Part shown: positions 1 through 64,000 of the stretch, one piece after another
Numbering within the stretch: the first letter of the stretch is position 1
Layout: every line of letters begins with the position of its first letter
Assembly: GCF_024978135.1 (NCBI RefSeq)
Contig: NZ_JANTEZ010000005.1
Span: 62,001 to 126,000, forward strand
Direction of reading: 5' to 3'
Origin: Herbiconiux gentiana
GTDB lineage: Bacteria > Actinomycetota > Actinomycetes > Actinomycetales > Microbacteriaceae
Length of the DNA stretch: 64,000 nt
Position numbers and translations under genes: made by a program
The notes under the pieces: model-generated
Database searches by the model: none
The model's input: the letters and a program-made list of their open reading frames with translations, nothing else
Told to the model about the DNA's origin: nothing

Positions 1-725
1 CCGACGCGGGCATCCCCGTCGAGATCGTCGACTTCTCGGATTATGCCCAGCCCAACCCGGCTCTCAGCGAGGGCGAGCTCGACCTGAACCAGTTCCAGCA
101 CATCGTCTACCTCGCCCAGTACAACGTCTCGGCAGACGAGGACCTCGTGCCGATCGGCGCCACCGCCATCTACCCGCTCGGCCTGTACTCCACGAAGTAC
201 GACTCCGTCGACGCCATCCAGAAGGGCGACACGGTCGCCGTGCCGAACGACGAGAGCAACCTCGCCCGCGGGCTCCTGGTGCTGCAGTCGGCCGGGCTCG
301 TCGAGCTGAAGGACGGCGGGAGCATCTTCTCGACGCTCGACGACGTCGACGAGAGCGCCTCCAAGGTGAAGGTGACCACCCTCGACGCCGCGTTGACCGC
401 CACGTCGCTGCCCGATGTCGCCGCGGCGATCATCAACAACGACTTCGTCGAGGACGCGGGGCTCACGGCCGCCGACGCCATCGCCCAGGACGACCCGTCC
501 GACCCGAACGCCCTGCCGTACGTCAACATCTTCGCCGCCCGGGCCGAGGACAAGGACGACCCCACCTACGCGAAGCTGGTGCAGCTCTTCCAGGACACCA
601 CCTCCGTCACCGACGGCCTGGTCGAGAACTCCGGTGGAACGGCGGTGCTGCTGAAGACCCCCGTCTCCGAGCTGGAAGCCTCGCTCACCGACGTGGAGGC
701 CGACACGAAGGCGCACGAGGGCTGA
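1..725 (+). CDS. metQ: MetQ/NlpA-type methionine-binding lipoprotein (5' end outside window)
   Basis: The frame is open from the first bases, so the gene begins upstream of the window; 240 C-terminal residues are visible and the signal peptide and lipobox are missing. The sequence follows the NlpA/MetQ family, with motifs such as LDLNQFQHIVYL, IGATAIYPLGLYS and ALPYVNIFAAR. The family captures methionine at the outer face of the membrane for an ABC importer. It is followed after 8 bases by metN and then metI, the standard metQNI set, although here the binding protein gene comes first. Confidence is high because all three subunits are adjacent and in family order. Confidence 0.93.
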   Translation, partial: DAGIPVEIVDFSDYAQPNPALSEGELDLNQFQHIVYLAQYNVSADEDLVPIGATAIYPLGLYSTKYDSVDAIQKGDTVAVPNDESNLARGLLVLQSAGLVELKDGGSIFSTLDDVDESASKVKVTTLDAALTATSLPDVAAAIINNDFVEDAGLTAADAIAQDDPSDPNALPYVNIFAARAEDKDDPTYAKLVQLFQDTTSVTDGLVENSGGTAVLLKTPVSELEASLTDVEADTKAHEG

Positions 726-733
726 TCGACCGG

Positions 734-1780
734 ATGCCCCTCGTCAGCCTGCGCGACGTGCGCAAGACGTTCCCCTCCGCCACCCGGGGCGCTCCGCCGG
801 TGACCGCCGTCGACGGGGTGGATCTCGACATCGAGGCCGGGGAGGTGTTCGGAATCGTCGGCTACTCCGGCGCCGGCAAGAGCACGCTAATGCGGCTCGT
901 CAACGGGCTCGAGCCGGTCACCTCCGGCAGCATCACCGTCGGTGGCACCGAGCTCAACGGGCTGCCCGAGCGAGAACTGCGACGGCTGCGCATCGGCATC
1001 GGGATGATCTTCCAGCAGTTCAACCTGTTCACCTCGAAGACCGTTCGGGGCAACGTCTCGTACCCGCTGCGGGTGGCGGGCACGCCGCGGACCGAGATCG
1101 ACCGCCGCGTCGACGAGCTGCTCGGGTTCGTGGGGCTCGCCGACAAGGCGGGCAGCCACCCCGAGCAGCTCTCCGGCGGGCAGAAGCAGCGCGTCGGCAT
1201 CGCCCGGGCGCTGGCGACCAGCCCGCGCCTGCTGCTCGCCGACGAGGCGACCAGCGCGCTCGACCCCGAGACGACCCACGAGGTGCTCGGGCTGTTGAAG
1301 CGGGTCAACGAGGAGCTCGGAGTGACCATGATCGTCATCACGCACGAGATGGACGTGGTGCAGACCCTCGCCGACAAGGTCGCCGTGATGGACGGCGGGC
1401 GGGTCGTGGAGCAGGGCGACGTGTTCGACGTCTTCTCCGCGCCGCAGCAGCCGTCGTCGCGGCGGTTCGTCTCGACCGTGGTGCGCGGCGTGCCGAGCGC
1501 GGACGAGCAGGCCGTGCTGCGGGCACGGCACCCGGGGCGGCTCGTGACGCTGTCCTTCCACGACGCCGGGTCGACCCAGGCCGAGGTCTTCTCGGCCCTG
1601 TCCCGAGCCGGGCTCGGCTTCGAACTCGTCTTCGGCGGGGTCAACGACATCCGTGGCCGCGTCTTCGGGCATCTCACGCTGGCCCTGACGGGGCCGGATG
1701 CGGTGGTCGAGCAGGCGCTCGGCACCCTCCCCGACGGTGTCACCGTGACGCGACTGCCGAACGGGGACGTCCGTGGATGA
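734..1780 (+). CDS. metN: MetN methionine ABC importer ATPase
   Basis: A 348-residue ABC ATPase that powers uptake of D/L-methionine through MetI. Walker A GYSGAGKST is at residues 43-51, signature LSGGQ at 146-150, Walker B LLLADEATSALD at 166-177 and the switch histidine at 204. After about residue 265 it carries the C-terminal regulatory NIL-like domain that separates MetN from other amino-acid ATPases; in the family this domain binds methionine and shuts the transporter down. The ATG lies 8 bases after metQ and the stop overlaps the metI start by 8 bases, so the three genes are one transcription unit. Confidence 0.95.
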   Translation: MPLVSLRDVRKTFPSATRGAPPVTAVDGVDLDIEAGEVFGIVGYSGAGKSTLMRLVNGLEPVTSGSITVGGTELNGLPERELRRLRIGIGMIFQQFNLFTSKTVRGNVSYPLRVAGTPRTEIDRRVDELLGFVGLADKAGSHPEQLSGGQKQRVGIARALATSPRLLLADEATSALDPETTHEVLGLLKRVNEELGVTMIVITHEMDVVQTLADKVAVMDGGRVVEQGDVFDVFSAPQQPSSRRFVSTVVRGVPSADEQAVLRARHPGRLVTLSFHDAGSTQAEVFSALSRAGLGFELVFGGVNDIRGRVFGHLTLALTGPDAVVEQALGTLPDGVTVTRLPNGDVRG

Positions 1781-2432
1781 GCTCATCCCGCTGCTGCCGA
1801 AACTGGCGACGGCGACCTACGAGACCCTCTACATCGTCGCGCTGAGCCTCGTCTTCGGCGGGGTCGGCGGCCTGGTGCTCGGCCTCGGGCTGTACACGAC
1901 GAGGCCCGGCAGCCTGTACCCGAACCGGCCGGTGTCCGCGGTGCTGAACATCCTGGTCAACGTGTTCCGGCCGATCCCGTTCATCATCTTCCTGGCCGCG
2001 GCCCAGCCGCTCGCCCGACTCGTGGTGGGGGTGGGCATCGGCAACTCGGCGATCATCTTCACACTGTCGCTGGCGGCGGCCTTCGGCATCAGCCGGATCG
2101 TCGAGCAGAACCTGATGACGGTGCAGCCCGGCGTGATCGAGGCGGCGCGTTCGGTCGGGGCGAGCCGGTTGCGGATCATCGGTACGGTCGTGCTGCCGGA
2201 GGCGCTGGGGCCGCTCATCCTGGGCTACACCTTCGTTCTGGTGGCGCTCACCGACATGTCGGCCGTGGCGGGGCTCGTGGGTGGTGGCGGTCTCGGCACC
2301 TTCGCCATCCAGTACGGCTACCGGCAGTTCGAGCCGGTCGTCACGTGGGCCGCGGTGATCGTGATCATCGTGTTCGTGCAGGCCGTGCAGGCGCTCGGCA
2401 ACTGGCTGGCGCGCAAGGCGTTCCGGCGCTGA
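1773..2432 (+). CDS. metI: MetI methionine ABC importer permease
   Basis: A 219-residue inner-membrane permease with about five hydrophobic segments and the EAA loop (residues IEAARSVGAS near 125-135) that docks onto the ATPase. Length and sequence fit MetI. The start is a GTG inside the end of metN (8-base overlap), which supports translational coupling; no better in-frame ATG exists. It is the last gene of the metQNI unit. The next gene, a phosphatase, has its own PHO-type promoter region. Confidence 0.94.
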   Translation: MDELIPLLPKLATATYETLYIVALSLVFGGVGGLVLGLGLYTTRPGSLYPNRPVSAVLNILVNVFRPIPFIIFLAAAQPLARLVVGVGIGNSAIIFTLSLAAAFGISRIVEQNLMTVQPGVIEAARSVGASRLRIIGTVVLPEALGPLILGYTFVLVALTDMSAVAGLVGGGGLGTFAIQYGYRQFEPVVTWAAVIVIIVFVQAVQALGNWLARKAFRR

Positions 2433-2452
2433 TCGCGAGGGCGTCGACGGCC

Positions 2453-2474
2453 GTTCACCTGTCGTTCGCCGCCG
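2453..2474 (+). promoter_or_regulatory. Putative PHO box (PhoP/PhoB-type operator)
   Basis: Two consecutive 11-base units, GTTCACCTGTC and GTTCGCCGCCG, form a direct repeat matching the actinobacterial PHO-box layout (GTTCACC-like heptamers every 11 bases). It ends 17 bases before the alkaline phosphatase ATG. A TGAGAT hexamer at 2480-2485, six bases before the ATG, could serve as a poor -10 that needs an activator, giving a leaderless mRNA. Confidence 0.6.
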
Positions 2475-2491
2475 GCCCCTGAGATGGGGGC

Positions 2492-4402
2492 ATGTCACTC
2501 ATCACACCCACGCGCCGGAAGGCGCTCGTCGCCGCGGCGGCGCTCGTCACGGCGGCGAGCCTCGGCCTGCCGGCCGCCGCCTTCGCGGCGTCCACCGAGG
2601 GAGACCTCTCGGTCAACGGCGGCGCCCAGCGCAACAGCGGCGACAAGACCGCCGACCTGCGCGCCTCGATCGTCGACGGACCGGCGAAGAACGTCATCCT
2701 GCTGATCGGCGACGGCATGGGCGACTCCGAGATCACGATCGCCCGCAACTACGCCTACGGCGCGGCCGGCGAGCTGCCCGGCATCGACGCCCTGCCGCTG
2801 ACCGGCCAGTACACGACGTACTCCCTTCACAACACCGGCGACGAGCGAGGCCTGCCCGACTACGTGCCCGACTCGGCTGCCACCGGCTCGGCCTGGTCGA
2901 CCGGCACCAAGACTTACGACGGCGCCATCTCTGTCGACATCGACGGCACCCCGCAGCAGACCCTGATCGAGATCGCCAAGGCGAACGGCCTGAAGACGGG
3001 CAACGTCTCGACCGCCGAGATCCAGGATGCGACTCCCGCGGTCGAGGTCGCGCACGTCGACGCGCGCAAGTGCTACGGCCCCGACAGCGAGGTGTGCGGC
3101 GACGACGCCCTCGTCAACGGCGGCCTCGGCTCGATCAGCGAGCAGCTGCTCGACACCCGCGCCGACCTCACCCTCGGCGGCGGCTCGGCCTCGTTCGAGC
3201 AGACCGCCAAGGCCGGCCAGTGGAACGGCGAGACGCTGTTCGCCCAGGCCGCCGACCGCGGCTACCAGGTCGTCGGCGACGTCGACGGGCTCACCGGCCT
3301 CGCAGTCGCCGACCAGGCGCAGCCCGTGCTCGGCCTGTTCACCCCCGGCAACTTCCCGACGCGCTACGCCCCCACGACGGCCACCATCGGTGGCGGCGAC
3401 GAGGCACCGGTGACCTGCCAGCCGAACCCGGCCCGTCTCGACACCGGGCTCTCGCTCGCCTCGCTCACCGAGAAGTCGATCGGTCTGCTGAACACCGGCG
3501 ACCAGGGCTTCTTCCTGCAGGTCGAGGGCGCCTCGATCGACAAGCAGGACCACGCCGCCGACGCCTGCGGCCAGATCGGCGAGACCATCGACCTCGACGA
3601 GGCCGTGCAGAAGGCCCTCGAGTTCGCCCGCGCCGACGGCAACACGCTGGTGATCGTCACCGCCGACCACGCCCACTCGAGCCAGATCGTCGACGACGCC
3701 CCGCCCGCGACGCTGAGCACGGCGCTCACCACGGCCGACGGCTCGACGATGAAGGTCGCCTACGGCACCGCCGAGGCCGGCGGGTCGCAGCAGCACACCG
3801 GAACCCAGCTGCGCATCGCGGCGTACGGACCGGGCGCGGCGCAGGTCGTCGGGCTGACCGACCAGACCGACAACTTCTTCACCATGGCGAACGCGCTCAC
3901 CCTGAACCGCGACACCGCGAGCTTCAGCGCCGGCGCCACCGCCACGCTGAACGCCGGCACCGTGGCCCCGGGCGGCGAGCTCGTGCTCGACGCCACCGGC
4001 TTCCGCGGCGACCGCCAGCTCGACCCGACCTCGACGGCGGTCACCCTCGCCTCCGAGGACTCGGTGAACGGATCGGCACGCTTCGGCTTCACGGCGCCGA
4101 CCGAGGAGGGCTCGTACTCGATCACGGTCACCGGCCGCCAGAGCGGCGTGACGGCCACGGTCGACTTCACCGTCTCGGCCGGCGCCGCACCGGCACCGAG
4201 CCCCACCCCGGCGCCGAGCGCCCCGGCGGGCGCTCCCGGCCCGGGCGACTCGGCGGGCGCGGGCGGCGGTTCGGGCTCCGGCGCCGGTGTGCTCGGCAAC
4301 ACCGGCGCGGTCGTGGCCCCGATCCTCACGATCGGCGCGCTGCTCCTCGCCGCCGGCGGGCTGCTCCTGGTGCGCCAGCGCCGCCGCCAGCACGCCGCCT
4401 GA
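2492..4402 (+). CDS. Secreted alkaline phosphatase with C-terminal surface-anchor-like tail
   Basis: A 636-residue PhoA-type alkaline phosphatase that would release phosphate from organic esters outside the membrane. A signal peptide (charged n-region, hydrophobic 11-32, AFA cleavage near 33) is followed by the metal motif GDGMGDS (73-79), the active serine in [10 protein letters not shown] (Ser128) and the metal-binding TADHAH (390-395). The catalytic domain ends near residue 480. After it come a beta-rich domain and a Pro/Ala/Gly linker. The tail reads LGNTG (601-605), then a hydrophobic segment and RQRRRQ, which looks like a degenerate sortase signal or a plain membrane anchor. A PHO-like box directly upstream suggests induction by phosphate starvation. 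Confidence 0.93.
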
Positions 4403-4421
4403 CCCGCCCCACCACCGCTGC

Positions 4422-4469
4422 GCCGACTGCGCGGCACCGGCCCCTCGGGGCGGGTGCCGCGCAGTCGGC
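4422..4469. terminator. 17-bp perfect inverted repeat between convergent genes
   Basis: GCCGACTGCGCGGCACC at 4422-4438 is repeated in inverse at 4453-4469 with a 14-base loop that itself contains CCCC/GGGG. It lies between the convergent phosphatase and SDR genes. No T-run follows, as is usual in actinobacteria, so it probably acts as a bidirectional hairpin terminator. Confidence 0.65.
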
Positions 4470-4470
4470 A

Positions 4471-4515
4471 TCTCGGGGCTGAACGTCTCAGGGCTGAACG
4501 TCTCAGGGCCGAACC
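4471..4515. repeat. Three tandem 15-bp repeats
   Basis: TCTCGGGGCTGAACG, TCTCAGGGCTGAACG and TCTCAGGGCCGAACC follow one another without gaps, directly after the terminator-like hairpin and just before the stop of the convergent SDR gene. The unit is a multiple of three but the array is non-coding. Function unknown. Confidence 0.8.
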
Positions 4516-4528
4516 GACGCGGTGACAC

Positions 4529-5239
4529 TCATCGCGACGCGCTCAGCTCGGGGTACAACGCCTCGACAGGGGCGCTCAGGGCACCCTTCACCGAGGCGGT
4601 GAGTTCGTCGGCGATGACCTCGTACGCGCCCGACTCGACCGCGTCGAAGACCTGGCCCGCGAGGTCGGCCGGCGCGAGCTTGGGACCTTCGGCGTGAGCC
4701 GCCATGGCGGTGTCGACGTAGCCGACGTGCACACCCACCACGTGGACGCCCTTCGGGGCGAGCTCGACGCGCAGCGAGTTCGTCGCCGACCAGAGGGCCG
4801 CCTTCGAGGCGCTGTAGACGCCCCCGAACGCGTACCAGCTGGCCACCGAGTGCATGTCGACGAGCACCGACTGCGGATGCGCGGTCAGCACCGGTGCGAA
4901 GGCCGTCGCCAGCAGCACGGGCGCCACGAAGTTCGTCTCCATCGTGGCCCGCAGCTCGTCGGCCGAGAGCTCGAGGAAGCTCGCGGTCGACGGCAGCACG
5001 CCGGCGTTGTTGATCAGCACCGAGACGTCGGAGGCGGCCTCCACCGCCGCGGCGACCGACGCGGGGTCGGTGATGTCGAGGGCGAGCGGCACGACCCGCT
5101 CGTCCGACCACTCGCGCGGGGTGCGGGCGGTGGCGTAGACCTTGGCGGCGCCCCGGGCGAGCGCCTCGGCGACGAACGCCGAGCCGATCCCGCCGTTGGC
5201 GCCGGTGACGAGCACGACGGCTCCGGTGAGTGTGGGCAT
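4529..5239 (-). CDS. Short-chain dehydrogenase/reductase (SDR)
   Basis: A 236-residue classical SDR, NAD(P)-dependent and probably cytosolic. The cofactor motif TGANGGIG is at 12-19, NNAG at 77-80 and the catalytic pair Y142-xxx-K146 in YSASK, with Ser131 or Ser134 as the third catalytic residue. Start chosen at the ATG with AAGGAG six bases upstream; a much longer open frame upstream is antisense noise. The neighbour upstream on the same strand is a quinone-reductase-like enzyme, and a divergent TetR gene probably controls both. The substrate cannot be told from sequence. Confidence 0.9.
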   Translation of the reverse strand: MPTLTGAVVLVTGANGGIGSAFVAEALARGAAKVYATARTPREWSDERVVPLALDITDPASVAAAVEAASDVSVLINNAGVLPSTASFLELSADELRATMETNFVAPVLLATAFAPVLTAHPQSVLVDMHSVASWYAFGGVYSASKAALWSATNSLRVELAPKGVHVVGVHVGYVDTAMAAHAEGPKLAPADLAGQVFDAVESGAYEVIADELTASVKGALSAPVEALYPELSASR

Positions 5240-5304
5240 GATGACTCCTTGATCGGTGGTGGTGGGACGGATTCGTTCAGGTGGTGGTGGAGAGGGCTCG
5301 CAGG

Positions 5305-6303
5305 TCAGGCGCCGTGGTCGATGACGACCTTGCCGCGCAGACCTCCGCGGCCGAGGGCGGCGAGCGCAGCCGGGGTCTCGTCGAACGGGAAGACGCGACC
5401 GACCACCGGCCGGATCGCCCCCGCGTCGACCAGCGCGGCGATCTCGGCCAGCTGAGCTCCGTCGGCCCGCATCCAGAGGAAGGAATAGCGCACGCCGAGC
5501 CGCTTCGCCTGCCGCCTGACCTTCGCGCTGAGGCCGCCGATCGCCAGACGGACGAGCGGGTTCAGCCCGAGCTGCCGGGCGAACTCCGGGTCGGGCGGGC
5601 CGGCGAGGCCGATGGCGAGACCGCCGGGCTTCAGGATGCGCAGCGAGCGCTCGAGGTTCTCCCCGCCCACCCCGTCGATCACCACGTGGTAGCCGTCGAG
5701 CAGCTCGTCGAAGCGCTGCGAGCGGTAGTCGATCACCTCGTCGGCACCGAGGTCGCGCAGCCACTCGGCGTTCGAGCCGCTCGCGGTGGTGGCGACGTGC
5801 GCCCCCAGGTGCTTCGCGAGCTGCACGGCCACCGACCCGAAGCCGCCGGCCCCGCCGTGGATCAGCACCCTCTGGCCCGGCCCCACGCGGGCCCGTTCCA
5901 CCAGCGCCTGCCAGGCGGTGAGCGCGACGAGCGGCAGCCCCGCGGCCTCGACCATGCTGATCGACGAGGGCTTCTGCGCCACGTCGGCCTCGGCGATGGC
6001 GATGCGCTCCGCGAAGGTGCCGATGCGCAGGTCGGCCGGGCGGGCGAACACCTCGTCGCCGACCGCGAAGCGGGTCACGGCGGGACCGACGGCCTCCACC
6101 ACTCCGGCGGCGTCGTGGCCCAGCACGAGGGGCAGCCGGTACGTCAGCAGGGCCTTGAACTCCCCTTCCGCCAGCTTGGAGTCGAGCTGGTTCACCCCCG
6201 CGGCGAGCACTCGCACCAGCACGTCGTGCTCTCCCACAACCGGCTCCGGCGCATCCGTCGCTCTGATCTCGCCCTGGTACCGCTCGATGCTGAAGGCCTT
6301 CAT
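5305..6303 (-). CDS. NADP-dependent zinc-less alcohol dehydrogenase / quinone oxidoreductase family
   Basis: A 332-residue medium-chain reductase. The N-terminal GroES-like domain lacks the usual zinc cysteines, and the Rossmann part contains GGAGGFGSVAVQLAK, as in zeta-crystallin-like quinone reductases. Such enzymes reduce quinones, enones or aldehydes with NADPH. The start at MKAFSIERY is the family-typical beginning; the frame runs 24 codons further upstream but across the promoter. It has a clear promoter (TTGCGA, 17 bases, TACGCT) and is followed 65 bases later by an SDR, probably as one operon. A TetR gene reads away from the same control region. Confidence 0.9.
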   Translation of the reverse strand: MKAFSIERYQGEIRATDAPEPVVGEHDVLVRVLAAGVNQLDSKLAEGEFKALLTYRLPLVLGHDAAGVVEAVGPAVTRFAVGDEVFARPADLRIGTFAERIAIAEADVAQKPSSISMVEAAGLPLVALTAWQALVERARVGPGQRVLIHGGAGGFGSVAVQLAKHLGAHVATTASGSNAEWLRDLGADEVIDYRSQRFDELLDGYHVVIDGVGGENLERSLRILKPGGLAIGLAGPPDPEFARQLGLNPLVRLAIGGLSAKVRRQAKRLGVRYSFLWMRADGAQLAEIAALVDAGAIRPVVGRVFPFDETPAALAALGRGGLRGKVVIDHGA

Positions 6304-6326
6304 GTCTGCTCTCTCGTCGTTTTTTC

Positions 6327-6357
6327 TGAGCGTACTCATTTCTGATGCCGCTCGCAA
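6327..6357 (-). promoter_or_regulatory. Promoter of the oxidoreductase operon with overlapping small dyad
   Basis: On the minus strand TTGCGA (6352-6357), a 17-base spacer and TACGCT (6329-6334) form a near-consensus housekeeping promoter. The -10 is framed by TGAG (6327-6330) and CTCA (6335-6338), a short dyad that is a candidate site for the divergent TetR protein. Confidence 0.6.
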
Positions 6358-6394
6358 ATGATTGCGGCGCAGCACCGGTTACGCTGGAGGCCTG

Positions 6395-6988
6395 ATGAGC
6401 ACCCCACCCCCCGGCCGCCGCGAGCGCAACAAGCTGCAGAAGCTCGAGCGCATCACCGCCGCGGCCTCCGAGCTCTTCGACCGCCACGGCATCGACGAGG
6501 TCACCACCCAGCAGATCGCCGACGCGGCCGACATCGGCACCGGCACGCTCTTCCTCTACGCCAGAACCAAGGCCGAGCTGCTGCTGCTCGTGCAGAACGC
6601 GCACTACGCCGAGGCGATCGAGACGGGCCTGGCCGCCGCCCCCCGCGCCGACTCACCGCTCGACGCGATCATGACGCTGATCGATCCGGTCGTCGCGTGC
6701 AACCGCCGCCAGGTCGAGAACGGCCGCAGCTACCTGCGCGAGCTCGTCTTCGGCGATCCCGAGGAGCCGCACCACCGGGCCGGCCTCGAGCTGATCCAGC
6801 GGCTCGACGACGCCTTCGTCGATGTGCTCCGCACCGTGCCCGGGGTCGACGACCGTGCCGCGGCGGTGCTCGCCCGCACCATCTCGGCGGCGATGTTCGT
6901 GACCCTGTCCTCTCCACTGAACGTGAGTGCCGGCGACGACGCCCTGTCGGCCGACATCCGCGAGCAGGTCGCCCTCCTGCTGCGCTAG
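6395..6988 (+). CDS. TetR/AcrR family transcriptional regulator
   Basis: A 197-residue TetR-type repressor. The N-terminal helix-turn-helix (about residues 18-62) includes ITAAASELFDRHGIDEVTTQQIADAADIGTGTLF, followed by an all-helical ligand domain. The start at the second ATG (MSTPPPGRR) is preferred because a TACGCT box at 6380-6385 sits nine bases upstream; the longer frame would begin inside the promoter. It is divergent from a reductase-SDR operon and most likely represses it, a common arrangement for redox or xenobiotic response. The ligand is unknown. Confidence 0.9.
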   Translation: MSTPPPGRRERNKLQKLERITAAASELFDRHGIDEVTTQQIADAADIGTGTLFLYARTKAELLLLVQNAHYAEAIETGLAAAPRADSPLDAIMTLIDPVVACNRRQVENGRSYLRELVFGDPEEPHHRAGLELIQRLDDAFVDVLRTVPGVDDRAAAVLARTISAAMFVTLSSPLNVSAGDDALSADIREQVALLLR

Positions 6989-6991
6989 CGT
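6986..6991 (+). promoter_or_regulatory. -10 box of a leaderless promoter (TAGCGT)
   Basis: TAGCGT lies six bases before the ATG at 6998 and overlaps the stop of the TetR gene. No Shine-Dalgarno fits between box and start, so the DUF1697 gene is probably translated from a leaderless mRNA. Confidence 0.55.
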
Positions 6992-6997
6992 CGGGGC

Positions 6998-7531
6998 ATG
7001 GCACGGTTCGTGGCGCTGCTGCGCGGGGTGAACGTCAACGGCATCACGGTGAAGAGCGCCGAGCTCGGTGCGCTGTTCCGCTCGCTCGGGTTCGAGGGGG
7101 TGCGCACGGTGCTCGCCTCGGGCAACGTCGTGTTCGAGACGGATGCGCGGGACACCGCAGCCCTCAAGTCCACCATCGAGGCGGCCCTCGGCGAGCGCTT
7201 CGGCTACGACGCCTGGATCGTGCTCGTGCCGCATGACCGGCTGGCGGCGGTCGTCGCGGGGTATCCGTTCCCCGACGACGAGGCCGCGCATCCGTATGTC
7301 GTGTTCACCTCGGATGCGGACGTGTTCGCCGAGGTCACCGCGGTCGCCGCCGAGCTCGCGCCAGCGCCTGCGCCAGCGCCAGAGCGGGCGACGCCCGGCG
7401 ACGGCGTGCTCTATTGGCAGTGCCCTCGCGGCTCGAGCACCGACACCCCGCTCGCAAAGGCGCTCGCCCGCGCCCGCTACCGCGCCACGACCACCACACG
7501 CAACCTGCGCACCCTGCAGAAGCTCCTCTGA
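6998..7531 (+). CDS. DUF1697 family protein
   Basis: A 177-residue soluble protein starting MARFVALLRGVNVNG, the hallmark opening of DUF1697, with SLGFEGVRTVLASGNVVFE following. The family is widespread and small, has no settled biochemical role, and length here is typical. The stretch near residues 120-130 (PAPAPAPE) is a low-complexity insert. It has its own leaderless-type promoter inside the end of the preceding TetR gene and is followed by a separately promoted lipid kinase, so it is probably monocistronic. Confidence 0.85.
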   Translation: MARFVALLRGVNVNGITVKSAELGALFRSLGFEGVRTVLASGNVVFETDARDTAALKSTIEAALGERFGYDAWIVLVPHDRLAAVVAGYPFPDDEAAHPYVVFTSDADVFAEVTAVAAELAPAPAPAPERATPGDGVLYWQCPRGSSTDTPLAKALARARYRATTTTRNLRTLQKLL

Positions 7532-7566
7532 CGGCCACGGCGGCGGCCATCGGCCCGGCGACGGCC

Positions 7567-7572
7567 TAGAGT
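7567..7572 (+). promoter_or_regulatory. -10 box of a leaderless promoter (TAGAGT)
   Basis: TAGAGT ends six bases before the ATG at 7579 of the lipid kinase gene, with no ribosome binding site between them. Same geometry as the other leaderless starts in this window. Confidence 0.6.
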
Positions 7573-7578
7573 TTCGGC

Positions 7579-8625
7579 ATGAGCGCAGAGAGCGGGCGGC
7601 GAACGGTCGCCGTCGTCATCAATCCGAGCAAGTTCGACGACGTCGAGGCCGTGAAGGCGACCGTGGCCGCCGGGGCCCAGCGCGCGGGCTGGAACGAGCC
7701 GCTGTGGTTCGAGACCACCGTCGAGGACTCGGGAACGGGCGCCGCGGAGTCCGCGCTCGAGGCCGAGCCCGACGTGGTCTGCGCCATGGGCGGCGACGGA
7801 ACCGTGCGCGCGGTCGCGGCCGTGCTGCGCGGCACCTCGGTGCCCTACGCACTGTTGCCGAGCGGAACGGGCAACCTGCTCGCGCGCAATCTCGGCATCC
7901 CGCTGACCTCGCTCGAGGACGCCGTCGAGATCGCCCTGCTCGGCCAGGACCGCGCCATCGACGTCGGCCTCGCCACCTTCGACGACGGCGAGGAGCGCGT
8001 GTTCGTCGTGATGGGCGGCGTGGGCCTCGACGCCGAGATCATGGACAAGACCGACGACGACCTGAAGAAGAAGGTGGGCTGGGGCGCGTACGTCGCCGCC
8101 GGCGCCCCCGCGCTGTTCAAGGGCGGCTTCGAGGCGACCCTGACGGTCGACGGCCAGGCCGAGGAGCCGACCAAGTGCCTGATGGTGCTGGCCTGCAACT
8201 GCAGCTCGGTGGTGGCGAACATCGAGATCGCCACCGGCGCCGTGCTCGACGACGGCGACCTCGAGCTGGTGATGCTGCAGCCGAACATCGTCGCCGGATG
8301 GGTGGGTGTCGCCATCGACGTGGCGACCCGCAACCGCAACGGGCTGGCCTCGCTCAAGCAGTGGTCGGGCAGTGAGTTCGAGTTCGAGCTCGACTCCCCC
8401 GTGCTGGCCGAGCTCGACGGCGACCCGGTCGGCGAGACCACCCGCGGCCGCTTCGGTGTGGACCCGGGCTCGCTCATCGTGCGGTTGCCCGTTCCCGTCG
8501 CCGCCGCGCCGGGGCTGTCGCCGCGCACCTCGGTGACGCTCGACAGCCCCACCGCCGAGACGGTCGACAGCGGGGAGGCGGGGAAGCCGGCCCAGCCCGC
8601 GCAGCCCGCCCCCGCGAGCGAGTAG
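7579..8625 (+). CDS. Diacylglycerol kinase family lipid kinase
   Basis: A 348-residue protein of the DAGK/sphingosine-kinase fold. The nucleotide-binding signature GGDGT is at 71-75 and PSGTGNLLARNLG at 94-106; the beta-rich C-terminal half follows. The family phosphorylates diacylglycerol or related lipids at the membrane face, recycling lipids or making phosphatidic acid. The last 40 residues are a disordered Ala/Pro/Thr tail. Single gene with a leaderless promoter; it converges with the CGNR gene with only 10 bases between them. Confidence 0.88.
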   Translation: MSAESGRRTVAVVINPSKFDDVEAVKATVAAGAQRAGWNEPLWFETTVEDSGTGAAESALEAEPDVVCAMGGDGTVRAVAAVLRGTSVPYALLPSGTGNLLARNLGIPLTSLEDAVEIALLGQDRAIDVGLATFDDGEERVFVVMGGVGLDAEIMDKTDDDLKKKVGWGAYVAAGAPALFKGGFEATLTVDGQAEEPTKCLMVLACNCSSVVANIEIATGAVLDDGDLELVMLQPNIVAGWVGVAIDVATRNRNGLASLKQWSGSEFEFELDSPVLAELDGDPVGETTRGRFGVDPGSLIVRLPVPVAAAPGLSPRTSVTLDSPTAETVDSGEAGKPAQPAQPAPASE

Positions 8626-8635
8626 GCGCGGAGCT

Positions 8636-9193
8636 CTAGCCCTCGGCGGCCTGCCTGGCGCGATACGCGATCACGTTCATCCGGTTGCCGCAGTTGCCGA
8701 TGTCGCAGTACCGCTTCGACCGGTTGCGCGACAGGTCGACGAGCACGGCCGAGCAGTCGGTGGCCTCGCACACCCGCAGCCGGTCGAACTCGTTGGAGCG
8801 GATGACGTCGATGAACGCCATGGCGACCTCCACGCGCATCCGGATGGCCAGCGGGGCGTCGGCGTCGGTGGCGTGCAGGTGCCAGTCCCAGTCGTCGTGC
8901 CGCACGAGCTGCGGCAGGGCCTGCGCGTCGCGGAGGATGCCGTTCACGAGCGCCACGGCCTCGTCGCGCGAGACCTCCCAGAACCGCCGGAACTCGGGGC
9001 GGAGCGCCCGCACCTCGTCGAGCTCGGCCGCGTCGAGGTCGCGCCGGCCCGAGTAGCCGTGGTCGTCGAGCATCCGCGCGAGCGCGTCGACGTCGGCGAG
9101 CCCCTCGGGGTTGCCGTTCGAGATGCCGCCGGTCGAGTCGATCAGCGCGGTGGCGAAGGCGAGGGTCGCCTCGGTGTCATAGGTGAAGACCAT
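8636..9193 (-). CDS. CGNR zinc-finger protein (ABATE-domain regulator)
   Basis: A 185-residue protein with an N-terminal stress-response-like domain and a C-terminal CGNR zinc finger: C142, C147, C163 and C168, the last beginning the CGNR tetrad, followed by basic residues NVIAYRARQ. Members are considered putative DNA-binding regulators. AGGAG lies six bases before the ATG. The gene is divergent from an EamA exporter, and the shared 89-base region holds three copies of CCTGACAG/CTGTCA, which makes it a good candidate autoregulator and regulator of the exporter. Confidence 0.85.
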   Translation of the reverse strand: MVFTYDTEATLAFATALIDSTGGISNGNPEGLADVDALARMLDDHGYSGRRDLDAAELDEVRALRPEFRRFWEVSRDEAVALVNGILRDAQALPQLVRHDDWDWHLHATDADAPLAIRMRVEVAMAFIDVIRSNEFDRLRVCEATDCSAVLVDLSRNRSKRYCDIGNCGNRMNVIAYRARQAAEG

Positions 9194-9200
9194 GTTGACT

Positions 9201-9254
9201 CCTGACAGCTCGACGGGTTACTGTCACTAGCGTAGGCCCTGACGCTCCTGACAG
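9201..9254. promoter_or_regulatory. Cluster of CCTGACAG elements and TACGCT -10 between divergent genes
   Basis: CCTGACAG occurs at 9201-9208 and 9247-9254, and CTGTCA, its inverse, at 9221-9226. On the minus strand TACGCT (9229-9234) is a plausible -10 for the CGNR gene. The first copy overlaps that gene's ribosome binding site. The arrangement looks like a three-site operator. Confidence 0.45.
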
Positions 9255-9282
9255 TGCTGAACCGCGACGAGAGGATGCGCGT

Positions 9283-10449
9283 ATGCCCGCACCCGCGACC
9301 CACCGCACCTCGGGGCTGATCATCGCCCTCGCCGCGGCCGCCGCGTTCGGCACGAGCGGCCCCTTCGTGAAGCCGCTGCTCGACGCCGGCTGGTCGCCCG
9401 CCGCCGCCGTGGCCGTGCGCGCCGTCGCCGGAGGCCTCGTGCTGCTGCCCGCCGCCCTCGTCGCGCTCCGCGGGCGGTGGGGCCTGCTGTTCGGGGCGTG
9501 GCGCCTCGTGCTCGCCTACGGCCTGGTCGCCGTGATCGGCGCCCAGGTGTTCTACTTCGCCGCCATCTCGCGCATGCCGGTGGGCATCGCGCTGCTGATC
9601 GAGTACACCGCGCCCATCCTGCTGGTGCTGCTGGCCTGGGCGCGCACGCGCATCCCGCCGGCGCTGCTCACGATCGTCGGCGCGGTGCTGAGCATCGCCG
9701 GCCTCGTGCTCGTCATCGACCCGTCGGGCGCCGGCGGGCTCGACGCGCTCGGCGTGGTGTTCGCGCTGTGCGCCGCGCTCTGCCTCGCGGGCTACTACCT
9801 GATCGCGGCGCTGCCGACGGGCGATCTCCCCCCGGTCACGCTGGTCAGCGCGGGGCTCGTGCTCGGCGGCGTGGTGCTCGGCGGGGTCGGCGCCGCCGGC
9901 GTGGTGCCGTTCACGTTCTCGTTCGAGCCGGTCGTCATGCCCCTCGTCGGCGAGGTGTCGTGGATGGCGCCGATGGCTGTCGTCGTGCTCGTCGCCACCG
10001 CGTTCGCCTACCTCGCGGGCATCATCGGCGCCATCCGCCTCGGCTCGCGGGTCGCGTCGTTCGTCGGACTCGTCGAGGTGCTGTTCGCGGTGCTCTTCGC
10101 CTGGCTGCTGCTCGGCGAGGCACCGACCTGGCTGCAGCTGACCGGCGGGGCGCTGATCGTCGCCGGTGTCGTCTTCGTGAAGGTCGAGCGCGAAGGCTCG
10201 CGCGACCCGGTGGGCGGGAGTACGGTCCAGCCCATGACGAAGAAACTCTCGAAAGGCGACCACGTCGAGTGGTCGACCCACGGCACCACCACGAGCGGCG
10301 AGGTCGAGAAGACGATCACGTCGGACACCGAGGCTGCGGGACGGACGGTCCGAGCATCCGATGACGACCCGCAGTACCTCGTGAAGAGCGACAAGAGCGG
10401 GCGCGAGGCCGTGCACAAGCCCGAGGCGCTCAAGAAGACCAGCTCGTGA
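9283..10449 (+). CDS. EamA-family (DMT) exporter fused to a DUF2945 domain
   Basis: A 388-residue open frame. Residues 1-310 are a ten-helix EamA/RhaT-type drug/metabolite exporter. From Met318 on, in the same frame without any stop, comes a 71-residue DUF2945 (HVA1-type) domain starting MTKKLSKGDHVEWSTHG, a soluble beta-barrel module normally found as a free protein. A TACGGT box seven bases before the codon of Met318 (10221-10226) suggests that the DUF2945 part can also be made alone from an internal leaderless promoter. Divergent from the CGNR regulator. The exported compound is unknown. Confidence 0.85.
   Translation: MPAPATHRTSGLIIALAAAAAFGTSGPFVKPLLDAGWSPAAAVAVRAVAGGLVLLPAALVALRGRWGLLFGAWRLVLAYGLVAVIGAQVFYFAAISRMPVGIALLIEYTAPILLVLLAWARTRIPPALLTIVGAVLSIAGLVLVIDPSGAGGLDALGVVFALCAALCLAGYYLIAALPTGDLPPVTLVSAGLVLGGVVLGGVGAAGVVPFTFSFEPVVMPLVGEVSWMAPMAVVVLVATAFAYLAGIIGAIRLGSRVASFVGLVEVLFAVLFAWLLLGEAPTWLQLTGGALIVAGVVFVKVEREGSRDPVGGSTVQPMTKKLSKGDHVEWSTHGTTTSGEVEKTITSDTEAAGRTVRASDDDPQYLVKSDKSGREAVHKPEALKKTSS
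10221..10226 (+). promoter_or_regulatory. Internal -10 box (TACGGT) for a separate DUF2945 start at 10234
   Basis: TACGGT is followed by seven bases and then the ATG of the DUF2945 module, inside the exporter reading frame. The spacing equals that of other leaderless genes here. Confidence 0.45.
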
Positions 10450-10847
10450 GCGGGGGGCAGTACCCGCCACCGGGGCAGCAGTACCCGCCGCCCGGGCTGC
10501 AGCACGCCGGTGGCCCCGAACCGAGACCGGGGCGCAACCCGCTCGGGCTGGCCTCGCTGCTGGTCGGTGCGGTCATCCCGATCCTCGGGCTGGTGCACCT
10601 GGTGGTCCAGGCCGCCGTCATCTCCACCGGGGAGCCCTCGGTGCTGGGTGCCGTGTCGGCCGTCAACGGGGTGATCTCGGGGCTGCTCGCGATCGCGGCG
10701 ATCGTGCTCGGCATCGTGGCGGTCTCCCGCCGGGGGCTGTCGAAGACGTTCGCGGCGGCGGGCATCGCGCTCGGCGCCGCCGCGCTCGTCTCGGTGATCG
10801 GATCGCTCAGCTACGGGCTGCTGATCCAGGTCATGTACAGCTTCTAG
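10446..10847 (+). CDS. Small DUF4190-like membrane protein
   Basis: A 133-residue protein starting with a proline/glutamine/glycine repeat (SGGQYPPPGQQYPPPG) followed by two pairs of hydrophobic segments with a central NGVISGLLAIAAIVLGIVA, as in DUF4190 proteins. These are common, uncharacterised actinobacterial membrane proteins. The GTG start overlaps the stop of the upstream gene by four bases (GTGA), so it is translationally coupled to the exporter/DUF2945 frame. It converges with the alcohol dehydrogenase, with seven bases between stops. Confidence 0.8.
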   Translation: MSGGQYPPPGQQYPPPGLQHAGGPEPRPGRNPLGLASLLVGAVIPILGLVHLVVQAAVISTGEPSVLGAVSAVNGVISGLLAIAAIVLGIVAVSRRGLSKTFAAAGIALGAAALVSVIGSLSYGLLIQVMYSF

Positions 10848-10854
10848 GTGGCCG

Positions 10855-12048
10855 CTAGACGGCCGCGGTCAGGCCGGGCTTCAGCACGACCTTGATGCAG
10901 CCGTCCTGCTTGTTCTTGAACAGCTCGTACATCTCGGGCGCCTCCTCGAGCGACACCGTGTGCGTGACGAGGTCGTCGATGCCGAGCGGGTCGGCCGGGT
11001 CCTCGACCAGCGGCAGGATGTCGTCACGCCAGCGGTGCACGTTGCACTGGCCCATCTTCAGCGTGATGCCCTTGTCGAACATCGTCATGAACGGCAACGG
11101 GTCGCCCGCACCGGCGTAGACGCCCGAGAGCGACACGGTGCCGCCGCGTCGCACGGCGTCGAGCGCGAGCAGCAGGGCGGCGAGCCGGTCGCTGCCGAAG
11201 GTCTGCATGGCCTTCTTCGCCACCGCGTCGGGCAGCAGCCCCACCGCGTACTGCGCGAAGGAGGCGGCGGGGTTGCCGTGCGCCTCCATGCCCACGGCGT
11301 CGACGATCGCGTCGGGGCCGCGGCCGCCGGTGAGCTCGCGCAGGCGGTCGACGACGTCATCGGTGAGGTCGAGGGTCTCGATGCCGTGGCGCTCGGCCAT
11401 GGCGCGACGCTCGGCGACGGGCTCGACCGCGATCACGCGGTGACCGCGGTGCTTCGCGATGCGGGCGACGAACTGCCCCACCGGGCCGAGTCCGACGACA
11501 CCGAGGGTGCCGCCCTCGGGCAGCTCGGCGTACTCCACACCCTGCCAGGCGGTCGGCAGGATGTCCGACAGGAACAGGTAGCGCTCGTCGGGCAGTTCGG
11601 TGCCCACCTTCTGCGCGTTGAAGTCGGCGAACGGCACGCGCAGCAGCTCGGCCTGCCCACCGGGCACCGAGCCGTAGAGCTCGGTGTAGCCGTAGAGCGA
11701 GGCGCCGGTGCCCGACGCGGTGTTCTGCGTGGTCTCGCACTGGGTGGTCAGGCCCTGCTCGCACATGAAGCAGTGCCCGCAGGCGATGACGAACGGGATA
11801 ACCACCCGGTCGCCCACGGCGAGGCGGGTGACCGCCGAGCCGATCTGCTCGACGACGCCCATCGGCTCGTGCCCGAGGATGTCGCCCTTGTCGAGGAACG
11901 GCCCGAGCACGTCGTAGAGGTGCAGGTCGGAGCCGCAGATCGCGGTGGAGGTGACGCGGATGACCGCGTCGGTGTCGTCGATCAGGACGGGGTCGGCCAC
12001 GTCTTCGACGGTGACCTTCATCGTTCCCTGCCAGGTGAGTGCTCTCAT
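10855..12048 (-). CDS. Zinc-dependent alcohol dehydrogenase (formaldehyde-dehydrogenase-like)
   Basis: A 397-residue medium-chain zinc dehydrogenase using NAD(P). Catalytic zinc ligands are Cys38 (ICGSDLH) and His60-Glu61 (GHEPMG); the structural zinc site is the four-cysteine lobe C90, C93, C96, C104. The cofactor loop is GLGPVG. The long lobe with VPGGQAELLRVPFAD and the length resemble glutathione-independent formaldehyde dehydrogenase-type enzymes. The start at MRALTWQG is family-like; the frame upstream is open for 135 more codons but has no homologous content. A TAGGCA box seven bases upstream hints at a leaderless start. Confidence 0.9.
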   Translation of the reverse strand: MRALTWQGTMKVTVEDVADPVLIDDTDAVIRVTSTAICGSDLHLYDVLGPFLDKGDILGHEPMGVVEQIGSAVTRLAVGDRVVIPFVIACGHCFMCEQGLTTQCETTQNTASGTGASLYGYTELYGSVPGGQAELLRVPFADFNAQKVGTELPDERYLFLSDILPTAWQGVEYAELPEGGTLGVVGLGPVGQFVARIAKHRGHRVIAVEPVAERRAMAERHGIETLDLTDDVVDRLRELTGGRGPDAIVDAVGMEAHGNPAASFAQYAVGLLPDAVAKKAMQTFGSDRLAALLLALDAVRRGGTVSLSGVYAGAGDPLPFMTMFDKGITLKMGQCNVHRWRDDILPLVEDPADPLGIDDLVTHTVSLEEAPEMYELFKNKQDGCIKVVLKPGLTAAV

Positions 12049-12253
12049 AGCCTCGTGCCTACGCCGGGTGGCTCGGCACGGCCAGTCATTGCCGGGCGCC
12101 GTGCAGGAGGCGACAGCTTCGATCACCGGCGCGACATCCGTTTCTCGAGCCCTTGGCGACGCCCGAGGCGCCCCGGCACACTCGAGCCACCAACAGCGCG
12201 ACGACTGTCGCCCAAGACGCCCCCCTGGTGTGGCGCGAAAGGATCTCCTCCTC

Positions 12254-12847
12254 ATGAACAAGCTCACCAAGGGCGCGATCGCCGCGGCCGCCGGCGTCGT
12301 GCTCCTTCTCGGAGGGGCCGGGACCTTCGCCTTCTGGAACTCCTCGGCGCAGGTCGCGGGCGGCACCATCACGGCGGGCAACCTGGCGGTCTCGAACGCC
12401 GACGGCCCCGGCAGCTGGACCGACCAGAACGGCGCCGCCGTCAACATCGCCACCTACAAGATCGTGCCCGGCGACACCCTCACCTACACCGACACCCTCA
12501 GCGTGGTCGCGGTCGGCGACAACCTCGTGGCGACGCTCGGGATCCTGCCCGGCACCATCGCGGCGGCCAGCTCGAGCAACCCGGCCGACGTGGCGCTCGC
12601 GGCCTACCTGAACGCCGGTGCGACGAACACCCTCACCGCGTCCGGCACCGGCATCTCCGGCACCGGCCCGACGTACACCGTCACCGCGGGCGCCGCCGGC
12701 GTCAGCCAGAACGTCACGGCCACCGTGAAGCTGAAGTTCCCGAACGTCAACACCGCCGGAGCCGAGAACGCGGCCAAGCTGGGTGCGGTCAACCTCAGCA
12801 ACCTCACCCTGACGCTGACGCAGACCGCCCCCGCCGTCAACCCGTGA
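12254..12847 (+). CDS. Alternate-type (SipW-dependent) signal peptide protein, TasA/camelysin-like
   Basis: A 197-residue exported protein. Its N-terminus, MNKLTKGAIAAAAGVVLLLGGAG, then TFAFWNSSAQVAGGTITAGN, is the alternate-type signal peptide recognised by SipW-like signal peptidases in actinobacteria. The mature part is a Thr/Ala/Asn-rich beta domain with no cysteines. AAAGGA lies about ten bases upstream of the ATG. Related proteins (TasA, CalY) form extracellular fibres in Bacillus; that role here is only by analogy. The stop overlaps the next gene's GTG, and the cognate peptidase is the fourth gene of this operon. Confidence 0.85.
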   Translation: MNKLTKGAIAAAAGVVLLLGGAGTFAFWNSSAQVAGGTITAGNLAVSNADGPGSWTDQNGAAVNIATYKIVPGDTLTYTDTLSVVAVGDNLVATLGILPGTIAAASSSNPADVALAAYLNAGATNTLTASGTGISGTGPTYTVTAGAAGVSQNVTATVKLKFPNVNTAGAENAAKLGAVNLSNLTLTLTQTAPAVNP

Positions 12848-13443
12848 CCCCCCGCGACCCCGGGCGGCGCGTCGATGCGCGGCGCCCGGGGAAGCGTTCG
12901 GTGAAGCGTTCGCCGGTGAAGCGGATGCTCGTCGCGACCGCTCTCGTCGGTGGCGCCGTGGTGCTCGGCACGGTCGCCTCGGGCAGCACCTTCGCGCTGC
13001 TGAACTCCTCGGCCACCAGCCCCGGAGCCGTGGTGCGCTCGGGCACCGCGGAGTTCACGGTCAGCACCCCTCTGACGCTTCCCACCGCCCCCCTGTACCC
13101 CGGCGCGGTCGCCTCGGGATCGGCCGTGGTGACCAACACCGGCCAGGTGCCCCTGTCGGTCAGGATCGCGGGGCTCTCCCTCTCGGGCTCGGGGACGACC
13201 TTCTCGTCGGCCCTGACGGTGAACGTCTCGGCGATCACGACCGGAACCTGTCCGGCGGTGCCGACGGCCTGGCAGGGCACCTTCGCGGCGGCGCCCGCGA
13301 CCGACCTCGGCGTGCGTGTGGCCCCGAACGGCACCGCCCGCATCTGCGTGGCCGTGCAGCTGCCGACCTCGGCACCGGCGTCGGCGGCCGGAGCGGCGGC
13401 CGCGGCGTTCACCCTCTCGATCGACGGCAAGCAGGTGCCCTGA
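12844..13443 (+). CDS. Second SipW-dependent exported protein
   Basis: About 199 residues. A basic n-region with repeated KRS motifs leads into a hydrophobic stretch and GSTFALLNSSATSPGA, again the SipW-type signature. The mature part is a compact beta-rich domain with two cysteines (near TGTCPAV and ARICVAV) that could pair. The start is taken as the GTG overlapping the previous stop (GTGA); GTGs at 12901 and 12916 are possible alternatives that would shorten the long basic leader. Stop and next start are one base apart. Probably a partner subunit or anchor of the first exported protein. Confidence 0.75.
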   Translation: MTPRDPGRRVDARRPGKRSVKRSPVKRMLVATALVGGAVVLGTVASGSTFALLNSSATSPGAVVRSGTAEFTVSTPLTLPTAPLYPGAVASGSAVVTNTGQVPLSVRIAGLSLSGSGTTFSSALTVNVSAITTGTCPAVPTAWQGTFAAAPATDLGVRVAPNGTARICVAVQLPTSAPASAAGAAAAAFTLSIDGKQVP

Positions 13444-13444
13444 C

Positions 13445-14233
13445 GTGGGCCGCCGCGGTCCGGCGCGCGTCGCGGCAGGGTGCGCCGTGGCATCGCTCGC
13501 GCTCGCGCCGGCCCTCGCGGCTGCACCGGCCCTCGCGGCTGCACTCGCCCTCGCGGCTGCACCGGCCCTCGGGTCGCCCGCGGTCGCGGCCGAGCCCGCC
13601 GCGACCACCGGCGGGGGCGTCGTGGTGAGCGTCGACGGCTCGAGCTACGGTGACGCGCCGACCGAGCCGCTCTTCGCCGCACCCCCGGTGATCGTGCCGG
13701 GAGACGTCGTCACCGCGACCCTCTGGGTGCGCAACGACAGCCGCATCCCGGCCTCCCTCCGCGTCGACGCGACGGATGCCCGCGCCACCGTCTCCGCCTT
13801 CGCCGACGCCCTGCGGGTCTCCGCCGGCATCCCCCCGCTCGGTGGCGGTGCCGTGCCGTTCGTCGACGCCGCCGAGTGCGCGGTGCTCCTCCGTGGCCCC
13901 GTGCTCGACCCCGGAGAGACCGTGGCCGTGGTCATCTCGCTCGAATTCTCGCCGGACACTCCCGACCGTCTCGGCCACGACGCGCGCGCGGCGCTCGACT
14001 TCACGGCCTCCCTGCGTGACGAGGCCGCCGCCGCGGCCGGCCCCGGAACCTGCGGCGACGGCGTTCCGGTCCCGGGCCTGCCCGACGGACCGGCCTCGGG
14101 CCCCCTCGCCTCGACGGGCGCCGCAGCACCCCTCTCCACCCTGCTCTGGTCCGCCGCCCTGTCGCTCGCGGGCGCTGTGGTGCTGGCCGTGGCGCTGTCA
14201 CGGCGGCGCCGCGACGACCGGGGACGGCCCTGA
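13445..14233 (+). CDS. Secreted surface protein with LASTG sortase-type tail
   Basis: A 262-residue protein beginning at a GTG one base after the upstream stop. A signal peptide with an unusually long Ala/Leu/Pro core, built from three 18-bp repeats, precedes a beta-sandwich-like region with two cysteines. The end has LASTG (221-225), a hydrophobic segment and SRRRRDDRGR: a complete sortase sorting signal, of the LAxTG kind favoured by class E sortases. It would be fixed to the cell wall. Its place between SipW substrates and the signal peptidase suggests it is the wall anchor or base of the same structure. No sortase lies in the window. Confidence 0.75.
   Translation: MGRRGPARVAAGCAVASLALAPALAAAPALAAALALAAAPALGSPAVAAEPAATTGGGVVVSVDGSSYGDAPTEPLFAAPPVIVPGDVVTATLWVRNDSRIPASLRVDATDARATVSAFADALRVSAGIPPLGGGAVPFVDAAECAVLLRGPVLDPGETVAVVISLEFSPDTPDRLGHDARAALDFTASLRDEAAAAAGPGTCGDGVPVPGLPDGPASGPLASTGAAAPLSTLLWSAALSLAGAVVLAVALSRRRRDDRGRP
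13511..13564 (+). repeat. Three in-frame 18-bp repeats inside a signal peptide
   Basis: GCCCTCGCGGCTGCACCG at 13511-13528 and 13547-13564, with a one-codon variant between them. Each unit codes six residues (ALAAAP/ALAAAL), so copy-number change by slippage would lengthen or shorten the hydrophobic core of the LASTG protein's signal peptide without shifting the frame. Confidence 0.8.
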
Positions 14234-14853
14234 TGACCGGCCGCCGCGCCCTCGAGGCGCCACCCCGTGCATCCGCAGTTCTGGAGAGCGCCCCGCCGGG
14301 CGGACCGCGCCACCGGGCGGGCCGCGAGCGGGGGGTGCTGCACGCGGTCGGGGTGGGGCTGAGCGCCGGGCTGCTGGTGCTCGTGCTGGGGCTGGCGGTG
14401 GTGACGATCCTGCTGCCGCTCGTGGTGGGCGGGCGGCCGCTGACCGTGCTGACCCAGTCGATGGAGCCGGGGCTGCCGCCCGGGACGCTGATCATCGTGA
14501 GGCCGGAACCGGTGAGCGAGATCCGGCTGGGGGACGTGCTGACCTACCAGATCGTGTCGGGCAAGCCCGGCGTCGTGAGTCACCGCGTGGTCGAGAAGAC
14601 GTTCGCGACCGACGGCTCGACGACATTCCGCACGAAGGGCGACAACAACGACCTGGTCGACGAGGAGCCGGTGCGCGAGGTGCAGATCGTGGGCGTGCTC
14701 TGGTACAGCGTGCCGCTGCTCGGCTGGGTGAACACGGCGGTCAACGGCGAGGCCCGCTCGGTCATCGTGCCGATCGCGGCGGCCGCCCTCTTCACCTACG
14801 CAGCCTGGGCCCTGGTCTCGACCGTCCTCACTCGGCGCCGCTCCCGCGCCTGA
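14233..14853 (+). CDS. sipW: SipW-type signal peptidase I (Ser/His dyad)
   Basis: A 206-residue membrane protease of the archaeal/ER type. A transmembrane segment (about 38-65) precedes the catalytic serine in TQSMEPGLPPG (Ser76), the catalytic histidine in SHRVVE (His117, in place of the bacterial lysine) and TKGDNN (Asp137); a second hydrophobic segment closes the protein. This His variant defines the SipW class that cleaves alternate-type signal peptides. The ATG overlaps the previous stop, so it is made with the two candidate substrates and the LASTG protein of the same operon. Gene symbol given by class, not by orthology proof. Confidence 0.88.
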   Translation: MTGRRALEAPPRASAVLESAPPGGPRHRAGRERGVLHAVGVGLSAGLLVLVLGLAVVTILLPLVVGGRPLTVLTQSMEPGLPPGTLIIVRPEPVSEIRLGDVLTYQIVSGKPGVVSHRVVEKTFATDGSTTFRTKGDNNDLVDEEPVREVQIVGVLWYSVPLLGWVNTAVNGEARSVIVPIAAAALFTYAAWALVSTVLTRRRSRA

Positions 14854-14867
14854 GCGCCGGGCGATCG

Positions 14868-14919
14868 ACTTGGCCCGTCCCGTTCCATAGCGGCCGGTTT
14901 ACACCGGGACGGGCCAAGT
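14868..14919. terminator. 15-bp perfect inverted repeat between convergent genes
   Basis: ACTTGGCCCGTCCCG (14868-14882) and its exact inverse (14905-14919) enclose a 22-base loop, between the signal peptidase gene and a TetR gene on the opposite strand. Probably a bidirectional terminator. Confidence 0.6.
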
Positions 14920-14937
14920 GGATGGTCGGGCATCCGC

Positions 14938-15495
14938 TCAGGGCGCCGAGAGCCCGGGGGCGAGGAGTTCGCGGGCCCGGGTCACCGCCGCGGGGCGCTG
15001 CGACGGCGGCGTCACCGACAGCAGCCCCGCGAGCATCGACACCACGAGGAACACGTCGTCGGCCGTCACCCCCGCGCCGAGCCGGCCGGCCGCCTGCTCG
15101 CGGGAGACGACCTCGGTGACGACGCTCCGCATCCGCTCGCCGAGGTGGTCGACCCGCTCGTCGTCGCGCTCGGCCCGGATCATCTCGATCATCGCCGTCG
15201 ACACCAGCGCCTGCGCCACGACCCCGTCGAGCAGCGCGTCGACGGTGGTGCCAGGATGCGCGGCCAGCTCCTCGAGCTCGGTGAGGTTCTCGTCGAAGAC
15301 CGCGACCGCGAGCGCCACCCGGTCGGGGAAGTGCCGGTAGAGGCTGCCCTGGCCGACGCCGGCGCGGCGGGCGACCGAGCTCAGCGGCGCGGCGTAGCCG
15401 TCACCCGCGAAGATCTCGCGGGCCGCGGTGATCAGCGCCCGACGGTTGCCGGGGCCCGCACTCGGGCCGCGATTGGGTTTCGGAGCCTCGGGCAC
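14938..15495 (-). CDS. TetR family transcriptional regulator
   Basis: A 185-residue TetR regulator. Its HTH reads ALITAAREIFAGDGYAAPLSSVARRAGVGQGSLYRHF, followed by a helical ligand domain. The start is taken at a GTG (MPEAPKPNRG) because a TAGGCT box lies seven bases upstream and the family HTH begins soon after; the frame is open much further upstream but into the operator. It is divergent from an SDR gene, and the intervening DNA carries a perfect CGGACAA-TG-TTGTCCG palindrome, so self-repression and control of the SDR are likely. Confidence 0.9.
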   Translation of the reverse strand: MPEAPKPNRGPSAGPGNRRALITAAREIFAGDGYAAPLSSVARRAGVGQGSLYRHFPDRVALAVAVFDENLTELEELAAHPGTTVDALLDGVVAQALVSTAMIEMIRAERDDERVDHLGERMRSVVTEVVSREQAAGRLGAGVTADDVFLVVSMLAGLLSVTPPSQRPAAVTRARELLAPGLSAP

Positions 15496-15502
15496 GAGGT
15501 GT

Positions 15503-15508
15503 AGCCTA
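15503..15508 (-). promoter_or_regulatory. -10 box of a leaderless promoter (TAGGCT, minus strand)
   Basis: TAGGCT on the minus strand lies seven bases before the GTG start of the TetR gene and supports that start. The adjacent palindrome at 15513-15528 covers the region where RNA polymerase would bind. Confidence 0.6.
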
Positions 15509-15512
15509 CTAG

Positions 15513-15528
15513 CGGACAATGTTGTCCG
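15513..15528. promoter_or_regulatory. TetR-type operator palindrome
   Basis: CGGACAA TG TTGTCCG, a perfect seven-base dyad with a two-base centre, lies between the divergent TetR and SDR genes, five bases from the TetR -10. It has the size and form of TetR-family operators. Confidence 0.75.
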
Positions 15529-15583
15529 GTTGGTGAGCGGATGCTCCGTCCGCTCCTCCACGACCCGAGAAAGCGAGACCCTC

Positions 15584-16660
15584 ATGCCGTCCTCCTCCGC
15601 TCCCCTCAGTGCTGACTCCTCGATCGCCACCTGGCTCGAGCATCCGGTCGGCGGGCCCTTGATCCGCGAACTGCTGGCGCAGGGCGGGCAGGACGCCGAC
15701 GCGCTGCGGCCCGTGCGGCGCCTCGCGCTGAAGCGGCTCGTGGCGCTGAGCCGCGGGCAGTTCCCCGCGGAGCTCGTGGACCAGCTCGTCGCCCGGGCCG
15801 CCGCCGGCGAGGTGCCGGGCGGCACGCCGGGCGGCGACGTGAGTGGCACCACCGAGCACGCAGTCAGCGAACAGGGCCCCGTGCCCGTCGAGCTGCCCGA
15901 GTGGACCGAACGCCTCGACGCCGGCCGCTTCGCCGGCCAGACGGTCGTCGTCACCGGCGCCGGGTCTGGTATCGGCCGCGCCACCGCCTCCCGCATCGCC
16001 CGGGAGGGCGGCCGGGTGATCGCCGTCGACATCTCGGCCGAACGCCTCGATGACTTCGTCGCGTCGCTGCCGGAGGCCGACGTCACGCCGGTCGCGGGCG
16101 ACATCACCTCCGACGAGGCCATCGCCGCGATCGTGTCGGCCGCGGGCCAGCGCATCGACTGTCTCGCGAACGTGGCCGGGATCATGGACGACATGACCCC
16201 GGTGGGCGACGTCACCGACGAGGTCTGGAACCGCGTCTTCGCCATCAACGTCACGGGCACGATGAAGCTGACCCGTGCGGTGGTTCCGGTGATGCTCGCC
16301 CAGGGCAAGGGCGCGATCGTGAACGTCGCATCCGAGGCGGCCCTCCGCGGTTCGGCCGCCGGGGCCGCCTACACCGCCTCGAAGCACGCGGTCGCCGGGC
16401 TGACCAAGTCGACGGCGTTCATGTACGGGCCCTCCGGCATCCGCACGAACGCGGTGGCGCCCGGCCCGACGATCACGAACATCGAGGCGCGGTTTGCCTC
16501 ACCGCTCGGGGCCGAACGGGTGCGCCAGGCCATGGCGATCCTGCCCGATGCGGTCGAGGCGGATGCCCTGGCCGCCTCGATCACGTTCCTGCTGTCCGAC
16601 GACGGGGTGAACGTCAACGGCGTCATCCTCCCCTCCGACGGAGGCTGGTCGGCGGCCTGA
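15584..16660 (+). CDS. SDR family oxidoreductase with N-terminal extension
   Basis: A 358-residue protein. The C-terminal 245 residues are a classical SDR: TGAGSGIG at 124-131, a CLANVAG motif, the catalytic YTASK, and the ending DDGVNVNGVILPSDGGWS usual for the family. Ahead of it is an unusual 110-residue region (from about STSIATWLEHPVGG-like sequence at 14-24 to residue 110) that is helical and not part of SDR enzymes. The ATG at 15584 has only a weak ribosome site. Its divergent TetR neighbour and the shared palindrome indicate inducible expression. Substrate unknown. Confidence 0.85.
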   Translation: MPSSSAPLSADSSIATWLEHPVGGPLIRELLAQGGQDADALRPVRRLALKRLVALSRGQFPAELVDQLVARAAAGEVPGGTPGGDVSGTTEHAVSEQGPVPVELPEWTERLDAGRFAGQTVVVTGAGSGIGRATASRIAREGGRVIAVDISAERLDDFVASLPEADVTPVAGDITSDEAIAAIVSAAGQRIDCLANVAGIMDDMTPVGDVTDEVWNRVFAINVTGTMKLTRAVVPVMLAQGKGAIVNVASEAALRGSAAGAAYTASKHAVAGLTKSTAFMYGPSGIRTNAVAPGPTITNIEARFASPLGAERVRQAMAILPDAVEADALAASITFLLSDDGVNVNGVILPSDGGWSAA

Positions 16661-16697
16661 CCCTGGCCACCCGGCCCTGGCCACCCGGCCCCGCGCA

Positions 16698-16757
16698 ATC
16701 GAGTTGCCGCTATCCGCCCTAAAAGGCGCGTTTTGGGGCGGATCGGGGCAACTCGAT
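16698..16757. terminator. Nested inverted repeat between convergent genes
   Basis: ATCGAGTTGCC (16698-16708) pairs with 16747-16757, and inside it ATCCGCC (16712-16718) pairs with 16737-16743; the tip contains AAAA and TTTT that can also pair. It lies between the convergent SDR and glycosyltransferase genes and can fold from either strand. A 14-bp direct duplication (CCCTGGCCACCCGG, twice) stands just upstream. Confidence 0.6.
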
Positions 16758-16782
16758 CGCGAGAGGCGGGGGCGGAAGCCGC

Positions 16783-17496
16783 TCAGTCGACGAGACGGCG
16801 GAGGAAGCCCGCGAAGCCGCCCGAGGTGCGCCCGTCGAGGCGGTCGGACGTGACCGCCACCCCGTCGACCGTCGCGATGCGCCCGCCGGCGGGCTCGGCC
16901 CCGCTCGACTCCAGCCCCTCGATCGCGCGCACGAGCTCCTCGTCCTCCCCGAGCCGGATCGGCGGGAACCCGCCCGCCCGCAGGTACGCATCCGCCCGCA
17001 CGCCGAGGTTCGCCCCGTAGACGTGCCGCACGCCGTCGTCGTCGTGCGCCCGGTGCCAGGCGGCGAGGGCCTCGGGCGGCAGGGTGTCGCCCCGCGGCTC
17101 GACCCGCCCGAGCCCGACGTAGGCGCCCGACTGCGCCACCGAGAAGTGGTCGATCAGCCAGTCGGCGGGCACGACAGTGTCGGCGTCGGTGGTGCAGATC
17201 CACTGCTCGTCGGGCCGGTCGAAGCCGGCGAGGGCGTGCCGCACGCCGATGCCTCGGGCCTGCCCCACGTTGCCGGCGGTCGACTCGAGCACGGTCACGG
17301 CGTCGCCGAACGACTCGGCCACGTCGATCGAGTTGTCCACGCAGGCGTCGAGCACCACGACCACCCGGCAGCGCACGAGCGGCGTCGGGTCGAGGTGCAG
17401 CAGCGCCTTGCGGCTCGCCAGCACCGCGCGGATGCACTCCCCGAGCGACTCCTCCTCGTCCCGCGCCGGGATCACGACGTCGATCGCCCCGATCAT
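16783..17496 (-). CDS. Family 2 glycosyltransferase
   Basis: A 237-residue GT-A fold glycosyltransferase. It starts IDVVIPARDEEESLGECI, and has VVVVLDACVDNS and the DXD-type CTTDADTVVPADW near the middle, then a family-like RLGEDEELVRAI motif. No membrane segment is visible, so it is cytosolic or peripheral. The ATG overlaps the stop of the upstream PIG-L/methyltransferase gene (ATGA), making it the last gene of a three-gene coupled operon. The sugar donor and acceptor cannot be read from sequence. Confidence 0.88.
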   Translation of the reverse strand: MIGAIDVVIPARDEEESLGECIRAVLASRKALLHLDPTPLVRCRVVVVLDACVDNSIDVAESFGDAVTVLESTAGNVGQARGIGVRHALAGFDRPDEQWICTTDADTVVPADWLIDHFSVAQSGAYVGLGRVEPRGDTLPPEALAAWHRAHDDDGVRHVYGANLGVRADAYLRAGGFPPIRLGEDEELVRAIEGLESSGAEPAGGRIATVDGVAVTSDRLDGRTSGGFAGFLRRLVD

Positions 17497-19031
17497 GCGA
17501 GCCCCTCCCGCGCGGCGATCGAGACGGCCGGTGGGCGCACGACGACATCGAGCACGAAGTCCTCCTCCAGGTGGCGGGCGAGCCGCACGAAATCGGGTCG
17601 CCGCTCGAGTACGGCGTGCACGTCGTCGCCGGTCAGCGCCCGGTCGACGATGGTGTGCCGCCAGTGGCAGAGCACGAGGGCCCCGTCGGGGGCGAGGGCG
17701 GTCGCGATCCGGTCGAACAGGTCGGTGAGCGACGCCGGGTCGAGGTAGTAGCCGACCTCCGAGACGACCACGAGGTCGAAGGTGCCGGCCGGCCAGTCGG
17801 CGGGCACGGTCATCCGCTCGAACGAGGCCTGCGGCAGGTCGGCATTGCGGTTGCGCGCTCGCGCCAAAGCCACCTCCGAGACGTCGACGCCGACGAAGCG
17901 AACGGATGCCCGACCCGCCAGCTCCCGCGAGAGCACCCCCGTCGAGGTGCCGACCTCGAGCACCTCCCGGTACCGCCGGTCGGGCAGGCTCGCGAGCAGG
18001 ATCGCCCGCTTGCGCTGCTCGTACCAGCGCGACTCGAAGCCCCACGGGTCGGCGGCCGATTCGTGCAGCGCGTCGAAGTAGCGGGCGGCGGTGTGGTTCT
18101 CGTGCTGAGGCTCCGGCTCGGCCGGCAGCCCCGCCGGCAGCTCGGCCGGCACCTCGACGAACAGCTCGAACGGCCGCTCGAAGTGGGCGAGCATGCCCGG
18201 ATGCAGCAGCACCTCGTCACCCGCCCGGTCGCTCAGCGGCTCGACCTGGCTGCGGTGCACGGCGAGCGCCGCCCGCTTCGCCGCGAGGGTCTCGTCGTCG
18301 AGCGGCACGCGCACGAGGGCGTCCCACGGCACCTCGGCGCCGTCGGGTGCGCCCCAGTGCCACAGCCACACGGGGTAGGCGAGGCTCCGGATGCGCGACC
18401 CGCCCGGCTCGTCGGCGAGCTGCCGCACGGCGTCGGCCACCGCCTCGGCGGCGGCCTCGTGGTCGGGGTGCCGGTCGCCGCCCCACGGTGCGACGAACCA
18501 CGTGGACGCGACGGGCGCCCCGCCGGGGCCCGAGCCCTCGAGAGGCGCCGCGGCTGAGCCCGCGCCGTCGGCGGCCGACGCGACCCCGGCCGGGCCAGCG
18601 CCGCTGCCGCGCACCGCGGCGAGCAGCGCCTCCGTCAGCGCCTCGCGGTGCGGGGCCTCGCCGAGCCGGCCGTCGGGCGCCCGCAGGAACGCGACCGTCG
18701 CCCCCGGATCCACCGCCGCGACCGCCGCCGCAGTCTCCGCCTCGCGCAGCCGGGCGAGCTCCGAGGGCCGATGCGTCGTCGACCCAGGGTGCGACGCCTC
18801 CCCCGAGGTCGCGACGAGCACCGTCGTGCGCACCCCGGCGGCGTACGCCCGGGCGAGCAGGCCGGCCGCCCCGAGCGTCTCGTCGTCCGGATGCGCCGCC
18901 ACCACCACGAGGTGCCCGAGCTCCGCCAGCTCCCCTACGCCGATCTCGCGCAGCGCACCGCCCCGCGCGGCGAACGCCTCGGCCCACCGCTCCTCGGCGG
19001 TGCCGTCGTCGTGGTGCGTGTAACCCGTCAT
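17493..19031 (-). CDS. PIG-L deacetylase fused to a class I SAM methyltransferase
   Basis: A 512-residue two-domain enzyme. The N-terminal half is a PIG-L/LmbE zinc deacetylase: AAHPDDETLG (zinc His and Asp) and, after an Ala/Gly-rich insert, HPDHEAA. The C-terminal 200 residues are a NodS-like methyltransferase with VLEVGTSTGVLSREL as the SAM loop and VVVSEVGYYL further on. PIG-L enzymes remove acetyl groups from N-acetyl sugars, as in mycothiol and GPI pathways; a linked methyltransferase suggests the freed amine or another group is then methylated. Start and stop both overlap the neighbouring genes as ATGA. Confidence 0.88.
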   Translation of the reverse strand: MTGYTHHDDGTAEERWAEAFAARGGALREIGVGELAELGHLVVVAAHPDDETLGAAGLLARAYAAGVRTTVLVATSGEASHPGSTTHRPSELARLREAETAAAVAAVDPGATVAFLRAPDGRLGEAPHREALTEALLAAVRGSGAGPAGVASAADGAGSAAAPLEGSGPGGAPVASTWFVAPWGGDRHPDHEAAAEAVADAVRQLADEPGGSRIRSLAYPVWLWHWGAPDGAEVPWDALVRVPLDDETLAAKRAALAVHRSQVEPLSDRAGDEVLLHPGMLAHFERPFELFVEVPAELPAGLPAEPEPQHENHTAARYFDALHESAADPWGFESRWYEQRKRAILLASLPDRRYREVLEVGTSTGVLSRELAGRASVRFVGVDVSEVALARARNRNADLPQASFERMTVPADWPAGTFDLVVVSEVGYYLDPASLTDLFDRIATALAPDGALVLCHWRHTIVDRALTGDDVHAVLERRPDFVRLARHLEEDFVLDVVVRPPAVSIAAREGLA

Positions 19032-20107
19032 GCCGCCCCCACCTCGGACGAGCCCACGGTCTCGCGCTCGACCAGCAGCCGCCCGAGCCGCGCGAGGTCG
19101 CGGTCGCCGTGATCCTGCAGCAGGTACAGCTCGAGGTCGGCCACCCGGGCCGCGTACCCGGCGTCGAGCGCGAGCGGAGCCGGCCCGAGGGCGTGGGCCG
19201 CCTCCCGCAGCACGAGCTCGCCGGCACCGCGCACGACGCTGCGCACCTCCTGCGCGAGGATCCGCGCCTCCGCGCGATCCAGCCCGCCCCCGTCGATCCG
19301 CGCCGCCGCCCCGGCGAGCACCGCCCGTGCCGCGTTGAGCGCTGCGGCGCACCGCCCGGCGTGCAGCTCGCTCAGCTCGCCCGGGCGCCGGGCCGCGGCG
19401 TCGAGCACCCGCCGCCCGATCCCCACCGCTCCGCCGAACCAGCACGCCGCGACCCCGATGCCGCCCCACTCGAAACCGTCCCGCTCGAGGTACCATCCCG
19501 CCGCCCCCACGGGCACCGCCGCCACCGCGTCGAAGTCCACCGGCCCGCTCGGCACGGTCGGCATCCCGCGGGCGACCCAGGCCTCCGGATGCACGACCAT
19601 CCCTCCGCGTCCGAGCGCCACCGCGAACAGCCGCCGGGTACCGCCGCCGTCGGGCCCGTCGACGTGGGCGGTCACCAGCGCGTGGCTCAGGTCGCCGGCG
19701 AGGGAGCACCAGGGCTTGGTCCCGCTCAGGGTCCAGCCCCGGGCATCCTGAACCGCCGTCAGGCGCACCCCGGGAGCCTCGGCCGCGAAGACACCCCAGG
19801 TGCTCGAGTCATCGACGCCCACCGCGCCCAGGTCGACGTCGTCGGGGCACTCGGCCAGCACGGCGAGCGCGTCGAGGTGCGGCTCGACGACCCGCGCCAC
19901 GGTCACGTCGGCGGCACCGAGCGTCGCGAGCGTCTCGAGGTACTGCACGGTGCGGCCGCGACCGGGCCCCGGCGACGCGGCACCCACCTCCCGCGCGAGC
20001 CGCAGCGCGGCCGCGACGTCGACGGCCGCGAGCGCCGCCGACGCGAAGAGCCCGTCGAGGCCCGCGTCGCCTCCGGGTCGAGCGTCGAGCGTCACTCCCT
20101 CGTGCAT
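19028..20107 (-). CDS. Acyl-CoA dehydrogenase-like flavoprotein
   Basis: A 359-residue protein with the acyl-CoA dehydrogenase fold: helical N-terminus, a middle beta domain (GVRLTAVQDARGWTLSGTKPWCSLAGDLSHALVTA) and a helical C-terminus ending LYLLQDHGDRDLARLGRLL. It is shorter than usual and the common catalytic glutamate region is hard to find, so it may be an oxidase or monooxygenase variant. GGGGAGG precedes the ATG. It is the first gene of the coupled trio with the PIG-L/methyltransferase and the glycosyltransferase, which places it in a small-molecule or glycoconjugate pathway rather than in fatty-acid breakdown. Confidence 0.78.
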   Translation of the reverse strand: MHEGVTLDARPGGDAGLDGLFASAALAAVDVAAALRLAREVGAASPGPGRGRTVQYLETLATLGAADVTVARVVEPHLDALAVLAECPDDVDLGAVGVDDSSTWGVFAAEAPGVRLTAVQDARGWTLSGTKPWCSLAGDLSHALVTAHVDGPDGGGTRRLFAVALGRGGMVVHPEAWVARGMPTVPSGPVDFDAVAAVPVGAAGWYLERDGFEWGGIGVAACWFGGAVGIGRRVLDAAARRPGELSELHAGRCAAALNAARAVLAGAAARIDGGGLDRAEARILAQEVRSVVRGAGELVLREAAHALGPAPLALDAGYAARVADLELYLLQDHGDRDLARLGRLLVERETVGSSEVGAA

Positions 20108-20215
20108 GCCTCCGCCTCCCCTGTCCGTGCCTCGGCTTCCATCGAACCCCGATCGGGCCCGAGCCGGTAGGCCGCCCTCAGCACCCGTGCAGCCGAAGCC
20201 ACCCCGGGGCGGCCC

Positions 20216-20869
20216 CTAGCGCTCCGGCAGGCGGATGACCGTGGTCAGGTCGACCAGGTGCGGCTCGGGCGGTGCCGAGCCGAAACCGAACCGCACGGGC
20301 GGGTCGAGCGCCGCGAAGGCGCCGAGCGGCTGTCCGTCGACACTCGCCTCCGCCCAGGCGAGGCGCCGCATCGTGGTCACCCCGTAGTACTCGAGGCGCC
20401 CGTGACCGGCCGAGCCTGCGGTGTGCACACCCGGCACCAGACGCGAGGCGATCGGGTCGATCATGCTGAGCCAGCGCACGTCGCTCGCGAGCCGTCGCGG
20501 CACCGAGCGCAGCAGCCGCCCGAGCGGGGGCACGTCACCGACCGCGATGCGCGCAGTGAGCGCGGAGCCGCCCTCGCCCGCCCGCACCGCCAGCCCGCCC
20601 TCGATGCGCCGCCACGAGACGGGCACCACGCGCACCTCGTCGAAGGAGTAGGTCTCCGAGACGAACGCGGCGACAGTCTCGGTGGGCGCCAGCAGGGTGC
20701 GGTGCCCCGCCGCGTCCTCCAGCATCGCGTCGGCGAAGTGCCCGAACGGCGACCGCTCCCACATCCCCACCACGACCCGGGTGCCGGATGCGCTGCCGAA
20801 CCCCGCGATGCGGCCCTCGAACCTCAGCCCGCCGCCCCGCGCGGCACCCGCACCCGTCGCTCGTCCCAT
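20216..20869 (-). CDS. Conserved hypothetical protein
   Basis: A 217-residue protein I do not recognise. It is soluble, with alternating beta-like segments, one notable motif GHGRLEYYGVTTMRRLAWAE and a C-terminal PHLVDLTTVIRLPER. No signal peptide or membrane segment is visible. The start is set at the ATG with TACGCT six bases upstream, giving a leaderless mRNA; the frame is open for 220 further codons but only as antisense or shadow of the XRE gene. It lies downstream of an XRE-cupin gene on the same strand but has its own promoter. Confidence 0.65.
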   Translation of the reverse strand: MGRATGAGAARGGGLRFEGRIAGFGSASGTRVVVGMWERSPFGHFADAMLEDAAGHRTLLAPTETVAAFVSETYSFDEVRVVPVSWRRIEGGLAVRAGEGGSALTARIAVGDVPPLGRLLRSVPRRLASDVRWLSMIDPIASRLVPGVHTAGSAGHGRLEYYGVTTMRRLAWAEASVDGQPLGAFAALDPPVRFGFGSAPPEPHLVDLTTVIRLPER

Positions 20870-20875
20870 GCCCCG

Positions 20876-20881
20876 AGCGTA
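20876..20881 (-). promoter_or_regulatory. -10 box of a leaderless promoter (TACGCT, minus strand)
   Basis: TACGCT six bases before the ATG at 20869, with no ribosome binding site; it decides the start of the hypothetical gene. Confidence 0.55.
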
Positions 20882-20925
20882 CGCGGCGCGGAGCGCCACG
20901 GCACCGAGCGCAGCAGTCGCCCGAG

Positions 20926-21519
20926 TCAGCGACCGGCGCGGCGGTCGGGCTCGGTCTGCGCCCGCACGTGGATGCGCTCCCCGTCGCGGCTGAAGATGCA
21001 CATCAGCTCCACCGGCTCGTCGTCGGCGCAGCCCAGCCAGTGCGGCACCCGCGTGGCGAACTCCGCCGCCTCCCCTTCGGCCAGAACCAGATCGTGGTCG
21101 CCGAGCAGCAGGCGCAGCCGGCCGCTCAGCACGTAGACCCACTCGAAGCCCTCGTGCGTGCGCAGGCTGATCTCCTCGGGTGTCGGTCGGAGCGTCATGC
21201 GCACGGTCTGCATCGGCGAGCTCTCCCGCGAGAGCAGCTCCATCGTGCGACCGGGCCGGTGCTCGTGGCGCCCCGCCACCCGGGGGTCGGGCACCGAATC
21301 GGTCGCCAGCTCGTCGATCGTCACCTCGAGCGCCGCCGCCAGCGGGATCAGCAGCTCGAGGTTCGGCTGCCGCTTCCCCGACTCCAGGCGCGAGATGGTG
21401 CTGGCCGAGATGCCGGTCGCGGCCCCCAGCGCGGCGAGCGTCACCGACCGCGCCGATCGCACGGCGCGCAGCCTCGCGCCGATGCGTGCGCCCTGCGACT
21501 CGGTGACCACGTGCCCCAT
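20926..21519 (-). CDS. XRE-family regulator with C-terminal cupin domain
   Basis: A 197-residue one-component regulator. Residues 10-75 are an XRE helix-turn-helix (VTLAALGAATGISASTISRLESGKRQPNLELL). A linker leads to a cupin barrel (EGFEWVYVLSGRLRLLLGDHDLVLAEGEAAEF and PHWLGCADDEPVEL) that probably binds a small ligand. Such HTH-cupin proteins control amino-acid, polyamine or antibiotic genes. The ATG follows a TACGGT box by 14 bases, and this box overlaps the -10 of the divergent small gene. The likely target is itself and the divergent 83-residue gene. Confidence 0.88.
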   Translation of the reverse strand: MGHVVTESQGARIGARLRAVRSARSVTLAALGAATGISASTISRLESGKRQPNLELLIPLAAALEVTIDELATDSVPDPRVAGRHEHRPGRTMELLSRESSPMQTVRMTLRPTPEEISLRTHEGFEWVYVLSGRLRLLLGDHDLVLAEGEAAEFATRVPHWLGCADDEPVELMCIFSRDGERIHVRAQTEPDRRAGR

Positions 21520-21533
21520 CCTGCCGCACCCCG

Positions 21534-21543
21534 ACCGTAGGCT
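21534..21543. promoter_or_regulatory. Two overlapping divergent -10 boxes
   Basis: TAGGCT on the plus strand (21538-21543), six bases before the ATG at 21550, shares two bases with TACGGT on the minus strand (21534-21539), the likely -10 of the XRE gene. RNA polymerase can probably occupy only one at a time. Confidence 0.5.
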
Positions 21544-21549
21544 CGACGC

Positions 21550-21801
21550 ATGACCGACCACGACGACATCCCGCGCCCGAGCGAAGAGCAGCTCGACGCC
21601 TCCGAGCACACCGAGAAGCGCACCATCGACGGCGAGGCCCGCTACTACGTCAAAGACCTCGAGAAGCACCTCAAGGCCTGGGGTCACCCGAACCCCGACG
21701 GCCTCGTGGCCTACTTCACGCCCGACGGGAAGTTCCACGCGCAGGGTGTCGACCGCGAGAACCAGCTGCGTCTGATCGGGGCGCTGGGCGGCGTCGCCTG
21801 A
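21550..21801 (+). CDS. Small acidic hypothetical protein
   Basis: An 83-residue soluble protein, acidic at its N-terminus, with the core GEARYYVKDLEKHLKAWGHPNPDGLVAYFTPDGKFHAQG. I cannot assign a family. It has a leaderless promoter shared back-to-back with the XRE-cupin gene. Codon use is like that of its neighbours, so it is a real gene. It could be a target of the XRE regulator. Confidence 0.7.
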   Translation: MTDHDDIPRPSEEQLDASEHTEKRTIDGEARYYVKDLEKHLKAWGHPNPDGLVAYFTPDGKFHAQGVDRENQLRLIGALGGVA

Positions 21802-21812
21802 CCCGTGCCGGT

Positions 21813-21827
21813 TTGCCATCTCGGCAA
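21813..21827. promoter_or_regulatory. Small dyad TTGCC-N5-GGCAA
   Basis: TTGCC and GGCAA separated by five bases lie 41 bases before the start of the flavoprotein gene. Possible operator; weak evidence on its own. Confidence 0.3.
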
Positions 21828-21867
21828 TCCACTGTGCCAGAAGCGGATGCTCGGCGAGGCTCGAGGC

Positions 21868-22821
21868 ATGGATGAGACGCAGTTCGATGTGATCGTGGTC
21901 GGCGGCGGAGCCGCCGGCCTGAACGCCGCCCTGGTGCTGGCCCGCTCCCGCCGGAGGGTGGTGGTGGTCGACGCCGGAGAGCCGCGCAACCGCTTCACCT
22001 CCCACATGCACGGCTTCCTCAGCCGCGACGGCTTCGACCCCGCCGAGCTGCTGCGGATCGGCCGGGAGGAGGTGCGGGGCTACGGCGCCGTCGTCGTCGA
22101 CGGACGGGCCGTGGGCGCGACCGGGAGCGTCGGCGCCTTCGAGGTCACGGTCCAGGCCTTGGGCGGCGGCGCTCCCCGCGTCCTCCGCGGCCGCCGGCTC
22201 GTGATCGCCACCGGCCTCCGCGACGAGCTGCCGCCCATCGAGGGCGTGCAGGAGCAGTGGGGCCGCGGCGCCGTCGCCTGCCCGTACTGCGACGGCTGGG
22301 AGGCGCGCGACTCGCGGGTCGTCGTGATCGCCGCCTCGGCCCGCTCCGCCCATCAGGCCGAGCTGATGCGCCAGCTGAGCGACGACGTGACGATCGTCGG
22401 CCGGGTCACCGCCGAGCTCGAGACCGAGACGCTCCGCGGTCTCGCAGCACGGGGCATCCGGGTCGGAGACCAGGACGTGGTGCGCGTCGAGCGCGTCGAC
22501 CCCGCCCGCGAACGGCCGCTCCGGCTCACGCTCGAGGACGGCAGCACGCTCGAGGCCGACGCCGTCTTCACGGGCGGGGCCCTCGTGCCGAACGACGAGC
22601 TGCTGCGACAGCTCGGCGCCGACACCGTCGCCGGCCCGATGGGCGAGTGGACCGCATCCGACCCCACCGGCCTCAGCTCGGTGCCCGGCGTCTGGGTGGC
22701 GGGCAACTCGGCGAACGCCGGCGCGCTGGTCATCGTGGCCGCGGCATCGGGGCTCACCGCGGCCACGGTGATCAACTACGACCTGGTGCAGGAGGACATC
22801 GCCCTCACCCTGGGTCGCTGA
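21868..22821 (+). CDS. Thioredoxin-reductase-like FAD/NAD(P) oxidoreductase
   Basis: A 317-residue flavoprotein. The FAD-binding GGGAAG is at 12-17, and the redox pair Cys138-Pro-Tyr-Cys141 stands in ACPYCDGWEARD, which fits the thioredoxin-reductase-like group (compare CAVC/CATC in true TrxB). The second Rossmann motif is altered to VIAASARSAHQAE, so it may not use NADPH in the normal way; FAD-only members of this group oxidise dithiols. The start at MDETQFDVIVVGGG gives the FAD motif at its usual distance. GAGGCT stands six bases upstream. Function in thiol redox chemistry is inferred. Confidence 0.85.
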   Translation: MDETQFDVIVVGGGAAGLNAALVLARSRRRVVVVDAGEPRNRFTSHMHGFLSRDGFDPAELLRIGREEVRGYGAVVVDGRAVGATGSVGAFEVTVQALGGGAPRVLRGRRLVIATGLRDELPPIEGVQEQWGRGAVACPYCDGWEARDSRVVVIAASARSAHQAELMRQLSDDVTIVGRVTAELETETLRGLAARGIRVGDQDVVRVERVDPARERPLRLTLEDGSTLEADAVFTGGALVPNDELLRQLGADTVAGPMGEWTASDPTGLSSVPGVWVAGNSANAGALVIVAAASGLTAATVINYDLVQEDIALTLGR

Positions 22822-22831
22822 GCGAGCCCGC

Positions 22832-23656
22832 TCAGCCCTGCGCCAGCACCGACACGTCGTTCCACGTCTCCCACTCCGCGATGCGCCCGGCGTAGTCGGC
22901 CTTCGCGGTCTCGATCGGGGAGCGGCCGAAGAACACCCGCAGCGGCGGCTCGTCGGCGTCGACGATCCGGAGGATCGCCTCGCCGGTCGCGCCAGGGTCG
23001 CCGGGCTCGGCCATGCGCGACTTGCGGGCCTCGGCGGCGGCCTCCTTCACGGCGGCGTAGTCCTCGAGCGGCTCGGCGTGCTTGGCGGATGCTCCGCCCC
23101 AATCGGTGCTGAACCCACCCGGCTCCACCAGCGTCACGTGCACCCCGAACGGAGCGACCTCCTGGGCGAGCGCCTGCGAGAAGCCCTCGAGCGCCCACTT
23201 GGAGGCGTTGTAGATGCCGATGTTCGGGAACGCCGAGATGCCGCCGATCGACGAGACCTGGATGATGTGCCCCGACCCCTGCTCCCGCAGGTAGGGCAGG
23301 GCGGCCTGTGTGATCCAGAGGGCGCCGAACACGTTCGTCTCGAACTGCTCGCGCACCTCCTGCTCGCTCAGCTCCTCGATGAAGCCGAACTGTCCGTAGC
23401 CGGCGTTGTTGATCACGACGTCGAGGCGGCCGAAGAAGTCGTAGGCCTCGGTGACTGCGGCGAAGTCGGCCTCGCGGTCGTTCACGTCGAGCTGGAGGGG
23501 GAGGAATCGGTCGCCGTAGCGGTCGACGAGCTCGGCGAGGGTCGACGTGTCGCGCGCGGTGGCGGCGACGCGGTCTCCCCGCTCGAGGGCGGCGAGCGCC
23601 CACTCGCGGCCGAAACCGCGGGACGCTCCGGTGATGAACCAGGTTTTCTGTGCCAT
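22832..23656 (-). CDS. SDR family oxidoreductase
   Basis: A 274-residue classical SDR: TGASRGFG near residue 9, NNAGYGQFG, Ser in VSSIGG, YNASK, and the ending typical of the group that carries DADEPPLRVFFG. These are often annotated as oxidoreductases acting on ketones with NADPH. The ATG at MAQKTWFITG is the family start; the longer open frame is antisense to the MFS gene. It converges with the flavoprotein gene (10 bases apart) and is divergent from an MFS transporter. Confidence 0.9.
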   Translation of the reverse strand: MAQKTWFITGASRGFGREWALAALERGDRVAATARDTSTLAELVDRYGDRFLPLQLDVNDREADFAAVTEAYDFFGRLDVVINNAGYGQFGFIEELSEQEVREQFETNVFGALWITQAALPYLREQGSGHIIQVSSIGGISAFPNIGIYNASKWALEGFSQALAQEVAPFGVHVTLVEPGGFSTDWGGASAKHAEPLEDYAAVKEAAAEARKSRMAEPGDPGATGEAILRIVDADEPPLRVFFGRSPIETAKADYAGRIAEWETWNDVSVLAQG

Positions 23657-23749
23657 GCGACGAGTCAACACCCGCACGGCCCGAACGCTTCCTTCCGGAG
23701 TCGGGAAGCTGCACCCCTTCTGGGGCAGGTTCCAGACTTCCCCCACCCC

Positions 23750-23755
23750 TAGGCT
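23750..23755 (+). promoter_or_regulatory. -10 box (TAGGCT) of the MFS transporter gene
   Basis: TAGGCT is followed 45 bases later by the ATG at 23801, which has a strong AGGGGGAG ribosome site. A CTGCACCCC/GGGGCAG dyad at about 23709-23728 lies just upstream and could be an operator. Confidence 0.45.
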
Positions 23756-23800
23756 GACGGCAGCCGGGTGCAGCCCGCGGCAGCGACCAGGGGGAGACCG

Positions 23801-25057
23801 ATGACCGACACGACCGCGGTGCGCCGAGGCCCCCGCATGCCGAGCCGACGCGTGCTCGTCGCCATCCTGCTCGGCGTCATCCCGCTCAGCCAGGCGCCGA
23901 TCGACATCTACACCCCCGCCATCCCGACGATGATCACCGAGCTCGGCACCACGTCGACGCTCGTGCAGAACACCGTGACGGTCTACGTGCTCGGCATGAG
24001 CCTCGGCCTCATCCCGGTGGGCGTGATCGCCGACGCGAAAGGCCGGCGCCCGACCCTGCTGGTCTGCCTGGCCCTGCTGCTCGTCACGAGCGTCGGCATC
24101 GCGTTCACCACCGACATCGCGGTGCTGCTGGTGCTCCGCTTCCTCCAGGGGGTGGGCGGATGCGCGTGCATGGTGCTCGTCTACGCCGTCGCCGCCGACA
24201 CCACCCGGGGCGCGAAGCTCACCTCGCTCTCGGGCCTGCTCGGCGCCTCGTGGGGACTGGCCCCGGTGATCGCCCCGGCGATCGGCGGATTCCTCGTCGA
24301 CGCCGTGTCGTGGCGCGGCATCTTCGTGCTCGTGGCGGTGCTCGCGGGCATCGCGCTGCTGGTCGTCTGGCTGGTGCTGCCCGAGACGCTCGACCCGGCC
24401 GACGCCCAGCCGATCGTGCCGAAGACCATCGCGCGGGTGCTGGGCGGCACGCTCCGGCAGAAGATCTTCCTGGGGCTGACCCTCGCGTTCGCGGTGTTCG
24501 CCAGCGCCCAGCTGCTGTTCGGTATCGTCGCCCCGCTGCTCTACGAGAAGGTGCTCGGCCTGACGCCCTTCCAGTACGGCGCCATCGCCCTGGTCATCGG
24601 TGCGGCGAATCTCGGCGGTGAGCTGGCCACCGGCGCCTTCGCCACCCGCATCTCGCCCCGCACCCTCGGGTTCACGGCCCTGGGGTCCTTCGTCGTCGGC
24701 ACCGCCGTGCTGCTCGTCAGCGGTCTCACAGTCGGGCCCGACCTCCTGCTGCTCACGATCGGGGCCGTCTTCGTGATGCTCGGCTGCGGCGCCCTGTGCC
24801 CGCTCGCCTACGGGCTCGCCCTCGGCCTCTTCGACCGCAACCTGGGCCTCATCGGCGGCCTCGCCAGCGCCGTCTGCTACCTCGTCGTCGCCGCCACGAT
24901 GGGCCTCGCGTCGGGCCTGCACGACCGGAACCAGGTGCCCCTGTCCCTCATCTACGTCGGCTGCGCCGTCGTCGGCGCCGTGCTGCTCGCCCTGTGCCTG
25001 CGCCCGCGTCCCCGTGCCGTGCCCGCCGCCGAGGCCGACCGGGTCACGCAGGGCTGA
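23801..25057 (+). CDS. MFS multidrug exporter, Bcr/CflA type
   Basis: A 418-residue, twelve-helix major facilitator. After PIDIYTPAIPTM, the family opening of Bcr/CflA exporters, it has GVIADAKGRRPTLL between helices 2 and 3 and RFLQGVGGCACMVL in helix 4. These proteins export drugs or small metabolites by proton antiport. The start is the ATG after AGGGGGAG. The last 14 bases overlap the end of the convergent hydrolase gene. Divergent from an SDR gene. Confidence 0.9.
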   Translation: MTDTTAVRRGPRMPSRRVLVAILLGVIPLSQAPIDIYTPAIPTMITELGTTSTLVQNTVTVYVLGMSLGLIPVGVIADAKGRRPTLLVCLALLLVTSVGIAFTTDIAVLLVLRFLQGVGGCACMVLVYAVAADTTRGAKLTSLSGLLGASWGLAPVIAPAIGGFLVDAVSWRGIFVLVAVLAGIALLVVWLVLPETLDPADAQPIVPKTIARVLGGTLRQKIFLGLTLAFAVFASAQLLFGIVAPLLYEKVLGLTPFQYGAIALVIGAANLGGELATGAFATRISPRTLGFTALGSFVVGTAVLLVSGLTVGPDLLLLTIGAVFVMLGCGALCPLAYGLALGLFDRNLGLIGGLASAVCYLVVAATMGLASGLHDRNQVPLSLIYVGCAVVGAVLLALCLRPRPRAVPAAEADRVTQG

Positions 25058-25937
25058 GGAGCGACGACAGCACCTCCGCGCGGCGGCTCAGCACGATGAA
25101 GTGCCCCTCGTCCGGGTAGCTGCGCAGCCGCGCATCCGGCAGCACCTCGACCAGCCGGGCAGCCCAGGCCGCCGGGATCAGGCGGTCGGCCGAGCCCTGG
25201 TGCACCACGACGGGCACGGTCACCGAGGCGGGCGGGAAGCCCCACGGCCCCACGAAGGCGCGGTACGAGTCGACCGCGCCGCGCGGGTCGGCGACCCCCT
25301 CGGCCACGCAGCGGGCGAACCAGGCCGAGTGCCGGGCGAGCAGCACCGTGTCGCTCGCGTCGAGGGCGGCGGCCGAGGCCTCGGCGGTGAGCCGCGGGAA
25401 GGCGCGCGCGAGGCCCCGGGTCGCCGCGAAGCCGAGCGCGGCGAGCGTCGGCGCCCGCAGCGACAGCCCGGCGACCCGCTTGTCGGTGCGGTTGAGCTCG
25501 GCGAACACCGCGGGGTCGATCAGCGGCAGCGCTCCCGCCACCACCGCCACGGCCGACACCCTCGACGGGAAGGCCTTCGCCACCGCCAGCGCGTACTGCC
25601 CGCCCTCCGACCAGCCGGTGACGGCGAAGCGCGAGGTGTCGAGGCCCCCGCCGGCGGGCGAGGCGAGGTGCTCGAGCAGAGCCCCGACGTCGAAGTGGGC
25701 CCAGGCGAGCGGCGTGCGGCCGGGGCTCCGCGAACTGCCGCCGATGCCGGGCCGGTCGGGCGAGACCAGCGCGATGCCGAGCGCGCGAGCGACCTCGTGG
25801 CCGGTGGCGGCGTCGAGCCCGCTCATCAGCCCGCCGTGGCAGCTCAGCACCAGTTCACCGTGCGGGTCGCCGTAGACCCGGTAGGCCAGCGCTCGCCCGT
25901 CGCCGAGGGCGATGCGGCGGCGGAGGCCCTGGCTCAT
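25044..25937 (-). CDS. Alpha/beta hydrolase
   Basis: A 297-residue alpha/beta-hydrolase. The oxyanion motif SCHGGLMSG is near residue 35, the nucleophile elbow GWSEGGQYA near 112, the acid in HQGSADRLIP and the histidine in DEGHFIVL. The reaction is probably an ester or similar hydrolysis; no closer match can be made. The start ATG (MSQGLRRR) has TATCGT six bases upstream, a leaderless promoter. Its 3' end overlaps the MFS gene by 14 bases. Confidence 0.88.
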   Translation of the reverse strand: MSQGLRRRIALGDGRALAYRVYGDPHGELVLSCHGGLMSGLDAATGHEVARALGIALVSPDRPGIGGSSRSPGRTPLAWAHFDVGALLEHLASPAGGGLDTSRFAVTGWSEGGQYALAVAKAFPSRVSAVAVVAGALPLIDPAVFAELNRTDKRVAGLSLRAPTLAALGFAATRGLARAFPRLTAEASAAALDASDTVLLARHSAWFARCVAEGVADPRGAVDSYRAFVGPWGFPPASVTVPVVVHQGSADRLIPAAWAARLVEVLPDARLRSYPDEGHFIVLSRRAEVLSSLLSPA

Positions 25938-25943
25938 TCTCGA

Positions 25944-25949
25944 ACGATA
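25944..25949 (-). promoter_or_regulatory. -10 box of a leaderless promoter (TATCGT, minus strand)
   Basis: TATCGT six bases before the ATG of the hydrolase at 25937; it lies just inside the gap after the PPK2 gene. Confidence 0.55.
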
Positions 25950-25954
25950 CCCGC

Positions 25955-26839
25955 TCAGGTGGCGAGCAGCCGCTCCCGCTCCCGCTCGACGTCGAACGAC
26001 GCCGTCGGCCAGCGCAGCTGCAGCCCGGTGAGCGCCTCCTCGAGCAGCTGCTGCACGGCGAGGGCCGAGAACCACTTGTGGTCGGCCGGCACCACGAACC
26101 ACGGCGCCGGCTCGGTGTTCGTGGCGGTCAGCGCCGCCTCGTAGGCCTCCTGGAAGGCCGGCCAGTGCGCCCGGTCGTCGACGTCGCCCGGGCTGAACTT
26201 CCAGTGCTTGTCGGAGCGGTCGAGCCGGCGCAGCAGGCGCTTGCGCTGCTCGTCGTAACCGAGGTGCAGGAACACCTTGACGATCGTCGTGCCCGACTCG
26301 ACCAGCCGGCGCTCGAAGGCGTTGATGGTCGCGTAGCGGTCGTCGATGGCGGCCGCCGAGAGGGTGCCGTGCACGCGGGGCACGAGCACGTCCTCGTAGT
26401 GCGATCTGTCCCACACCCCGATCTGCCCGGGCGCCGGCAGCTGCTTCTCGACGCGCCAGAGGAACGGGTGCGCCCGCTCCTCCTCGGTCGGCGCCTTGAA
26501 CGCGTGGTGCGAGACCCCCTGCGGATCGACCGAGCCGGCGACCTTCTTCACCACGCCGCCCTTGCCCGCGGTGTCCATGCCCTGCAGCACGAGCAGCACC
26601 GAGCGCGCGGGGGCACCGTTGCCGACCGTGCTCGCGGCGAAGAGCTGCTCCTGCAGCCGGGCGAGCGACTTCCCGGTTCCGCGGAAGCTCGCCTCCCCGT
26701 CGTCCTTATCGAGCACCCCGGGGGTCGCCCCGGTGTCGAACCCGGCCAGGTCGACGGATGCTCCCGGCGCCCCCGCCCGCAGCCTGGAGCTCCACGGCCC
26801 CTCGATCCGCCCGCGCGGCGGTTCAGCGTGTGCCGGCAT
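25955..26839 (-). CDS. ppk2: Polyphosphate kinase 2 family protein
   Basis: A 294-residue PPK2: Walker A GMDTAGKGG (87-95), then VDPQGVSHHAFKAPT, the lid/Walker B region with WDRSHYEDVLVPRVH, and a typical C-terminal DHKWFSALAV. The enzymes transfer phosphate between polyphosphate and nucleotides; whether it charges AMP, ADP or GDP cannot be decided here. The start at MPAHAEPPRG has AAGAGGCAAGGG ahead and a TAGAGT -10 at 26871-26876. No partner gene is nearby. Confidence 0.92.
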   Translation of the reverse strand: MPAHAEPPRGRIEGPWSSRLRAGAPGASVDLAGFDTGATPGVLDKDDGEASFRGTGKSLARLQEQLFAASTVGNGAPARSVLLVLQGMDTAGKGGVVKKVAGSVDPQGVSHHAFKAPTEEERAHPFLWRVEKQLPAPGQIGVWDRSHYEDVLVPRVHGTLSAAAIDDRYATINAFERRLVESGTTIVKVFLHLGYDEQRKRLLRRLDRSDKHWKFSPGDVDDRAHWPAFQEAYEAALTATNTEPAPWFVVPADHKWFSALAVQQLLEEALTGLQLRWPTASFDVERERERLLAT

Positions 26840-26873
26840 CCCTTGCCTCTTTCTCGTGACCGTCACCCGAACT

Positions 26874-27848
26874 CTAGCCGCGCAGGTGCGACGCGAGGAA
26901 GGCGAGCACGAGCACGTCCTCGTCGGGTCCGCCGGCCTCGTGGCCGTTGAAGGGCCAGAGATGCAGCGCACTCTCGCCCGCATAGGCCCGGTGGGCGCCC
27001 GCGATCGTCGAGGGTGGTGTGATCGGGTCCATCATCGCCGCCGAGAACCAGGCCGGCACCTGCGCCCGCCGCGCGAAGTTCACCCCGTCGAAGTAGCGCA
27101 GCGTCTCCATCACCTCGCCGAGCCGGTCGCGGTGCACCGCCAGGTACTGGGCGATCTCCTTGTAGGGGTGCGCATCCGTGATGCGGATCGCCCGCGGGTA
27201 GTCGCAGAGGAACGGGGTGGTGAAGGCACCGGCGGTCACCCCCTCGGCGAGGGCCGCGACGGCCAGGGCCAGCCCGCCGCCCTGGCTGCCCCCGACCACG
27301 CCGATGCGCTCGGGGTCGACCTGCGTGAGGGCTCGGGCGGCGTCGACGGCGAGCACCGCATCCGTCATCAGCCGGCGGTAGTAGTAGCCCTCGCGGCTCT
27401 CGATGCCGCGCGTCATCACGCCGGGGATCTGCGGCCCCGTCGACCCGTCGGGATCGCCGGTGTCCCCCGCCGACCAGGTCGAGCCCTGGCCGCGCGTGTC
27501 CATCTGCAGGTGCGCGAACCCGGCGCTCGCCCAGAACAGGTTCTCCCAGGCCCGACCGCGCCCGCCGCCGTAGCCGACGTACTGCACCACGGCCGGCAGC
27601 GGCCCCTCGGCTCCCACGGGAACCCGCAGCCAGGCCTTGATGCCCTGCCCGCCGAACCCGGGGAACGTCACGTCGAAGACCTCGACCGTCTCGAGGCCCG
27701 TCTCGACGGGCACGAGCACGACCTCGGTTCCCGCACCCGCCGCCCGCGCTTCGGCAAGGGTCGTGTGCCAGAAGTCGTCGAAGTCGTCGGGAGCGGTCTG
27801 CACGCTCTCGTACTCGGCCAGTTCGGCTTCACCGAGGTCGGTCAGCAT
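26874..27848 (-). CDS. Acetylxylan esterase / cephalosporin-C deacetylase family
   Basis: A 324-residue carbohydrate esterase family 7 type enzyme: RGQGSTW in the middle, nucleophile GGSQGGG (Ser about residue 187) and the late histidine in NGHEAGG. The family removes acetyl groups from xylo-oligosaccharides or cephalosporin C inside the cell. No signal peptide is present. AAGGAG stands six bases before the ATG. The likely -10 is TACAGT at 27909-27914. It could serve plant-polymer sugar use, but no glycosidase or sugar importer is adjacent. Confidence 0.9.
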   Translation of the reverse strand: MLTDLGEAELAEYESVQTAPDDFDDFWHTTLAEARAAGAGTEVVLVPVETGLETVEVFDVTFPGFGGQGIKAWLRVPVGAEGPLPAVVQYVGYGGGRGRAWENLFWASAGFAHLQMDTRGQGSTWSAGDTGDPDGSTGPQIPGVMTRGIESREGYYYRRLMTDAVLAVDAARALTQVDPERIGVVGGSQGGGLALAVAALAEGVTAGAFTTPFLCDYPRAIRITDAHPYKEIAQYLAVHRDRLGEVMETLRYFDGVNFARRAQVPAWFSAAMMDPITPPSTIAGAHRAYAGESALHLWPFNGHEAGGPDEDVLVLAFLASHLRG

Positions 27849-27940
27849 GGCGGTCTCCTTCGCACCGGCCGGCACGCGCGCTCTCGGCACGTGCTCGGGT
27901 TCAGCACGACTGTAGCGAAGAGCGGATGCCCTCTCCGACC

Positions 27941-28837
27941 TCAGTTCGGATCGGTCACCCGCCCGGCCACCGACGAGCTCCCGCCGCGCGGCGGCTGCTT
28001 CTTCTGCTTCGACAGCTCGCCGCCGACGCGACCGCCGTAGGGGCGGCCGTGGTCGGCGAACTCCTCGCGGAAGTAGGCCAGCCGCCACTCGCCGAGCTCG
28101 ATCCGCGCGCCGGTGCGCAGGATGCGGCCGCGGGGCGGCCTCCCGCCCACCGGGCCGGGCTCCCTCGTGTGCCCGCCGCCCGTCGGCTCGATGTCGTAGA
28201 GCACGTACTCGTCGTCGTCCTCGTGCCGGATCTCGGCGTGCACGGGCGCCAGCCCGGGCAGCTGCAGATCGGCGTCGGGCCCCGAGCCGATCACCGTGCG
28301 GCCGGGCAGCAGGTCGAACTCGCGCGGCGGCCGCCCGTTCCAGTACTCGGAACCCACGGTGAAGATCAGGCGCGGTCGCCCCGAACCGGGCAGATAGTGC
28401 GTCGTCGTCACCCGGCGGCGAACCACGCGGTTCACGGTCGGCAGCAGGGGCAACGGCGTGGTGGGCGGCAGCGGGAAGGTGAGGGCCTGATCGCCGTTGC
28501 GGCGGACGAGCAGCGGGGCGAGCGCCTGGAACCCGCCGAGCCGGATATGCGGCGAGCGCGTGACGAGCCGCTGCAGCCGGCTGTTCTTCACATCGCCGAG
28601 GTGCAGGATCGGGCCGTCCGGGCCCTCCAGACAGACCGAGATGCCGCGATCGGCGAGCGCGTCGGCGACCGTGGTGAGGTCGGCGAGGCTCCGGCGACCG
28701 TTGCCCGGCAACCGGCCCGGCTCGTTCACGTGAATGACGATCTCGGTGCCCGAGGCCTTGATCGTGCCCTGGAACGGCACGGCGGTGCTGTCGGACTCGG
28801 TCTCCGAGAAGGTCAGGTCGATGTCGAGGCGCACCAT
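27941..28837 (-). CDS. FHA-domain protein
   Basis: A 298-residue protein. Residues about 190-285 are a forkhead-associated domain (GRTVIGSGPDADLQLPG, VHAEIRHED, RTGARIELGEWRLAYFRE), which binds phosphothreonine. The N-terminal 180 residues contain a unit similar to a lipid/STAS-like fold (DLTTVADALADRGISVCLEGPDGPILHLGD) that I cannot name firmly. A Lys/Gln-rich tail ends the protein. It follows a 92-residue gene by 28 bases and probably forms a two-gene operon with it. Role in kinase signalling is inferred only from the FHA domain. Confidence 0.82.
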   Translation of the reverse strand: MVRLDIDLTFSETESDSTAVPFQGTIKASGTEIVIHVNEPGRLPGNGRRSLADLTTVADALADRGISVCLEGPDGPILHLGDVKNSRLQRLVTRSPHIRLGGFQALAPLLVRRNGDQALTFPLPPTTPLPLLPTVNRVVRRRVTTTHYLPGSGRPRLIFTVGSEYWNGRPPREFDLLPGRTVIGSGPDADLQLPGLAPVHAEIRHEDDDEYVLYDIEPTGGGHTREPGPVGGRPPRGRILRTGARIELGEWRLAYFREEFADHGRPYGGRVGGELSKQKKQPPRGGSSSVAGRVTDPN

Positions 28838-28865
28838 GGCGCCCGCCCCCGTCCGGGTCTCCGGC

Positions 28866-29144
28866 TCAGAGCCCGCGGTGCGGGTCGGAACCGGGAGCGG
28901 TGTCGTCGCTCGTGGTGACGCGCAGGGTGCCGTCGATCTTCCAGGTGGCTCGCGGCGCATCCGGCCCGATGTCGCGGGGCACCTCGACGGTCATGTCGAC
29001 GAAGGTGTAGTTCACGGCCGCGCCGCGACCGGTCAGGTACGACCACATCTCGCGACCGAGGTCGGTCCAGTCGGTGATCGAGTGGCCCTCGGGGCCTGAG
29101 GCGTCGGCGAACGGGTCGGAGGAGGTGGACGTGGTGTCAGACAT
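28866..29144 (-). CDS. Small hypothetical protein upstream of the FHA gene
   Basis: A 92-residue soluble protein, Ser/Thr/Asp-rich at its start, with the core ITDWTDLGREMWSYLTGRGAAVNYTFVDMTVEVPRD. The family is unknown to me. GGGAAAGG precedes the ATG, and TACGCT at 29170-29175 (minus strand) is a likely -10. Its Thr-rich N-terminus could be a phosphopeptide partner of the FHA protein encoded next to it; that is speculation. Confidence 0.7.
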   Translation of the reverse strand: MSDTTSTSSDPFADASGPEGHSITDWTDLGREMWSYLTGRGAAVNYTFVDMTVEVPRDIGPDAPRATWKIDGTLRVTTSDDTAPGSDPHRGL

Positions 29145-29236
29145 GGCGATGACCTTTCCCTTTTCCCGGAGCGTAGTGCGATCAGGTGGACCGCGACCAG
29201 ATATTCGACGGACTTCTCAGCAGCCGTTCGCTGCGG

Positions 29237-30646
29237 TCACCAGGCCAGTCGTTCGGTGCTCCTCGCGGCCGAGCGCGAGGCCACCTCGCGTACCCGGGCA
29301 TGGAGCTCCGCCGAGGCCTGCGCGGCGAGCGGATTCGTGCTGACGCCGTCCTCCGCGACGAGCCGCCCGCCCACGTAGACGCGCTTGAGGTTGCGCAACC
29401 CGCAGGCGAAGGCGTAATGGGCGTGCACGTCCCAGACCGGCCCGGTGTCGGGACTCGACGGGTCGACGAGCAGGAGGTCGGCGTACTTGCCGACCTCGAG
29501 CGAGCCGACGCGGTCGGCGACGCCGAGCGCCTCGGCCGAGCCCAGCGTGTGCATCCGCAGCATCTCGCGGGGCATCAGCACCGAGGCGTCCTGATTGACC
29601 GCCCGCTGCGTGTACACCCCGATCCGGAGGTTCTGGAACGGGTCGGAGACGTCGGTGCAGGACTGGTCGTCGAGCCCCACGCCGATCGGCATGCCGAGCT
29701 CCCGGTAGCGCGGGATGTCGGCGACGCCGGAGCCGAGGCGCCCGTTCGAGGTGGGCTGCCAGACCATTCCGGCGCCCTTCTCCGCGGCGACGCGGGCCAT
29801 GTAGGTGTCGGGGTGCACGAAGTGGCCGAACAGGAAGCCGGGCCGCAGCGCCCCGGCCTCCTCGTACCAGCGGAACTTCTCCCGCTGCTGGTCGAGCGCC
29901 TCGCTCGTCTCGAGGAAGTGCGCCTGGTTGCCGATCCCGTGCTCGTCCATGGCGCGCACCTCGTCGCGGGCGGCCTCGGCGCTCGCCGACCACTGCACCG
30001 CTCCGAAGACGGATGCTCCGAGCGACAGCTCGGGCGGGACCGACGCCTCGAGGTACCGCACGGCGCGGCCGAAGGCGTCGAACGCCTCTTCGACCGGCTG
30101 GAACTCGCTGTCGAGGCGGATCGCGTTCATCGTCCGGAGCCCCGCGTCCCGCGCCGCGTCGAACTGACGGTGCAGGTACGCCTCGGGCCGCACGGCGTAG
30201 ATCTCGCGGCGGTCGGTCTCGGCGTCGTACTTGCCGACGACCCGCGAGTCGGTGAAGTTGTAGGCGCTCGTCACCCCGTTCCCGAGGAAGTCGAGGCAGC
30301 CGTGCAGGGTGAACCAGTACACGTCCTCCTCGTCGGCGCCGGCGATGAAGGTGCTCTGCTCGCCGACCCAGCCGTAGAGCGGTTCGCCCGGGGTCATGCC
30401 GCGCATCCCGCTGGTGAAGATGTGGCTGTGCGCCGAGACGAAGCCCGGTGCGAGGAACGCGCCCTTCGCGTCGAGCACCTCGCCCGAGCCGATCGACTCG
30501 CGCCCGGGCGGGAGCGCCCCCTCCCCCATCGCCTCGATGCGGCCGTCGGCTCCGACCGCCAGCCAGCCGCGGAACCAGTCGCGGTCGTCGGCCATCGGGA
30601 TGACGACGGCGTTCACGATGGTCAGGAGGGTGCCGGATTCGCTCAT
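29237..30646 (-). CDS. Amidohydrolase family protein (cytosine-deaminase/chlorohydrolase-like)
   Basis: A 469-residue amidohydrolase with the metal motif AHSH in GFVSAHSHIFTSG, then NQAHFLETSE, FGHFVHPDTY and the late aspartate in GLDDQSCTDVSDP. The C-terminal VGSLEVGKYADLLLVD is the usual beta-sandwich closing. Members deaminate or dechlorinate heterocycles or cleave amides. Starts at MSESGTLL; the frame continues 11 codons upstream without support. Divergent from the phosphatase/flavoprotein pair. The substrate is not evident. Confidence 0.88.
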   Translation of the reverse strand: MSESGTLLTIVNAVVIPMADDRDWFRGWLAVGADGRIEAMGEGALPPGRESIGSGEVLDAKGAFLAPGFVSAHSHIFTSGMRGMTPGEPLYGWVGEQSTFIAGADEEDVYWFTLHGCLDFLGNGVTSAYNFTDSRVVGKYDAETDRREIYAVRPEAYLHRQFDAARDAGLRTMNAIRLDSEFQPVEEAFDAFGRAVRYLEASVPPELSLGASVFGAVQWSASAEAARDEVRAMDEHGIGNQAHFLETSEALDQQREKFRWYEEAGALRPGFLFGHFVHPDTYMARVAAEKGAGMVWQPTSNGRLGSGVADIPRYRELGMPIGVGLDDQSCTDVSDPFQNLRIGVYTQRAVNQDASVLMPREMLRMHTLGSAEALGVADRVGSLEVGKYADLLLVDPSSPDTGPVWDVHAHYAFACGLRNLKRVYVGGRLVAEDGVSTNPLAAQASAELHARVREVASRSAARSTERLAW

Positions 30647-30690
30647 GACGCCATGATGCCCGGCCCGGATTGCGGCCATGTTTCGGGCGC

Positions 30691-30696
30691 TAGCCT
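30691..30696 (+). promoter_or_regulatory. -10 box (TAGCCT) of the histidine phosphatase operon
   Basis: TAGCCT with TTGCGG 15 bases upstream (30670-30675) forms a plausible promoter for the phosphatase-flavoprotein pair, with a leader of about 36 bases. Confidence 0.45.
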
Positions 30697-30738
30697 GGAC
30701 GGGGCGCTCTTCCCGCCCCCTCGTCGAAGGACTCCCGC

Positions 30739-31422
30739 ATGATGCATCCCGCCGCTCTCCCGCCCGACCACCCCGACGCGGGCGAGACCTTCAAGAACGC
30801 CGCGCGCGGCACCGCACCGCAGGTCGTGCTCGTGCGGCACGGCGAGACGGAGTGGAGCCTCGACGGGCGGCACACCGGGCGCACCGACATCCCCCTCACC
30901 GCGCGCGGTGAGGAGCAGGCGGCGGCGGTCGGGCGGGTGCTCGCCGGCCGCCGCTTCGGCCTCGTGCTCTCGAGCCCGCGGCGCCGCGCGGTCGAGACGG
31001 CCGCGATCGTCGGCTACCCCGACGTCGAGACCGACGCCGACCTCGTCGAGTGGGACTACGGCGCGTACGAGGGCCTGACCAGCCCGCAGATCAGCGCGGC
31101 CTACGGCGACGACTGGAACCTCTGGCGCGACGGCGTGCAGCCCACGCCCGAGGGCGTCGGCGAGCAGGCGGCCGACCTGCTGCGACGCAACCAGGCGATC
31201 ATCCGCCGCGCCCACCTCACCCTGAACCGCGGCGAGGACGTGCTGCTGTTCTCGCACGGCCACTACCTGCGCACGCTCGCCGCCACCTGGATCGGCGCTC
31301 CGATCAGCACCGGCGAGTACCTCGTGCTCGACACCGCCGCGCTCTGCGTGCTCGGCTTCGAGCACGGCAACCAGGTGCTGCGGCAGTGGAACCGCTCGCC
31401 GTGGCAGGAGGAGCAGCGATGA
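30739..31422 (+). CDS. Histidine phosphatase family protein
   Basis: A 227-residue phosphoglycerate-mutase-like phosphatase: LVRHGETEWS with catalytic His34, the acid region LVEWDYGAYEGLT, and the second histidine in LFSHGHYLR. Such enzymes act on sugar phosphates, nucleotides or lipids. Start at the first of two adjacent ATGs (30739 or 30742). The stop overlaps the ATG of an acyl-CoA-dehydrogenase-like gene (ATGA), so both are made together. Confidence 0.9.
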   Translation: MMHPAALPPDHPDAGETFKNAARGTAPQVVLVRHGETEWSLDGRHTGRTDIPLTARGEEQAAAVGRVLAGRRFGLVLSSPRRRAVETAAIVGYPDVETDADLVEWDYGAYEGLTSPQISAAYGDDWNLWRDGVQPTPEGVGEQAADLLRRNQAIIRRAHLTLNRGEDVLLFSHGHYLRTLAATWIGAPISTGEYLVLDTAALCVLGFEHGNQVLRQWNRSPWQEEQR

Positions 31423-32615
31423 GCGCGCCTGTCACGATCACCTCCGCGTCGGCCCTGAAGCGCTCCCTCGCCGCGCTGGCCGCCGAGTTCGCCGCCGTCG
31501 CGGTCGAGCGCGACGCCGAGGGCACCGCTCCGTTCGCCGAGGTGGCCCGGTTGCGCGCCACGGGGGCACTGCCCGCGCTCGTTCCGACCGCGCTGGGCGG
31601 CGGCGGGCTGGGCTGGCGCACCGTGTTCGAGGCGCTGCGGCCGATCATCCGCGCCGATGCCGGGCTGGGGCACGTCTTCGCGTACCACTACGTCAACTCG
31701 TGGCGGCTGCAGCTGAACGAGAACCAGCCGGCGATCGAGGAGCTGCAGCGCGGGCTCGCGACGGACCACTGGTTCTGGGGCGGTGCGGGCAACCCGCGCG
31801 ACGCGGGCCTCGAGCTCACGCCTGTCGAGGGCGGGTTCACCGTGTCGGGCCGCAAGTTCTTCGCGACCGGGGCCCAGGTGGCCGACCGGGTCACGGCCTC
31901 CGGCACCCGGGTCGACACCGGCGAGAAGCTCGCGATCATCATCGACGCCACGCAGCCCGGCGTGGTGCACCACGACGACTGGGCGAACATCGGGCAGCGG
32001 CTGTCGGCCTCGGGCTCGGTGTCGTTCGACGCGGCGTCGGTGCCCGACGCGCACGTGCTCGGGCTCGGCGAGCAGGCGGGGCCGGCCTACCGCCCCTACG
32101 CCTCACTGTCCATCCTGCTGTTCCAGCTCGCGCTCGACCACCTGCACGTGGGGCTCGCCGAGGGGGCACTCGCGGCCGCCGCCTCGTACGTCGCCACGAG
32201 CACCCGCCCCTGGTCGACCGCCACCGTCGACCGCGCGGTCGACGACCCGTACATCCGTGAGCTGATCGGCGAGCTGACCTCGGCGACGAGGGCGGCGGAT
32301 GCCCTGACCTGGCGTGCCACGGACGCCCTCGTCGAGGCGGCCGACCGCGGCTGGGACCTCACCGACGCCGAGCGCGGCGAGGTCGCGGTGGAGATCGCGG
32401 CGGCCAAGGTCGTGTCGACGACGACCGTGCTCGACGTCACCTCGCGGCTGTTCGAACTCACCGGGGCGCGGGCCACCGGGGAGTCGTACGGCTTCGACCG
32501 GTTCTGGCGGAACGCCCGCACGATCACGCTGCACGACCCCGTCGCATACAAGGCTCAGGAGGTCGGCGACCATGCGCTGCAGGGCCTGTTCCCGACGCCG
32601 TCGGGCTACAGCTAG
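31419..32615 (+). CDS. Acyl-CoA dehydrogenase family flavoprotein (SfnB/DszC-like)
   Basis: A 398-residue protein of the class that includes SfnB and DszC: N-terminal helices, VPTALGGGGLGWRTVFEALRPIIRADAGLGHVFAYH, a middle domain with VSGRKFFATGAQVADRV, and the C-terminal TGESYGFDRFWRNARTITLHDPVAYK that is typical for FMN-dependent monooxygenases acting on sulfur compounds rather than for true acyl-CoA dehydrogenases. If so, it would use reduced FMN to attack an organosulfur compound. ATGA-coupled to the phosphatase gene. The assignment is family-level only. Confidence 0.8.
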   Translation: MSAPVTITSASALKRSLAALAAEFAAVAVERDAEGTAPFAEVARLRATGALPALVPTALGGGGLGWRTVFEALRPIIRADAGLGHVFAYHYVNSWRLQLNENQPAIEELQRGLATDHWFWGGAGNPRDAGLELTPVEGGFTVSGRKFFATGAQVADRVTASGTRVDTGEKLAIIIDATQPGVVHHDDWANIGQRLSASGSVSFDAASVPDAHVLGLGEQAGPAYRPYASLSILLFQLALDHLHVGLAEGALAAAASYVATSTRPWSTATVDRAVDDPYIRELIGELTSATRAADALTWRATDALVEAADRGWDLTDAERGEVAVEIAAAKVVSTTTVLDVTSRLFELTGARATGESYGFDRFWRNARTITLHDPVAYKAQEVGDHALQGLFPTPSGYS

Positions 32616-32690
32616 GGGTTGCGCGCCGCGCTCAGGGTGGTGGGCTGGAACTCCGGGGCGGTGAACGGCCGCCCGGTGAGGAGCGGAACC

Positions 32691-32951
32691 ATGACCGACA
32701 GCATCACGCCCGACGACGACCGCGAGGGTCGCGACTACGGACACGGCGACGCCGACGAGCTGCTGCCCGAGGGTGCGGGCACGGCGGCCACCGCCGGAGA
32801 GACCGTGCTGCCGTCGGGCCTCGACGGCGACGAGCCGGAGGGCGAGGCCGAGCCCGACCCGACGATCGCACCGGGGCCCGATGCGGCCAGCGACGCCTCG
32901 TCGCCCGTCGGGCATGCGGCCCCGCAGGATCTGCGCACCGAAGACTCCTAA
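32691..32951 (+). CDS. Small acidic disordered protein
   Basis: An 86-residue, very acidic protein with no hydrophobic core (TDSITPDDDREGRDYG at its start; Glu/Asp/Pro/Ala-rich throughout). GAGGAG six bases before the ATG supports the start. No family is recognised. It lies 75 bases after the flavoprotein gene and may be carried on the same transcript. Confidence 0.65.
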   Translation: MTDSITPDDDREGRDYGHGDADELLPEGAGTAATAGETVLPSGLDGDEPEGEAEPDPTIAPGPDAASDASSPVGHAAPQDLRTEDS

Positions 32952-33045
32952 CGCGCACCCGGCTCACCTTTCGGCGGCTCGAAATACTGGGAAAGGCGGC
33001 GTTCGGGCGGGGTGCTCGACGGGCGACTGACACACTTGGGTCTCG

Positions 33046-34191
33046 ATGACGTCTACGCCCGAGCGCCCCTCGCCCACCCCGCCGACCCCCGCCGAACTGC
33101 GCCGCTGGCGCCAGTACCTCGCCGACGAACGGGCCGAGGCCCGGGTCTACCGTGAACTGGCCCAGCGCAAGACCGGGTCGGAGCGCGAGATCCTCGACGC
33201 CCTGGCCGACGCCGAGGGGCGGCATGAGGAGCACTGGCTCGAGCTGCTCGGCGACGACGTCGGCAAGCCGCGCCGGGCCGACCTGCGCACCCGCCTGCTC
33301 GCCGTGTTCGCGCGGCGCTTCGGTTCGGTGTTCGTGCTCGCGCTGATGCAGCGGGCCGAGGCGCGTTCGCCCTACGAGACCGACGTCGACGCGACCGCGG
33401 CGATGGCAGCCGACGAGCGCATCCACGGCGAGGTCGTGCGCAGTCTCGCCGCGCGGGGACGCGGCCGCCTGTCGGGCACCTTCCGCGCCGCCGTCTTCGG
33501 GGCGAACGACGGACTGGTGTCGAACCTCGCCCTCGTGCTCGGCATCGGGGCGACCGGCGTCTCGAGCACGGTCGTGCTGGCCACCGGCGTCGCAGGGCTG
33601 CTGGCCGGCGCGCTCTCGATGGGCGCCGGCGAGTTCGTCTCGGTGCGGTCGCAGCGCGAGCTCCTCGCGGCCTCGACGCCCGATCCCGACGCGCACACGG
33701 CGGTGCCCAAGCTCGACGTCGACGCGAACGAGCTGGCGCTCGTCTACCGGGCGCGGGGCATGAGCTCGGTCGACGCCGCCGCGAAAGCCGCCGACGTCTT
33801 CGGGGGCCTGTCGACCACGACCTCGGCCATCCGCATCCAGCGGGCGGGCGACGCCGGGGTCACGGCGCCGACCATCACGGGCGGGGCGACGGATGGCGAC
33901 GAGCACGAGGAGATCGGCACCGCCTGGCAGGCCGCGATCTCGTCGTTCTGCTTCTTCGCCTCGGGTGCGATCATCCCGGTGCTGCCCTACCTGTTCGGGC
34001 TCTCGGGAATTGTGGCCGTGCTGATCGCGTCGGTGCTCGTGGGGCTCGCGCTGCTCGGCACGGGGGCGGTCGTCGGGCTGCTCTCGGGCGGTCCGCCGCT
34101 GCGCCGGGCGCTGCGGCAGCTGGCGATCGGGTTCGGCGCGGCGGCCGTCACCTACGTGCTGGGGCTGGCGTTCGGGGCGACGCAGTCCTGA
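33046..34191 (+). CDS. VIT1/CCC1 family transporter with ferritin-like N-domain
   Basis: A 381-residue protein. Residues 15-135 are a rubrerythrin-like four-helix domain with ExxH-type metal residues (ADERAEARVYRELAQ, DAEGRHEEHWLELLG, DERIHGEVVRSL). Residues 150-380 form the five-helix VIT1/CCC1 unit, starting FRAAVFGANDGLVSNLALV and GALSMGAGEFVSVRSQREL. In the family this moves Fe2+ or Mn2+ across the membrane, with the ferritin-like part sensing or feeding metal. Start at the ATG after a CACACT-type box; single gene. Confidence 0.92.
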   Translation: MTSTPERPSPTPPTPAELRRWRQYLADERAEARVYRELAQRKTGSEREILDALADAEGRHEEHWLELLGDDVGKPRRADLRTRLLAVFARRFGSVFVLALMQRAEARSPYETDVDATAAMAADERIHGEVVRSLAARGRGRLSGTFRAAVFGANDGLVSNLALVLGIGATGVSSTVVLATGVAGLLAGALSMGAGEFVSVRSQRELLAASTPDPDAHTAVPKLDVDANELALVYRARGMSSVDAAAKAADVFGGLSTTTSAIRIQRAGDAGVTAPTITGGATDGDEHEEIGTAWQAAISSFCFFASGAIIPVLPYLFGLSGIVAVLIASVLVGLALLGTGAVVGLLSGGPPLRRALRQLAIGFGAAAVTYVLGLAFGATQS

Positions 34192-34210
34192 GCCGCCCCG
34201 TTCGGCACGC

Positions 34211-34786
34211 TCAGGCGGGTACGGAGGCCAGCTCGTCGTAGGTGGCGAACTTCGTGGCCACGTCGCTGCCGGTGAAGTGGCCCACCCAGCCGTCGTCGTC
34301 GTGGAAGAAGCGCACCGAGACGTAGTCGGGGTTGGTGCCCATGTCGAACCAGTGCGTCGTGTCCTTCGGCACCGAGAGCAGGTCGCCGGCCTCGCAGAAC
34401 ACGGCGTGCACCTTGCCCTGGGCGTGCAGGTAGAACACGCCGGAGCCGCGCGCGAAGAAGCGGTCCTCGTCGTCGTCGTGCTGGTGCTCGCTGAGGAACT
34501 TCTGGCGCGCCTCGGCGGCCTGCGCCCGGTACTCGTCGGTGTCGGCGGGGGTGATCGAGACGACGTCGACGAGCGTGTAGCCGTGGTCGGTGTTCACGCC
34601 GGCGATCTCGTCGCGGTAGAGCTCGAGCACCTCTTCCTGCGTGGGCTCGGCCGAGAGCTCCTTGAGCTCCCAGCGGCTGAAGCGGGCGTTCAGGCCGGCG
34701 AGCACCTCGTGGATGGTGTCGAAGTCGCGCGTCTGCAGCGCGGGAGTGGTGGGGTCGGTGTCGTTCCACACGGTCAGCAGGGTCAT
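34211..34786 (-). CDS. mtnD: Acireductone dioxygenase
   Basis: A 191-residue ARD cupin. Metal ligands are H101, H103, E107 (HQHDDDE) and H145 (THWFDMG). It cleaves acireductone with O2 to 2-keto-4-methylthiobutyrate and formate when iron is bound, the last ring-opening step of methionine salvage. The ATG has TACGAT six bases upstream, a leaderless promoter, so the longer frame upstream is rejected. It is divergent from an RbsBAC-like importer and an mtnK gene; mtnA, mtnK, mtnC and mtnB lie 11 kb away. Confidence 0.93.
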   Translation of the reverse strand: MTLLTVWNDTDPTTPALQTRDFDTIHEVLAGLNARFSRWELKELSAEPTQEEVLELYRDEIAGVNTDHGYTLVDVVSITPADTDEYRAQAAEARQKFLSEHQHDDDEDRFFARGSGVFYLHAQGKVHAVFCEAGDLLSVPKDTTHWFDMGTNPDYVSVRFFHDDDGWVGHFTGSDVATKFATYDELASVPA

Positions 34787-34792
34787 GTGCTC

Positions 34793-34798
34793 ATCGTA
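34793..34798 (-). promoter_or_regulatory. -10 box of a leaderless promoter (TACGAT, minus strand) for mtnD
   Basis: TACGAT six bases before the mtnD ATG; it fixes the start. The other 160 bases between mtnD and the importer gene show no clear second promoter or riboswitch to my reading. Confidence 0.55.
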
Positions 34799-34965
34799 AT
34801 CCCGCGCGCTCGGCGTCTCCTCCTGCACATCCATCTCGAAGGCCCGTGAAGGTAACAGAGCGCAACACGATTCGCCGCGACACGCACGCGAGGTCTTGAA
34901 TCGAGCTGCACCCGCACCCACTGCACCCTCCTCACCCCACATTCCTCGTCCCGAAGGAGCACTCC

Positions 34966-36066
34966 ATGGCCATCCTCCGCAGAGCTGCGGCCGTCACGGC
35001 CCTCACCGCCGCCGGCCTCCTCGTCCTCTCCGGCTGCGCGCAGTCGAGCACCTCGTCCGAAGCGTCCTCGTCCGACTCGGCGGCGAAGCCCACCGCCTCG
35101 GCCGCCCTCCCCTCGCCCTTCGACGGCGACCCGGTCACCGTGGCGCTGGTGCGCCAGAGCGGCGCCGGCGACTTCTTCGAGGCCTGGGGCGCCGGCGCGG
35201 CCGCCCAGGCGGAGTTCGCCAACATCGACCTGCAGGTCACCGACGCCCGCAACGACAACGCGAAGCAGGCGAGCGACCTCGAGCAGGCCATCGCCGCCAA
35301 GCCCGACGCGATCATCGTCGACCACGGTCAGACCGACACGATCCAGCCGCTCATCACCAAGGCGGTCGACGCGGGCATCCCGGTCATCGTCTACGACCTC
35401 GCGCTCACCGACACCGACGGTGTCATCACCACCAGCCAGTCCGACGCCTCGATGGCCGAGGGCGTGCTGAAGCAGCTCGTCGCCGACGTCGGCCAGGGCG
35501 CCAAGGTCGGCTACGTCTCGGCCACCGGCTTCGCCCCGCTCGACCGTCGCGCCGAGGTGTGGAACAAGGTCGTGGCCGACAACGACCTCGACGTCGTCTT
35601 CTCCACCGGCAAGGTCTCCGAGTCGACCGCGACCGACAACATCCCGCTGGTCGACGCGGCCCTGAAGCAGAACCCCGACGTGAAGGCGATCTTCGCTCCT
35701 TACGACGAGATCACCAAGGGCGCCGTGCAGGCGGTCATCCAGAACAACCTGCAGAGCTCGGTGAAGGTCTACGGCATCGACATCTCCAACGCCGACCTCG
35801 AGGTCATCACCGCCGAGGGCAGCCCCTGGGTCGCCACCTCGGCCACCGACCCCGCGGCCGTCGGCGCCGGAGTCGTGCGCGCCCTCGCCCTCAGCCTGGC
35901 CGGTCAGCTCGACGAGACCGACGTGCAGTTCCCCGCCATCACCATCACGCAGGACTTCCTGGCCGAGAACAAGGTCACGAACGTCAAGGAGCTGCGGGCC
36001 GCTGAGCCGTCGCTGGCGCTCGACGACGTGGTCGTGGCGGATTGGCTGCCCGCGGTCTCCGAATGA
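34966..36066 (+). CDS. RbsB-type substrate-binding lipoprotein, putative methylthioribose binder
   Basis: A 366-residue periplasmic-binding-protein type I lipoprotein. The signal peptide ends in LSGC (Cys24). A Ser/Ala-rich linker is followed by the RbsB fold: VTVALVRQSGAGDFFEAW, DAIIVDHGQTDTIQPLITKAVDAGIPVIVYD, and KAIFAPYDEITKGAVQAV. AAGGAG precedes the ATG. The genes behind it are an RbsA-like ATPase, an RbsC-like permease and a methylthioribose kinase, and mtnD is divergent; hence methylthioribose is the likely ligand. Another pentose is not excluded. Confidence 0.85.
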   Translation: MAILRRAAAVTALTAAGLLVLSGCAQSSTSSEASSSDSAAKPTASAALPSPFDGDPVTVALVRQSGAGDFFEAWGAGAAAQAEFANIDLQVTDARNDNAKQASDLEQAIAAKPDAIIVDHGQTDTIQPLITKAVDAGIPVIVYDLALTDTDGVITTSQSDASMAEGVLKQLVADVGQGAKVGYVSATGFAPLDRRAEVWNKVVADNDLDVVFSTGKVSESTATDNIPLVDAALKQNPDVKAIFAPYDEITKGAVQAVIQNNLQSSVKVYGIDISNADLEVITAEGSPWVATSATDPAAVGAGVVRALALSLAGQLDETDVQFPAITITQDFLAENKVTNVKELRAAEPSLALDDVVVADWLPAVSE

Positions 36067-37745
36067 CCGACCCGCTCGCCGATCGCCCCGGGGGGCACGA
36101 CACCGTCGTGTCCCCCGTCGGGGTTCCCGCGGGTGGCGTCGTGTCCCTCGCGGGCGTCTCGGTCGCCTACGGGTCGAACGTCGTGCTGCAGGGTGTCGAC
36201 CTCGCCTTCGGCGCGGGGGAGATCACGGCGCTGCTCGGCGCGAACGGGGCCGGCAAGTCCACGCTGATCAAGGCGCTGTCGGGGGCGAACGCCCGCTACG
36301 GCGGCGAGATCCGCATCGGCGGCGATCTCGTGCACCTGTCCTCCCCGGTGCAGGCGCGGCAGCTCGGCATCTCCACCGTGCACCAGAAGGTGGCCGACGG
36401 CATCGTGCCCGGCCTGTCGGTGGCCGAGAACCTCACGCTCGACGACCTCGCGCAGGCGTCGAGGCATCCGCTGCGCCGCCGCCGGCAGGCCCTCGCCGAT
36501 GCCCGGGCCGCCCTCGCCACGCTCGGTCTCGACTGGAACGACGCCGTGCTCGAGCGCGACGCCGCGACGCTGCCCATCTCCGACGCGCAGCTGCTCGTGC
36601 TGGCGCGGGCGCTGCGCAGCACCCCGCGCCTGCTCATCCTCGACGAACCCACCTCGGCGCTCACCGCCGCCGAGGCCGAGCGGCTGTTCGACGTGCTTCG
36701 GGCGCTGCGCGCGAACGGCCTGTCGATCGTCTACGTCTCCCACCGCTTCGGCGAGATCGAGGCGCTGGCCGACCGCGTCGTCGTGCTGCGCGACGGCCTC
36801 GTGCAGTCGGTCTCCTCCCGCCCGTTCGCCTGGCACGAGCTGCTGCACGACATGCTCGGCCGGCAGACCGCGCTCGAGAACGAGCGGGGCACGGCCGCAC
36901 GGGGAACGGATGCGGTGGCCCGCCTCGAGGGTGTCGTCGCCCTGCCCGACAGCCCGCCGATCGACCTCGAGATCCGCCGGGGCGAGGTGCTCGGGGTGCT
37001 CGGTCTTATCGGCGCCGGCAAGACCGAGCTGGCCGAGCTGCTCGGCGGTCTCGCGCAGCCGCTGGCCGGACGCCTCACGCTCGAGGGCGCGGCGTACGCG
37101 CCGAAGCGGCCGTCCGACGCCATCCGCGCCGGGGTCGTGCTGGTGCCCGAAGACCGTCAGAAGCAGGGCATCCTGCCGGGCTGGTCGGTGCTGCGCAACA
37201 TCACGCTGCCGTTCCTCGCCGAGTCGAGCGCGCTCGGGCTGCTGCGCCGGCGGTCGGAGCGCTCGCGCGCCGACACGGTCATCGACACGCTCTCGGTGGT
37301 CACGGCCGGGCCCGACGCCCTGATCGACGACCTCTCGGGCGGCAACCAGCAGAAGGTCGTCGTGGGCCGCTGGCTGTCGGCGAAGCCGCGCCTGGCCCTG
37401 CTCGACGAGCCCTTCCGCGGGGTCGACATCGCGGCCCGCCGCGAGATCGGCGCCCGCCTCGCCGCGATCGCCGCCGACGGCGCCGCCGCGGTCGTCTTCT
37501 CCAGCGACGTCGACGAGATCCTCGAGGTGGCCGACCGCATCGTCGTGCTCGTGGCGGGCCGCATCGAGCTCGACCGCTACGCCGACGACGTCGACCGCCC
37601 CACGATCATCCACGCCTTCCTCGGCGAGACCGCCGCCTCGTCCCCCGCTGCCGGCACCGCCCCGTCCCCCGCCGCCACCACCGGCGAGAGCGCCCCCGCC
37701 GGTTCGACCACCACCGAGTCCGACCCCGAAAGGACTTCCCCATGA
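36063..37745 (+). CDS. RbsA-type sugar ABC importer ATPase (two nucleotide-binding domains)
   Basis: A 560-residue tandem ABC ATPase. Domain 1: Walker A GANGAGKST (59-67) with a degenerate signature (LPISDAQLLVLARAL). Domain 2: altered Walker A LIGAGKTE (about 315) and signature LSGGNQQKVVVGRWL (about 425). This asymmetry is typical of ribose-type importers. A Ser/Thr/Pro/Ala-rich tail follows. The ATG overlaps the upstream stop, and its own stop overlaps the permease start (ATGA twice). It energises uptake of the ligand bound by the preceding lipoprotein. Confidence 0.9.
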   Translation: MTDPLADRPGGHDTVVSPVGVPAGGVVSLAGVSVAYGSNVVLQGVDLAFGAGEITALLGANGAGKSTLIKALSGANARYGGEIRIGGDLVHLSSPVQARQLGISTVHQKVADGIVPGLSVAENLTLDDLAQASRHPLRRRRQALADARAALATLGLDWNDAVLERDAATLPISDAQLLVLARALRSTPRLLILDEPTSALTAAEAERLFDVLRALRANGLSIVYVSHRFGEIEALADRVVVLRDGLVQSVSSRPFAWHELLHDMLGRQTALENERGTAARGTDAVARLEGVVALPDSPPIDLEIRRGEVLGVLGLIGAGKTELAELLGGLAQPLAGRLTLEGAAYAPKRPSDAIRAGVVLVPEDRQKQGILPGWSVLRNITLPFLAESSALGLLRRRSERSRADTVIDTLSVVTAGPDALIDDLSGGNQQKVVVGRWLSAKPRLALLDEPFRGVDIAARREIGARLAAIAADGAAAVVFSSDVDEILEVADRIVVLVAGRIELDRYADDVDRPTIIHAFLGETAASSPAAGTAPSPAATTGESAPAGSTTTESDPERTSP

Positions 37746-38812
37746 CCAGCACCACCACGGCCCCGCCCGCCCGGCCGGCCGCTCCCACGAAGTCGGCGGG
37801 CGAGCGGGTCTCGGGCACCGTCGTGAAGTGGGGCTTCGTCGCCGTGACGGCGCTGCTGATCCTGTTCTTCGTGGTGTCCGAGCCCAACTTCCGCACCGTC
37901 GACAACGTCTTCGGCATGCTCAAGTTCATCGCGCCCACCGCGATCGCGGGCCTCGGCGTGATGCTCGCGATGACCGTCGGCGGCATCGACCTCTCCGTGG
38001 GCGCCTCGGCCGGCTTCGCGGTCTCGATCGCCGCGTGGACCATGGTCATCGCCAACCAGGTCGGCGGCGTCGCCGTCTCGGTGGTGCTGGTGTGCGGGCT
38101 GCTGATCGGGGCGCTGAACGCGTTCCTGATCGTCGTGGCGCGCATCCCCGACCTGCTCGCGACACTCACCACGATGTTCGTCATCGTCGGCCTCAAGCTG
38201 ATCATCGTCGACGGCAAGTCGATCTCGTCGCAGATGACCCTGTCGAACGGCACGACGGCGCCCGGCAAGTTCACCGCCGACTTCCTCTGGCTCGACCGCG
38301 GCTCGATCGGCCCCGTGCCGATCCCCGTGATCCTGTTCCTGCTCATCACCGTGCTGCTCTGGTTCCTGCTCGAGCGCACCCGCTGGGGCCGGGCGCTCTT
38401 CGCCGTCGGCACCAACGCCGAGGCTGCGCGGCTCTCGGGCATCCGGGTGCAGTGGTACCGCACGGCTGCCTACATGGGCTGCGGCCTGCTCGCCTCGGTC
38501 GCCGGCCTGCTGCTCGCCGCCCGCATCGGGCAGGGCGACGTCACCGCCGGCAACTCCCTGCTGCTCGACGCGGTCGCGGTCGCGCTGGTGGGAGTGAGCG
38601 TGCTCGGCATCGGCCGGCCGAACGCCTGGGGCACCGCCCTCGGGGCCGTGCTGATCGCGGTGATGGTCACGGGCTTCACCATGGCGGGCCTGCCCTACTA
38701 CGCTCAGGACTTCGGCAAGGGCATCGTGCTGCTCGTCGCCCTGCTGTTCAGCTTCACCTTCTCCCGCCGCCGCACGGTCGTCACCGCGGGCTCAACGACC
38801 AGCGCCTCCTGA
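37742..38812 (+). CDS. RbsC-type sugar ABC importer permease
   Basis: A 356-residue permease with about ten hydrophobic segments and the BPD-transp-2 signature region AARLSGIRVQWYRTAAYMGCGLLASVAGLLLAARIGQG; GGIDLSVGASAG near residue 80 is characteristic of ribose-type permeases. ATGA overlap with the ATPase gene. 88 bases of mostly tandem repeat separate it from a methylthioribose kinase gene. Confidence 0.9.
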   Translation: MTSTTTAPPARPAAPTKSAGERVSGTVVKWGFVAVTALLILFFVVSEPNFRTVDNVFGMLKFIAPTAIAGLGVMLAMTVGGIDLSVGASAGFAVSIAAWTMVIANQVGGVAVSVVLVCGLLIGALNAFLIVVARIPDLLATLTTMFVIVGLKLIIVDGKSISSQMTLSNGTTAPGKFTADFLWLDRGSIGPVPIPVILFLLITVLLWFLLERTRWGRALFAVGTNAEAARLSGIRVQWYRTAAYMGCGLLASVAGLLLAARIGQGDVTAGNSLLLDAVAVALVGVSVLGIGRPNAWGTALGAVLIAVMVTGFTMAGLPYYAQDFGKGIVLLVALLFSFTFSRRRTVVTAGSTTSAS

Positions 38813-38821
38813 CCCCCGCCC

Positions 38822-38896
38822 CACCCAGCCCGACCAGGACCACCCAGCCCGACCAGAACCACCCGGCCCGACCAGCCCACCCAGCCCGACCAGGAT
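38822..38896 (+). repeat. Four tandem 18-19-bp repeats in front of mtnK
   Basis: Units start at 38822, 38841, 38860 and 38878, with the form CACCCAGCCCGACCAGGAC; the last ends four bases before the ATG of the kinase gene. Each unit carries a GACCAGGA-like segment, and only the last can act as ribosome binding site. Copy number changes here would alter the leader between the permease and kinase genes. Confidence 0.85.
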
Positions 38897-38900
38897 CACC

Positions 38901-40142
38901 ATGCCCGACTTCTCCCAGCTCACCGCCGACACCGTCGCCGCCTACCTCGCGAGCCGCCGCGCTCTCGCCGGGGTCGTCGACGCCGCCCGCATCGCGTCGG
39001 TGCGCGAGGTCGGCGACGGCAACCTCAACCTCGTCTTCATCGTCGAGGACGCCGGCGGAGCATCCGTCGTTCTGAAGCAGTCGCTGCCCCACGTGCGCAC
39101 CGACCCGTCGTGGCCGATGACCCGTGAGCGCTCGGCCCGCGAGGCGACCGTGCTCGAGGCGCACCAGCGCGCCGACGCCGAGCACGTGCCCGCGCTCTAC
39201 GACTTCGACCACGAGCACTTCGTGCTGGCGATCGAGAACCTGTCCGACCACCGCGTCTGGCGCAACGAGCTGAACGCCGGGCGGGTGCACGAGTACGCGG
39301 CCGACGCCATCGGGCGCTACGTCGCCCGCACCGCCTTCGCCACCTCGCCGCTCGGTCTCGACCCGCTCGAGCACAAGGCCCTGGTGACGCGCGCCGTGAA
39401 CCCCGAGCTCGCGCAGATCACCGAGGACCTCGTCTTCACCGAGCCGTACATCGAGCACCCGCACAACGCGGTGCTGCCGGCGAACGATCCCGACGTGGCG
39501 GCCCTCCGCGCCGACCGGGCGCTGCGGCGCGAGATGGGGCTCGCGAAGTTCCGCTTCATGACCACCGCGCAGTCGCTCATCCACGGCGACCTGCACACGG
39601 GGTCGGTGTTCGTACGGCCGGCGGGCGGCTTCGAGGGCGGGGTTCCGGATGCCCGGGCCTCCGTGCGCGCGTTCGACAGCGAGTTCGGCTTCGTGGGCCC
39701 GACGGGCTTCGACCTCGGCGCCCTCTGGGCGAACCTGATCCTCGCGGCGGCCCGCGCCGAGGCCCTCGGCGAACCGGATCGCGCCGAGCTCGTGCTCACC
39801 TTGCCCGGCCGCCTGTGGGCCGCCTTCGAGCACGAGTACCGGGCGCTCTGGCCCGAGCGGCTCGACCCGCGCGTGTGGGGCGACGAGGTGCTCGAGCAGC
39901 TGCTGGCGGGCATCCGCGACGATGCGGCCGTGTTCGCGGCGGCCAAGGCGATCCGCCGGATCGTGGGCTTCGCGAAGGCGAGCGACATCGAGACCCTGCC
40001 GGCCGCCGAGCGCGAGGGCGCGGCCCGCGGCGTGCTGCGCGCCGGCCGCTCGCTCGCCCTCACCCGCCACGGCATCGCCGACGTCGAGGCCCTCGCGGCG
40101 GAGACCCTCGCGACCCTCCGCGCCTCCCGCACCCCGCGCTGA
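38901..40142 (+). CDS. mtnK: Methylthioribose kinase (importer-linked copy)
   Basis: A 413-residue aminoglycoside-phosphotransferase-fold kinase. MtnK marks are VREVGDGNLNLVFIV, VVLKQSLPHVR, the catalytic loop LIHGDLHTGSVFV and the metal motif DSEFGFVGPTGFDLGALWANL. It phosphorylates methylthioribose at O1 using ATP. The metal motif reads DSE where the second copy in this window (46514-47680) has DPE. It lies behind the putative importer and is probably co-expressed, trapping the imported sugar as its phosphate. Confidence 0.88.
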   Translation: MPDFSQLTADTVAAYLASRRALAGVVDAARIASVREVGDGNLNLVFIVEDAGGASVVLKQSLPHVRTDPSWPMTRERSAREATVLEAHQRADAEHVPALYDFDHEHFVLAIENLSDHRVWRNELNAGRVHEYAADAIGRYVARTAFATSPLGLDPLEHKALVTRAVNPELAQITEDLVFTEPYIEHPHNAVLPANDPDVAALRADRALRREMGLAKFRFMTTAQSLIHGDLHTGSVFVRPAGGFEGGVPDARASVRAFDSEFGFVGPTGFDLGALWANLILAAARAEALGEPDRAELVLTLPGRLWAAFEHEYRALWPERLDPRVWGDEVLEQLLAGIRDDAAVFAAAKAIRRIVGFAKASDIETLPAAEREGAARGVLRAGRSLALTRHGIADVEALAAETLATLRASRTPR

Positions 40143-40272
40143 CCCGCAGCAACGGGACCACAGCGCATCGGAAGCGTCGACAAGATGACGCATCCGATCT
40201 GGACACTGGCTGACATAGGTGACAAAACTTCATCTCCGTGGAATGATTGTCCTTTCGGACGACGCGAGACTG

Positions 40273-42588
40273 ATGAATCGAGAACTTATGCCCAGCAGCC
40301 GTTCACAGCTTCTGACACTGCGGTCAAGACGATCGCGCCTTGGACGGCTGGCAATGATCACCGCGAGTGTTTCGATCGTTGTGACGGGATGGTCCGGAGC
40401 GGCAGCTGGCTCGGCAACCGCCGGCACAGCACCACTAGCGCGGGTGGAACTAGTCAGCAGGGCGGCGGACAACTCGTCCCCGGCGGACAGCCCGGCGTTT
40501 TCCGCTGCGACATCTCCTGACGGGCGCTTCGTCGTCTTCGTCAGCGCCGCGTCGAATATCGCGTCAGTCACGTCGCCTTATTCCCAGGTCTACCTGAAAG
40601 ACCGAGCGAATGGCACGACTCGAGTGGTCAGCAGCGTCGGGGGGAATTCAGGAAACGGACATTCCAGCGCCCCTGATGTCTCTGACGACGGCTCTATCGT
40701 TTCGTTCAGGTCCTTCGCAACCAACCTGACGCCGACGCCGACTGGGACCACGGCGGCGCAGCTGTTGATTTGGTCCCGGTCGAGTGGGGATATCTCTCTG
40801 GCGAGCACGGCCGACGGCCGAACCCCGACCGCTGCCAACTACGACGTCGGTCAGGCCGAACTTGCGGGAGACGGTCGCACGGTAGCCTTCGTGACCTCAG
40901 CCACGAACCTCGTCAGCACTCCGACAAACGGAAATGCCCAGATCTACAAACGTGACCTTATTTCCGCAACGACGCAGATGGTCAGCATAACTGAGAGTCC
41001 ATCACCACAGGGCTCGCCGAGCAACTCATTCAGTCCATCCATCAGCTTCGACGGTCGATTCATCGCTTTCGAAACCGCCGGAGAGTTAACAGCGGCACCG
41101 ACCGCTGGATTGCCGCAAATCTATCGACGCGACACAATGGTCGGCGACACCGACCTAGTGAGCGTCAGCCGCAGCGGCTCGAGCGCCAGCAATTCAATAT
41201 CGCGCAGTCCGTCGATCTCAGCCGACGGTCGATTCGTCGCGTTCGAGAGCGCGGCGACGGACCTCACTGATCTCGCACGACCTGGAAGCTTCCAAATCTA
41301 TCTTCGCGATCTGCAAGCGAATCTCAACCGCCTTGTTTCAAAAGACAATTCCGGCACCACCGCAGCGACCGGCACCAGTAGCAAGGCATCCATTTCTCCA
41401 GATGGGCGCCAAGTGTCTTACATTTCGGACGCGAGGGATCTTGTGCCACAGGGTTCCGATTTGGCCTTCAACCGATCCCAGGTGTACCTCTTCGATAGGG
41501 GACGAGGTACGACCATCGTTGTCAGTTCACCCCGCGAGCAGGCGATCGGCGATGACAACTCATATGAGACATCGACGGCGAACGGAGGTGTCGTCGTCTT
41601 CAGCTCCCAGTCGACCAATCTGCTGCCCGAGGCGACAATGCCGAAGGGACAGGTCTACGTCGCGAGTACGAATTTCGCCACCCTGACGCGGATGGACGGC
41701 GCAGATCGCTTTGGCACCTCGGCCACGATTTCCAAGCTCACCTTCGCTAGTGGGGTCCCCGTCGCTTATGTCGTATCCGGTGTCACCTTCCCGGATGCGC
41801 TCTCGGGTGCTGCGGCAGCAGGCAGAGAACACGGGCCGGTCCTTCTGGTCACTCCCGACTCCATTCCGACCGCCACCGCGATCGAGCTACAGCGCCTAAA
41901 ACCGCAGCGGATTGTCGTAGCCGGCGGAACCAGCGCTATCCACTCAGACGTGGAGAAGGCGCTTGGGGCATACTCGCCGCTGGTTAGTAGAATTTCGGGC
42001 GCCGACCGTTTCGAGGTGTCGGCGAAGGTTTCGGAGACCGTTTTCGATGTCGTTGCGTCGGATGGGCCGACCACAGCGTTCGTCGCGTCAGGAGAGGTTT
42101 TTCCGGACGCACTCTCGGCCGGTGCGATTGCCGCTGGTCAGTCTCCCGTCCTTCTCGTCGGAAAAGATCGTCTCCCGACACTGGTCGCGGCCGAGTTGCG
42201 GCGCTTGGCACCAGACACGATCACCGTTCTCGGAGGCCCCAACGCCGTATCCGATGGAGTTGTCGCGGCGCTCCAAGCAATCGCTCCGGTGAACAGGATC
42301 GGTGGCCAGGATCGATTCGATGTGTCCGCGGGTGCGTCGGCCGCGTTCCCTGTCGGCACCCGCACGGTCTTCATCGCCTCGGGCGTCACTTTCCCCGATG
42401 CGCTATCGGGATCGGCTGCAGCGATCCAGCGACGCGCGCCAGTTCTGCTTGTCACACCCACGGCGATTCCGGATTCGATCAGGAGCGAGCTGCGGCGTCT
42501 TCAGCCGACACACATTGTCGTGCTCGGCGGGACATCAGCAATCTCCGCGGGTGTCTTCGACCAGCTCACTGGCTTTCTCGCCCGTTGA
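40273..42588 (+). CDS. Secreted seven-bladed propeller protein with three cell-wall-binding type 2 repeats
   Basis: About 771 residues, exported (signal sequence ends near GSATAGTA). Residues 60-460 hold seven repeats of the form S-x-DGR-x-V-x-F-x-S-x-A-x-N-L, as in TolB/PD40 propellers. From about residue 473 follow three CWB2 units, each opening with DRF (GADRFGTSA, GADRFEVSA, GQDRFDVSA) and containing TFPDALSG or VFPDALSA, which in the family bind wall polymers. Starts at 40219 (GTG), 40243, 40273 and 40288 are all open, and none has a strong ribosome site. GC is clearly lower than in all neighbours, which suggests recent acquisition. Confidence 0.85.
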   Translation: MNRELMPSSRSQLLTLRSRRSRLGRLAMITASVSIVVTGWSGAAAGSATAGTAPLARVELVSRAADNSSPADSPAFSAATSPDGRFVVFVSAASNIASVTSPYSQVYLKDRANGTTRVVSSVGGNSGNGHSSAPDVSDDGSIVSFRSFATNLTPTPTGTTAAQLLIWSRSSGDISLASTADGRTPTAANYDVGQAELAGDGRTVAFVTSATNLVSTPTNGNAQIYKRDLISATTQMVSITESPSPQGSPSNSFSPSISFDGRFIAFETAGELTAAPTAGLPQIYRRDTMVGDTDLVSVSRSGSSASNSISRSPSISADGRFVAFESAATDLTDLARPGSFQIYLRDLQANLNRLVSKDNSGTTAATGTSSKASISPDGRQVSYISDARDLVPQGSDLAFNRSQVYLFDRGRGTTIVVSSPREQAIGDDNSYETSTANGGVVVFSSQSTNLLPEATMPKGQVYVASTNFATLTRMDGADRFGTSATISKLTFASGVPVAYVVSGVTFPDALSGAAAAGREHGPVLLVTPDSIPTATAIELQRLKPQRIVVAGGTSAIHSDVEKALGAYSPLVSRISGADRFEVSAKVSETVFDVVASDGPTTAFVASGEVFPDALSAGAIAAGQSPVLLVGKDRLPTLVAAELRRLAPDTITVLGGPNAVSDGVVAALQAIAPVNRIGGQDRFDVSAGASAAFPVGTRTVFIASGVTFPDALSGSAAAIQRRAPVLLVTPTAIPDSIRSELRRLQPTHIVVLGGTSAISAGVFDQLTGFLAR

Positions 42589-42782
42589 CGCGGGCAGATC
42601 ATAACTGGTGGTCGCTCGCGTACCGAATGCGAGAGCAGGCAGGGTCTTTCGCCAGTTCGGTGCACGTCAGTGTGACGGGCCAGCCCATGCCGGATCGTCT
42701 GCCACCGCAGGGGGCACACTAAGCGAGACTGGGAGGGGCCCGCGAACGGATGCGCGGCCCCCACGACCCGAGGAGCCCCACC

Positions 42783-43757
42783 ATGACCGACGCGACGACC
42801 GTGACGAACGACGACGTGGTGGTGTTCCTGCCGAGAGGGGGTGGGCGGGCATCCGCTGATCGCGAAGCGACGCCGGAGCCGGGATCCACTACGCCGACGG
42901 CGACGCCGGAACCGACCCCCACCCCTGCCCTCGAGCCCGTGCCGCAGGCGGAGGCCGTGGTGAACGTCGCCGACCTCGCCGTGACGCGCGGCGACGGGGT
43001 GTTCGAGTCGATCGGCGTCGTGGGCGGGCGGCTGCTCGAGCTGCCCCGCCACCTCGCCCGCCTAGCGCACTCGGCCGAGCTGCTCGAGCTTCCGGCGCCC
43101 GATCTCGACGCCTTCGAGCAGGCGGTCCACGCGGCCCTCGCCGCGCACGAGGCGGCGCCCGAGCTGCTCGTGAAGCTGTTCCACAGCCGCGGAGTCGAGA
43201 CACCGGCCCACACCATCGACGGGCCGACCGGGTGGGTGCAGGTGCTCTCGGGCGCCGACCACTCGGCCGCCCGGCGTGAGGGCGTGCGCGTCGTGCTGCT
43301 GGATCGCGGCTACCGCAGCGACATCGCGCAGACCGCGCCGTGGCTGCTGCAGGGCGCCAAGACCCTGTCGTACGCGCTGAACAAGGCGGCCCTCCGTGAG
43401 GCGGCCCGGCGCGACGCCGACGACGTGGTGTTCGTCTCGACCGACGGCGTGCTGCTGGAGGGCCCGACGGCGAACGTGGTGGTGCGCCACGGGGACGTGT
43501 TCCGCACGCCGCGCACCGACCTGGGCATCCTCGCCGGAACCACGCAGGCCGCCTTCTTCGACACCGTGCGCGCCCGCGGGCTCACGGCCGAGGAGGCCGT
43601 GCTGACGCCCGACGACCTGACGACCGCGGACGCGGCCTGGCTCTGCTCGAGCGGACGCCTGCTCGCGCCCATCCGCTCGGTCGACGGCGCGCCGCTGCCG
43701 GTCGACGCCCCCTTCACCGCGGGCGTGCTCGCGGAGGCCTTCGGCCTCCCCGCCTGA
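42783..43757 (+). CDS. Class IV PLP enzyme (aminodeoxychorismate lyase / branched-chain aminotransferase family)
   Basis: A 324-residue fold-type IV PLP protein. The PLP lysine lies in GAKTLSYALNKAALREA, and EGPTANVVVRHGDVFRTPRTDLGILAGTTQ is the phosphate-binding region. An N-terminal Pro/Thr repeat insert (TPEPGSTTPTATPEPTPTP) is unusual. Its close relatives are called 4-amino-4-deoxychorismate lyases (folate route), but transaminase activity is common in this family. GAGGAG precedes the ATG. Because no methionine-salvage aminotransferase is present otherwise, it is one candidate for that step, speculatively. Confidence 0.8.
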   Translation: MTDATTVTNDDVVVFLPRGGGRASADREATPEPGSTTPTATPEPTPTPALEPVPQAEAVVNVADLAVTRGDGVFESIGVVGGRLLELPRHLARLAHSAELLELPAPDLDAFEQAVHAALAAHEAAPELLVKLFHSRGVETPAHTIDGPTGWVQVLSGADHSAARREGVRVVLLDRGYRSDIAQTAPWLLQGAKTLSYALNKAALREAARRDADDVVFVSTDGVLLEGPTANVVVRHGDVFRTPRTDLGILAGTTQAAFFDTVRARGLTAEEAVLTPDDLTTADAAWLCSSGRLLAPIRSVDGAPLPVDAPFTAGVLAEAFGLPA

Positions 43758-43810
43758 CGGCCGGCGCGGCAGTGGGGCTGACGCGGCCCGCAAAAAACGA
43801 ACGACGAACG

Positions 43811-43848
43811 CCGACACGGCCCTCCCCCGGAGGGAAGGGCCGTGTCGG
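43811..43848. terminator. 13-bp perfect inverted repeat between convergent genes
   Basis: CCGACACGGCCCT (43811-43823) and its inverse (43836-43848) with a 12-base loop, between the class IV PLP gene and the YeaQ-type gene. A typical strong GC hairpin terminator, usable from both sides. Confidence 0.7.
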
Positions 43849-43863
43849 TGGTGCGATGCGCGA

Positions 43864-44142
43864 CTAGCGGCGCGCGGTGCTGCGGCCGGCGAAGCGGGTC
43901 CAGATCAGCAGCACGATGATGGCGCCGATGATCGAGCCGATGATGCCGGCGGGCTGGAAGAAGCCGTCCATCGGGTCGTGCTGGAAGATCAGGAAGCCGA
44001 GGAAGCCACCGACGAACGAGCCGATGACACCCAGCAGGATGGTCATGGGGATAGAGATGTTCTGCCGACCGGGAACGATCAGGCGGGCCAGGGCACCGGC
44101 GATGAGGCCGATGACGAGAAGGCTGATGATGAGTCCGAGCAT
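43864..44142 (-). CDS. GlsB/YeaQ/YmgE-type stress membrane protein
   Basis: A 92-residue protein with three hydrophobic segments: LGLIISLLVIGLIAGALARLIVPG, then ILLGVIGSFVGGFLG and GIIGSIIGAIIVLLIW. This is the transglycosylase-associated GlsB/YeaQ family, small membrane proteins linked with general stress. AAGGAAG stands seven bases before the ATG; the longer open frame upstream overlaps the response regulator. Divergent from a LuxR response regulator, which may control it. Confidence 0.88.
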   Translation of the reverse strand: MLGLIISLLVIGLIAGALARLIVPGRQNISIPMTILLGVIGSFVGGFLGFLIFQHDPMDGFFQPAGIIGSIIGAIIVLLIWTRFAGRSTARR

Positions 44143-44216
44143 GATGTCTTCCTTCGTTCGTGCGCCCGGTTCTGAGCGGCTCCGTTCAGCGAACCACCCG
44201 GCGAGGTGGTCCGGGA

Positions 44217-44230
44217 CACCCCTAGGGGTG
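44217..44230. promoter_or_regulatory. Perfect 14-bp palindrome CACCCCTAGGGGTG
   Basis: A perfect dyad between the divergent YeaQ and response regulator genes, 24 bases before the TAGGTT box of the regulator. Its position just upstream of the promoter suggests a binding site for the LuxR-type regulator itself. Confidence 0.5.
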
Positions 44231-44253
44231 GTCTTCCGACGGCGAGGCGGGAG

Positions 44254-44259
44254 TAGGTT
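44254..44259 (+). promoter_or_regulatory. -10 box of a leaderless promoter (TAGGTT)
   Basis: TAGGTT lies seven bases before the GTG at 44267 and decides this start for the response regulator. AGGAAG between them would be part of a very short leader at most. Confidence 0.55.
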
Positions 44260-44266
44260 CAGGAAG

Positions 44267-44938
44267 GTGACCGAGACGCCGAAGCAGCCCATCCGTGTGG
44301 CCCTCGTCGACGACTACGACGTGGTGCTCACGGGCCTCGCCCACATGTTCGACCGGTACCGCGACCGCATCGTCATCTGCGAGATCGACGCGAACGCCGA
44401 GCTCAGCGACGAGGTCGACATCGTGCTCTACGACTCCTTCGCCCAGCCCGAGTCCGACCGGCAGGAGCTGGCCGGGCTGGTGAAGAACCCGCGGGCCCGG
44501 CGCGTGGTCGTCTACACCTGGAACTTCCAGCCCGAGCTCGTCGAGAGCGCCCGCGCGCAGGGCACTCACGGGTACCTGTCGAAGACGCTGCCGGCGCGGG
44601 AGCTCGTAGCCGCGCTCGAGGCGGTGCACGCGGGCGAGAGCGTGGTCAGCGAGCCGCCGAGCAAGCGGGTCGGCAGCGCCCCCGGCCTCGACTGGCCCGG
44701 CCGGCACGAGGGGTTCACTGAGCGGGAGTCCGAGATCCTCGCCCTGATCACCCAGGGCAAGAGCAACGCCGAGGTCGCCGCGCTCACCTACCTCAGCGTG
44801 AACACGATCAAGTCGTACATCCGCGAGATCTACCGCCGCATCGGGGTCTCGAGCCGCACCCAGGCCGTGCTCTGGGGTGTCGCCCACGGCTTCTCCCCCG
44901 ACCACCACCGCATCGACCACTGGCTCGGCGGCCCCTGA
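44267..44938 (+). CDS. Orphan LuxR-type response regulator with atypical receiver
   Basis: A 223-residue regulator. The receiver has the acidic pair D15-D16 and Asp56 (IVLYDSFAQ), but the usual MP after the phosphorylated Asp is replaced by SFAQ, and the end of the receiver is SKTLPARELVAAL. The C-terminal HTH, residues about 150-205, is a clear LuxR domain (FTERESEILALITQGKSNAEVAALTYLSVNTIKSYI). No sensor kinase is near. Starts at a GTG. Such atypical receivers may work without phosphorylation. Candidate target sites: the palindrome upstream. Confidence 0.88.
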   Translation: MTETPKQPIRVALVDDYDVVLTGLAHMFDRYRDRIVICEIDANAELSDEVDIVLYDSFAQPESDRQELAGLVKNPRARRVVVYTWNFQPELVESARAQGTHGYLSKTLPARELVAALEAVHAGESVVSEPPSKRVGSAPGLDWPGRHEGFTERESEILALITQGKSNAEVAALTYLSVNTIKSYIREIYRRIGVSSRTQAVLWGVAHGFSPDHHRIDHWLGGP

Positions 44939-44963
44939 CTCGCGCCCTCGTCTGAGGGCTCTC

Positions 44964-45015
44964 GGGTCGCGCAAAAGCCGCTCTGGGAGCCCGCGAAGGT
45001 GACTTTGCGCGACCC
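44964..45015. terminator. 12-bp perfect inverted repeat between convergent genes
   Basis: GGGTCGCGCAAA (44964-44975) and its inverse (45004-45015) enclose 28 bases with an inner GCTC/GAGC stem. It stands between the response regulator and mtnB. It probably terminates both the regulator and the mtn operon. Confidence 0.65.
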
Positions 45016-45027
45016 CGGGCGCGCGGG

Positions 45028-45705
45028 TCAGCGGGTCGCGAGCGCGATCTGCAGCAGCGCCTCGGTGAGCTCGAGGTGCCAGCGCGCCTGGCGCAGGTCG
45101 GCGCCCCAGGCGTAGATGCCGTGCGAGGCGACGATCAGCGCCGGCACCTCCGCGACACCGTCGGCGGCCGGGCGGTAGACGCGCTCGAAGTCGTCACCGA
45201 GCACCCGCATGTCCTGGTGGTTCTGCACGACGGGGATGACCACCCGCTCCCCGTGCGCGGAGTGACCGATGCCCTTCAGCATCTCGAGGTCCTCGAGCTC
45301 GACACCCTCGGGCCAGCGGTGGCCGGCCCGCACCGCCGCGAGCGCGTGCACGTGGATGCCGGCCCCCGCCCCGGTCACCGCCGCAATCCGGGCGTGCAGC
45401 CCCGCCTCGGCGGAGGGCTTCCGCGCGAGGCCGAGCGACGTGGTCAAAGAAGCCGAGACCGGGTCCGCGGCCCACTCCCCGAGCTCGTCCACGACCACGA
45501 TGTCCGAGGCGCCGAGCTCCCCCTTGTCGAGCCCCGAGGCCGTCACGGCGAGCCTCAGCGGAGAACGATCGAGCGTCACCGACAGATTGCCGGCGGTCCC
45601 GGGCATCCACCCGCGGGCCGCGAACCGGGCCGACTCGGCAGCGAGCGCACCGCCGGCGGTCCGCAGGGATTCAGCGTTCAGGCCAGGCAGCGAGACCCCA
45701 CTCAC
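45028..45705 (-). CDS. mtnB: Methylthioribulose-1-phosphate dehydratase
   Basis: A 225-residue class II aldolase-fold enzyme. TAGNLSV and LAVTASGLDKGEL occur near the start, zinc ligands are in GIHVHALAAV and SHGIYAWG, and the motif EDLEMLKGIGHSAHG is typical of MtnB. It removes water from methylthioribulose-1-phosphate to give the diketo compound used by MtnC. The GTG start overlaps the mtnC stop by four bases. Last gene of mtnA-mtnK-mtnC-mtnB; a hairpin follows. Confidence 0.9.
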   Translation of the reverse strand: MSGVSLPGLNAESLRTAGGALAAESARFAARGWMPGTAGNLSVTLDRSPLRLAVTASGLDKGELGASDIVVVDELGEWAADPVSASLTTSLGLARKPSAEAGLHARIAAVTGAGAGIHVHALAAVRAGHRWPEGVELEDLEMLKGIGHSAHGERVVIPVVQNHQDMRVLGDDFERVYRPAADGVAEVPALIVASHGIYAWGADLRQARWHLELTEALLQIALATR

Positions 45706-46451
45706 GGCGCCACGACCTCCACCTCGTCGAACGACCCTACGACGGCCGCCGCGCCGAAGTCCGCCTCGAAGAACGGCTCCCCCTCGCGCGAGAAGGCGAC
45801 GACCTGCCAGCCGGCCTCGAGCGCCGCCGCGACCTCGCCGGGGTTGTCGGTGAAGAACACCAGCTCCTCGGCCGGGATGCCGAGGGAGGACGCGATCGCG
45901 TCGTACGACGCGGACTCCTTCTTCGGCCCGGCCTTGATCGTGTCGAAGTAGTCGGTGATCAGCGACGTCAGGTCGCCCGAGGGCGAGTGCCGGAACCACG
46001 GCACCTGCGAGGCCACCGATCCCGACGAGAACACGGCGAGCGCGACACCGTGCTCGTGCCAGTCCCGCAGCTTCGGGATGACGTCGTCGAAGAAGTGCGA
46101 CGAGATCTCGTCGCGTGCGAAGCCCTCGGCCCAGATCTGGCCCTGGATGGTCTTGAGCGGCGTCGCCTTGACGTCCTGCTCCATCCACTCGTGCAGCACG
46201 GCGACCACGGCGTCGGTCGTGGCGTCGGCGGGCAGCGAGGCGTCGCGGATGACCTGCGAGCGCGCCTCGGCGATGGCCGCGTCGTCGGCGTGCTCGTCGA
46301 TCCAGGCGGCGAGCCGGGGCCGGGCGTAGTCGTAGAGGTCGCCGAGGATGAACCCGGCCGCACTCGTGGTGCCCTCCAGGTCGACGACGAGGCAGCGTGC
46401 CGTCACCATCAGCGGGTCGGGGGTGGGGGCCGGCGGGTTCTCGATCGTCAC
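45702..46451 (-). CDS. mtnC: Acireductone synthase (enolase-phosphatase E1)
   Basis: A 249-residue HAD-fold enzyme with the family start CLVVDLEGTTS (Asp24, Glu26), VFSSGSVASQVPWF in the middle and VFFTDNPGEVAAALEAGW near the end. It enolises and dephosphorylates 2,3-diketo-5-methylthiopentyl-1-phosphate to acireductone, the substrate of MtnD. The start is a GTG behind AAGGA; an in-frame ATG at residue 15 would also give a full domain. 62 bases after mtnK and overlapping mtnB. Confidence 0.92.
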   Translation of the reverse strand: MTIENPPAPTPDPLMVTARCLVVDLEGTTSAAGFILGDLYDYARPRLAAWIDEHADDAAIAEARSQVIRDASLPADATTDAVVAVLHEWMEQDVKATPLKTIQGQIWAEGFARDEISSHFFDDVIPKLRDWHEHGVALAVFSSGSVASQVPWFRHSPSGDLTSLITDYFDTIKAGPKKESASYDAIASSLGIPAEELVFFTDNPGEVAAALEAGWQVVAFSREGEPFFEADFGAAAVVGSFDEVEVVAP

Positions 46452-46513
46452 GGTCGTTCCTTCGCGTCAGGGTTCAGGGGGTGGGTGGGCGCCGCAGGCG
46501 CGACGGCGGGGGT

Positions 46514-47680
46514 TCAGGATGCGGGCAGCGCCTCGCCGGTGAGCACGTGATGCCGGGCCGCGTCGAACAGACGGATCGACGCCTCGCCCAGCACGTCCCC
46601 GGGCAGCGACTCGATGTCGGCGGCGTGCGAGAAGCCGACCGCCCGGCGCATCCCCTCGACCCCGGCGAAGCGCCAGGCGTCGCGCGAGATGGCGGCCAGC
46701 GACGGCGAGGGAGCGGAGGCGCCGGCCGCGTCCCAGACCTCGGCGAACGCGTCCCAGCTGGTGTCGATCGCCGAGCGGCGCGCCGCGGCGAGCGCCGGCT
46801 GCCCCACGGCGTCGGCGGCGATCGCGGCGAGCTCGAGGTTCGCCCAGAACAACCCGAGGTCCATGCCGATCGGGCCGACGAAGCTGAACTCGGGGTCGAA
46901 CACGACCACGCGCTGCGCTCCGGCGGGGCGCCCGATCATCACCGATCCGCTGTGCAGATCGCCGTGGATCAGCGCCTCGTGCCGCGTCTCGAAGTCGTGC
47001 CGGATCGAGGCGACGGCCCCGCGCATCCGCTCGTCGACGTAGAGCGCGGCGACGCGCTCGTCGAGCGCCGGGTGCCAGTGGTTGTGCTCGTGCTGTCGGT
47101 AGGGCTCGTCGAGCACGACGTCGAGCGTCATGCGGCAGAGCTCGGGGTTGGCGGCCAGCTCGACGAGCTCGGCGTGGGCGGCCGGGCCGAGTGCCGAGAC
47201 GGAGGTCGAGGCGGCCAGTTCGCCGACGAAGCGGCCGACCACCTCGCCCAGCTGCGCGTAGTCGATCCCGACGGCGTCGGCGCCCGAGACGACCTGGCGC
47301 ACGAGGGCGTCGCGCAGCACGTCGAGGGCGCTGAGGTCCTCCATCACCAGCACGTAGCGCTCGGGGTCGAACGCCACGATCACAGGGATCGACTCGGGCA
47401 CCCGCTCGGCGAGCAGCCCGTAGGTGCGGGCTTCCGAGGCGATGCGCCCCGGGTCGACCGGCCACTCGGGCCCGACGACCTGCACCCACGGCGGGGCCTG
47501 CTTCACGGCCAGGCTGCCGAGCGGGCCGCGGGCGATGAAGACGCGGTTCATGTTGCCGGCGGTCACCTCGTCGACGCGCACCTCGGCCGGTGAGGCGGCG
47601 ACCCGCCCGAGCAGCCCGGCGCCCGCGAGGTAGGCCACCACGTCGTCGCGCCCGACGAGCAGCTCGTAGGGCGCGTTCAT
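46514..47680 (-). CDS. mtnK: Methylthioribose kinase (operon copy)
   Basis: A 388-residue kinase paralogous to the one at 38901-40142: VDEVTAGNMNRVFIA, SLAVKQAPPWVQ, the catalytic LIHGDLHSGSVMIG and the metal motif FDPEFSFVGPIGMDLGLFWANL. It makes methylthioribose-1-phosphate for MtnA, whose gene overlaps its start by four bases. The DPE motif is canonical here. The two copies differ along their whole length, so they are not a recent duplication. Confidence 0.92.
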   Translation of the reverse strand: MNAPYELLVGRDDVVAYLAGAGLLGRVAASPAEVRVDEVTAGNMNRVFIARGPLGSLAVKQAPPWVQVVGPEWPVDPGRIASEARTYGLLAERVPESIPVIVAFDPERYVLVMEDLSALDVLRDALVRQVVSGADAVGIDYAQLGEVVGRFVGELAASTSVSALGPAAHAELVELAANPELCRMTLDVVLDEPYRQHEHNHWHPALDERVAALYVDERMRGAVASIRHDFETRHEALIHGDLHSGSVMIGRPAGAQRVVVFDPEFSFVGPIGMDLGLFWANLELAAIAADAVGQPALAAARRSAIDTSWDAFAEVWDAAGASAPSPSLAAISRDAWRFAGVEGMRRAVGFSHAADIESLPGDVLGEASIRLFDAARHHVLTGEALPAS

Positions 47681-48816
47681 CGCGCACCGCCGGCGATCGA
47701 GCCCGACCCGGCCGCAGCCGACGACGCGCCTGCGTCAGCAGCGCCCGTCGCGTAGTACTCCCCCACCCGCGACGGCTCGAACGCCCCCCGGTCGGTGACG
47801 ATCCGGCTGACGAACCGCGCCGGCGTCACGTCGAACGCCGGGTACCAGGCGTCGGTCACGAGAGCGGATGCCGTGCGGCGCCCGAGCGTGTACAGCACCT
47901 CCGCGGGGTCGCGCTCCTCCACCACGATGTCGGCGGCCGTGGGCGCCTGGGCATCCGGAGCCTGCACCAGCGCGTAGAACGGCACCCCGAACGCCGAGGC
48001 GGCGACCGCGAGGCCGAGCGTGCCCACCTTGTTCACGACGCTGCCGTCGAGCGACACCCGGTCGGCCGCCGTGACGAGCGCGTCGATCGGCCCGAGCGTC
48101 GAGCCGGGCGCCAGCGCGGCGGCGCCCATGCCATCGGTGATCAGCGTGACGTGCTCGCCGAACTCGGCGAGGGTGTGCGAGGTCAGTCTGGCGCCCTGCA
48201 GGTACGGGCGCGTCTCGGTGGCGACCCAGTCGAAGCGCTTGCCGGCCTGGCGGGCGGCGCGCACGAATTCGATCAGGTAGGTGTCCATCCAGCAGTGGGT
48301 CAGGATGCGCGCGCCGTCGGGCAGCAGCTCCGCCGTCGCGACTCCGAGCCGTCGGCTGCGGTCGCGGTAGCTCTGCGCGCCGCTCCGGGCGCTCTCGACG
48401 GCGGCCTCGACGAGCGCGGCGGTGGCGCGGGCGTCGTCGGCTCCGGATGCGCGAGCCGCCGCCAGCGCCACGTCGACGTCGCCCAGCACCCGGTGCACGG
48501 CCTCGCGGGGGTGACCGTTGGTGGGGCGGGCGGTCTCGAGCGCGAGCCCCGCCACGCGCATCCGCTCGCGCGCCGCCTCGGGCCGGAGACCGGCCACCTG
48601 CAGCGCGGTCAGCTCGAGCCCGGCGTAGGCCGCGAACAGCGGGCCCGAGCTCTGCGTGACCATCGCGCGGATGGCCTCGGCCACCTGCTCGGCGTCTCCG
48701 GCCTCGACCCAGCTCACGGTCTCCGGGAACACCCGCCGGTCGAGGATCTGCGCGACCCCGCCGTCGACCCGCACGGAGTCGTCGAGCACGGGGGTGATCT
48801 CGGTGCTGCTCGTCAT
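47677..48816 (-). CDS. mtnA: Methylthioribose-1-phosphate isomerase (eIF2B-like, divergent)
   Basis: A 379-residue eIF2B/MtnA-fold protein. The catalytic cysteine is in ILTHCWMDTYLIE, where classical MtnA has THCNTG, and the catalytic aspartate is in AADRVSLDGSVVNKVGT. ETRPYLQGARLTSHTLAE is the sugar-phosphate-binding helix. With mtnK, mtnC and mtnB behind it, the isomerase role is secure by context despite the changed motif. ATG at 48816 chosen; a GTG 12 bases upstream is also possible. -10: TATTCT at 48854-48859 on the minus strand. The Ala/Ser/Gly-rich tail is disordered. Confidence 0.88.
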   Translation of the reverse strand: MTSSTEITPVLDDSVRVDGGVAQILDRRVFPETVSWVEAGDAEQVAEAIRAMVTQSSGPLFAAYAGLELTALQVAGLRPEAARERMRVAGLALETARPTNGHPREAVHRVLGDVDVALAAARASGADDARATAALVEAAVESARSGAQSYRDRSRRLGVATAELLPDGARILTHCWMDTYLIEFVRAARQAGKRFDWVATETRPYLQGARLTSHTLAEFGEHVTLITDGMGAAALAPGSTLGPIDALVTAADRVSLDGSVVNKVGTLGLAVAASAFGVPFYALVQAPDAQAPTAADIVVEERDPAEVLYTLGRRTASALVTDAWYPAFDVTPARFVSRIVTDRGAFEPSRVGEYYATGAADAGASSAAAGSGSIAGGAR

Positions 48817-48853
48817 GCTGCTGCCCACTGCCCGTCTCGTCGCCTGCCCCTCG

Positions 48854-48859
48854 AGAATA
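48854..48859 (-). promoter_or_regulatory. -10 box (TATTCT, minus strand) of the mtnAKCB operon
   Basis: TATTCT lies 37 bases before the mtnA ATG. No good -35 is seen, which suggests an activator or an extended contact. Confidence 0.4.
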
Positions 48860-48891
48860 CCGCGACCGCCCGCCCCCTCCCGCGCGCCCGG

Positions 48892-49968
48892 TCAGGCGGC
48901 GAGGAGCGCGGGCAGCTCGGCGAGGGTCTGGGCCGGGGTGTGCGCGTGCGGCGAGAAGCGGATGCGCCCGCCCGGGTGCAGCGTCGTCGTCACCCCGGCG
49001 GCGGCGAGCCGGGTGTGCAGAGCGGCGGCCCGCTCCTCGGGCAGGCCCGCGACAACGATGCCGGCCCGCTCCTCGGACGCCCGGGGAGACAGCAGCGCCA
49101 GCCCGGCGGCGTCGATGGCGGCGATGACGCTCGCGGTGGCCGCCCGCACCCCGTCGGCCACCCGCTCCGGCCCCGCCGCCTCGAACTGCTCGAGGGCGGT
49201 GGCGAACGCCCCGGTGGCGAACGGCGAGAGGCTCGTGACCGAGTAGCGCTCGGCGCCGGGCAGCAGCGGATGCTCGATCCCGTCGTAGGCCGCCGGGTGC
49301 TCGACCCCGGTCCACCCGCCGAGCACGGGCGCGACCTCGTCGAGCCCGCGCGGCGAGAGCGCGAGGAAGCCGGTGCCCCAGCCCGCCCGCAGCCACTTCT
49401 GGCCGCCGACGGCCAGCACGTCGGCCGCCGTCCAGTCGTTGGGCGCGGCCCCGAGGTTCTGGATGCCGTCGACCACGAGCAGCCGGTCGGGGCCGATCAC
49501 CTTTCGGAGCGCTCCGAGATCGGCCCGGTAGCCGGTGCGGAAGTCGACCGCGCTGACCGCCAGCACCCGGGTGGACGGAGTGAGGGCATCGGCCACCCGC
49601 TCGGCGGTGACGTGCAGGGGCGCGGCAGAGCCCGATCCGGGGAGGGGGCGCACGCGCATCCGGCCCGCCTGCTCGGCACGCAGCCACGGGTAGAGGTTGG
49701 CGGGGAACTCGTCGAGGCTCACCAGCACCTCGCCGCGCAGGCCGGCGGCGGCGGTCATGAGGCCCTGCGAGGTGCTCGTGCTGAGCGCGACGCCCTCGGG
49801 CGCGAAGCCGGTCACCCGCGCGACGGCCGCCCGCGCCCGCTCGTCGACCGCGTGCAGCGACGCCGCCGGCTCGCCCCGCCGGGCGGCGGCGAGCAGCTGG
49901 TGCACGGTCGATTCGACCTCCGGCGTCGGGGGCCCGTAGCTCGCATGGTTCAGGTAGCCGGGATTCAC
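48892..49968 (-). CDS. Class V aminotransferase / cysteine-desulfurase-like protein
   Basis: A 358-residue PLP enzyme. The Schiff-base lysine is in AVGGQKWLRAGWG, the aspartate in VVDGIQNLGA, and substrate residues in GRIRFSPHAH. Starts possible: GTG 49995 and GTG 49968; the second is preferred because it opens directly into NPGYLNHASYG, the family start, and has CAGAAT six bases upstream. Located upstream of mtnA on the same strand but separated by 75 bases and the mtnA -10. Substrate unknown; it may act on an amino acid or a sulfur compound. Confidence 0.82.
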   Translation of the reverse strand: MNPGYLNHASYGPPTPEVESTVHQLLAAARRGEPAASLHAVDERARAAVARVTGFAPEGVALSTSTSQGLMTAAAGLRGEVLVSLDEFPANLYPWLRAEQAGRMRVRPLPGSGSAAPLHVTAERVADALTPSTRVLAVSAVDFRTGYRADLGALRKVIGPDRLLVVDGIQNLGAAPNDWTAADVLAVGGQKWLRAGWGTGFLALSPRGLDEVAPVLGGWTGVEHPAAYDGIEHPLLPGAERYSVTSLSPFATGAFATALEQFEAAGPERVADGVRAATASVIAAIDAAGLALLSPRASEERAGIVVAGLPEERAAALHTRLAAAGVTTTLHPGGRIRFSPHAHTPAQTLAELPALLAA

Positions 49969-50039
49969 CCGTCCATTCTGCTGCGCCCACTGCACGATCG
50001 GGTGGGGCCCCTATGCTGTGCATGACGAAGGGGGCCCAG

Positions 50040-50792
50040 TTGAGCCAGACGGATGGACACGGCGGCACGGCAGCAGGCTGGTACGACGACCCGGCGGGCT
50101 CGGGAGGCCTGCGCTGGTGGGACGGCTCGCGCTGGAGCGAGAACGTGCAGCCGGCCGCGCAGCAGCCCGCGCACCCGCAGCCCGCGCCCACCGCGCAGCA
50201 CGCGCCCGCCGTGCACCAGCCGGCCGCCGGCCAGTACGCCTACCCCGCCGCCCCCGCCTACGGCACCCACCCGGGCGCCGAGCCCCGGCGTGTCGACCCG
50301 GGCACCCCGGTCTACGGCCCCTTCATCTGGATCATCACCCTGCTGCCCGCCCTCAGCCTGCTGCTGCTCCCCCTGTCGTTCACCGGCTTCGAGGACATGA
50401 TCCGCTACGAGTTCGAGACCGGCGGCTCGGGCTACTCGATGTACGGCGGCCTCTCCGGGGCCGCGCTGCTCGCCCAGTCGGCGGCCACCCTGTTCGGCTG
50501 GCTGATCTACGGCGCCGGCGTCGTGCTGGCGTTCTTCGACCGCAAGTGGCTGCTCGCCCGCGGCTTCGACCGCCCCTTCCACTGGGCGTTCGCCTTCATC
50601 CCCGCGCCGGTCTACCCGATCGGCCGCTCGATCGTCGTGCGCCGCCGCTCGGGCCGGGGTATCGCCCCGATGTGGGTCTCGATCGGCCTGCTGGCCCTGA
50701 CCCTCCTCATCAGCATCGGCGTCGGGGTCTGGATCGTCAGCGTCACCGTCGGCCTGATGAACACGACGGGCTACGGCTCCTTCACGAGCTGA
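50040..50792 (+). CDS. DUF2510 membrane protein
   Basis: A 250-residue protein: an N-terminal DUF2510 module (AGWYDDPAGSGGLRWWDGSRWSENV, about 12-36), a Pro/Ala/His linker and four hydrophobic segments. The TTG at 50040 is chosen over the ATG at 50022 because GAAGGGG stands just before it and a TATGCT -10 at 50012-50017 would place the 5' end between them. The function of DUF2510 proteins is not known; the module sits on cytosolic ends of actinobacterial membrane proteins. The 3' end overlaps the HAD gene by 22 bases. Confidence 0.78.
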   Translation: MSQTDGHGGTAAGWYDDPAGSGGLRWWDGSRWSENVQPAAQQPAHPQPAPTAQHAPAVHQPAAGQYAYPAAPAYGTHPGAEPRRVDPGTPVYGPFIWIITLLPALSLLLLPLSFTGFEDMIRYEFETGGSGYSMYGGLSGAALLAQSAATLFGWLIYGAGVVLAFFDRKWLLARGFDRPFHWAFAFIPAPVYPIGRSIVVRRRSGRGIAPMWVSIGLLALTLLISIGVGVWIVSVTVGLMNTTGYGSFTS

Positions 50793-51391
50793 CGCCCTCC
50801 CGTCACGATGCCCGTCAGCTCGTCGAGGGCGCCGATGACGTGCAGCGCCCCGGCGGCGCGCAGGGCCGGGGCGTCGGCGGGAGCATCCGTCACCCCCACC
50901 GGCAGATAGCCGGCCGCCGACGCGCAGCGCAGGTCGTCGGGGTCGTCGCCGACGAAGAACGCCCGGTCGCGCACGGCCCGGTGCCGCAGCAGCAGCTCGA
51001 GCGTGTCAGCGACCCCGGTGTCGACCGAGTTCCAGACCGACGGCACCTGCAGCGCCCGCTGGTCGAAACGCACCGCCGAGGGCGAGGCGCCCGATACGAC
51101 GCCGAGCCAGGCCCCCGCACCGGCGAGCGCGCGGAGGCACTCGGCCGCGCCCCCGCGCAGCTGCGTGCGGGACTCGGCGAGTGCCCTCGTCCACTCCTGC
51201 TCGGCCGCCGGCACGTCGGAGGGCTCGACCCCGAGCCGCTCCAGCAGCTCCCCCAGCGGCAGGCGGAAGCGCAGCGCGAACTCCGCCTCGCCCAGGGTGC
51301 GCAGGCCCCGCCGGGCGAGCACCGTGGTGAGCGCCGCCCGGGCGTGGTCGGAGTCGATCACGATGGTGCCGTTCCAGTCGAACAGCAGCAT
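50771..51391 (-). CDS. HAD-family hydrolase (phosphatase)
   Basis: A 206-residue HAD phosphatase, with the nucleophile motif LLFDWNGTIVIDS at the start, GVVSGASPSAV as motif II and FFVGDDPDDLRCASAAGY as motif IV. The DWNGT start is typical of phosphoglycolate-phosphatase-like members. Start at the ATG directly before LLFDWN; upstream codons are low-complexity. The substrate is unknown. Convergent overlap with the DUF2510 gene. Confidence 0.87.
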   Translation of the reverse strand: MLLFDWNGTIVIDSDHARAALTTVLARRGLRTLGEAEFALRFRLPLGELLERLGVEPSDVPAAEQEWTRALAESRTQLRGGAAECLRALAGAGAWLGVVSGASPSAVRFDQRALQVPSVWNSVDTGVADTLELLLRHRAVRDRAFFVGDDPDDLRCASAAGYLPVGVTDAPADAPALRAAGALHVIGALDELTGIVTGGRQLVKEP

Positions 51392-51587
51392 CGTGTCGAC
51401 GAGTGACGAGTCGATCCCCCCGCCCGGCCGGTCTCCGGATGCCCGCCCGCCGCTTCTCGCCCTCACGCCCGCCCCCGTCCGCGGGAACCGCACGCCCCAC
51501 CGCTTGCGCCTCATCCTGCACGCCCCGGCCCACGCCCCGCGGTGATGCGCGCCGACGCCCGGGTGAACGGACGGTGAAGACCCCGTG

Positions 51588-52511
51588 TCAGCAGCGGTCG
51601 TACACGTGCCCCTTGGCCCCCGCCGGAGCGAGCGGCCGGTCGCGCAGGATGATGCCGACGGGCCGGGCGGGATCGGCGCAGACCTCGGCCCAGGTGCCGC
51701 TGAGGTGTCCGGCGTACTCGATGTCGAGCACCTGGCCGCCGTAGACGTCGGTGTAGCTGCCGCACTCGGCGAAGCGCTGGCACTCCTCGGCGACGGCGAA
51801 GTCGAAGCCGATCTGGGTGCGGCCGCGGGCGCCGAGCTCCGGCGTGTTCTTCTGGCCGGCCGCGAGCCCGTTGGCGTGGGCGATGTCGACCAGCATGGTC
51901 GCGAACTGCGCCGCCTGCTCGAGCCCGAACGCCCCCTCGGAACGGGTGTAGGAGTCGAGGTTGTCGAACTCGACCGCGTCGAAGCCGCTGCCCGCGCAAC
52001 CGGCCACCGTCACGGCGAGGCGGTCGGCGATCGCCGCCCGGTTGTCGGGCGTCGTGATGTCGAAGATGGTCTCGTCGGGCCAGCCCGGGTCGGCGACCGG
52101 CTCGCCCTCGTCGTCGCGCAGCACCAGCACCTCGGGCCAGTTCTCGCCGGGCTGGCTCTGGAAGCCGTTGACGTAGCAGACGTTGTAGAGACCCGCCTCC
52201 GGGGCCGCGGTGCTGTCCCGCACCACGACGGTCACCCCGGCAGGCGGGGCGTAGGCGCCACCGAGCTGGTAGTCGAACACCGGGTCGGCGGGCAGGGGGC
52301 GGATGCTCGGGGCGGCCGGCCCCGCGTCGGCCACGGCCGTCGGGGTGGGGCTCGGCGTCGCGGTGGGGGTCGGGCTCGCGCTCGTCGAGCCGTCGGCCGC
52401 GGGCTGCTCGGCGCCGCCGCCCCCGGTGCCGCCCGCGCAGGCGCTCAGCCCGAGCACGGTCGCGGCAACCAGAGCGATCGCCGAGACGCGGAGGCGGAGA
52501 GCAGGGGGCAC
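51588..52511 (-). CDS. GH114-like (endo-alpha-1,4-polygalactosaminidase type) lipoprotein
   Basis: A 307-residue exported lipoprotein: hydrophobic leader ending LSAC, a Thr/Pro/Ser/Ala linker, then a TIM-barrel GH114-type domain (VFDYQLGGAY, YNVCYVNGFQSQPGENW, GFDAVEFDNLDSYT, AVAEECQRFAEC). The family hydrolyses galactosaminogalactan-like polymers. The GTG start has TACGAT six bases upstream (leaderless). It would act on the cell surface, possibly on a fungal or bacterial exopolymer. No partner genes nearby. Confidence 0.86.
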   Translation of the reverse strand: MPPALRLRVSAIALVAATVLGLSACAGGTGGGGAEQPAADGSTSASPTPTATPSPTPTAVADAGPAAPSIRPLPADPVFDYQLGGAYAPPAGVTVVVRDSTAAPEAGLYNVCYVNGFQSQPGENWPEVLVLRDDEGEPVADPGWPDETIFDITTPDNRAAIADRLAVTVAGCAGSGFDAVEFDNLDSYTRSEGAFGLEQAAQFATMLVDIAHANGLAAGQKNTPELGARGRTQIGFDFAVAEECQRFAECGSYTDVYGGQVLDIEYAGHLSGTWAEVCADPARPVGIILRDRPLAPAGAKGHVYDRC

Positions 52512-52517
52512 GAGCCG

Positions 52518-52523
52518 ATCGTA
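52518..52523 (-). promoter_or_regulatory. -10 box of a leaderless promoter (TACGAT, minus strand)
   Basis: TACGAT six bases before the GTG of the GH114-like gene; it selects this start over upstream codons. Confidence 0.55.
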
Positions 52524-52621
52524 GCCGGGGTGGTCCCGCTCACCATGGGAAGCGGCCCCATGGCGCATGGTGTGCCCCGGGCCGTCGCTCGGGCGGGCGG
52601 GGGCGCCGCCTCGTCGGATGC

Positions 52622-53326
52622 TCAGACCAGCCCGGCGCCGTAAGCGAAGATGACCGCCTGCACCCGGTCGCGCAGCTCCAGCTTCATCAGCACCCGGCCC
52701 ACGTGGGTCTTCACGGTCGACTCCGAGAGGAAGAAGCGGGCGGCGATCTCGGAGTTCGTCAGCCCCTCCGCCATGGCGACGAGCACCTCGCGCTCGCGCT
52801 CGGTGAGCGTCGCGAGCAGCGGGGAGGCGGCCGGGGCGGAGGGCACGCCGGGAGCGACGGCACGGGCATCCGCCCCACCGACCGGGAGCTGCGGGCCGAA
52901 CAGCTCGAGGAGGGCGCGGGTGACGCGCGGGCTGACGGCGGCATCACCCGAGGCGACGGCGCGGATGGCGGCGACGAGCTCGGCGGGCTGGGCGTCCTTC
53001 AGCAGGAAGCCGCTGGCGCCCGCGGAGAGCCCGGCGAAGGCGTACTCGTCGAGGTCGAAGGTGGTGAGGATGATGATGCGGCTGGCGGGGTTCGCCGCCA
53101 CGATGGCGCGGGTGGCCTCGATGCCGTCGAGGCCCGGCATCCGCACGTCCATCAGCACGACGTCGGGGGTGAGCCGGGCGGTGGCGGCGATCGCCTCGTG
53201 GCCGTCGCCGGCCTCGCCCACGACGTCGAGGTCGTCGTACGACTCGATCACCATGCGCATGCCGAGGCGGATGAGCTGCTGGTCGTCGACGAGGAGCACC
53301 CGGATGCGGGCGGGGGCGTCGGTCAT
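52622..53326 (-). CDS. NarL/LuxR-family response regulator
   Basis: A 234-residue regulator: acidic residues D14-D15, phosphorylated Asp60 (VVLMDVRMPGLDG), a Lys in GFLLKDAQPAELV, and a C-terminal LuxR HTH (LTEREREVLVAMAEGLTNSEIAARFFLSESTVKTHV). Its ATG overlaps the stop of the histidine kinase. It is the last gene of ATPase-permease-kinase-regulator and most likely controls that operon. Confidence 0.93.
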   Translation of the reverse strand: MTDAPARIRVLLVDDQQLIRLGMRMVIESYDDLDVVGEAGDGHEAIAATARLTPDVVLMDVRMPGLDGIEATRAIVAANPASRIIILTTFDLDEYAFAGLSAGASGFLLKDAQPAELVAAIRAVASGDAAVSPRVTRALLELFGPQLPVGGADARAVAPGVPSAPAASPLLATLTEREREVLVAMAEGLTNSEIAARFFLSESTVKTHVGRVLMKLELRDRVQAVIFAYGAGLV

Positions 53327-54750
53327 GGGGAGCCTTCCTGAGGGGGTGTCGTGGGGGCGGCATCCGGCGCGGGGCCGTCTGGCGCGGTGCCGTCCGGCGC
53401 GGGTGTGTCCGGCGTGGGCCGGGCCGCCGGCGGCGGGTCACCGAGGCGCACCGCCACGCGCCAGCCTCGGGTGCCGAGCGGCCCGGCGCTGACCTGGCCG
53501 CCGTGCACCTGCACGCGCTCCCGCAGCCCGATCAGCCCGCGGCCCGAGCCCTCCGAGGCGGCCCCGCGCGCCGGGTCGAGCCCGTCGTCGACCACCGCGA
53601 TCGAGACCCCGGCCGAGTCGTAGCGCAGCTCGACGTCCACCCGGTCGACGCCCCTCGCGTAGCGCAGCGCATTGGTGAGCGACTCCTGCACGATCCGGTA
53701 GACGGTGAGCTGCAGCACCGTGTCGGCGGGCGGCTCGCCCACGCTGGTGAAGCGCACCGGCAGCCCGGCCGCCCGGAAGGTGGCGATCAGCTCGGGCAGG
53801 TCGGCGACGCCCGGCTGGGGCGCCAGAGCGAGCGGTGCCGCGTCGGTGACCCCGGCAGCGTCGTCGTCGGCGAGCACCCCGAGCGAGCGGCGCATGTCGG
53901 TGAGGGCGCGGCGGGCCGTCGCGCCGGTCTGCCGCACGGCCTCCTGGGCCGAGGCGGGAGCGGTGCCCGAGCGGGCGAGGCTCGCCTCGGCCCCGTCGCT
54001 CAGCGCCACGATCACCGTGAGGCTGTGCGCCACGATGTCGTGCATCTCCCGCGCGATCCGCGCCCGCTCCGAGGCGACGGCGAGCTGCGCCCGCTGGTCG
54101 CGTTCCCGGGCGAGCTGGGCCGCCCGCTCGAGCAGGGCGTCGATGTAGCGCCGCCGGTTGCCGAAGGTGATGCCCACGAGCGTCGCGATCACCACGAGGA
54201 AGGCGATCAGCAGCCCGAACGCGACCGTCTGCACGGCGTCGCCGGTCTGCAGCGCGGTCGCCAGCACCCCGACGCCGGCCGCGGCGGCGGTGCCGATCCA
54301 GGCCGCCCGCACCGAGCGGTAGACGGCGAGCGCGTAGAGCGCGAACAGCACCGGGGCGACGTCGAGCTGCGGGCCGTTCGACGACGGCAGCAGCATCGCG
54401 GCGATGCAGATCGCCGCCGTGATGACCGGCACGTGCCGCCGGAACAGCAGCGCCACCGACACGGCCGCCGCCCCGTAGAGCAGCAGCGCCGGATACAGGG
54501 GACTGCTCGACACCGGGTCGTCGCCGAACACCCGCCCGAAGAGCACCGACACGGCGACCACGAGGGCGAACAGCCCCATCGGCACCGCGTAGGTGCCCGC
54601 GATCAGCCCGTCGAGCAGCCACGGGTGCCGGTTGAAGAACGAGCGCACGAAGCCCGGCGGCTTGGGCAGCCGCAGGTCCTCGGCGCCCGACGGCTGCGCC
54701 GCCGGCGCCGAGGTGCGGATGCCCGGGCCCTGGGGCCCCGTCGTCGTCAC
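53323..54750 (-). CDS. Sensor histidine kinase (HisKA_3 type)
   Basis: A 475-residue kinase with four to six membrane segments (about 50-195), a HisKA_3 dimerisation helix with REMHDIVAHSLTV (His237) and an ATPase domain with N-box ESLTNALRYA and GRGLIGLRERV. A Pro/Asp/Ala-rich tail follows. The membrane part has no large sensor domain, like kinases that read their signal from a partner transporter. It begins at a GTG two bases after the permease stop and overlaps the response regulator start. Confidence 0.92.
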   Translation of the reverse strand: MTTTGPQGPGIRTSAPAAQPSGAEDLRLPKPPGFVRSFFNRHPWLLDGLIAGTYAVPMGLFALVVAVSVLFGRVFGDDPVSSSPLYPALLLYGAAAVSVALLFRRHVPVITAAICIAAMLLPSSNGPQLDVAPVLFALYALAVYRSVRAAWIGTAAAAGVGVLATALQTGDAVQTVAFGLLIAFLVVIATLVGITFGNRRRYIDALLERAAQLARERDQRAQLAVASERARIAREMHDIVAHSLTVIVALSDGAEASLARSGTAPASAQEAVRQTGATARRALTDMRRSLGVLADDDAAGVTDAAPLALAPQPGVADLPELIATFRAAGLPVRFTSVGEPPADTVLQLTVYRIVQESLTNALRYARGVDRVDVELRYDSAGVSIAVVDDGLDPARGAASEGSGRGLIGLRERVQVHGGQVSAGPLGTRGWRVAVRLGDPPPAARPTPDTPAPDGTAPDGPAPDAAPTTPPQEGSP

Positions 54751-54752
54751 TG

Positions 54753-55589
54753 TCAGGCATCCCTCCGGCGCATCAGGATCGCCGCGGGCACGGCGACCAC
54801 GGCGATCCACCCGAGCATAACCAGCACGGCCTGCCACGGCTCGAACACCCCGCCGCCGAAGAACAGCGTCTGACCCACCGATCCGGGCAGCCAGTCGGAG
54901 AGCACCCTCGCCCACTCGGCGCCGATGAACGAGATCACCGAGGGCACGACGAGCAGCAGCCCGACCGCCGCGGCGATGCCGCCGGCGGTGTGCCGCAGCA
55001 GCGCGCCGAGGAAGAAGGCGACCAGCCCGATCAGGGCGAGGTAGCCGGCGGCCCCCACCAGGTGGGGCCAGACGTCGACGTCGCCGAGGCTGCTCGTGAT
55101 GCCCTTCGTCTGGAGCATCGGCCAGGTCACCGCGTAGGCGGCGAACACGGCGACGAGTCCGACCACGAAGCTCGTCACCGCGAAGACCAGGGCCTTCGCC
55201 CAGAGCACCGGCAGCCGCGTCGGCACCGCCGTGAGGCTCGACCGGATCTGCCCGGTGCCGTACTCGCCCGAGATGAGGAGCACCCCGAGCACCGAGATGA
55301 CGAGCTGGTTGAACAGCACGCCGAGGGTCGAGATCTGCACGGCCGCATGGGCGGCCGCAGCCGGATCGGCGGCGGCACCCGCCGCCATGGCGTCGGTCTG
55401 GGTCATCACGAGCAGCGCGCCCATCGCGACCTGCAGCACGGTCAGGATGGCGTAGGCCCAGAGGGTGGAGCGCAGGGTCGTCAGCTTGATCCACTCGCTG
55501 CGGAGGATGCCGGTGAAGCGCAGCCGCGCATCCGGAACCGGCTGGAGGGTGGCCCGCGCGCTGGCGGGGGCGGTCGTGGCGGCGCTCAT
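54753..55589 (-). CDS. ABC-2 type exporter permease
   Basis: A 278-residue permease with six hydrophobic segments; RFTGILRSEWIKLTTLRSTLWAY is the usual opening of this group. It pairs with the ATPase whose stop overlaps its ATG. This type of exporter moves lipids, peptides or antibiotics. The kinase that follows starts two bases after its stop. Confidence 0.9.
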   Translation of the reverse strand: MSAATTAPASARATLQPVPDARLRFTGILRSEWIKLTTLRSTLWAYAILTVLQVAMGALLVMTQTDAMAAGAAADPAAAAHAAVQISTLGVLFNQLVISVLGVLLISGEYGTGQIRSSLTAVPTRLPVLWAKALVFAVTSFVVGLVAVFAAYAVTWPMLQTKGITSSLGDVDVWPHLVGAAGYLALIGLVAFFLGALLRHTAGGIAAAVGLLLVVPSVISFIGAEWARVLSDWLPGSVGQTLFFGGGVFEPWQAVLVMLGWIAVVAVPAAILMRRRDA

Positions 55590-56551
55590 CGGGCCACCTC
55601 CTCGGAGACCGCGGTGGCACCGGCACGGCCGGCGGCGTCGGCACCGGTCACGGCGCCGGTGCGGTACTCGACCTCGTCGCGGGTGAGCGACAGGTAGGCG
55701 TCCTCGAGCGAGCCCTGCACCAGGGTGAGCTCGTGCAACGGCACGCCGAGCCCCGCCGCGACCTCGCCGATCACCTCGGCTCCCACGCCCCGCACCTCGA
55801 GGGTGGTGGCGTCGACGCTCGTGACCGTGACATCCGGCTGGCCGAGCCGCCGGGCGAGCTCGTCGACGCGGGGGCTGCGCACGCGCACGAAGCTGCCGGT
55901 CGAGCCGAGGAGGTCGCCGACCGGGGCGTTCGCCACCACACGGCCCTTGCCGAGCACGATGATGTGGTCGGCGGTCAGGGCCATCTCGCTCATCAGGTGG
56001 CTCGACAGCAGCACGGTGCGCCCCTCGGCCGCGAGCTGCCGCGCGAAGCCGCGCACCCAGAGCACACCCTCGGGGTCGAGGCCGTTGACCGGCTCGTCGA
56101 GGATGAGGGTGGCCGGGTCGCCGAGCAGGGCCGCCGCGATGCCGAGACGCTGGCCCATGCCGAGCGAGAAGCCACCCACCCGCTTGCGGGCGACGCTCTC
56201 GAGCCCGGTCAGCCCGATCACCTCGTCGACCCGGCGCGCGGGGATGCCGTGGGTCGCCGCGATGGCGCGCAGGTGATTGCGCGCCGAACGGCCGGTGTGC
56301 ACCGCCTTGGCGTCGAGCAGGGCACCCACCTCGCGGAGCGGCGCCCGGTGCTCGGCGTAGGGCCGGCCGTTCACCGTGACCCGGCCGGCGCTCGGCCGGT
56401 CGAGTCCGACGATCATGCGCATGGTGGTCGACTTGCCGGCGCCGTTCGGGCCGAGGAAGCCGGTCACCTGCCCCGGTCGCACGGTGAAGTCGATGGCGTC
56501 GACCGCGGTTCTGGCGCCGTAGCGCTTGGTCAGCGAGGTGGCTTCGATCAT
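55586..56551 (-). CDS. ABC exporter ATPase
   Basis: A 321-residue ATPase of the CcmA/DrrA kind: Walker A GPNGAGKST (about 34-42), signature FSLGMGQRLGIAAAL, Walker B LILDEPVNGLDP, and a C-terminal extension (about 215-320) typical of drug-resistance ATPases. First gene of a four-gene coupled operon. A TAGCGT -10 at 56603-56608 (minus strand) with a 50-base leader containing AGGAG is likely. Confidence 0.92.
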   Translation of the reverse strand: MIEATSLTKRYGARTAVDAIDFTVRPGQVTGFLGPNGAGKSTTMRMIVGLDRPSAGRVTVNGRPYAEHRAPLREVGALLDAKAVHTGRSARNHLRAIAATHGIPARRVDEVIGLTGLESVARKRVGGFSLGMGQRLGIAAALLGDPATLILDEPVNGLDPEGVLWVRGFARQLAAEGRTVLLSSHLMSEMALTADHIIVLGKGRVVANAPVGDLLGSTGSFVRVRSPRVDELARRLGQPDVTVTSVDATTLEVRGVGAEVIGEVAAGLGVPLHELTLVQGSLEDAYLSLTRDEVEYRTGAVTGADAAGRAGATAVSEEVAR

Positions 56552-56669
56552 GGGCTCTCGTGCTCCTGTGCTCGTGGTTCGTGCGCTCTCTGCGCCGATT
56601 CCACGCTACGGATGCCCGTCGCGCCCCTCATCGGACCCCGGTGCCGATCGTCTGGTACCGGGGTACGAG

Positions 56670-58835
56670 CTACTTCGTCGTGCCCAGCTTCTTCTCCTCG
56701 ACCGGAAGCGTGCCGGCGGCGCGGGCGGCGCGGTAGTACTCGCGCGCCTCGCTCTGCCTGGCCTTCTCGGCGCCGCTCGAGATCGACGCGCGGACGTGCT
56801 CGGGGCCGTAGCCGAAGGCCGACACGAGGTCTTGCGCGTGCGGACGCAGACGGGCGGAGAGCCGCTCGGTGTAGAGGCCGACGGCGCGGGCGCGGCTCGG
56901 CGAGAGCCGCCCGTTGATCAGGTACCAGGCCAGGTGCTTCTCGATGAGGCCCAGACCGAACAGGTCGCGCAGCCAGGTGAGCACCACGCGGGTGCCGTCG
57001 TCGAGGCCTTCGGGCGCGGTGCCGTCGACACCCTCGATCGCCTCGGTGAAGGCCTCCCACTGCAGCAGCTCGGCGTGCGCCCGGGCGGCCTCGATGATCT
57101 CCGACTGGTGCAGGTTGAACAGGTCGGCCGCATCCTTCTTCGACAGCTTGACGGCCGGACGCAGCTTGCCGGCGACCTCGCCGACCATCGTCTCGACGCG
57201 GTCGGTGAGCAGCTGACGCTGGGCGGCCGAGTCGCGCAGCTGACCGACGGAGCGGGCGGTCGAACCGAGGTCGGCGACGGTCTGCGCGAAGGAGCGGAGG
57301 CCCGAGCCGTTGACCGTGCGACCGGCGGCCTGCTCGACGACGTAGCGGGCCAGCACGCCGAAGTCGGCCTTGGCGAAGCGCCGGCTGTAGTCGCTCAGCA
57401 GGCGCTTGGCCACGAGCTGCAGCAGCACGTGGTTGTCGCCCTCGAAGGTGGCGTAGACGTCGAGGTCGGCCCGCAGTCCCACCAGGCGGTTCTCGGCGAG
57501 GAAGCCGGCGCCGCCGCAGGCCTCGCGCGCCTCCTGCAGGGTGTCGAGCGCGTGCCAGGTGCTGAGCGGCTTAAGCGCCGCGGCGAGGGTCTCGAGGTCC
57601 TGCCGACCCTCGTCGGTGTCGGCGACACCCGAGAACACCTCGTCGAACTTCGTCAGCAGTTTCTCGTGGGCGAAGCTGGCGGCGTAGGTCGTGGCGAGCC
57701 GGGGCATCAGGCGCTTCTGGTGCAGCTGGTAGTCGAGCAGCACCTCCTCGTCGGTGTCGCTGCCCGCGGTGAACTGGCGGCGCTGGTTGCCGTAGGTCAC
57801 CGCGACCGTGAGGGCGATCTTCGCGGCGGCCACCGAGGCGCCGTCGAGCGAGACGCGACCCTGCACCAGCGTGCCGAGCATGGTGAAGAACCGGCGGCCG
57901 GGGCTCGCGATGCTGCTGGAGTACTCGCCGTCGGCGCTGACGTCGCCGTAGCGGTTCAGCAGGTTGCTGCGCGGGATGCGCACGCCGTCGAAGTGGAGCC
58001 GGCCGTTGTCGATGCCGTTCAGCCCGCCCTTCAGGCCGTCGTCCTCGCCGCCGATGCCGGGCAGGAACTCCCCGGTCGCCGCATCGCGGATCGGCACGTA
58101 GAACGCGTGCACCCCGTGGTTGACGTTCTTGGTGACGAGCTGCGCGAACACCACGGCGGCGATGCCGTGCTTCGCGGCGTTGCCGAGGTAGTCCTTCCAG
58201 GCGCCGCGGAACGGGGTGTCGAGCACGAACTCACCGGTGGCCTCGTCGAAGGTGGCGGTGGTGCCGATGGCGGCCACGTCGGACCCGTGCCCGGTCTCGG
58301 TCATGGCGAAGGCGCCGGGCACCTCGAGGCTCATGATGCCCGGGAGGAAGGTGCGGTGGTGGTACTCGGTGCCGAGGTGCAGCACGGCGGCACCGAACAG
58401 CCCCCACTGCACCCCCGACTTGATCTGCAGGCTCGGGTCGGCGGTGACGAGCTCTTCGAAGCCCGCGATGTTGCCGCCGTGGTCGTCCTCGCCGCCGACG
58501 GACTTCGGGAACGCGCGATGCACCTGCCCGTCCTCGACGAGGAGCTTCAGCTGCCCGAAGACGCGCTCGCGGTGCTCGTCGAGGCTCTGGCCCTCGATGC
58601 GCTGCATCTCGGGGCGGGCGGTGAGCTCACGCGCGGCCAGCCTCACCTCGGCCCAGCTGCCGAGGAGGTAGCGGCCGAGCCACTCGACGTCGGTGCGGGC
58701 GACCACCACGCCGCTGCCGGTGGAGCGCTTGGGCAGACGGGCCGAGGCGTCGAGCTCGCTGTCGATGCGGGCGGCGTCGGTGTCGGCCTTCTTGTCGATG
58801 CCCTGCGTGTGGTCGATCGTGTTCGTCATCGTCAT
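56670..58835 (-). CDS. Acyl-CoA oxidase / acyl-CoA dehydrogenase family
   Basis: A 721-residue enzyme, twice the size of a dehydrogenase and matching acyl-CoA oxidases: FAD domain with GAFAMTETGHGSDVAAIGTTA, then HYVGYGNQRRQF-like region VTYGNQRRQF, and ACGGAGFLAENRLVGLRADLDVYATFEGDN, followed by the long C-terminal ACOX domain. It would oxidise fatty acyl-CoA to trans-2-enoyl-CoA with O2 or an electron carrier. Two adjacent ATGs (58835 and 58829) are possible. Single gene. Confidence 0.9.
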   Translation of the reverse strand: MTMTNTIDHTQGIDKKADTDAARIDSELDASARLPKRSTGSGVVVARTDVEWLGRYLLGSWAEVRLAARELTARPEMQRIEGQSLDEHRERVFGQLKLLVEDGQVHRAFPKSVGGEDDHGGNIAGFEELVTADPSLQIKSGVQWGLFGAAVLHLGTEYHHRTFLPGIMSLEVPGAFAMTETGHGSDVAAIGTTATFDEATGEFVLDTPFRGAWKDYLGNAAKHGIAAVVFAQLVTKNVNHGVHAFYVPIRDAATGEFLPGIGGEDDGLKGGLNGIDNGRLHFDGVRIPRSNLLNRYGDVSADGEYSSSIASPGRRFFTMLGTLVQGRVSLDGASVAAAKIALTVAVTYGNQRRQFTAGSDTDEEVLLDYQLHQKRLMPRLATTYAASFAHEKLLTKFDEVFSGVADTDEGRQDLETLAAALKPLSTWHALDTLQEAREACGGAGFLAENRLVGLRADLDVYATFEGDNHVLLQLVAKRLLSDYSRRFAKADFGVLARYVVEQAAGRTVNGSGLRSFAQTVADLGSTARSVGQLRDSAAQRQLLTDRVETMVGEVAGKLRPAVKLSKKDAADLFNLHQSEIIEAARAHAELLQWEAFTEAIEGVDGTAPEGLDDGTRVVLTWLRDLFGLGLIEKHLAWYLINGRLSPSRARAVGLYTERLSARLRPHAQDLVSAFGYGPEHVRASISSGAEKARQSEAREYYRAARAAGTLPVEEKKLGTTK

Positions 58836-58958
58836 CCTCGTCGTCGTGGCTGATCACACGGTACGAGGAGGGGTCGCGAGGGCGAAACGGCCGGTGACGG
58901 GCCTACAAACGGGGGCCGAGCGGCCGCGCGACCCACTGTGGACATCCCACAGTCGTTC

Positions 58959-60215
58959 TCAGGATCCACCCACCGAGGCAGACAAAGCGGCCGGGTCGGC
59001 CGGCGAGACGGAGCGGCCGCGCATCCGCTCGACGACCACCAGCACGATGGTCGCCAGGGCGAGCACCGCCAGCGCCGGGGCCGCGAGGTCGACGGCGGTC
59101 GCGAGGCCGAGGGCGGTCGCCGCCGCCCCCGCGCCGACGGCGGTGAGCGCCTGGAGCAGGTACGAAAAGAGGTAGAGCAGCGACAGCACCGCGCCGCGGT
59201 GCCCGGCCGGGGCCGCACGGTTCGCGAGGCCGAGGCCACCGGTGAAGGCGAACGAGTAGCCGATGCCGCCGACCACGCACCAGGCGAAGAAGAGGGGCAG
59301 CGACCCCGACGAGGCCGCCGCCGCCATCAGGCCGAGGCCGGCGAGCGACACGACGCCGCCGAGCACGATCGAGGTCAGGGCGGGCACCCGGCCGAGCAGC
59401 AGCGCCGTGACGCCGATGGTCGCCGACGAGATGCCGAGCAGGGCGCCCACGACGAGCAGGTCGGTGGTGCCCGTGAGCTCCCGCGCCATCTGCGCGCCGA
59501 GGGAGAGGAAGATCGCGCCGACGCTGTAGGCGGTGGCGACGGAGAGGGTGGCGGCCGCGAAGGCGAGGGCGATGCCCCGCGGCAGACGGAGGGCCTGCGG
59601 GCGGAGGGCGGACCGCGCATCCTGACCCGGTGCCGAGGCGGGACGGTCGTCGGGGGTCAGCAGCACGGCCAGGAAGGCCAGGAGCGCCAGCGCGAACAGC
59701 ACCACGAAGCCGAGCACCAGCGGGAGCGGGGCGTACTGCGCCAGGAGCCCCGAGACCACCAGGGCGAGGGTGAGCCCGGTGGAGGTCGCGACGGTCGTCA
59801 TCGAGCTCGCGCGGCGGGGGTTCGGCCAGGGGTTGTGCTCGACGAGCGCCGCACTGGCGGCACCGAGGGCGAAGCCGGTGCCGATGCCCTGCAGCACGCG
59901 GCCCGCGAAGAGGAAGCCGACGTTCGGGGCGGCCGCGAAGACGAGGGCGGCGACCGCCAGCAGCGCGATGCCGAGCAGCATGGCGCGGCGGCGGCCGATC
60001 GCGTCGCTGATGCCGCCGAAGAGCAGCAGCACGATCAGCAGGGCGAGCGGGTAGGCGCCGAACACCGACGTCGTCACCACGGGAGGCAGCGACCACTCCG
60101 CGGCGTAGCTCGGGTAGAGCACGCTGGCCGCTCCGCTGGACCACAGGCACAGCGCCAGCACCGTGGTCGCCGCCCAGAACGTGCCCCGGCGCCCGAGGCG
60201 CGCTGCTGTCGTCAT
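58959..60215 (-). CDS. MFS exporter under HxlR control
   Basis: A 418-residue major facilitator with twelve segments. GGISDAIGRRRAML is the loop 2-3 motif and GRVLQGIGTGFALGAASA lies in helix 4. Likely a small-molecule exporter. The promoter TTGGAA, 17 bases, TACTCT ends six bases before the ATG, so the mRNA is leaderless. The -35 lies inside a TTGAATTTCCAA dyad next to the divergent HxlR gene, so regulation by HxlR is likely. Confidence 0.9.
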   Translation of the reverse strand: MTTAARLGRRGTFWAATTVLALCLWSSGAASVLYPSYAAEWSLPPVVTTSVFGAYPLALLIVLLLFGGISDAIGRRRAMLLGIALLAVAALVFAAAPNVGFLFAGRVLQGIGTGFALGAASAALVEHNPWPNPRRASSMTTVATSTGLTLALVVSGLLAQYAPLPLVLGFVVLFALALLAFLAVLLTPDDRPASAPGQDARSALRPQALRLPRGIALAFAAATLSVATAYSVGAIFLSLGAQMARELTGTTDLLVVGALLGISSATIGVTALLLGRVPALTSIVLGGVVSLAGLGLMAAAASSGSLPLFFAWCVVGGIGYSFAFTGGLGLANRAAPAGHRGAVLSLLYLFSYLLQALTAVGAGAAATALGLATAVDLAAPALAVLALATIVLVVVERMRGRSVSPADPAALSASVGGS

Positions 60216-60221
60216 GTCGTC

Positions 60222-60250
60222 AGAGTAGCGGTCTGAGTTTGAATTTCCAA
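60222..60250 (-). promoter_or_regulatory. MFS promoter with overlapping HxlR-type operator
   Basis: On the minus strand TTGGAA (60245-60250), 17 bases and TACTCT (60222-60227). The -35 overlaps the dyad TTGAATTTCCAA at 60239-60250, whose size and AT-rich centre suit an HxlR/winged-helix dimer. Confidence 0.6.
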
Positions 60251-60267
60251 TACAGAGGGGCCGGACG

Positions 60268-60273
60268 TACCAT
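60268..60273 (+). promoter_or_regulatory. -10 box of a leaderless promoter (TACCAT) for the HxlR gene
   Basis: TACCAT ends seven bases before the ATG at 60281 and supports that start over the in-frame ATG at 60272. Confidence 0.45.
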
Positions 60274-60280
60274 GGTGGCC

Positions 60281-60748
60281 ATGACCGACCCCGCGAGCCG
60301 GCCCGCCGACGGGCCCCGGTGCCAGATCGTGCGCACGCTCGACGTGGTCGGCGAGAAGTGGTCGCTGCTCGTCGTGCGCGACGCCTTCCGCGGGCTCACC
60401 CGCTTCTCGGAGTTCAAGGAGTCCCTCGGCGCCCCGAGCGACATCCTCAGCGCGCGGCTCGCGAAGCTGGTCGAGAGCGGCGTGCTCGAGAAGCGGCCGT
60501 ACCGGGCCCCGGGGTCGCGCGAGCGCTCGAGCTACCACCTCACCGAGGCGGGGCGGGGGCTCGCGGTCGTGATCGGGGCATTGGTGCAGTGGGGGGACGC
60601 GTACAACCCCTACGAGGGTGGGGCGTCGTCGGTGCTGGTCGCCGGGGAGGAGCCGGTGTCGCTGGCGTTCGTCGACGCCGAGGGGCGGGCGGTGGCGCCG
60701 GTGGACGTGACGATCGCGCCGGGGCCGGCGGCGCGGACGCGCTGGTAG
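60281..60748 (+). CDS. HxlR-family transcriptional regulator
   Basis: A 155-residue HxlR regulator: the conserved cysteine Cys14 (PRCQIVRTLDVVGEKWSLLVVRDAF), a winged helix with FSEFKESLGAPSDILSARLAKLVESGVLEKRPY and a short C-terminal extension. Many HxlR proteins sense reactive electrophiles or quinones through this cysteine. It is divergent from an MFS exporter with an operator-like dyad between them. Confidence 0.9.
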   Translation: MTDPASRPADGPRCQIVRTLDVVGEKWSLLVVRDAFRGLTRFSEFKESLGAPSDILSARLAKLVESGVLEKRPYRAPGSRERSSYHLTEAGRGLAVVIGALVQWGDAYNPYEGGASSVLVAGEEPVSLAFVDAEGRAVAPVDVTIAPGPAARTRW

Positions 60749-60783
60749 GGGTTCGGCGTGTGTCGCGCGTCGCCCGCCGCGGG

Positions 60784-61509
60784 TCAGTCGGGGGTCGCCC
60801 CGTCGGGGTCGTTGCGGTGGATGGCGCGGCGCACCCGCTCCACGACCCCCGAGGCGGGCGGTTCGTTGTAGGCGTTCGCGAGCTCCTGCCCCGACATCGC
60901 GGCGATGGCGGCCATTACGTCGTCGGTGAGCCTCCGTCGCGCGCGCGCCGAGCCCGCCTCGCCATAGCCCGCCGACTCGATCGGCTCGCCGAAGCGGATG
61001 GTCACGGGCGTCACACGGGGAACGCGCGCGCCGTCGGGTTGGAGGTTCTCGGTGCCGCTGAGCGCGACCGGCACGATCGGGCATCCGGTCGTCAACCCCA
61101 GCCAGGCCACCCCGGTGCGGCCCCGGTAGAGCCGGCCGTCGCGGGAGCGGGTGCCCTCGGGGTAGATGGCGAAGGCGCCGCCCGACTCGAGCACCTCGCG
61201 GCCGCGCTCGAGGGAGTCCTGCGCGGCGGTCGCGCTGTCGCGATCGACCGGGATGGCGCCGATCGACTCGAAGAACGTCTTCGAGACGCGGCCCTTCAGG
61301 CCCTCCCCCGTGAAGTACTCCTGCTTGGCGAGGAAGCGCACGTCGCGGGGGGCGATGACGGTGATCACGACGCTGTCCATGAAGCTGAGGTGGTTGCTCG
61401 CGAGCAGCACGGCGCCCTCGCGGGGAACGAGCTCCCGCCCGATCACGGTCGGCCGGTACACGACGCCGGCGAGGGGTCGGGCGAGGCCCCGGGCGATCGT
61501 CTTCAACAT
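60784..61509 (-). CDS. 1-acyl-glycerol-3-phosphate acyltransferase family (PlsC-like)
   Basis: A 241-residue acyltransferase: the catalytic HX4D as NHLSFMDS (His40, Asp45), GAIPVDRDS, YPEGTRSRDG for substrate phosphate, and VPVALSGTEN. It would transfer an acyl group to lysophosphatidic acid or a similar lipid at the membrane. Start at MLKTIARGL; the open frame upstream has no homologous sequence. Convergent with HxlR (35 bases apart) and divergent from the DUF3105 gene. Confidence 0.9.
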   Translation of the reverse strand: MLKTIARGLARPLAGVVYRPTVIGRELVPREGAVLLASNHLSFMDSVVITVIAPRDVRFLAKQEYFTGEGLKGRVSKTFFESIGAIPVDRDSATAAQDSLERGREVLESGGAFAIYPEGTRSRDGRLYRGRTGVAWLGLTTGCPIVPVALSGTENLQPDGARVPRVTPVTIRFGEPIESAGYGEAGSARARRRLTDDVMAAIAAMSGQELANAYNEPPASGVVERVRRAIHRNDPDGATPD

Positions 61510-61669
61510 CCCCCGATGCTCGCACGCGATGCATGCCCCCCGGGCTATGGTGCTGCTCACTGCTTTTTCATAGGCGGCTGCGGCATCCTGGCGATGGTTG
61601 TCGCTGCAACCTGCTCGCACCACCTGCTCGCACCACCCTGCTCCGCCTGCCCTGCTCCCGTTCGTCGAA

Positions 61670-62374
61670 ATGAGACCCGTGCCCTCCGAACCCACCTCCT
61701 CCGTGCCCCCGAAGGCCAAAGACCAGGCCAAGAAGCTCACGGTGAAGCAGGAGCGCGAAGCGCGCCGCGCCGAGAAGGTCGCCCAGATGATCGCGCAGCA
61801 GAAGAAGCAGCAGCGCAACCGCCGCATCGGCATCTTCGGTGGCGCAGCGGCCGGTGTGATCGCGCTCGGCCTCGTCATCACCTTCGTCGTCACGAGCGCC
61901 GAGCCCAAGGTCGACCCGGCCTCGATCTCGATCGGGGAGCTGCAGAGCTACGACAACCTCACCTCGAACCACGTCACGGGCACCGTCGACTACGCCCAGA
62001 CCCCGCCCGCCGGCGGCGACCACAACGCCGTCTGGCTGAACTGCGGCGTCTACGACCAGGCCGTGCCCAACGAGAACGCGGTGCACGCGCTCGAGCACGG
62101 CGCCGTCTGGGTCACCTACGACCCCGCGGTCGTCGACGAGGCCGGTGTCGAGACCCTGCGCTCGGAGCTGCCCGACACCTACGTCGTGCTCTCGCCCTAC
62201 GAGGGCCTCGCCTCGCCGGTCGTGGCCTCCGCCTGGGGCAATCAGGTCTTCCTCGACGGCGTCGACGACGAGCGCCTCGGAGACTTCGTGCAGAAGTTCT
62301 GGCGCTCGAACGACGCCCCCGAGCCCGGCGCCGCCTGCACCGGCGGGCTCGACGCCTCCGGCAAGGTGGCCTGA
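61670..62374 (+). CDS. DUF3105 membrane-anchored protein
   Basis: A 234-residue protein: a strongly charged cytosolic part (KDQAKKLTVKQEREARRAEKVAQMIAQQKKQQRNRR), one membrane segment (about 55-75) and an external DUF3105 domain with PPAGGDHNAVWLNCGVYD and NAVHALEHGAVWVTY, whose Cys and His residues are conserved in the family. ATG at 61670 chosen; a GTG at 61679 is possible. It is followed after six bases by a DUF305 gene, a pairing common in actinobacteria. Function not settled. Confidence 0.87.
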   Translation: MRPVPSEPTSSVPPKAKDQAKKLTVKQEREARRAEKVAQMIAQQKKQQRNRRIGIFGGAAAGVIALGLVITFVVTSAEPKVDPASISIGELQSYDNLTSNHVTGTVDYAQTPPAGGDHNAVWLNCGVYDQAVPNENAVHALEHGAVWVTYDPAVVDEAGVETLRSELPDTYVVLSPYEGLASPVVASAWGNQVFLDGVDDERLGDFVQKFWRSNDAPEPGAACTGGLDASGKVA

Positions 62375-62379
62375 GCGGG

Positions 62380-63132
62380 GTGACCTCCTCGTCCTCGTCG
62401 CCTGACTCCCCTCTCCACGAGGGGGCTCCGGATGCTCGGCGCCCCTCGCGCGGCCGCCTCACCCTCGCGGCGATCGTGGCCGCGGTACTCGTGGCGGTCG
62501 TCGCGTTCTCGGCCGGCTGGCTCGCAGCACCCCGCACCGCCACCCCGACCGACACCGGAGTCGAGGCCGGCTTCGCGCGGGACATGCAGACCCACCACGA
62601 CCAGGCCGTGCAGATGGCGCTGATCATCCGAGAGCAGAGCGACGACCCGGCCATCCGCTCGCTCGCCTACGACATCGCGACCTCGCAGGCGCAGCAGTCA
62701 GGGCAGATGTACGCGTGGTTGAACGCGTGGGGCCTGCCCCAGGCGTCGTCGCAGCCCGAGATGACGTGGATGCTCCAGCCGACCCTCGACGGGTCGGACG
62801 GGCACGCGCACGGGGGCTCGTCGTCGGCGCCGGACGGGACAGCCGGTGCGGGCGGCGCTGGATCGGGCACCGCCCCCATGGTTCCCGGCGAGCCGATGCC
62901 CGGCATGGCGACCTCCGCCGACCTCGACCGCCTCTCCGGCCTGACCGGGGTGGAGGCGGAGACGCTGTTCCTGCAGCTGATGATCGCCCACCACCAGGGT
63001 GGCGTCGAGATGGCCCAGGCCGCGCTCGCGCGCACGACGAACCCGCTGGTGACCGCGCTCGCGAAGGCCATCGTGTTCGCGCAGTCCGGCGAGATCCAGT
63101 ACATGCAGGAGCTCCTGGCCGCCCGCAGCTGA
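62380..63132 (+). CDS. DUF305 protein
   Basis: A 250-residue protein with a short cytosolic start, one membrane segment (about 25-45) and two DUF305 halves, each with a histidine pair: MQTHHDQAVQMAL and MIAHHQGGVEMAQ. The Met/His-rich helices suggest metal, perhaps copper, binding outside the membrane; this is inference from the family. A Gly/Ser/Ala/Pro linker separates the halves. The GTG start lies six bases after the DUF3105 stop. Confidence 0.88.
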   Translation: MTSSSSSPDSPLHEGAPDARRPSRGRLTLAAIVAAVLVAVVAFSAGWLAAPRTATPTDTGVEAGFARDMQTHHDQAVQMALIIREQSDDPAIRSLAYDIATSQAQQSGQMYAWLNAWGLPQASSQPEMTWMLQPTLDGSDGHAHGGSSSAPDGTAGAGGAGSGTAPMVPGEPMPGMATSADLDRLSGLTGVEAETLFLQLMIAHHQGGVEMAQAALARTTNPLVTALAKAIVFAQSGEIQYMQELLAARS

Positions 63133-63204
63133 TACGCCCGCCGGCGGCCCGTCGTGAGCGGCCATGCACCGAGCGTCAGGCGCCGGGTGCCGACCGTCGG
63201 CCCG

Positions 63205-63999
63205 TCAGCGGCGGTGACGCCAGCGGTACGCGACCGTGACGACGGTGGCCGCCGCGACACCCGCCGCGAGGAGCGGGACGCTCGTCAGCAGCGCCGCCGC
63301 GAGGCCGGCGGCGGACGCGAGGAGGACACCGTCCAGCGCCCAGGCGAGCCGGACGGCCGCCATCGGGTCGCCCATCGCGGTCGGCACCGGGGTCAGCAGC
63401 ACCGGCGGGAACGGCCCCTTCAGCGCCGCCGCCAGCCGCCCGGCCAGCGCGAGCGCGGCGAGCAGGGCCGTCGGTCCGGCAGCAGCGAACGGGGCGACTC
63501 CCGTCAGGAGCCAGACCACCGCGACCCCGGCGGCCACCGCGATCAGGGCCGCGAGAGCCGGGAACAGCAGGTGGCTCGCCACGAGCTGCGTGTCGCCGAT
63601 TCCGTAGAGCGGCAGATCGGCGGCGGTGTCGGCGGCATGGCGGATGCCGTCGGTCAGCGGGCCGAGGGCGGCGTAGGCCATCACACCGGCCACCGCGCCG
63701 AGCAGCCACCCGGGCATCGCCGGCGCGGTCGCCAGCGCGAGGAGGGCTGTGGCGAGGACGAGCCCGAGCACCCCGGCGGCGAGCCGCCCCGGAGTGCGGA
63801 CGGCCCCGACGACGTCGCGGACGAGGAACAGACCCGCCCGCCCGCGCCCTGCTCCCACGGCGACGAGGCCTCGCCCGAGCTGCGGGCGACGCCGGTAGAG
63901 CTGAGCGGCGATGTCGAAGTCCAGCCCCGCGGCGTAGCTCGTGGCGGAGCTCCAGCGCGAGGCCTGGGCCGTGAGCTCGCCGGCACGGAGCGTGTTCAT
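63205..63999 (-). CDS. Multi-pass membrane protein, possibly partial
   Basis: A 264-residue frame reaching the window edge. Hydrophilic N-terminus with SYAAGLDFDIAAQLYRRRPQLGRG, then about six hydrophobic segments with a short GIRHAADTAADLPLYGIGDTQLVASHLLFPAL loop. The ATG at 63999 is the last possible codon in the window, so the gene may well begin outside; the soluble opening reads like the middle of a longer protein. I do not recognise the family; an exporter permease is one possibility. Confidence 0.6.
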   Translation of the reverse strand: MNTLRAGELTAQASRWSSATSYAAGLDFDIAAQLYRRRPQLGRGLVAVGAGRGRAGLFLVRDVVGAVRTPGRLAAGVLGLVLATALLALATAPAMPGWLLGAVAGVMAYAALGPLTDGIRHAADTAADLPLYGIGDTQLVASHLLFPALAALIAVAAGVAVVWLLTGVAPFAAAGPTALLAALALAGRLAAALKGPFPPVLLTPVPTAMGDPMAAVRLAWALDGVLLASAAGLAAALLTSVPLLAAGVAAATVVTVAYRWRHRR

Positions 64000-64000
64000 C

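Follow-up and report, generated by a model that had tools for sequence, protein, structure and literature searches.

A probable 5-methylthioribose ABC importer among methionine-salvage genes of Herbiconiux gentiana

What does a sugar-type ABC importer carry when genes for methionine salvage stand on both sides of it? The question is raised by a locus at 34211-48828 of a 64,000-nucleotide stretch of Herbiconiux gentiana DNA (contig NZ_JANTEZ010000005.1, positions 62,001 to 126,000; the whole stretch is called the window here), in which a methionine-salvage set (mtnD, mtnA, mtnC, mtnB and two MtnK-like kinases) flanks the importer. 5-Methylthioribose (MTR) is a sulfur-containing sugar that arises as waste. 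MtnA, MtnB, MtnC and MtnD turn its phosphorylated form into 4-methylthio-2-oxobutyrate, from which a transaminase makes methionine. The salvage pathway from MTR to methionine is described in PMC3228920. An earlier note on this DNA had placed mtnD divergent from the importer, with a mtnK as the importer's next gene and a mtnA-mtnK-mtnC-mtnB group further on; profile matches and coordinates bear out the former arrangement, and the latter group is found on the minus strand, 4.9 kb away. The features are:

34211..34786, minus strand: mtnD, acireductone dioxygenase (PF03079, ARD family, 92.4 bits, scored on the long ORF, which is open to 34942; start inferred as the ATG at 34786)
34787..34965, no strand: divergent intergenic region between mtnD and the importer, with the conserved tandem element GTAACAGAGCGCAACACGATTCG at 34852-34874
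34966..36066, plus strand: putative MTR-type solute-binding lipoprotein, a CUT2-type sugar binding protein (PF13407, 120.8 bits; best match 4RY8)
36063..37745, plus strand: double-domain ABC ATPase of the sugar importer class (AraG/YtfR/XylG/LsrA/RbsA models, 379-313 bits; the inferred start at 36063 overlaps the stop of the binding-protein gene)
37742..38812, plus strand: importer permease (PF02653, 123.8 bits)
38901..40142, plus strand: MtnK, methylthioribose kinase, importer-linked (K1; TIGR01767, 349.7 bits, cut-off 275)
45028..45705 (start inferred), minus strand: mtnB, methylthioribulose-1-phosphate dehydratase (TIGR03328, 151.6 bits over 137.05)
45702..46451, minus strand: mtnC, acireductone synthase (enolase-phosphatase; TIGR01691, 189.4 bits over 128.1)
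46514..47680, minus strand: second MtnK-like kinase (K2; TIGR01767, 264.2 bits, just under the cut-off of 275)
47677..48828, minus strand: mtnA, methylthioribose-1-phosphate isomerase, divergent sequence (PF01008, 155.7 bits over 22.4)

The importer consists of a binding protein, a double ATPase and a permease of the sugar importer class, encoded by adjoining genes that would form one transcript, judging by their overlapping stops and starts. In profile searches the binding protein reached no NCBIfam cut-off, the ATPase none among the best 25 models listed, and the permease none either, with 153.5 bits to the ribose permease model (cut-off 398). The NCBIfam profile search gave no match for mtnD; its short form, used as query, found relatives in 43 of the 45 named loci described below. 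Although mtnA falls below the stricter cut-offs of PRK05720 (227.3 bits; cut-off 271) and TIGR00512 (179.1 bits; cut-off 279), the Pfam match and the gene context support its predicted identity despite the missed TIGR00512 cut-off.

The binding protein has one outstanding relative of solved structure. PDB entry 4RY8, titled as the 5-methylthioribose transporter solute-binding protein TLET_1677 of Thermotoga lettingae, is the top hit both by sequence (3.3e-59; next 3.1e-32) and by predicted fold (2.1e-26, 38% identity; model pLDDT 86). Among eight related loci of the H. gentiana genome, the window binding protein ranks first against 4RY8, with 186 bits (next 60), whereas against the RbsB model it is seventh of 38 matches in that genome, at 60.3 bits (top 124.8), and with 60.1 bits in the profile search it misses the RbsB equivalog cut-off of 337 bits. 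Overall identity is 37% to 4RY8 and 25% to RbsB. At 12 positions that we take to be the ribose contacts of RbsB, the window protein equals 4RY8 at ten and RbsB at five, a comparison that depends on this contact list and on the alignment to RbsB at about 25% identity; 5ULB, the second-best solved relative, agrees with it at no more than 4 of these positions.

The association of importer and kinase extends well beyond this strain. We surveyed 393 genomes of the class, H. gentiana included, and found MTRK over cut-off in 16 and the solute-binding protein (SBP, E <= 1e-40) in nine; in all nine SBP genomes, our own among them, MTRK lies 0.4-2.9 kb from the SBP gene. For six of the 16 MTRK genomes the stretch read held no linked importer of the same kind, so the importer is best regarded as an optional addition. 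The 45 named SBP loci show K1 in 41, mtnD in 43, mtnB in 39, mtnC in 38 and mtnA in 33, counts in which many of the missing genes are due to contig or fetch ends. Two of the four loci without a linked K1 lie on contigs that end too early, and the other two carry K2 instead. The order binding protein, ATPase, permease is kept in 44 of 45, the remaining locus (L041) ending inside the ATPase. The conservation of the importer-salvage linkage exceeds chance by far, and the survey called for in the earlier note thus finds a linkage that is not limited to this strain.

We also sought in the 45 named loci the genes that lie between the two halves of the locus and beside mtnA, as candidate further parts, and none was retained. 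The cell-wall-binding protein was found in none of the 45 (39 of which reach mtnB), the LuxR-type regulator in two (one a weak match elsewhere) and the class IV aminotransferase in ten, two of these far from the equivalent place. The class V aminotransferase was likewise found in none, and 33 of the loci show mtnA; this absence is less sure, because several loci end within about 1 kb of mtnA.

From the observed gene content, relationship to 4RY8 and conserved linkage, we infer that the genes at 34966-38812 very probably encode an ABC importer for MTR, with K1 trapping the substrate and salvage to methionine following. Extracellular MTR would be captured by the lipoprotein and carried inward through the permease, driven by the double ATPase, and K1 would phosphorylate it at C1, leaving it unable to exit; MtnA, MtnB, MtnC and MtnD would then give 4-methylthio-2-oxobutyrate, for a transaminase to convert to methionine. 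MTR made internally would probably be salvaged by the same enzymes too, because the genome has the MTA nucleosidase gene mtnN (111.2 bits over 73.8), while its best match to MTA phosphorylase, at 80.8 bits, stays below that family's cut-off of 274.85. Import of MTR with a kinase trap, as proposed in the earlier note, is thus the best-supported reading. The note's idea that the role of the transporter could be new is not supported: MTR ABC importers were predicted earlier in other bacteria and one binding protein has been solved (4RY8), which makes the locus one more well-supported case of a system already proposed.

Two other kinds of substrate deserve consideration. A common importer of ribose, xylose or AI-2 that adjoins mtn genes by chance is highly improbable: membership in the generic families PF13407 and PF02653 would suit such a role, but the importer falls far short of the cut-offs of the sugar and AI-2 transporter models listed in the profile search, the low rank against RbsB within its own genome argues the other way, and so does a linkage retained in every surveyed SBP genome and widely in the named loci. 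The importer genes, moreover, have mtnD and MtnK as neighbours, and a search with E. coli RbsK found nothing in the 4.1 kb surrounding the binding-protein gene.

5-Deoxyribose, a waste product of radical SAM enzymes, is a more serious competitor. The importer could be a general 5-deoxypentose importer with 5-deoxyribose as its main or an equal substrate and MTR as one of several ligands. The specificity constants of DrdK for 5-deoxyribose and for MTR are similar, and sugar transporters belong to some drd clusters (PMC6079011). In two genomes of our survey, G250 and G365, the same importer accompanies mtnK, mtnA and a class II aldolase, with no match to mtnC or mtnD and no mtnB over cut-off, which suggests that 5-deoxyribose may also be carried; it may be a second substrate here. 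As an account of the window locus, however, this reading seems rather unlikely, since the cluster has mtnB over cut-off, mtnC and an ARD-family mtnD, the steps that serve a methylthio compound; scans of cluster genes turned up no aldolase of the fuculose type; and the closest solved relative of the binding protein carries the MTR name.

The presence of two kinases, 38% identical to each other, calls for comment. K1 matches B. subtilis MtnK (2olc) at 4.3e-50, and K2 has the same protein as its best solved match, at 6.8e-46. By kinase, 33 loci divide into 14 with both, 17 with only the importer-linked K1, two with only K2 and none with neither. One might suppose that K2 acts on another sugar and that K1 is the sole MTR kinase here, given that K2 scores under the TIGR01767 cut-off and that, in 17 of 17 loci showing both (three of the K2 matches being partial), K2 relatives are less like K2 than K1 relatives are like K1. 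Yet K2 sits within the order mtnA-K2-mtnC-mtnB, and in the genomes of Cryobacterium N22 and G. tibetensis nothing else matches MTRK, although their loci keep mtnA, mtnB, mtnC, mtnD and the importer; a different sugar for K2 is therefore distinctly unlikely. By its context K2 probably works like MtnK although it is under the strict cut-off, and the two diverged kinases appear interchangeable.

The region between mtnD and the importer carries a pattern, GTAAYA-N4-GYHAY, that was picked after alignments had been seen; it is present in 38 of 44 mtnD/SBP intergenic regions, the window included, against a mean of 0.005 and a largest count of 1 in 200 letter shuffles. Searched on both strands of all 45 loci (866,097 bases), it has only 39 matches. 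The 23-base form GTAACAGAGCGCAACACGATTCG is unique in the H. gentiana genome with up to 3 mismatches allowed, and within the window the tandem element occurs nowhere but before the importer. Importer and mtnD may be co-regulated. An operator common to this region and mtnA was rejected, the element being present in only one (L030) of 30 300-base stretches upstream of mtnA in relatives. GlnR-like half-sites were also rejected: the element has a spacing period of 10, not the 11 that we take to be that of the GlnR box, and because of this misfit we name no regulator. A search of the window for a SAM riboswitch found nothing at Rfam gathering thresholds.

MTR is excreted by E. coli and perhaps also by further bacteria that lack the salvage pathway (PMC3228920). 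With a conserved actinobacterial importer tied to the genes of aerobic salvage, MTR exchange between microbes would become testable, and a transporter that family models now leave as a generic sugar importer could be named clearly. We tentatively suggest, as a possibility on balance doubtful, that Actinobacteria have two mutually replaceable MTR kinases, one coupled to import (K1) and the other a separate housekeeping enzyme of ancient divergence (K2), and that the import arm, controlled by a conserved tandem operator of its own, harvests MTR (perhaps also 5-deoxyribose) that neighbouring cells release, to serve as a source of sulfur.

MTR uptake is also the role given to B. subtilis MtrA (YfnA), which we take not to be a sugar-type ABC importer. 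MTR influx in that species has been assigned to this other transporter (PMC5743806). An ABC importer for MTR (MtrACB) has been called probable in gammaproteobacteria (PMC3228920, which credits the MtrABC prediction to Rodionov 2004), and the label '5-methylthioribose ABC transporter' has been applied to B. cereus genes (PMC9502454). Our locus resembles these, as they are described, in that a sugar-type ABC importer co-occurs with mtnK, mtnA and other salvage genes; unlike them it is actinobacterial, divergent from mtnD and equipped with two kinases. Its regulation also looks different: the published cases are preceded by an S-box in B. cereus and by MetJ metboxes in gammaproteobacteria, whereas the search of the window yielded no riboswitch and the upstream region holds a conserved element of another kind. 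DHAP shunt or drd clusters combine mtnK/drdK, mtnA/drdI and ald2/drdA with putative transporters (PMC6079011, PMC12632272). Like our locus, they link a putative 5-deoxypentose transporter to a kinase and an isomerase, but they end in an aldolase where our locus has mtnB, mtnC and mtnD; the class II aldolase-fold gene of the window is over the mtnB cut-off (151.6 versus 137.05) and far under those of the aldolase models. The closest solved relative, TLET_1677 (4RY8), comes from another phylum and differs at two pocket-equivalent positions, where its W and V are replaced by Y and I in our protein, but shares 37-38% identity over about 320 residues and 10 of 12 pocket-equivalent positions with the H. 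gentiana protein.

The genes that the earlier note had named are all present in the window, as judged by profile matches and ORF reading. The window has a GC content of 66-76% and belongs to a genome of 3.85 Mb; the nearest named relative by binding protein (97%) is Herbiconiux sp. VKM Ac-1786, which makes a Herbiconiux-like member of the Microbacteriaceae very likely as the source.

34211-34786, minus strand: mtnD, divergent from the importer
34966-36066, plus strand: binding protein of a sugar-type ABC importer
36063 (ATG, read directly) to 37745, plus strand: ATPase of the same importer type
37742-38812, plus strand: permease of the same importer type
38901-40142, plus strand: MtnK (K1), starting after an 88-base gap from the permease
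48828 down to 45028, minus strand: mtnA-K2-mtnC-mtnB, by family profile matches

Direct reading shows the binding-protein stop overlapped by the ATPase ATG at 36063, the ATPase stop overlapped by the permease ATG, and a lipobox-like LVLSGC in the binding protein. The mtnA score lies below its NCBIfam cut-offs, and K2, the second MtnK-like kinase, is slightly under that of the methylthioribose kinase family model MTRK (TIGR01767; 264.2 vs 275). A 19-base tandem repeat of 4.7 copies (38821-38909) fills the permease-MtnK gap and extends beyond the MtnK start codon. Downstream, at 40219-42588 in a lower-GC stretch (0.66 for 40001-44000), is a gene for a protein with cell-wall-binding repeat 2 and PD40; no copy was found in the 45 related loci, 39 of them extending to mtnB, and it is possibly a local insertion.

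Searched against all PDB chain sequences, the binding protein finds 4RY8 first (3.3e-59), the crystal of which presumably contained the ligand. Second is 5ULB (3.1e-32), a Yersinia enterocolitica protein of a sugar transporter, and the rest are at 4e-18 or weaker; a fold search with an AlphaFold2 model (pLDDT 86) again places 4RY8 first. The PDB title of 4RY8 begins 'Crystal structure of 5-methylthioribose transporter solute binding protein TLET_1677 from Thermotoga lettingae TMO'. In a control with eight loci of the same genome, the window protein scores 186 bits against 4RY8 and the runner-up 60, while with a model of the ribose binding protein RbsB the window protein comes seventh among the genome's 38 matches (60.3 vs 124.8 bits). 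At 12 positions that we take to be the ribose contacts of RbsB, the window protein is identical to 4RY8 at 10, to RbsB at 5 and to 5ULB at 4. The window protein has G, L, Y and T where RbsB has N13, R90, N190 and Q235, and 4RY8 agrees with it there except for W in place of Y; these substitutions would fit a less polar group at C5, a reading that is suggestive only because the RbsB alignment is only ~25% identical.

The same importer may also carry 5-deoxyribose, since the kinase DrdK acts alike on 5-deoxyribose and 5-methylthioribose (MTR) according to a passage of PMC6079011. Two genomes, G250 and G365, have this importer with mtnK, mtnA and class II aldolases (G250, a RU1PAld/FucA-like one; G365, a RhaD-like aldolase/dehydrogenase), a set resembling the DHAP shunt, and no mtnC or mtnD match was found in the loci read. 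The window has mtnBCD, which favors MTR as the relevant substrate there. An MTA nucleosidase is encoded elsewhere in the genome (C10; 111.2 bits, over 73.8) and no match for MTA phosphorylase in the genome exceeds the cut-off (best 80.8 vs 274.85), so that MTR is expected to occur free as an intermediate, which requires a kinase. The genome's two MTRK matches both lie within this locus.

K1 and K2 are 38% identical and, in a rapidly built tree in which some branches are long, fall on separate branches with one change per label; the Jiangella-like genomes G171 and G107 have one of each. mtnA is in view in 33 loci: 14 carry both kinases, 17 K1 only and two K2 only, and none lacks both. Six of these genomes, including both with K2 only, were searched in full and gave exactly one MTRK match each, five over the cut-off and one, K2 of L014, under it (259.9 bits). 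Of the evidence that both kinases phosphorylate MTR, this interchangeability is the strongest. In each of the 17 loci showing both, K1 is closer in identity to its window counterpart than K2 is to its own.

When used to scan a collection, the binding protein yielded 45 named loci at 69% identity or more; the scan was built on window-protein patterns and so reaches close relatives only. One locus is from Jiangella and the others are from genera of Microbacteriaceae, a placement taken partly from labels and otherwise assumed by us. K1 is present in 41; two contigs end before the kinase (L036, L041), and L014 and L052 are real absences. mtnD occurs in 43 (missing in L050, cut off in L053), mtnB in 39, mtnC in 38, mtnA in 33 and K2 in 19. 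A DszC/SfnB-like flavin monooxygenase gene (31050-32615; SfnB model 244.9 bits, cut-off 430.9; DszC 266.6, cut-off 850) is upstream of mtnD in 21 of the 45, and is perhaps a further sulfur-acquisition gene of the same neighborhood.

The pairing of RbsBAC-like genes with mtnK, which the earlier note described here, extends to related genomes. We surveyed 393 genomes of the class (completeness >= 90%; binding protein at E <= 1e-40): counting our own, 16 have MTRK over cut-off and nine have the binding protein, each of the nine with MTRK 0.4-2.9 kb away. In a tenth, G391, the kinase adjoins a permease, an ATPase and a binding protein truncated by the contig. The chance of such co-occurrence would be ~2e-14 (5e-13 without our genome) if genomes were independent, which they are not; the two surveys also overlap, the G171 kinase being identical to that of L050. 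For the MTRK genomes G132, G355, G231, G107, G129 and G269, the stretch read has no binding-protein or permease match, and G231 and G107 have weak ATPase matches only. G132 and G355 hold the survey's top MTRK scores (441.3 and 423.6 bits), with no other match to 16 window-protein queries in the 17 kb read (L096, L097). In G389 (L103) and G252 (L104), binding protein, permease and MtnK stand together with no ATPase between; the single ATPase match in the stretch read (34%) is several kb off on the opposite strand, and these importers may borrow an ATPase.

Rfam at gathering thresholds gave no family match in the window. Of 44 intergenic regions between mtnD and the importer, the window's among them, 38 contain the tandem element GTAAYA-N4-GYHAY (period 10; no match in L015, L017, L019, L020, L025 and L028). 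This count is not a formal test, because the pattern was picked after viewing alignments of 29 of these regions and the species share history. The element is specific: the 45 loci, 866,097 bases searched on both strands, hold 39 matches, of which 37 are within these regions. It is upstream of mtnA in one of 30 stretches (L030), and its 23-base form (34852-34874) occurs once in our genome.

The earlier note's suggestion of a new transporter role does not hold: MTR ABC importers had already been predicted, B. cereus included, and were described as not functionally characterised, and one binding protein is solved (4RY8). A passage of PMC9502454 labels B. cereus genes '5-methylthioribose ABC transporter'. 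PMC4239095 lists mtnXYZ and mtnKABCDE under methylthioribose uptake/salvage, and PMC5743806 reports B. subtilis MtrA (YfnA) for MTR influx. In the part of the literature covered by our searches, we came across no account of an MTR importer from an actinobacterium. Thus this locus adds a well-supported new example to the MTR importers already predicted.
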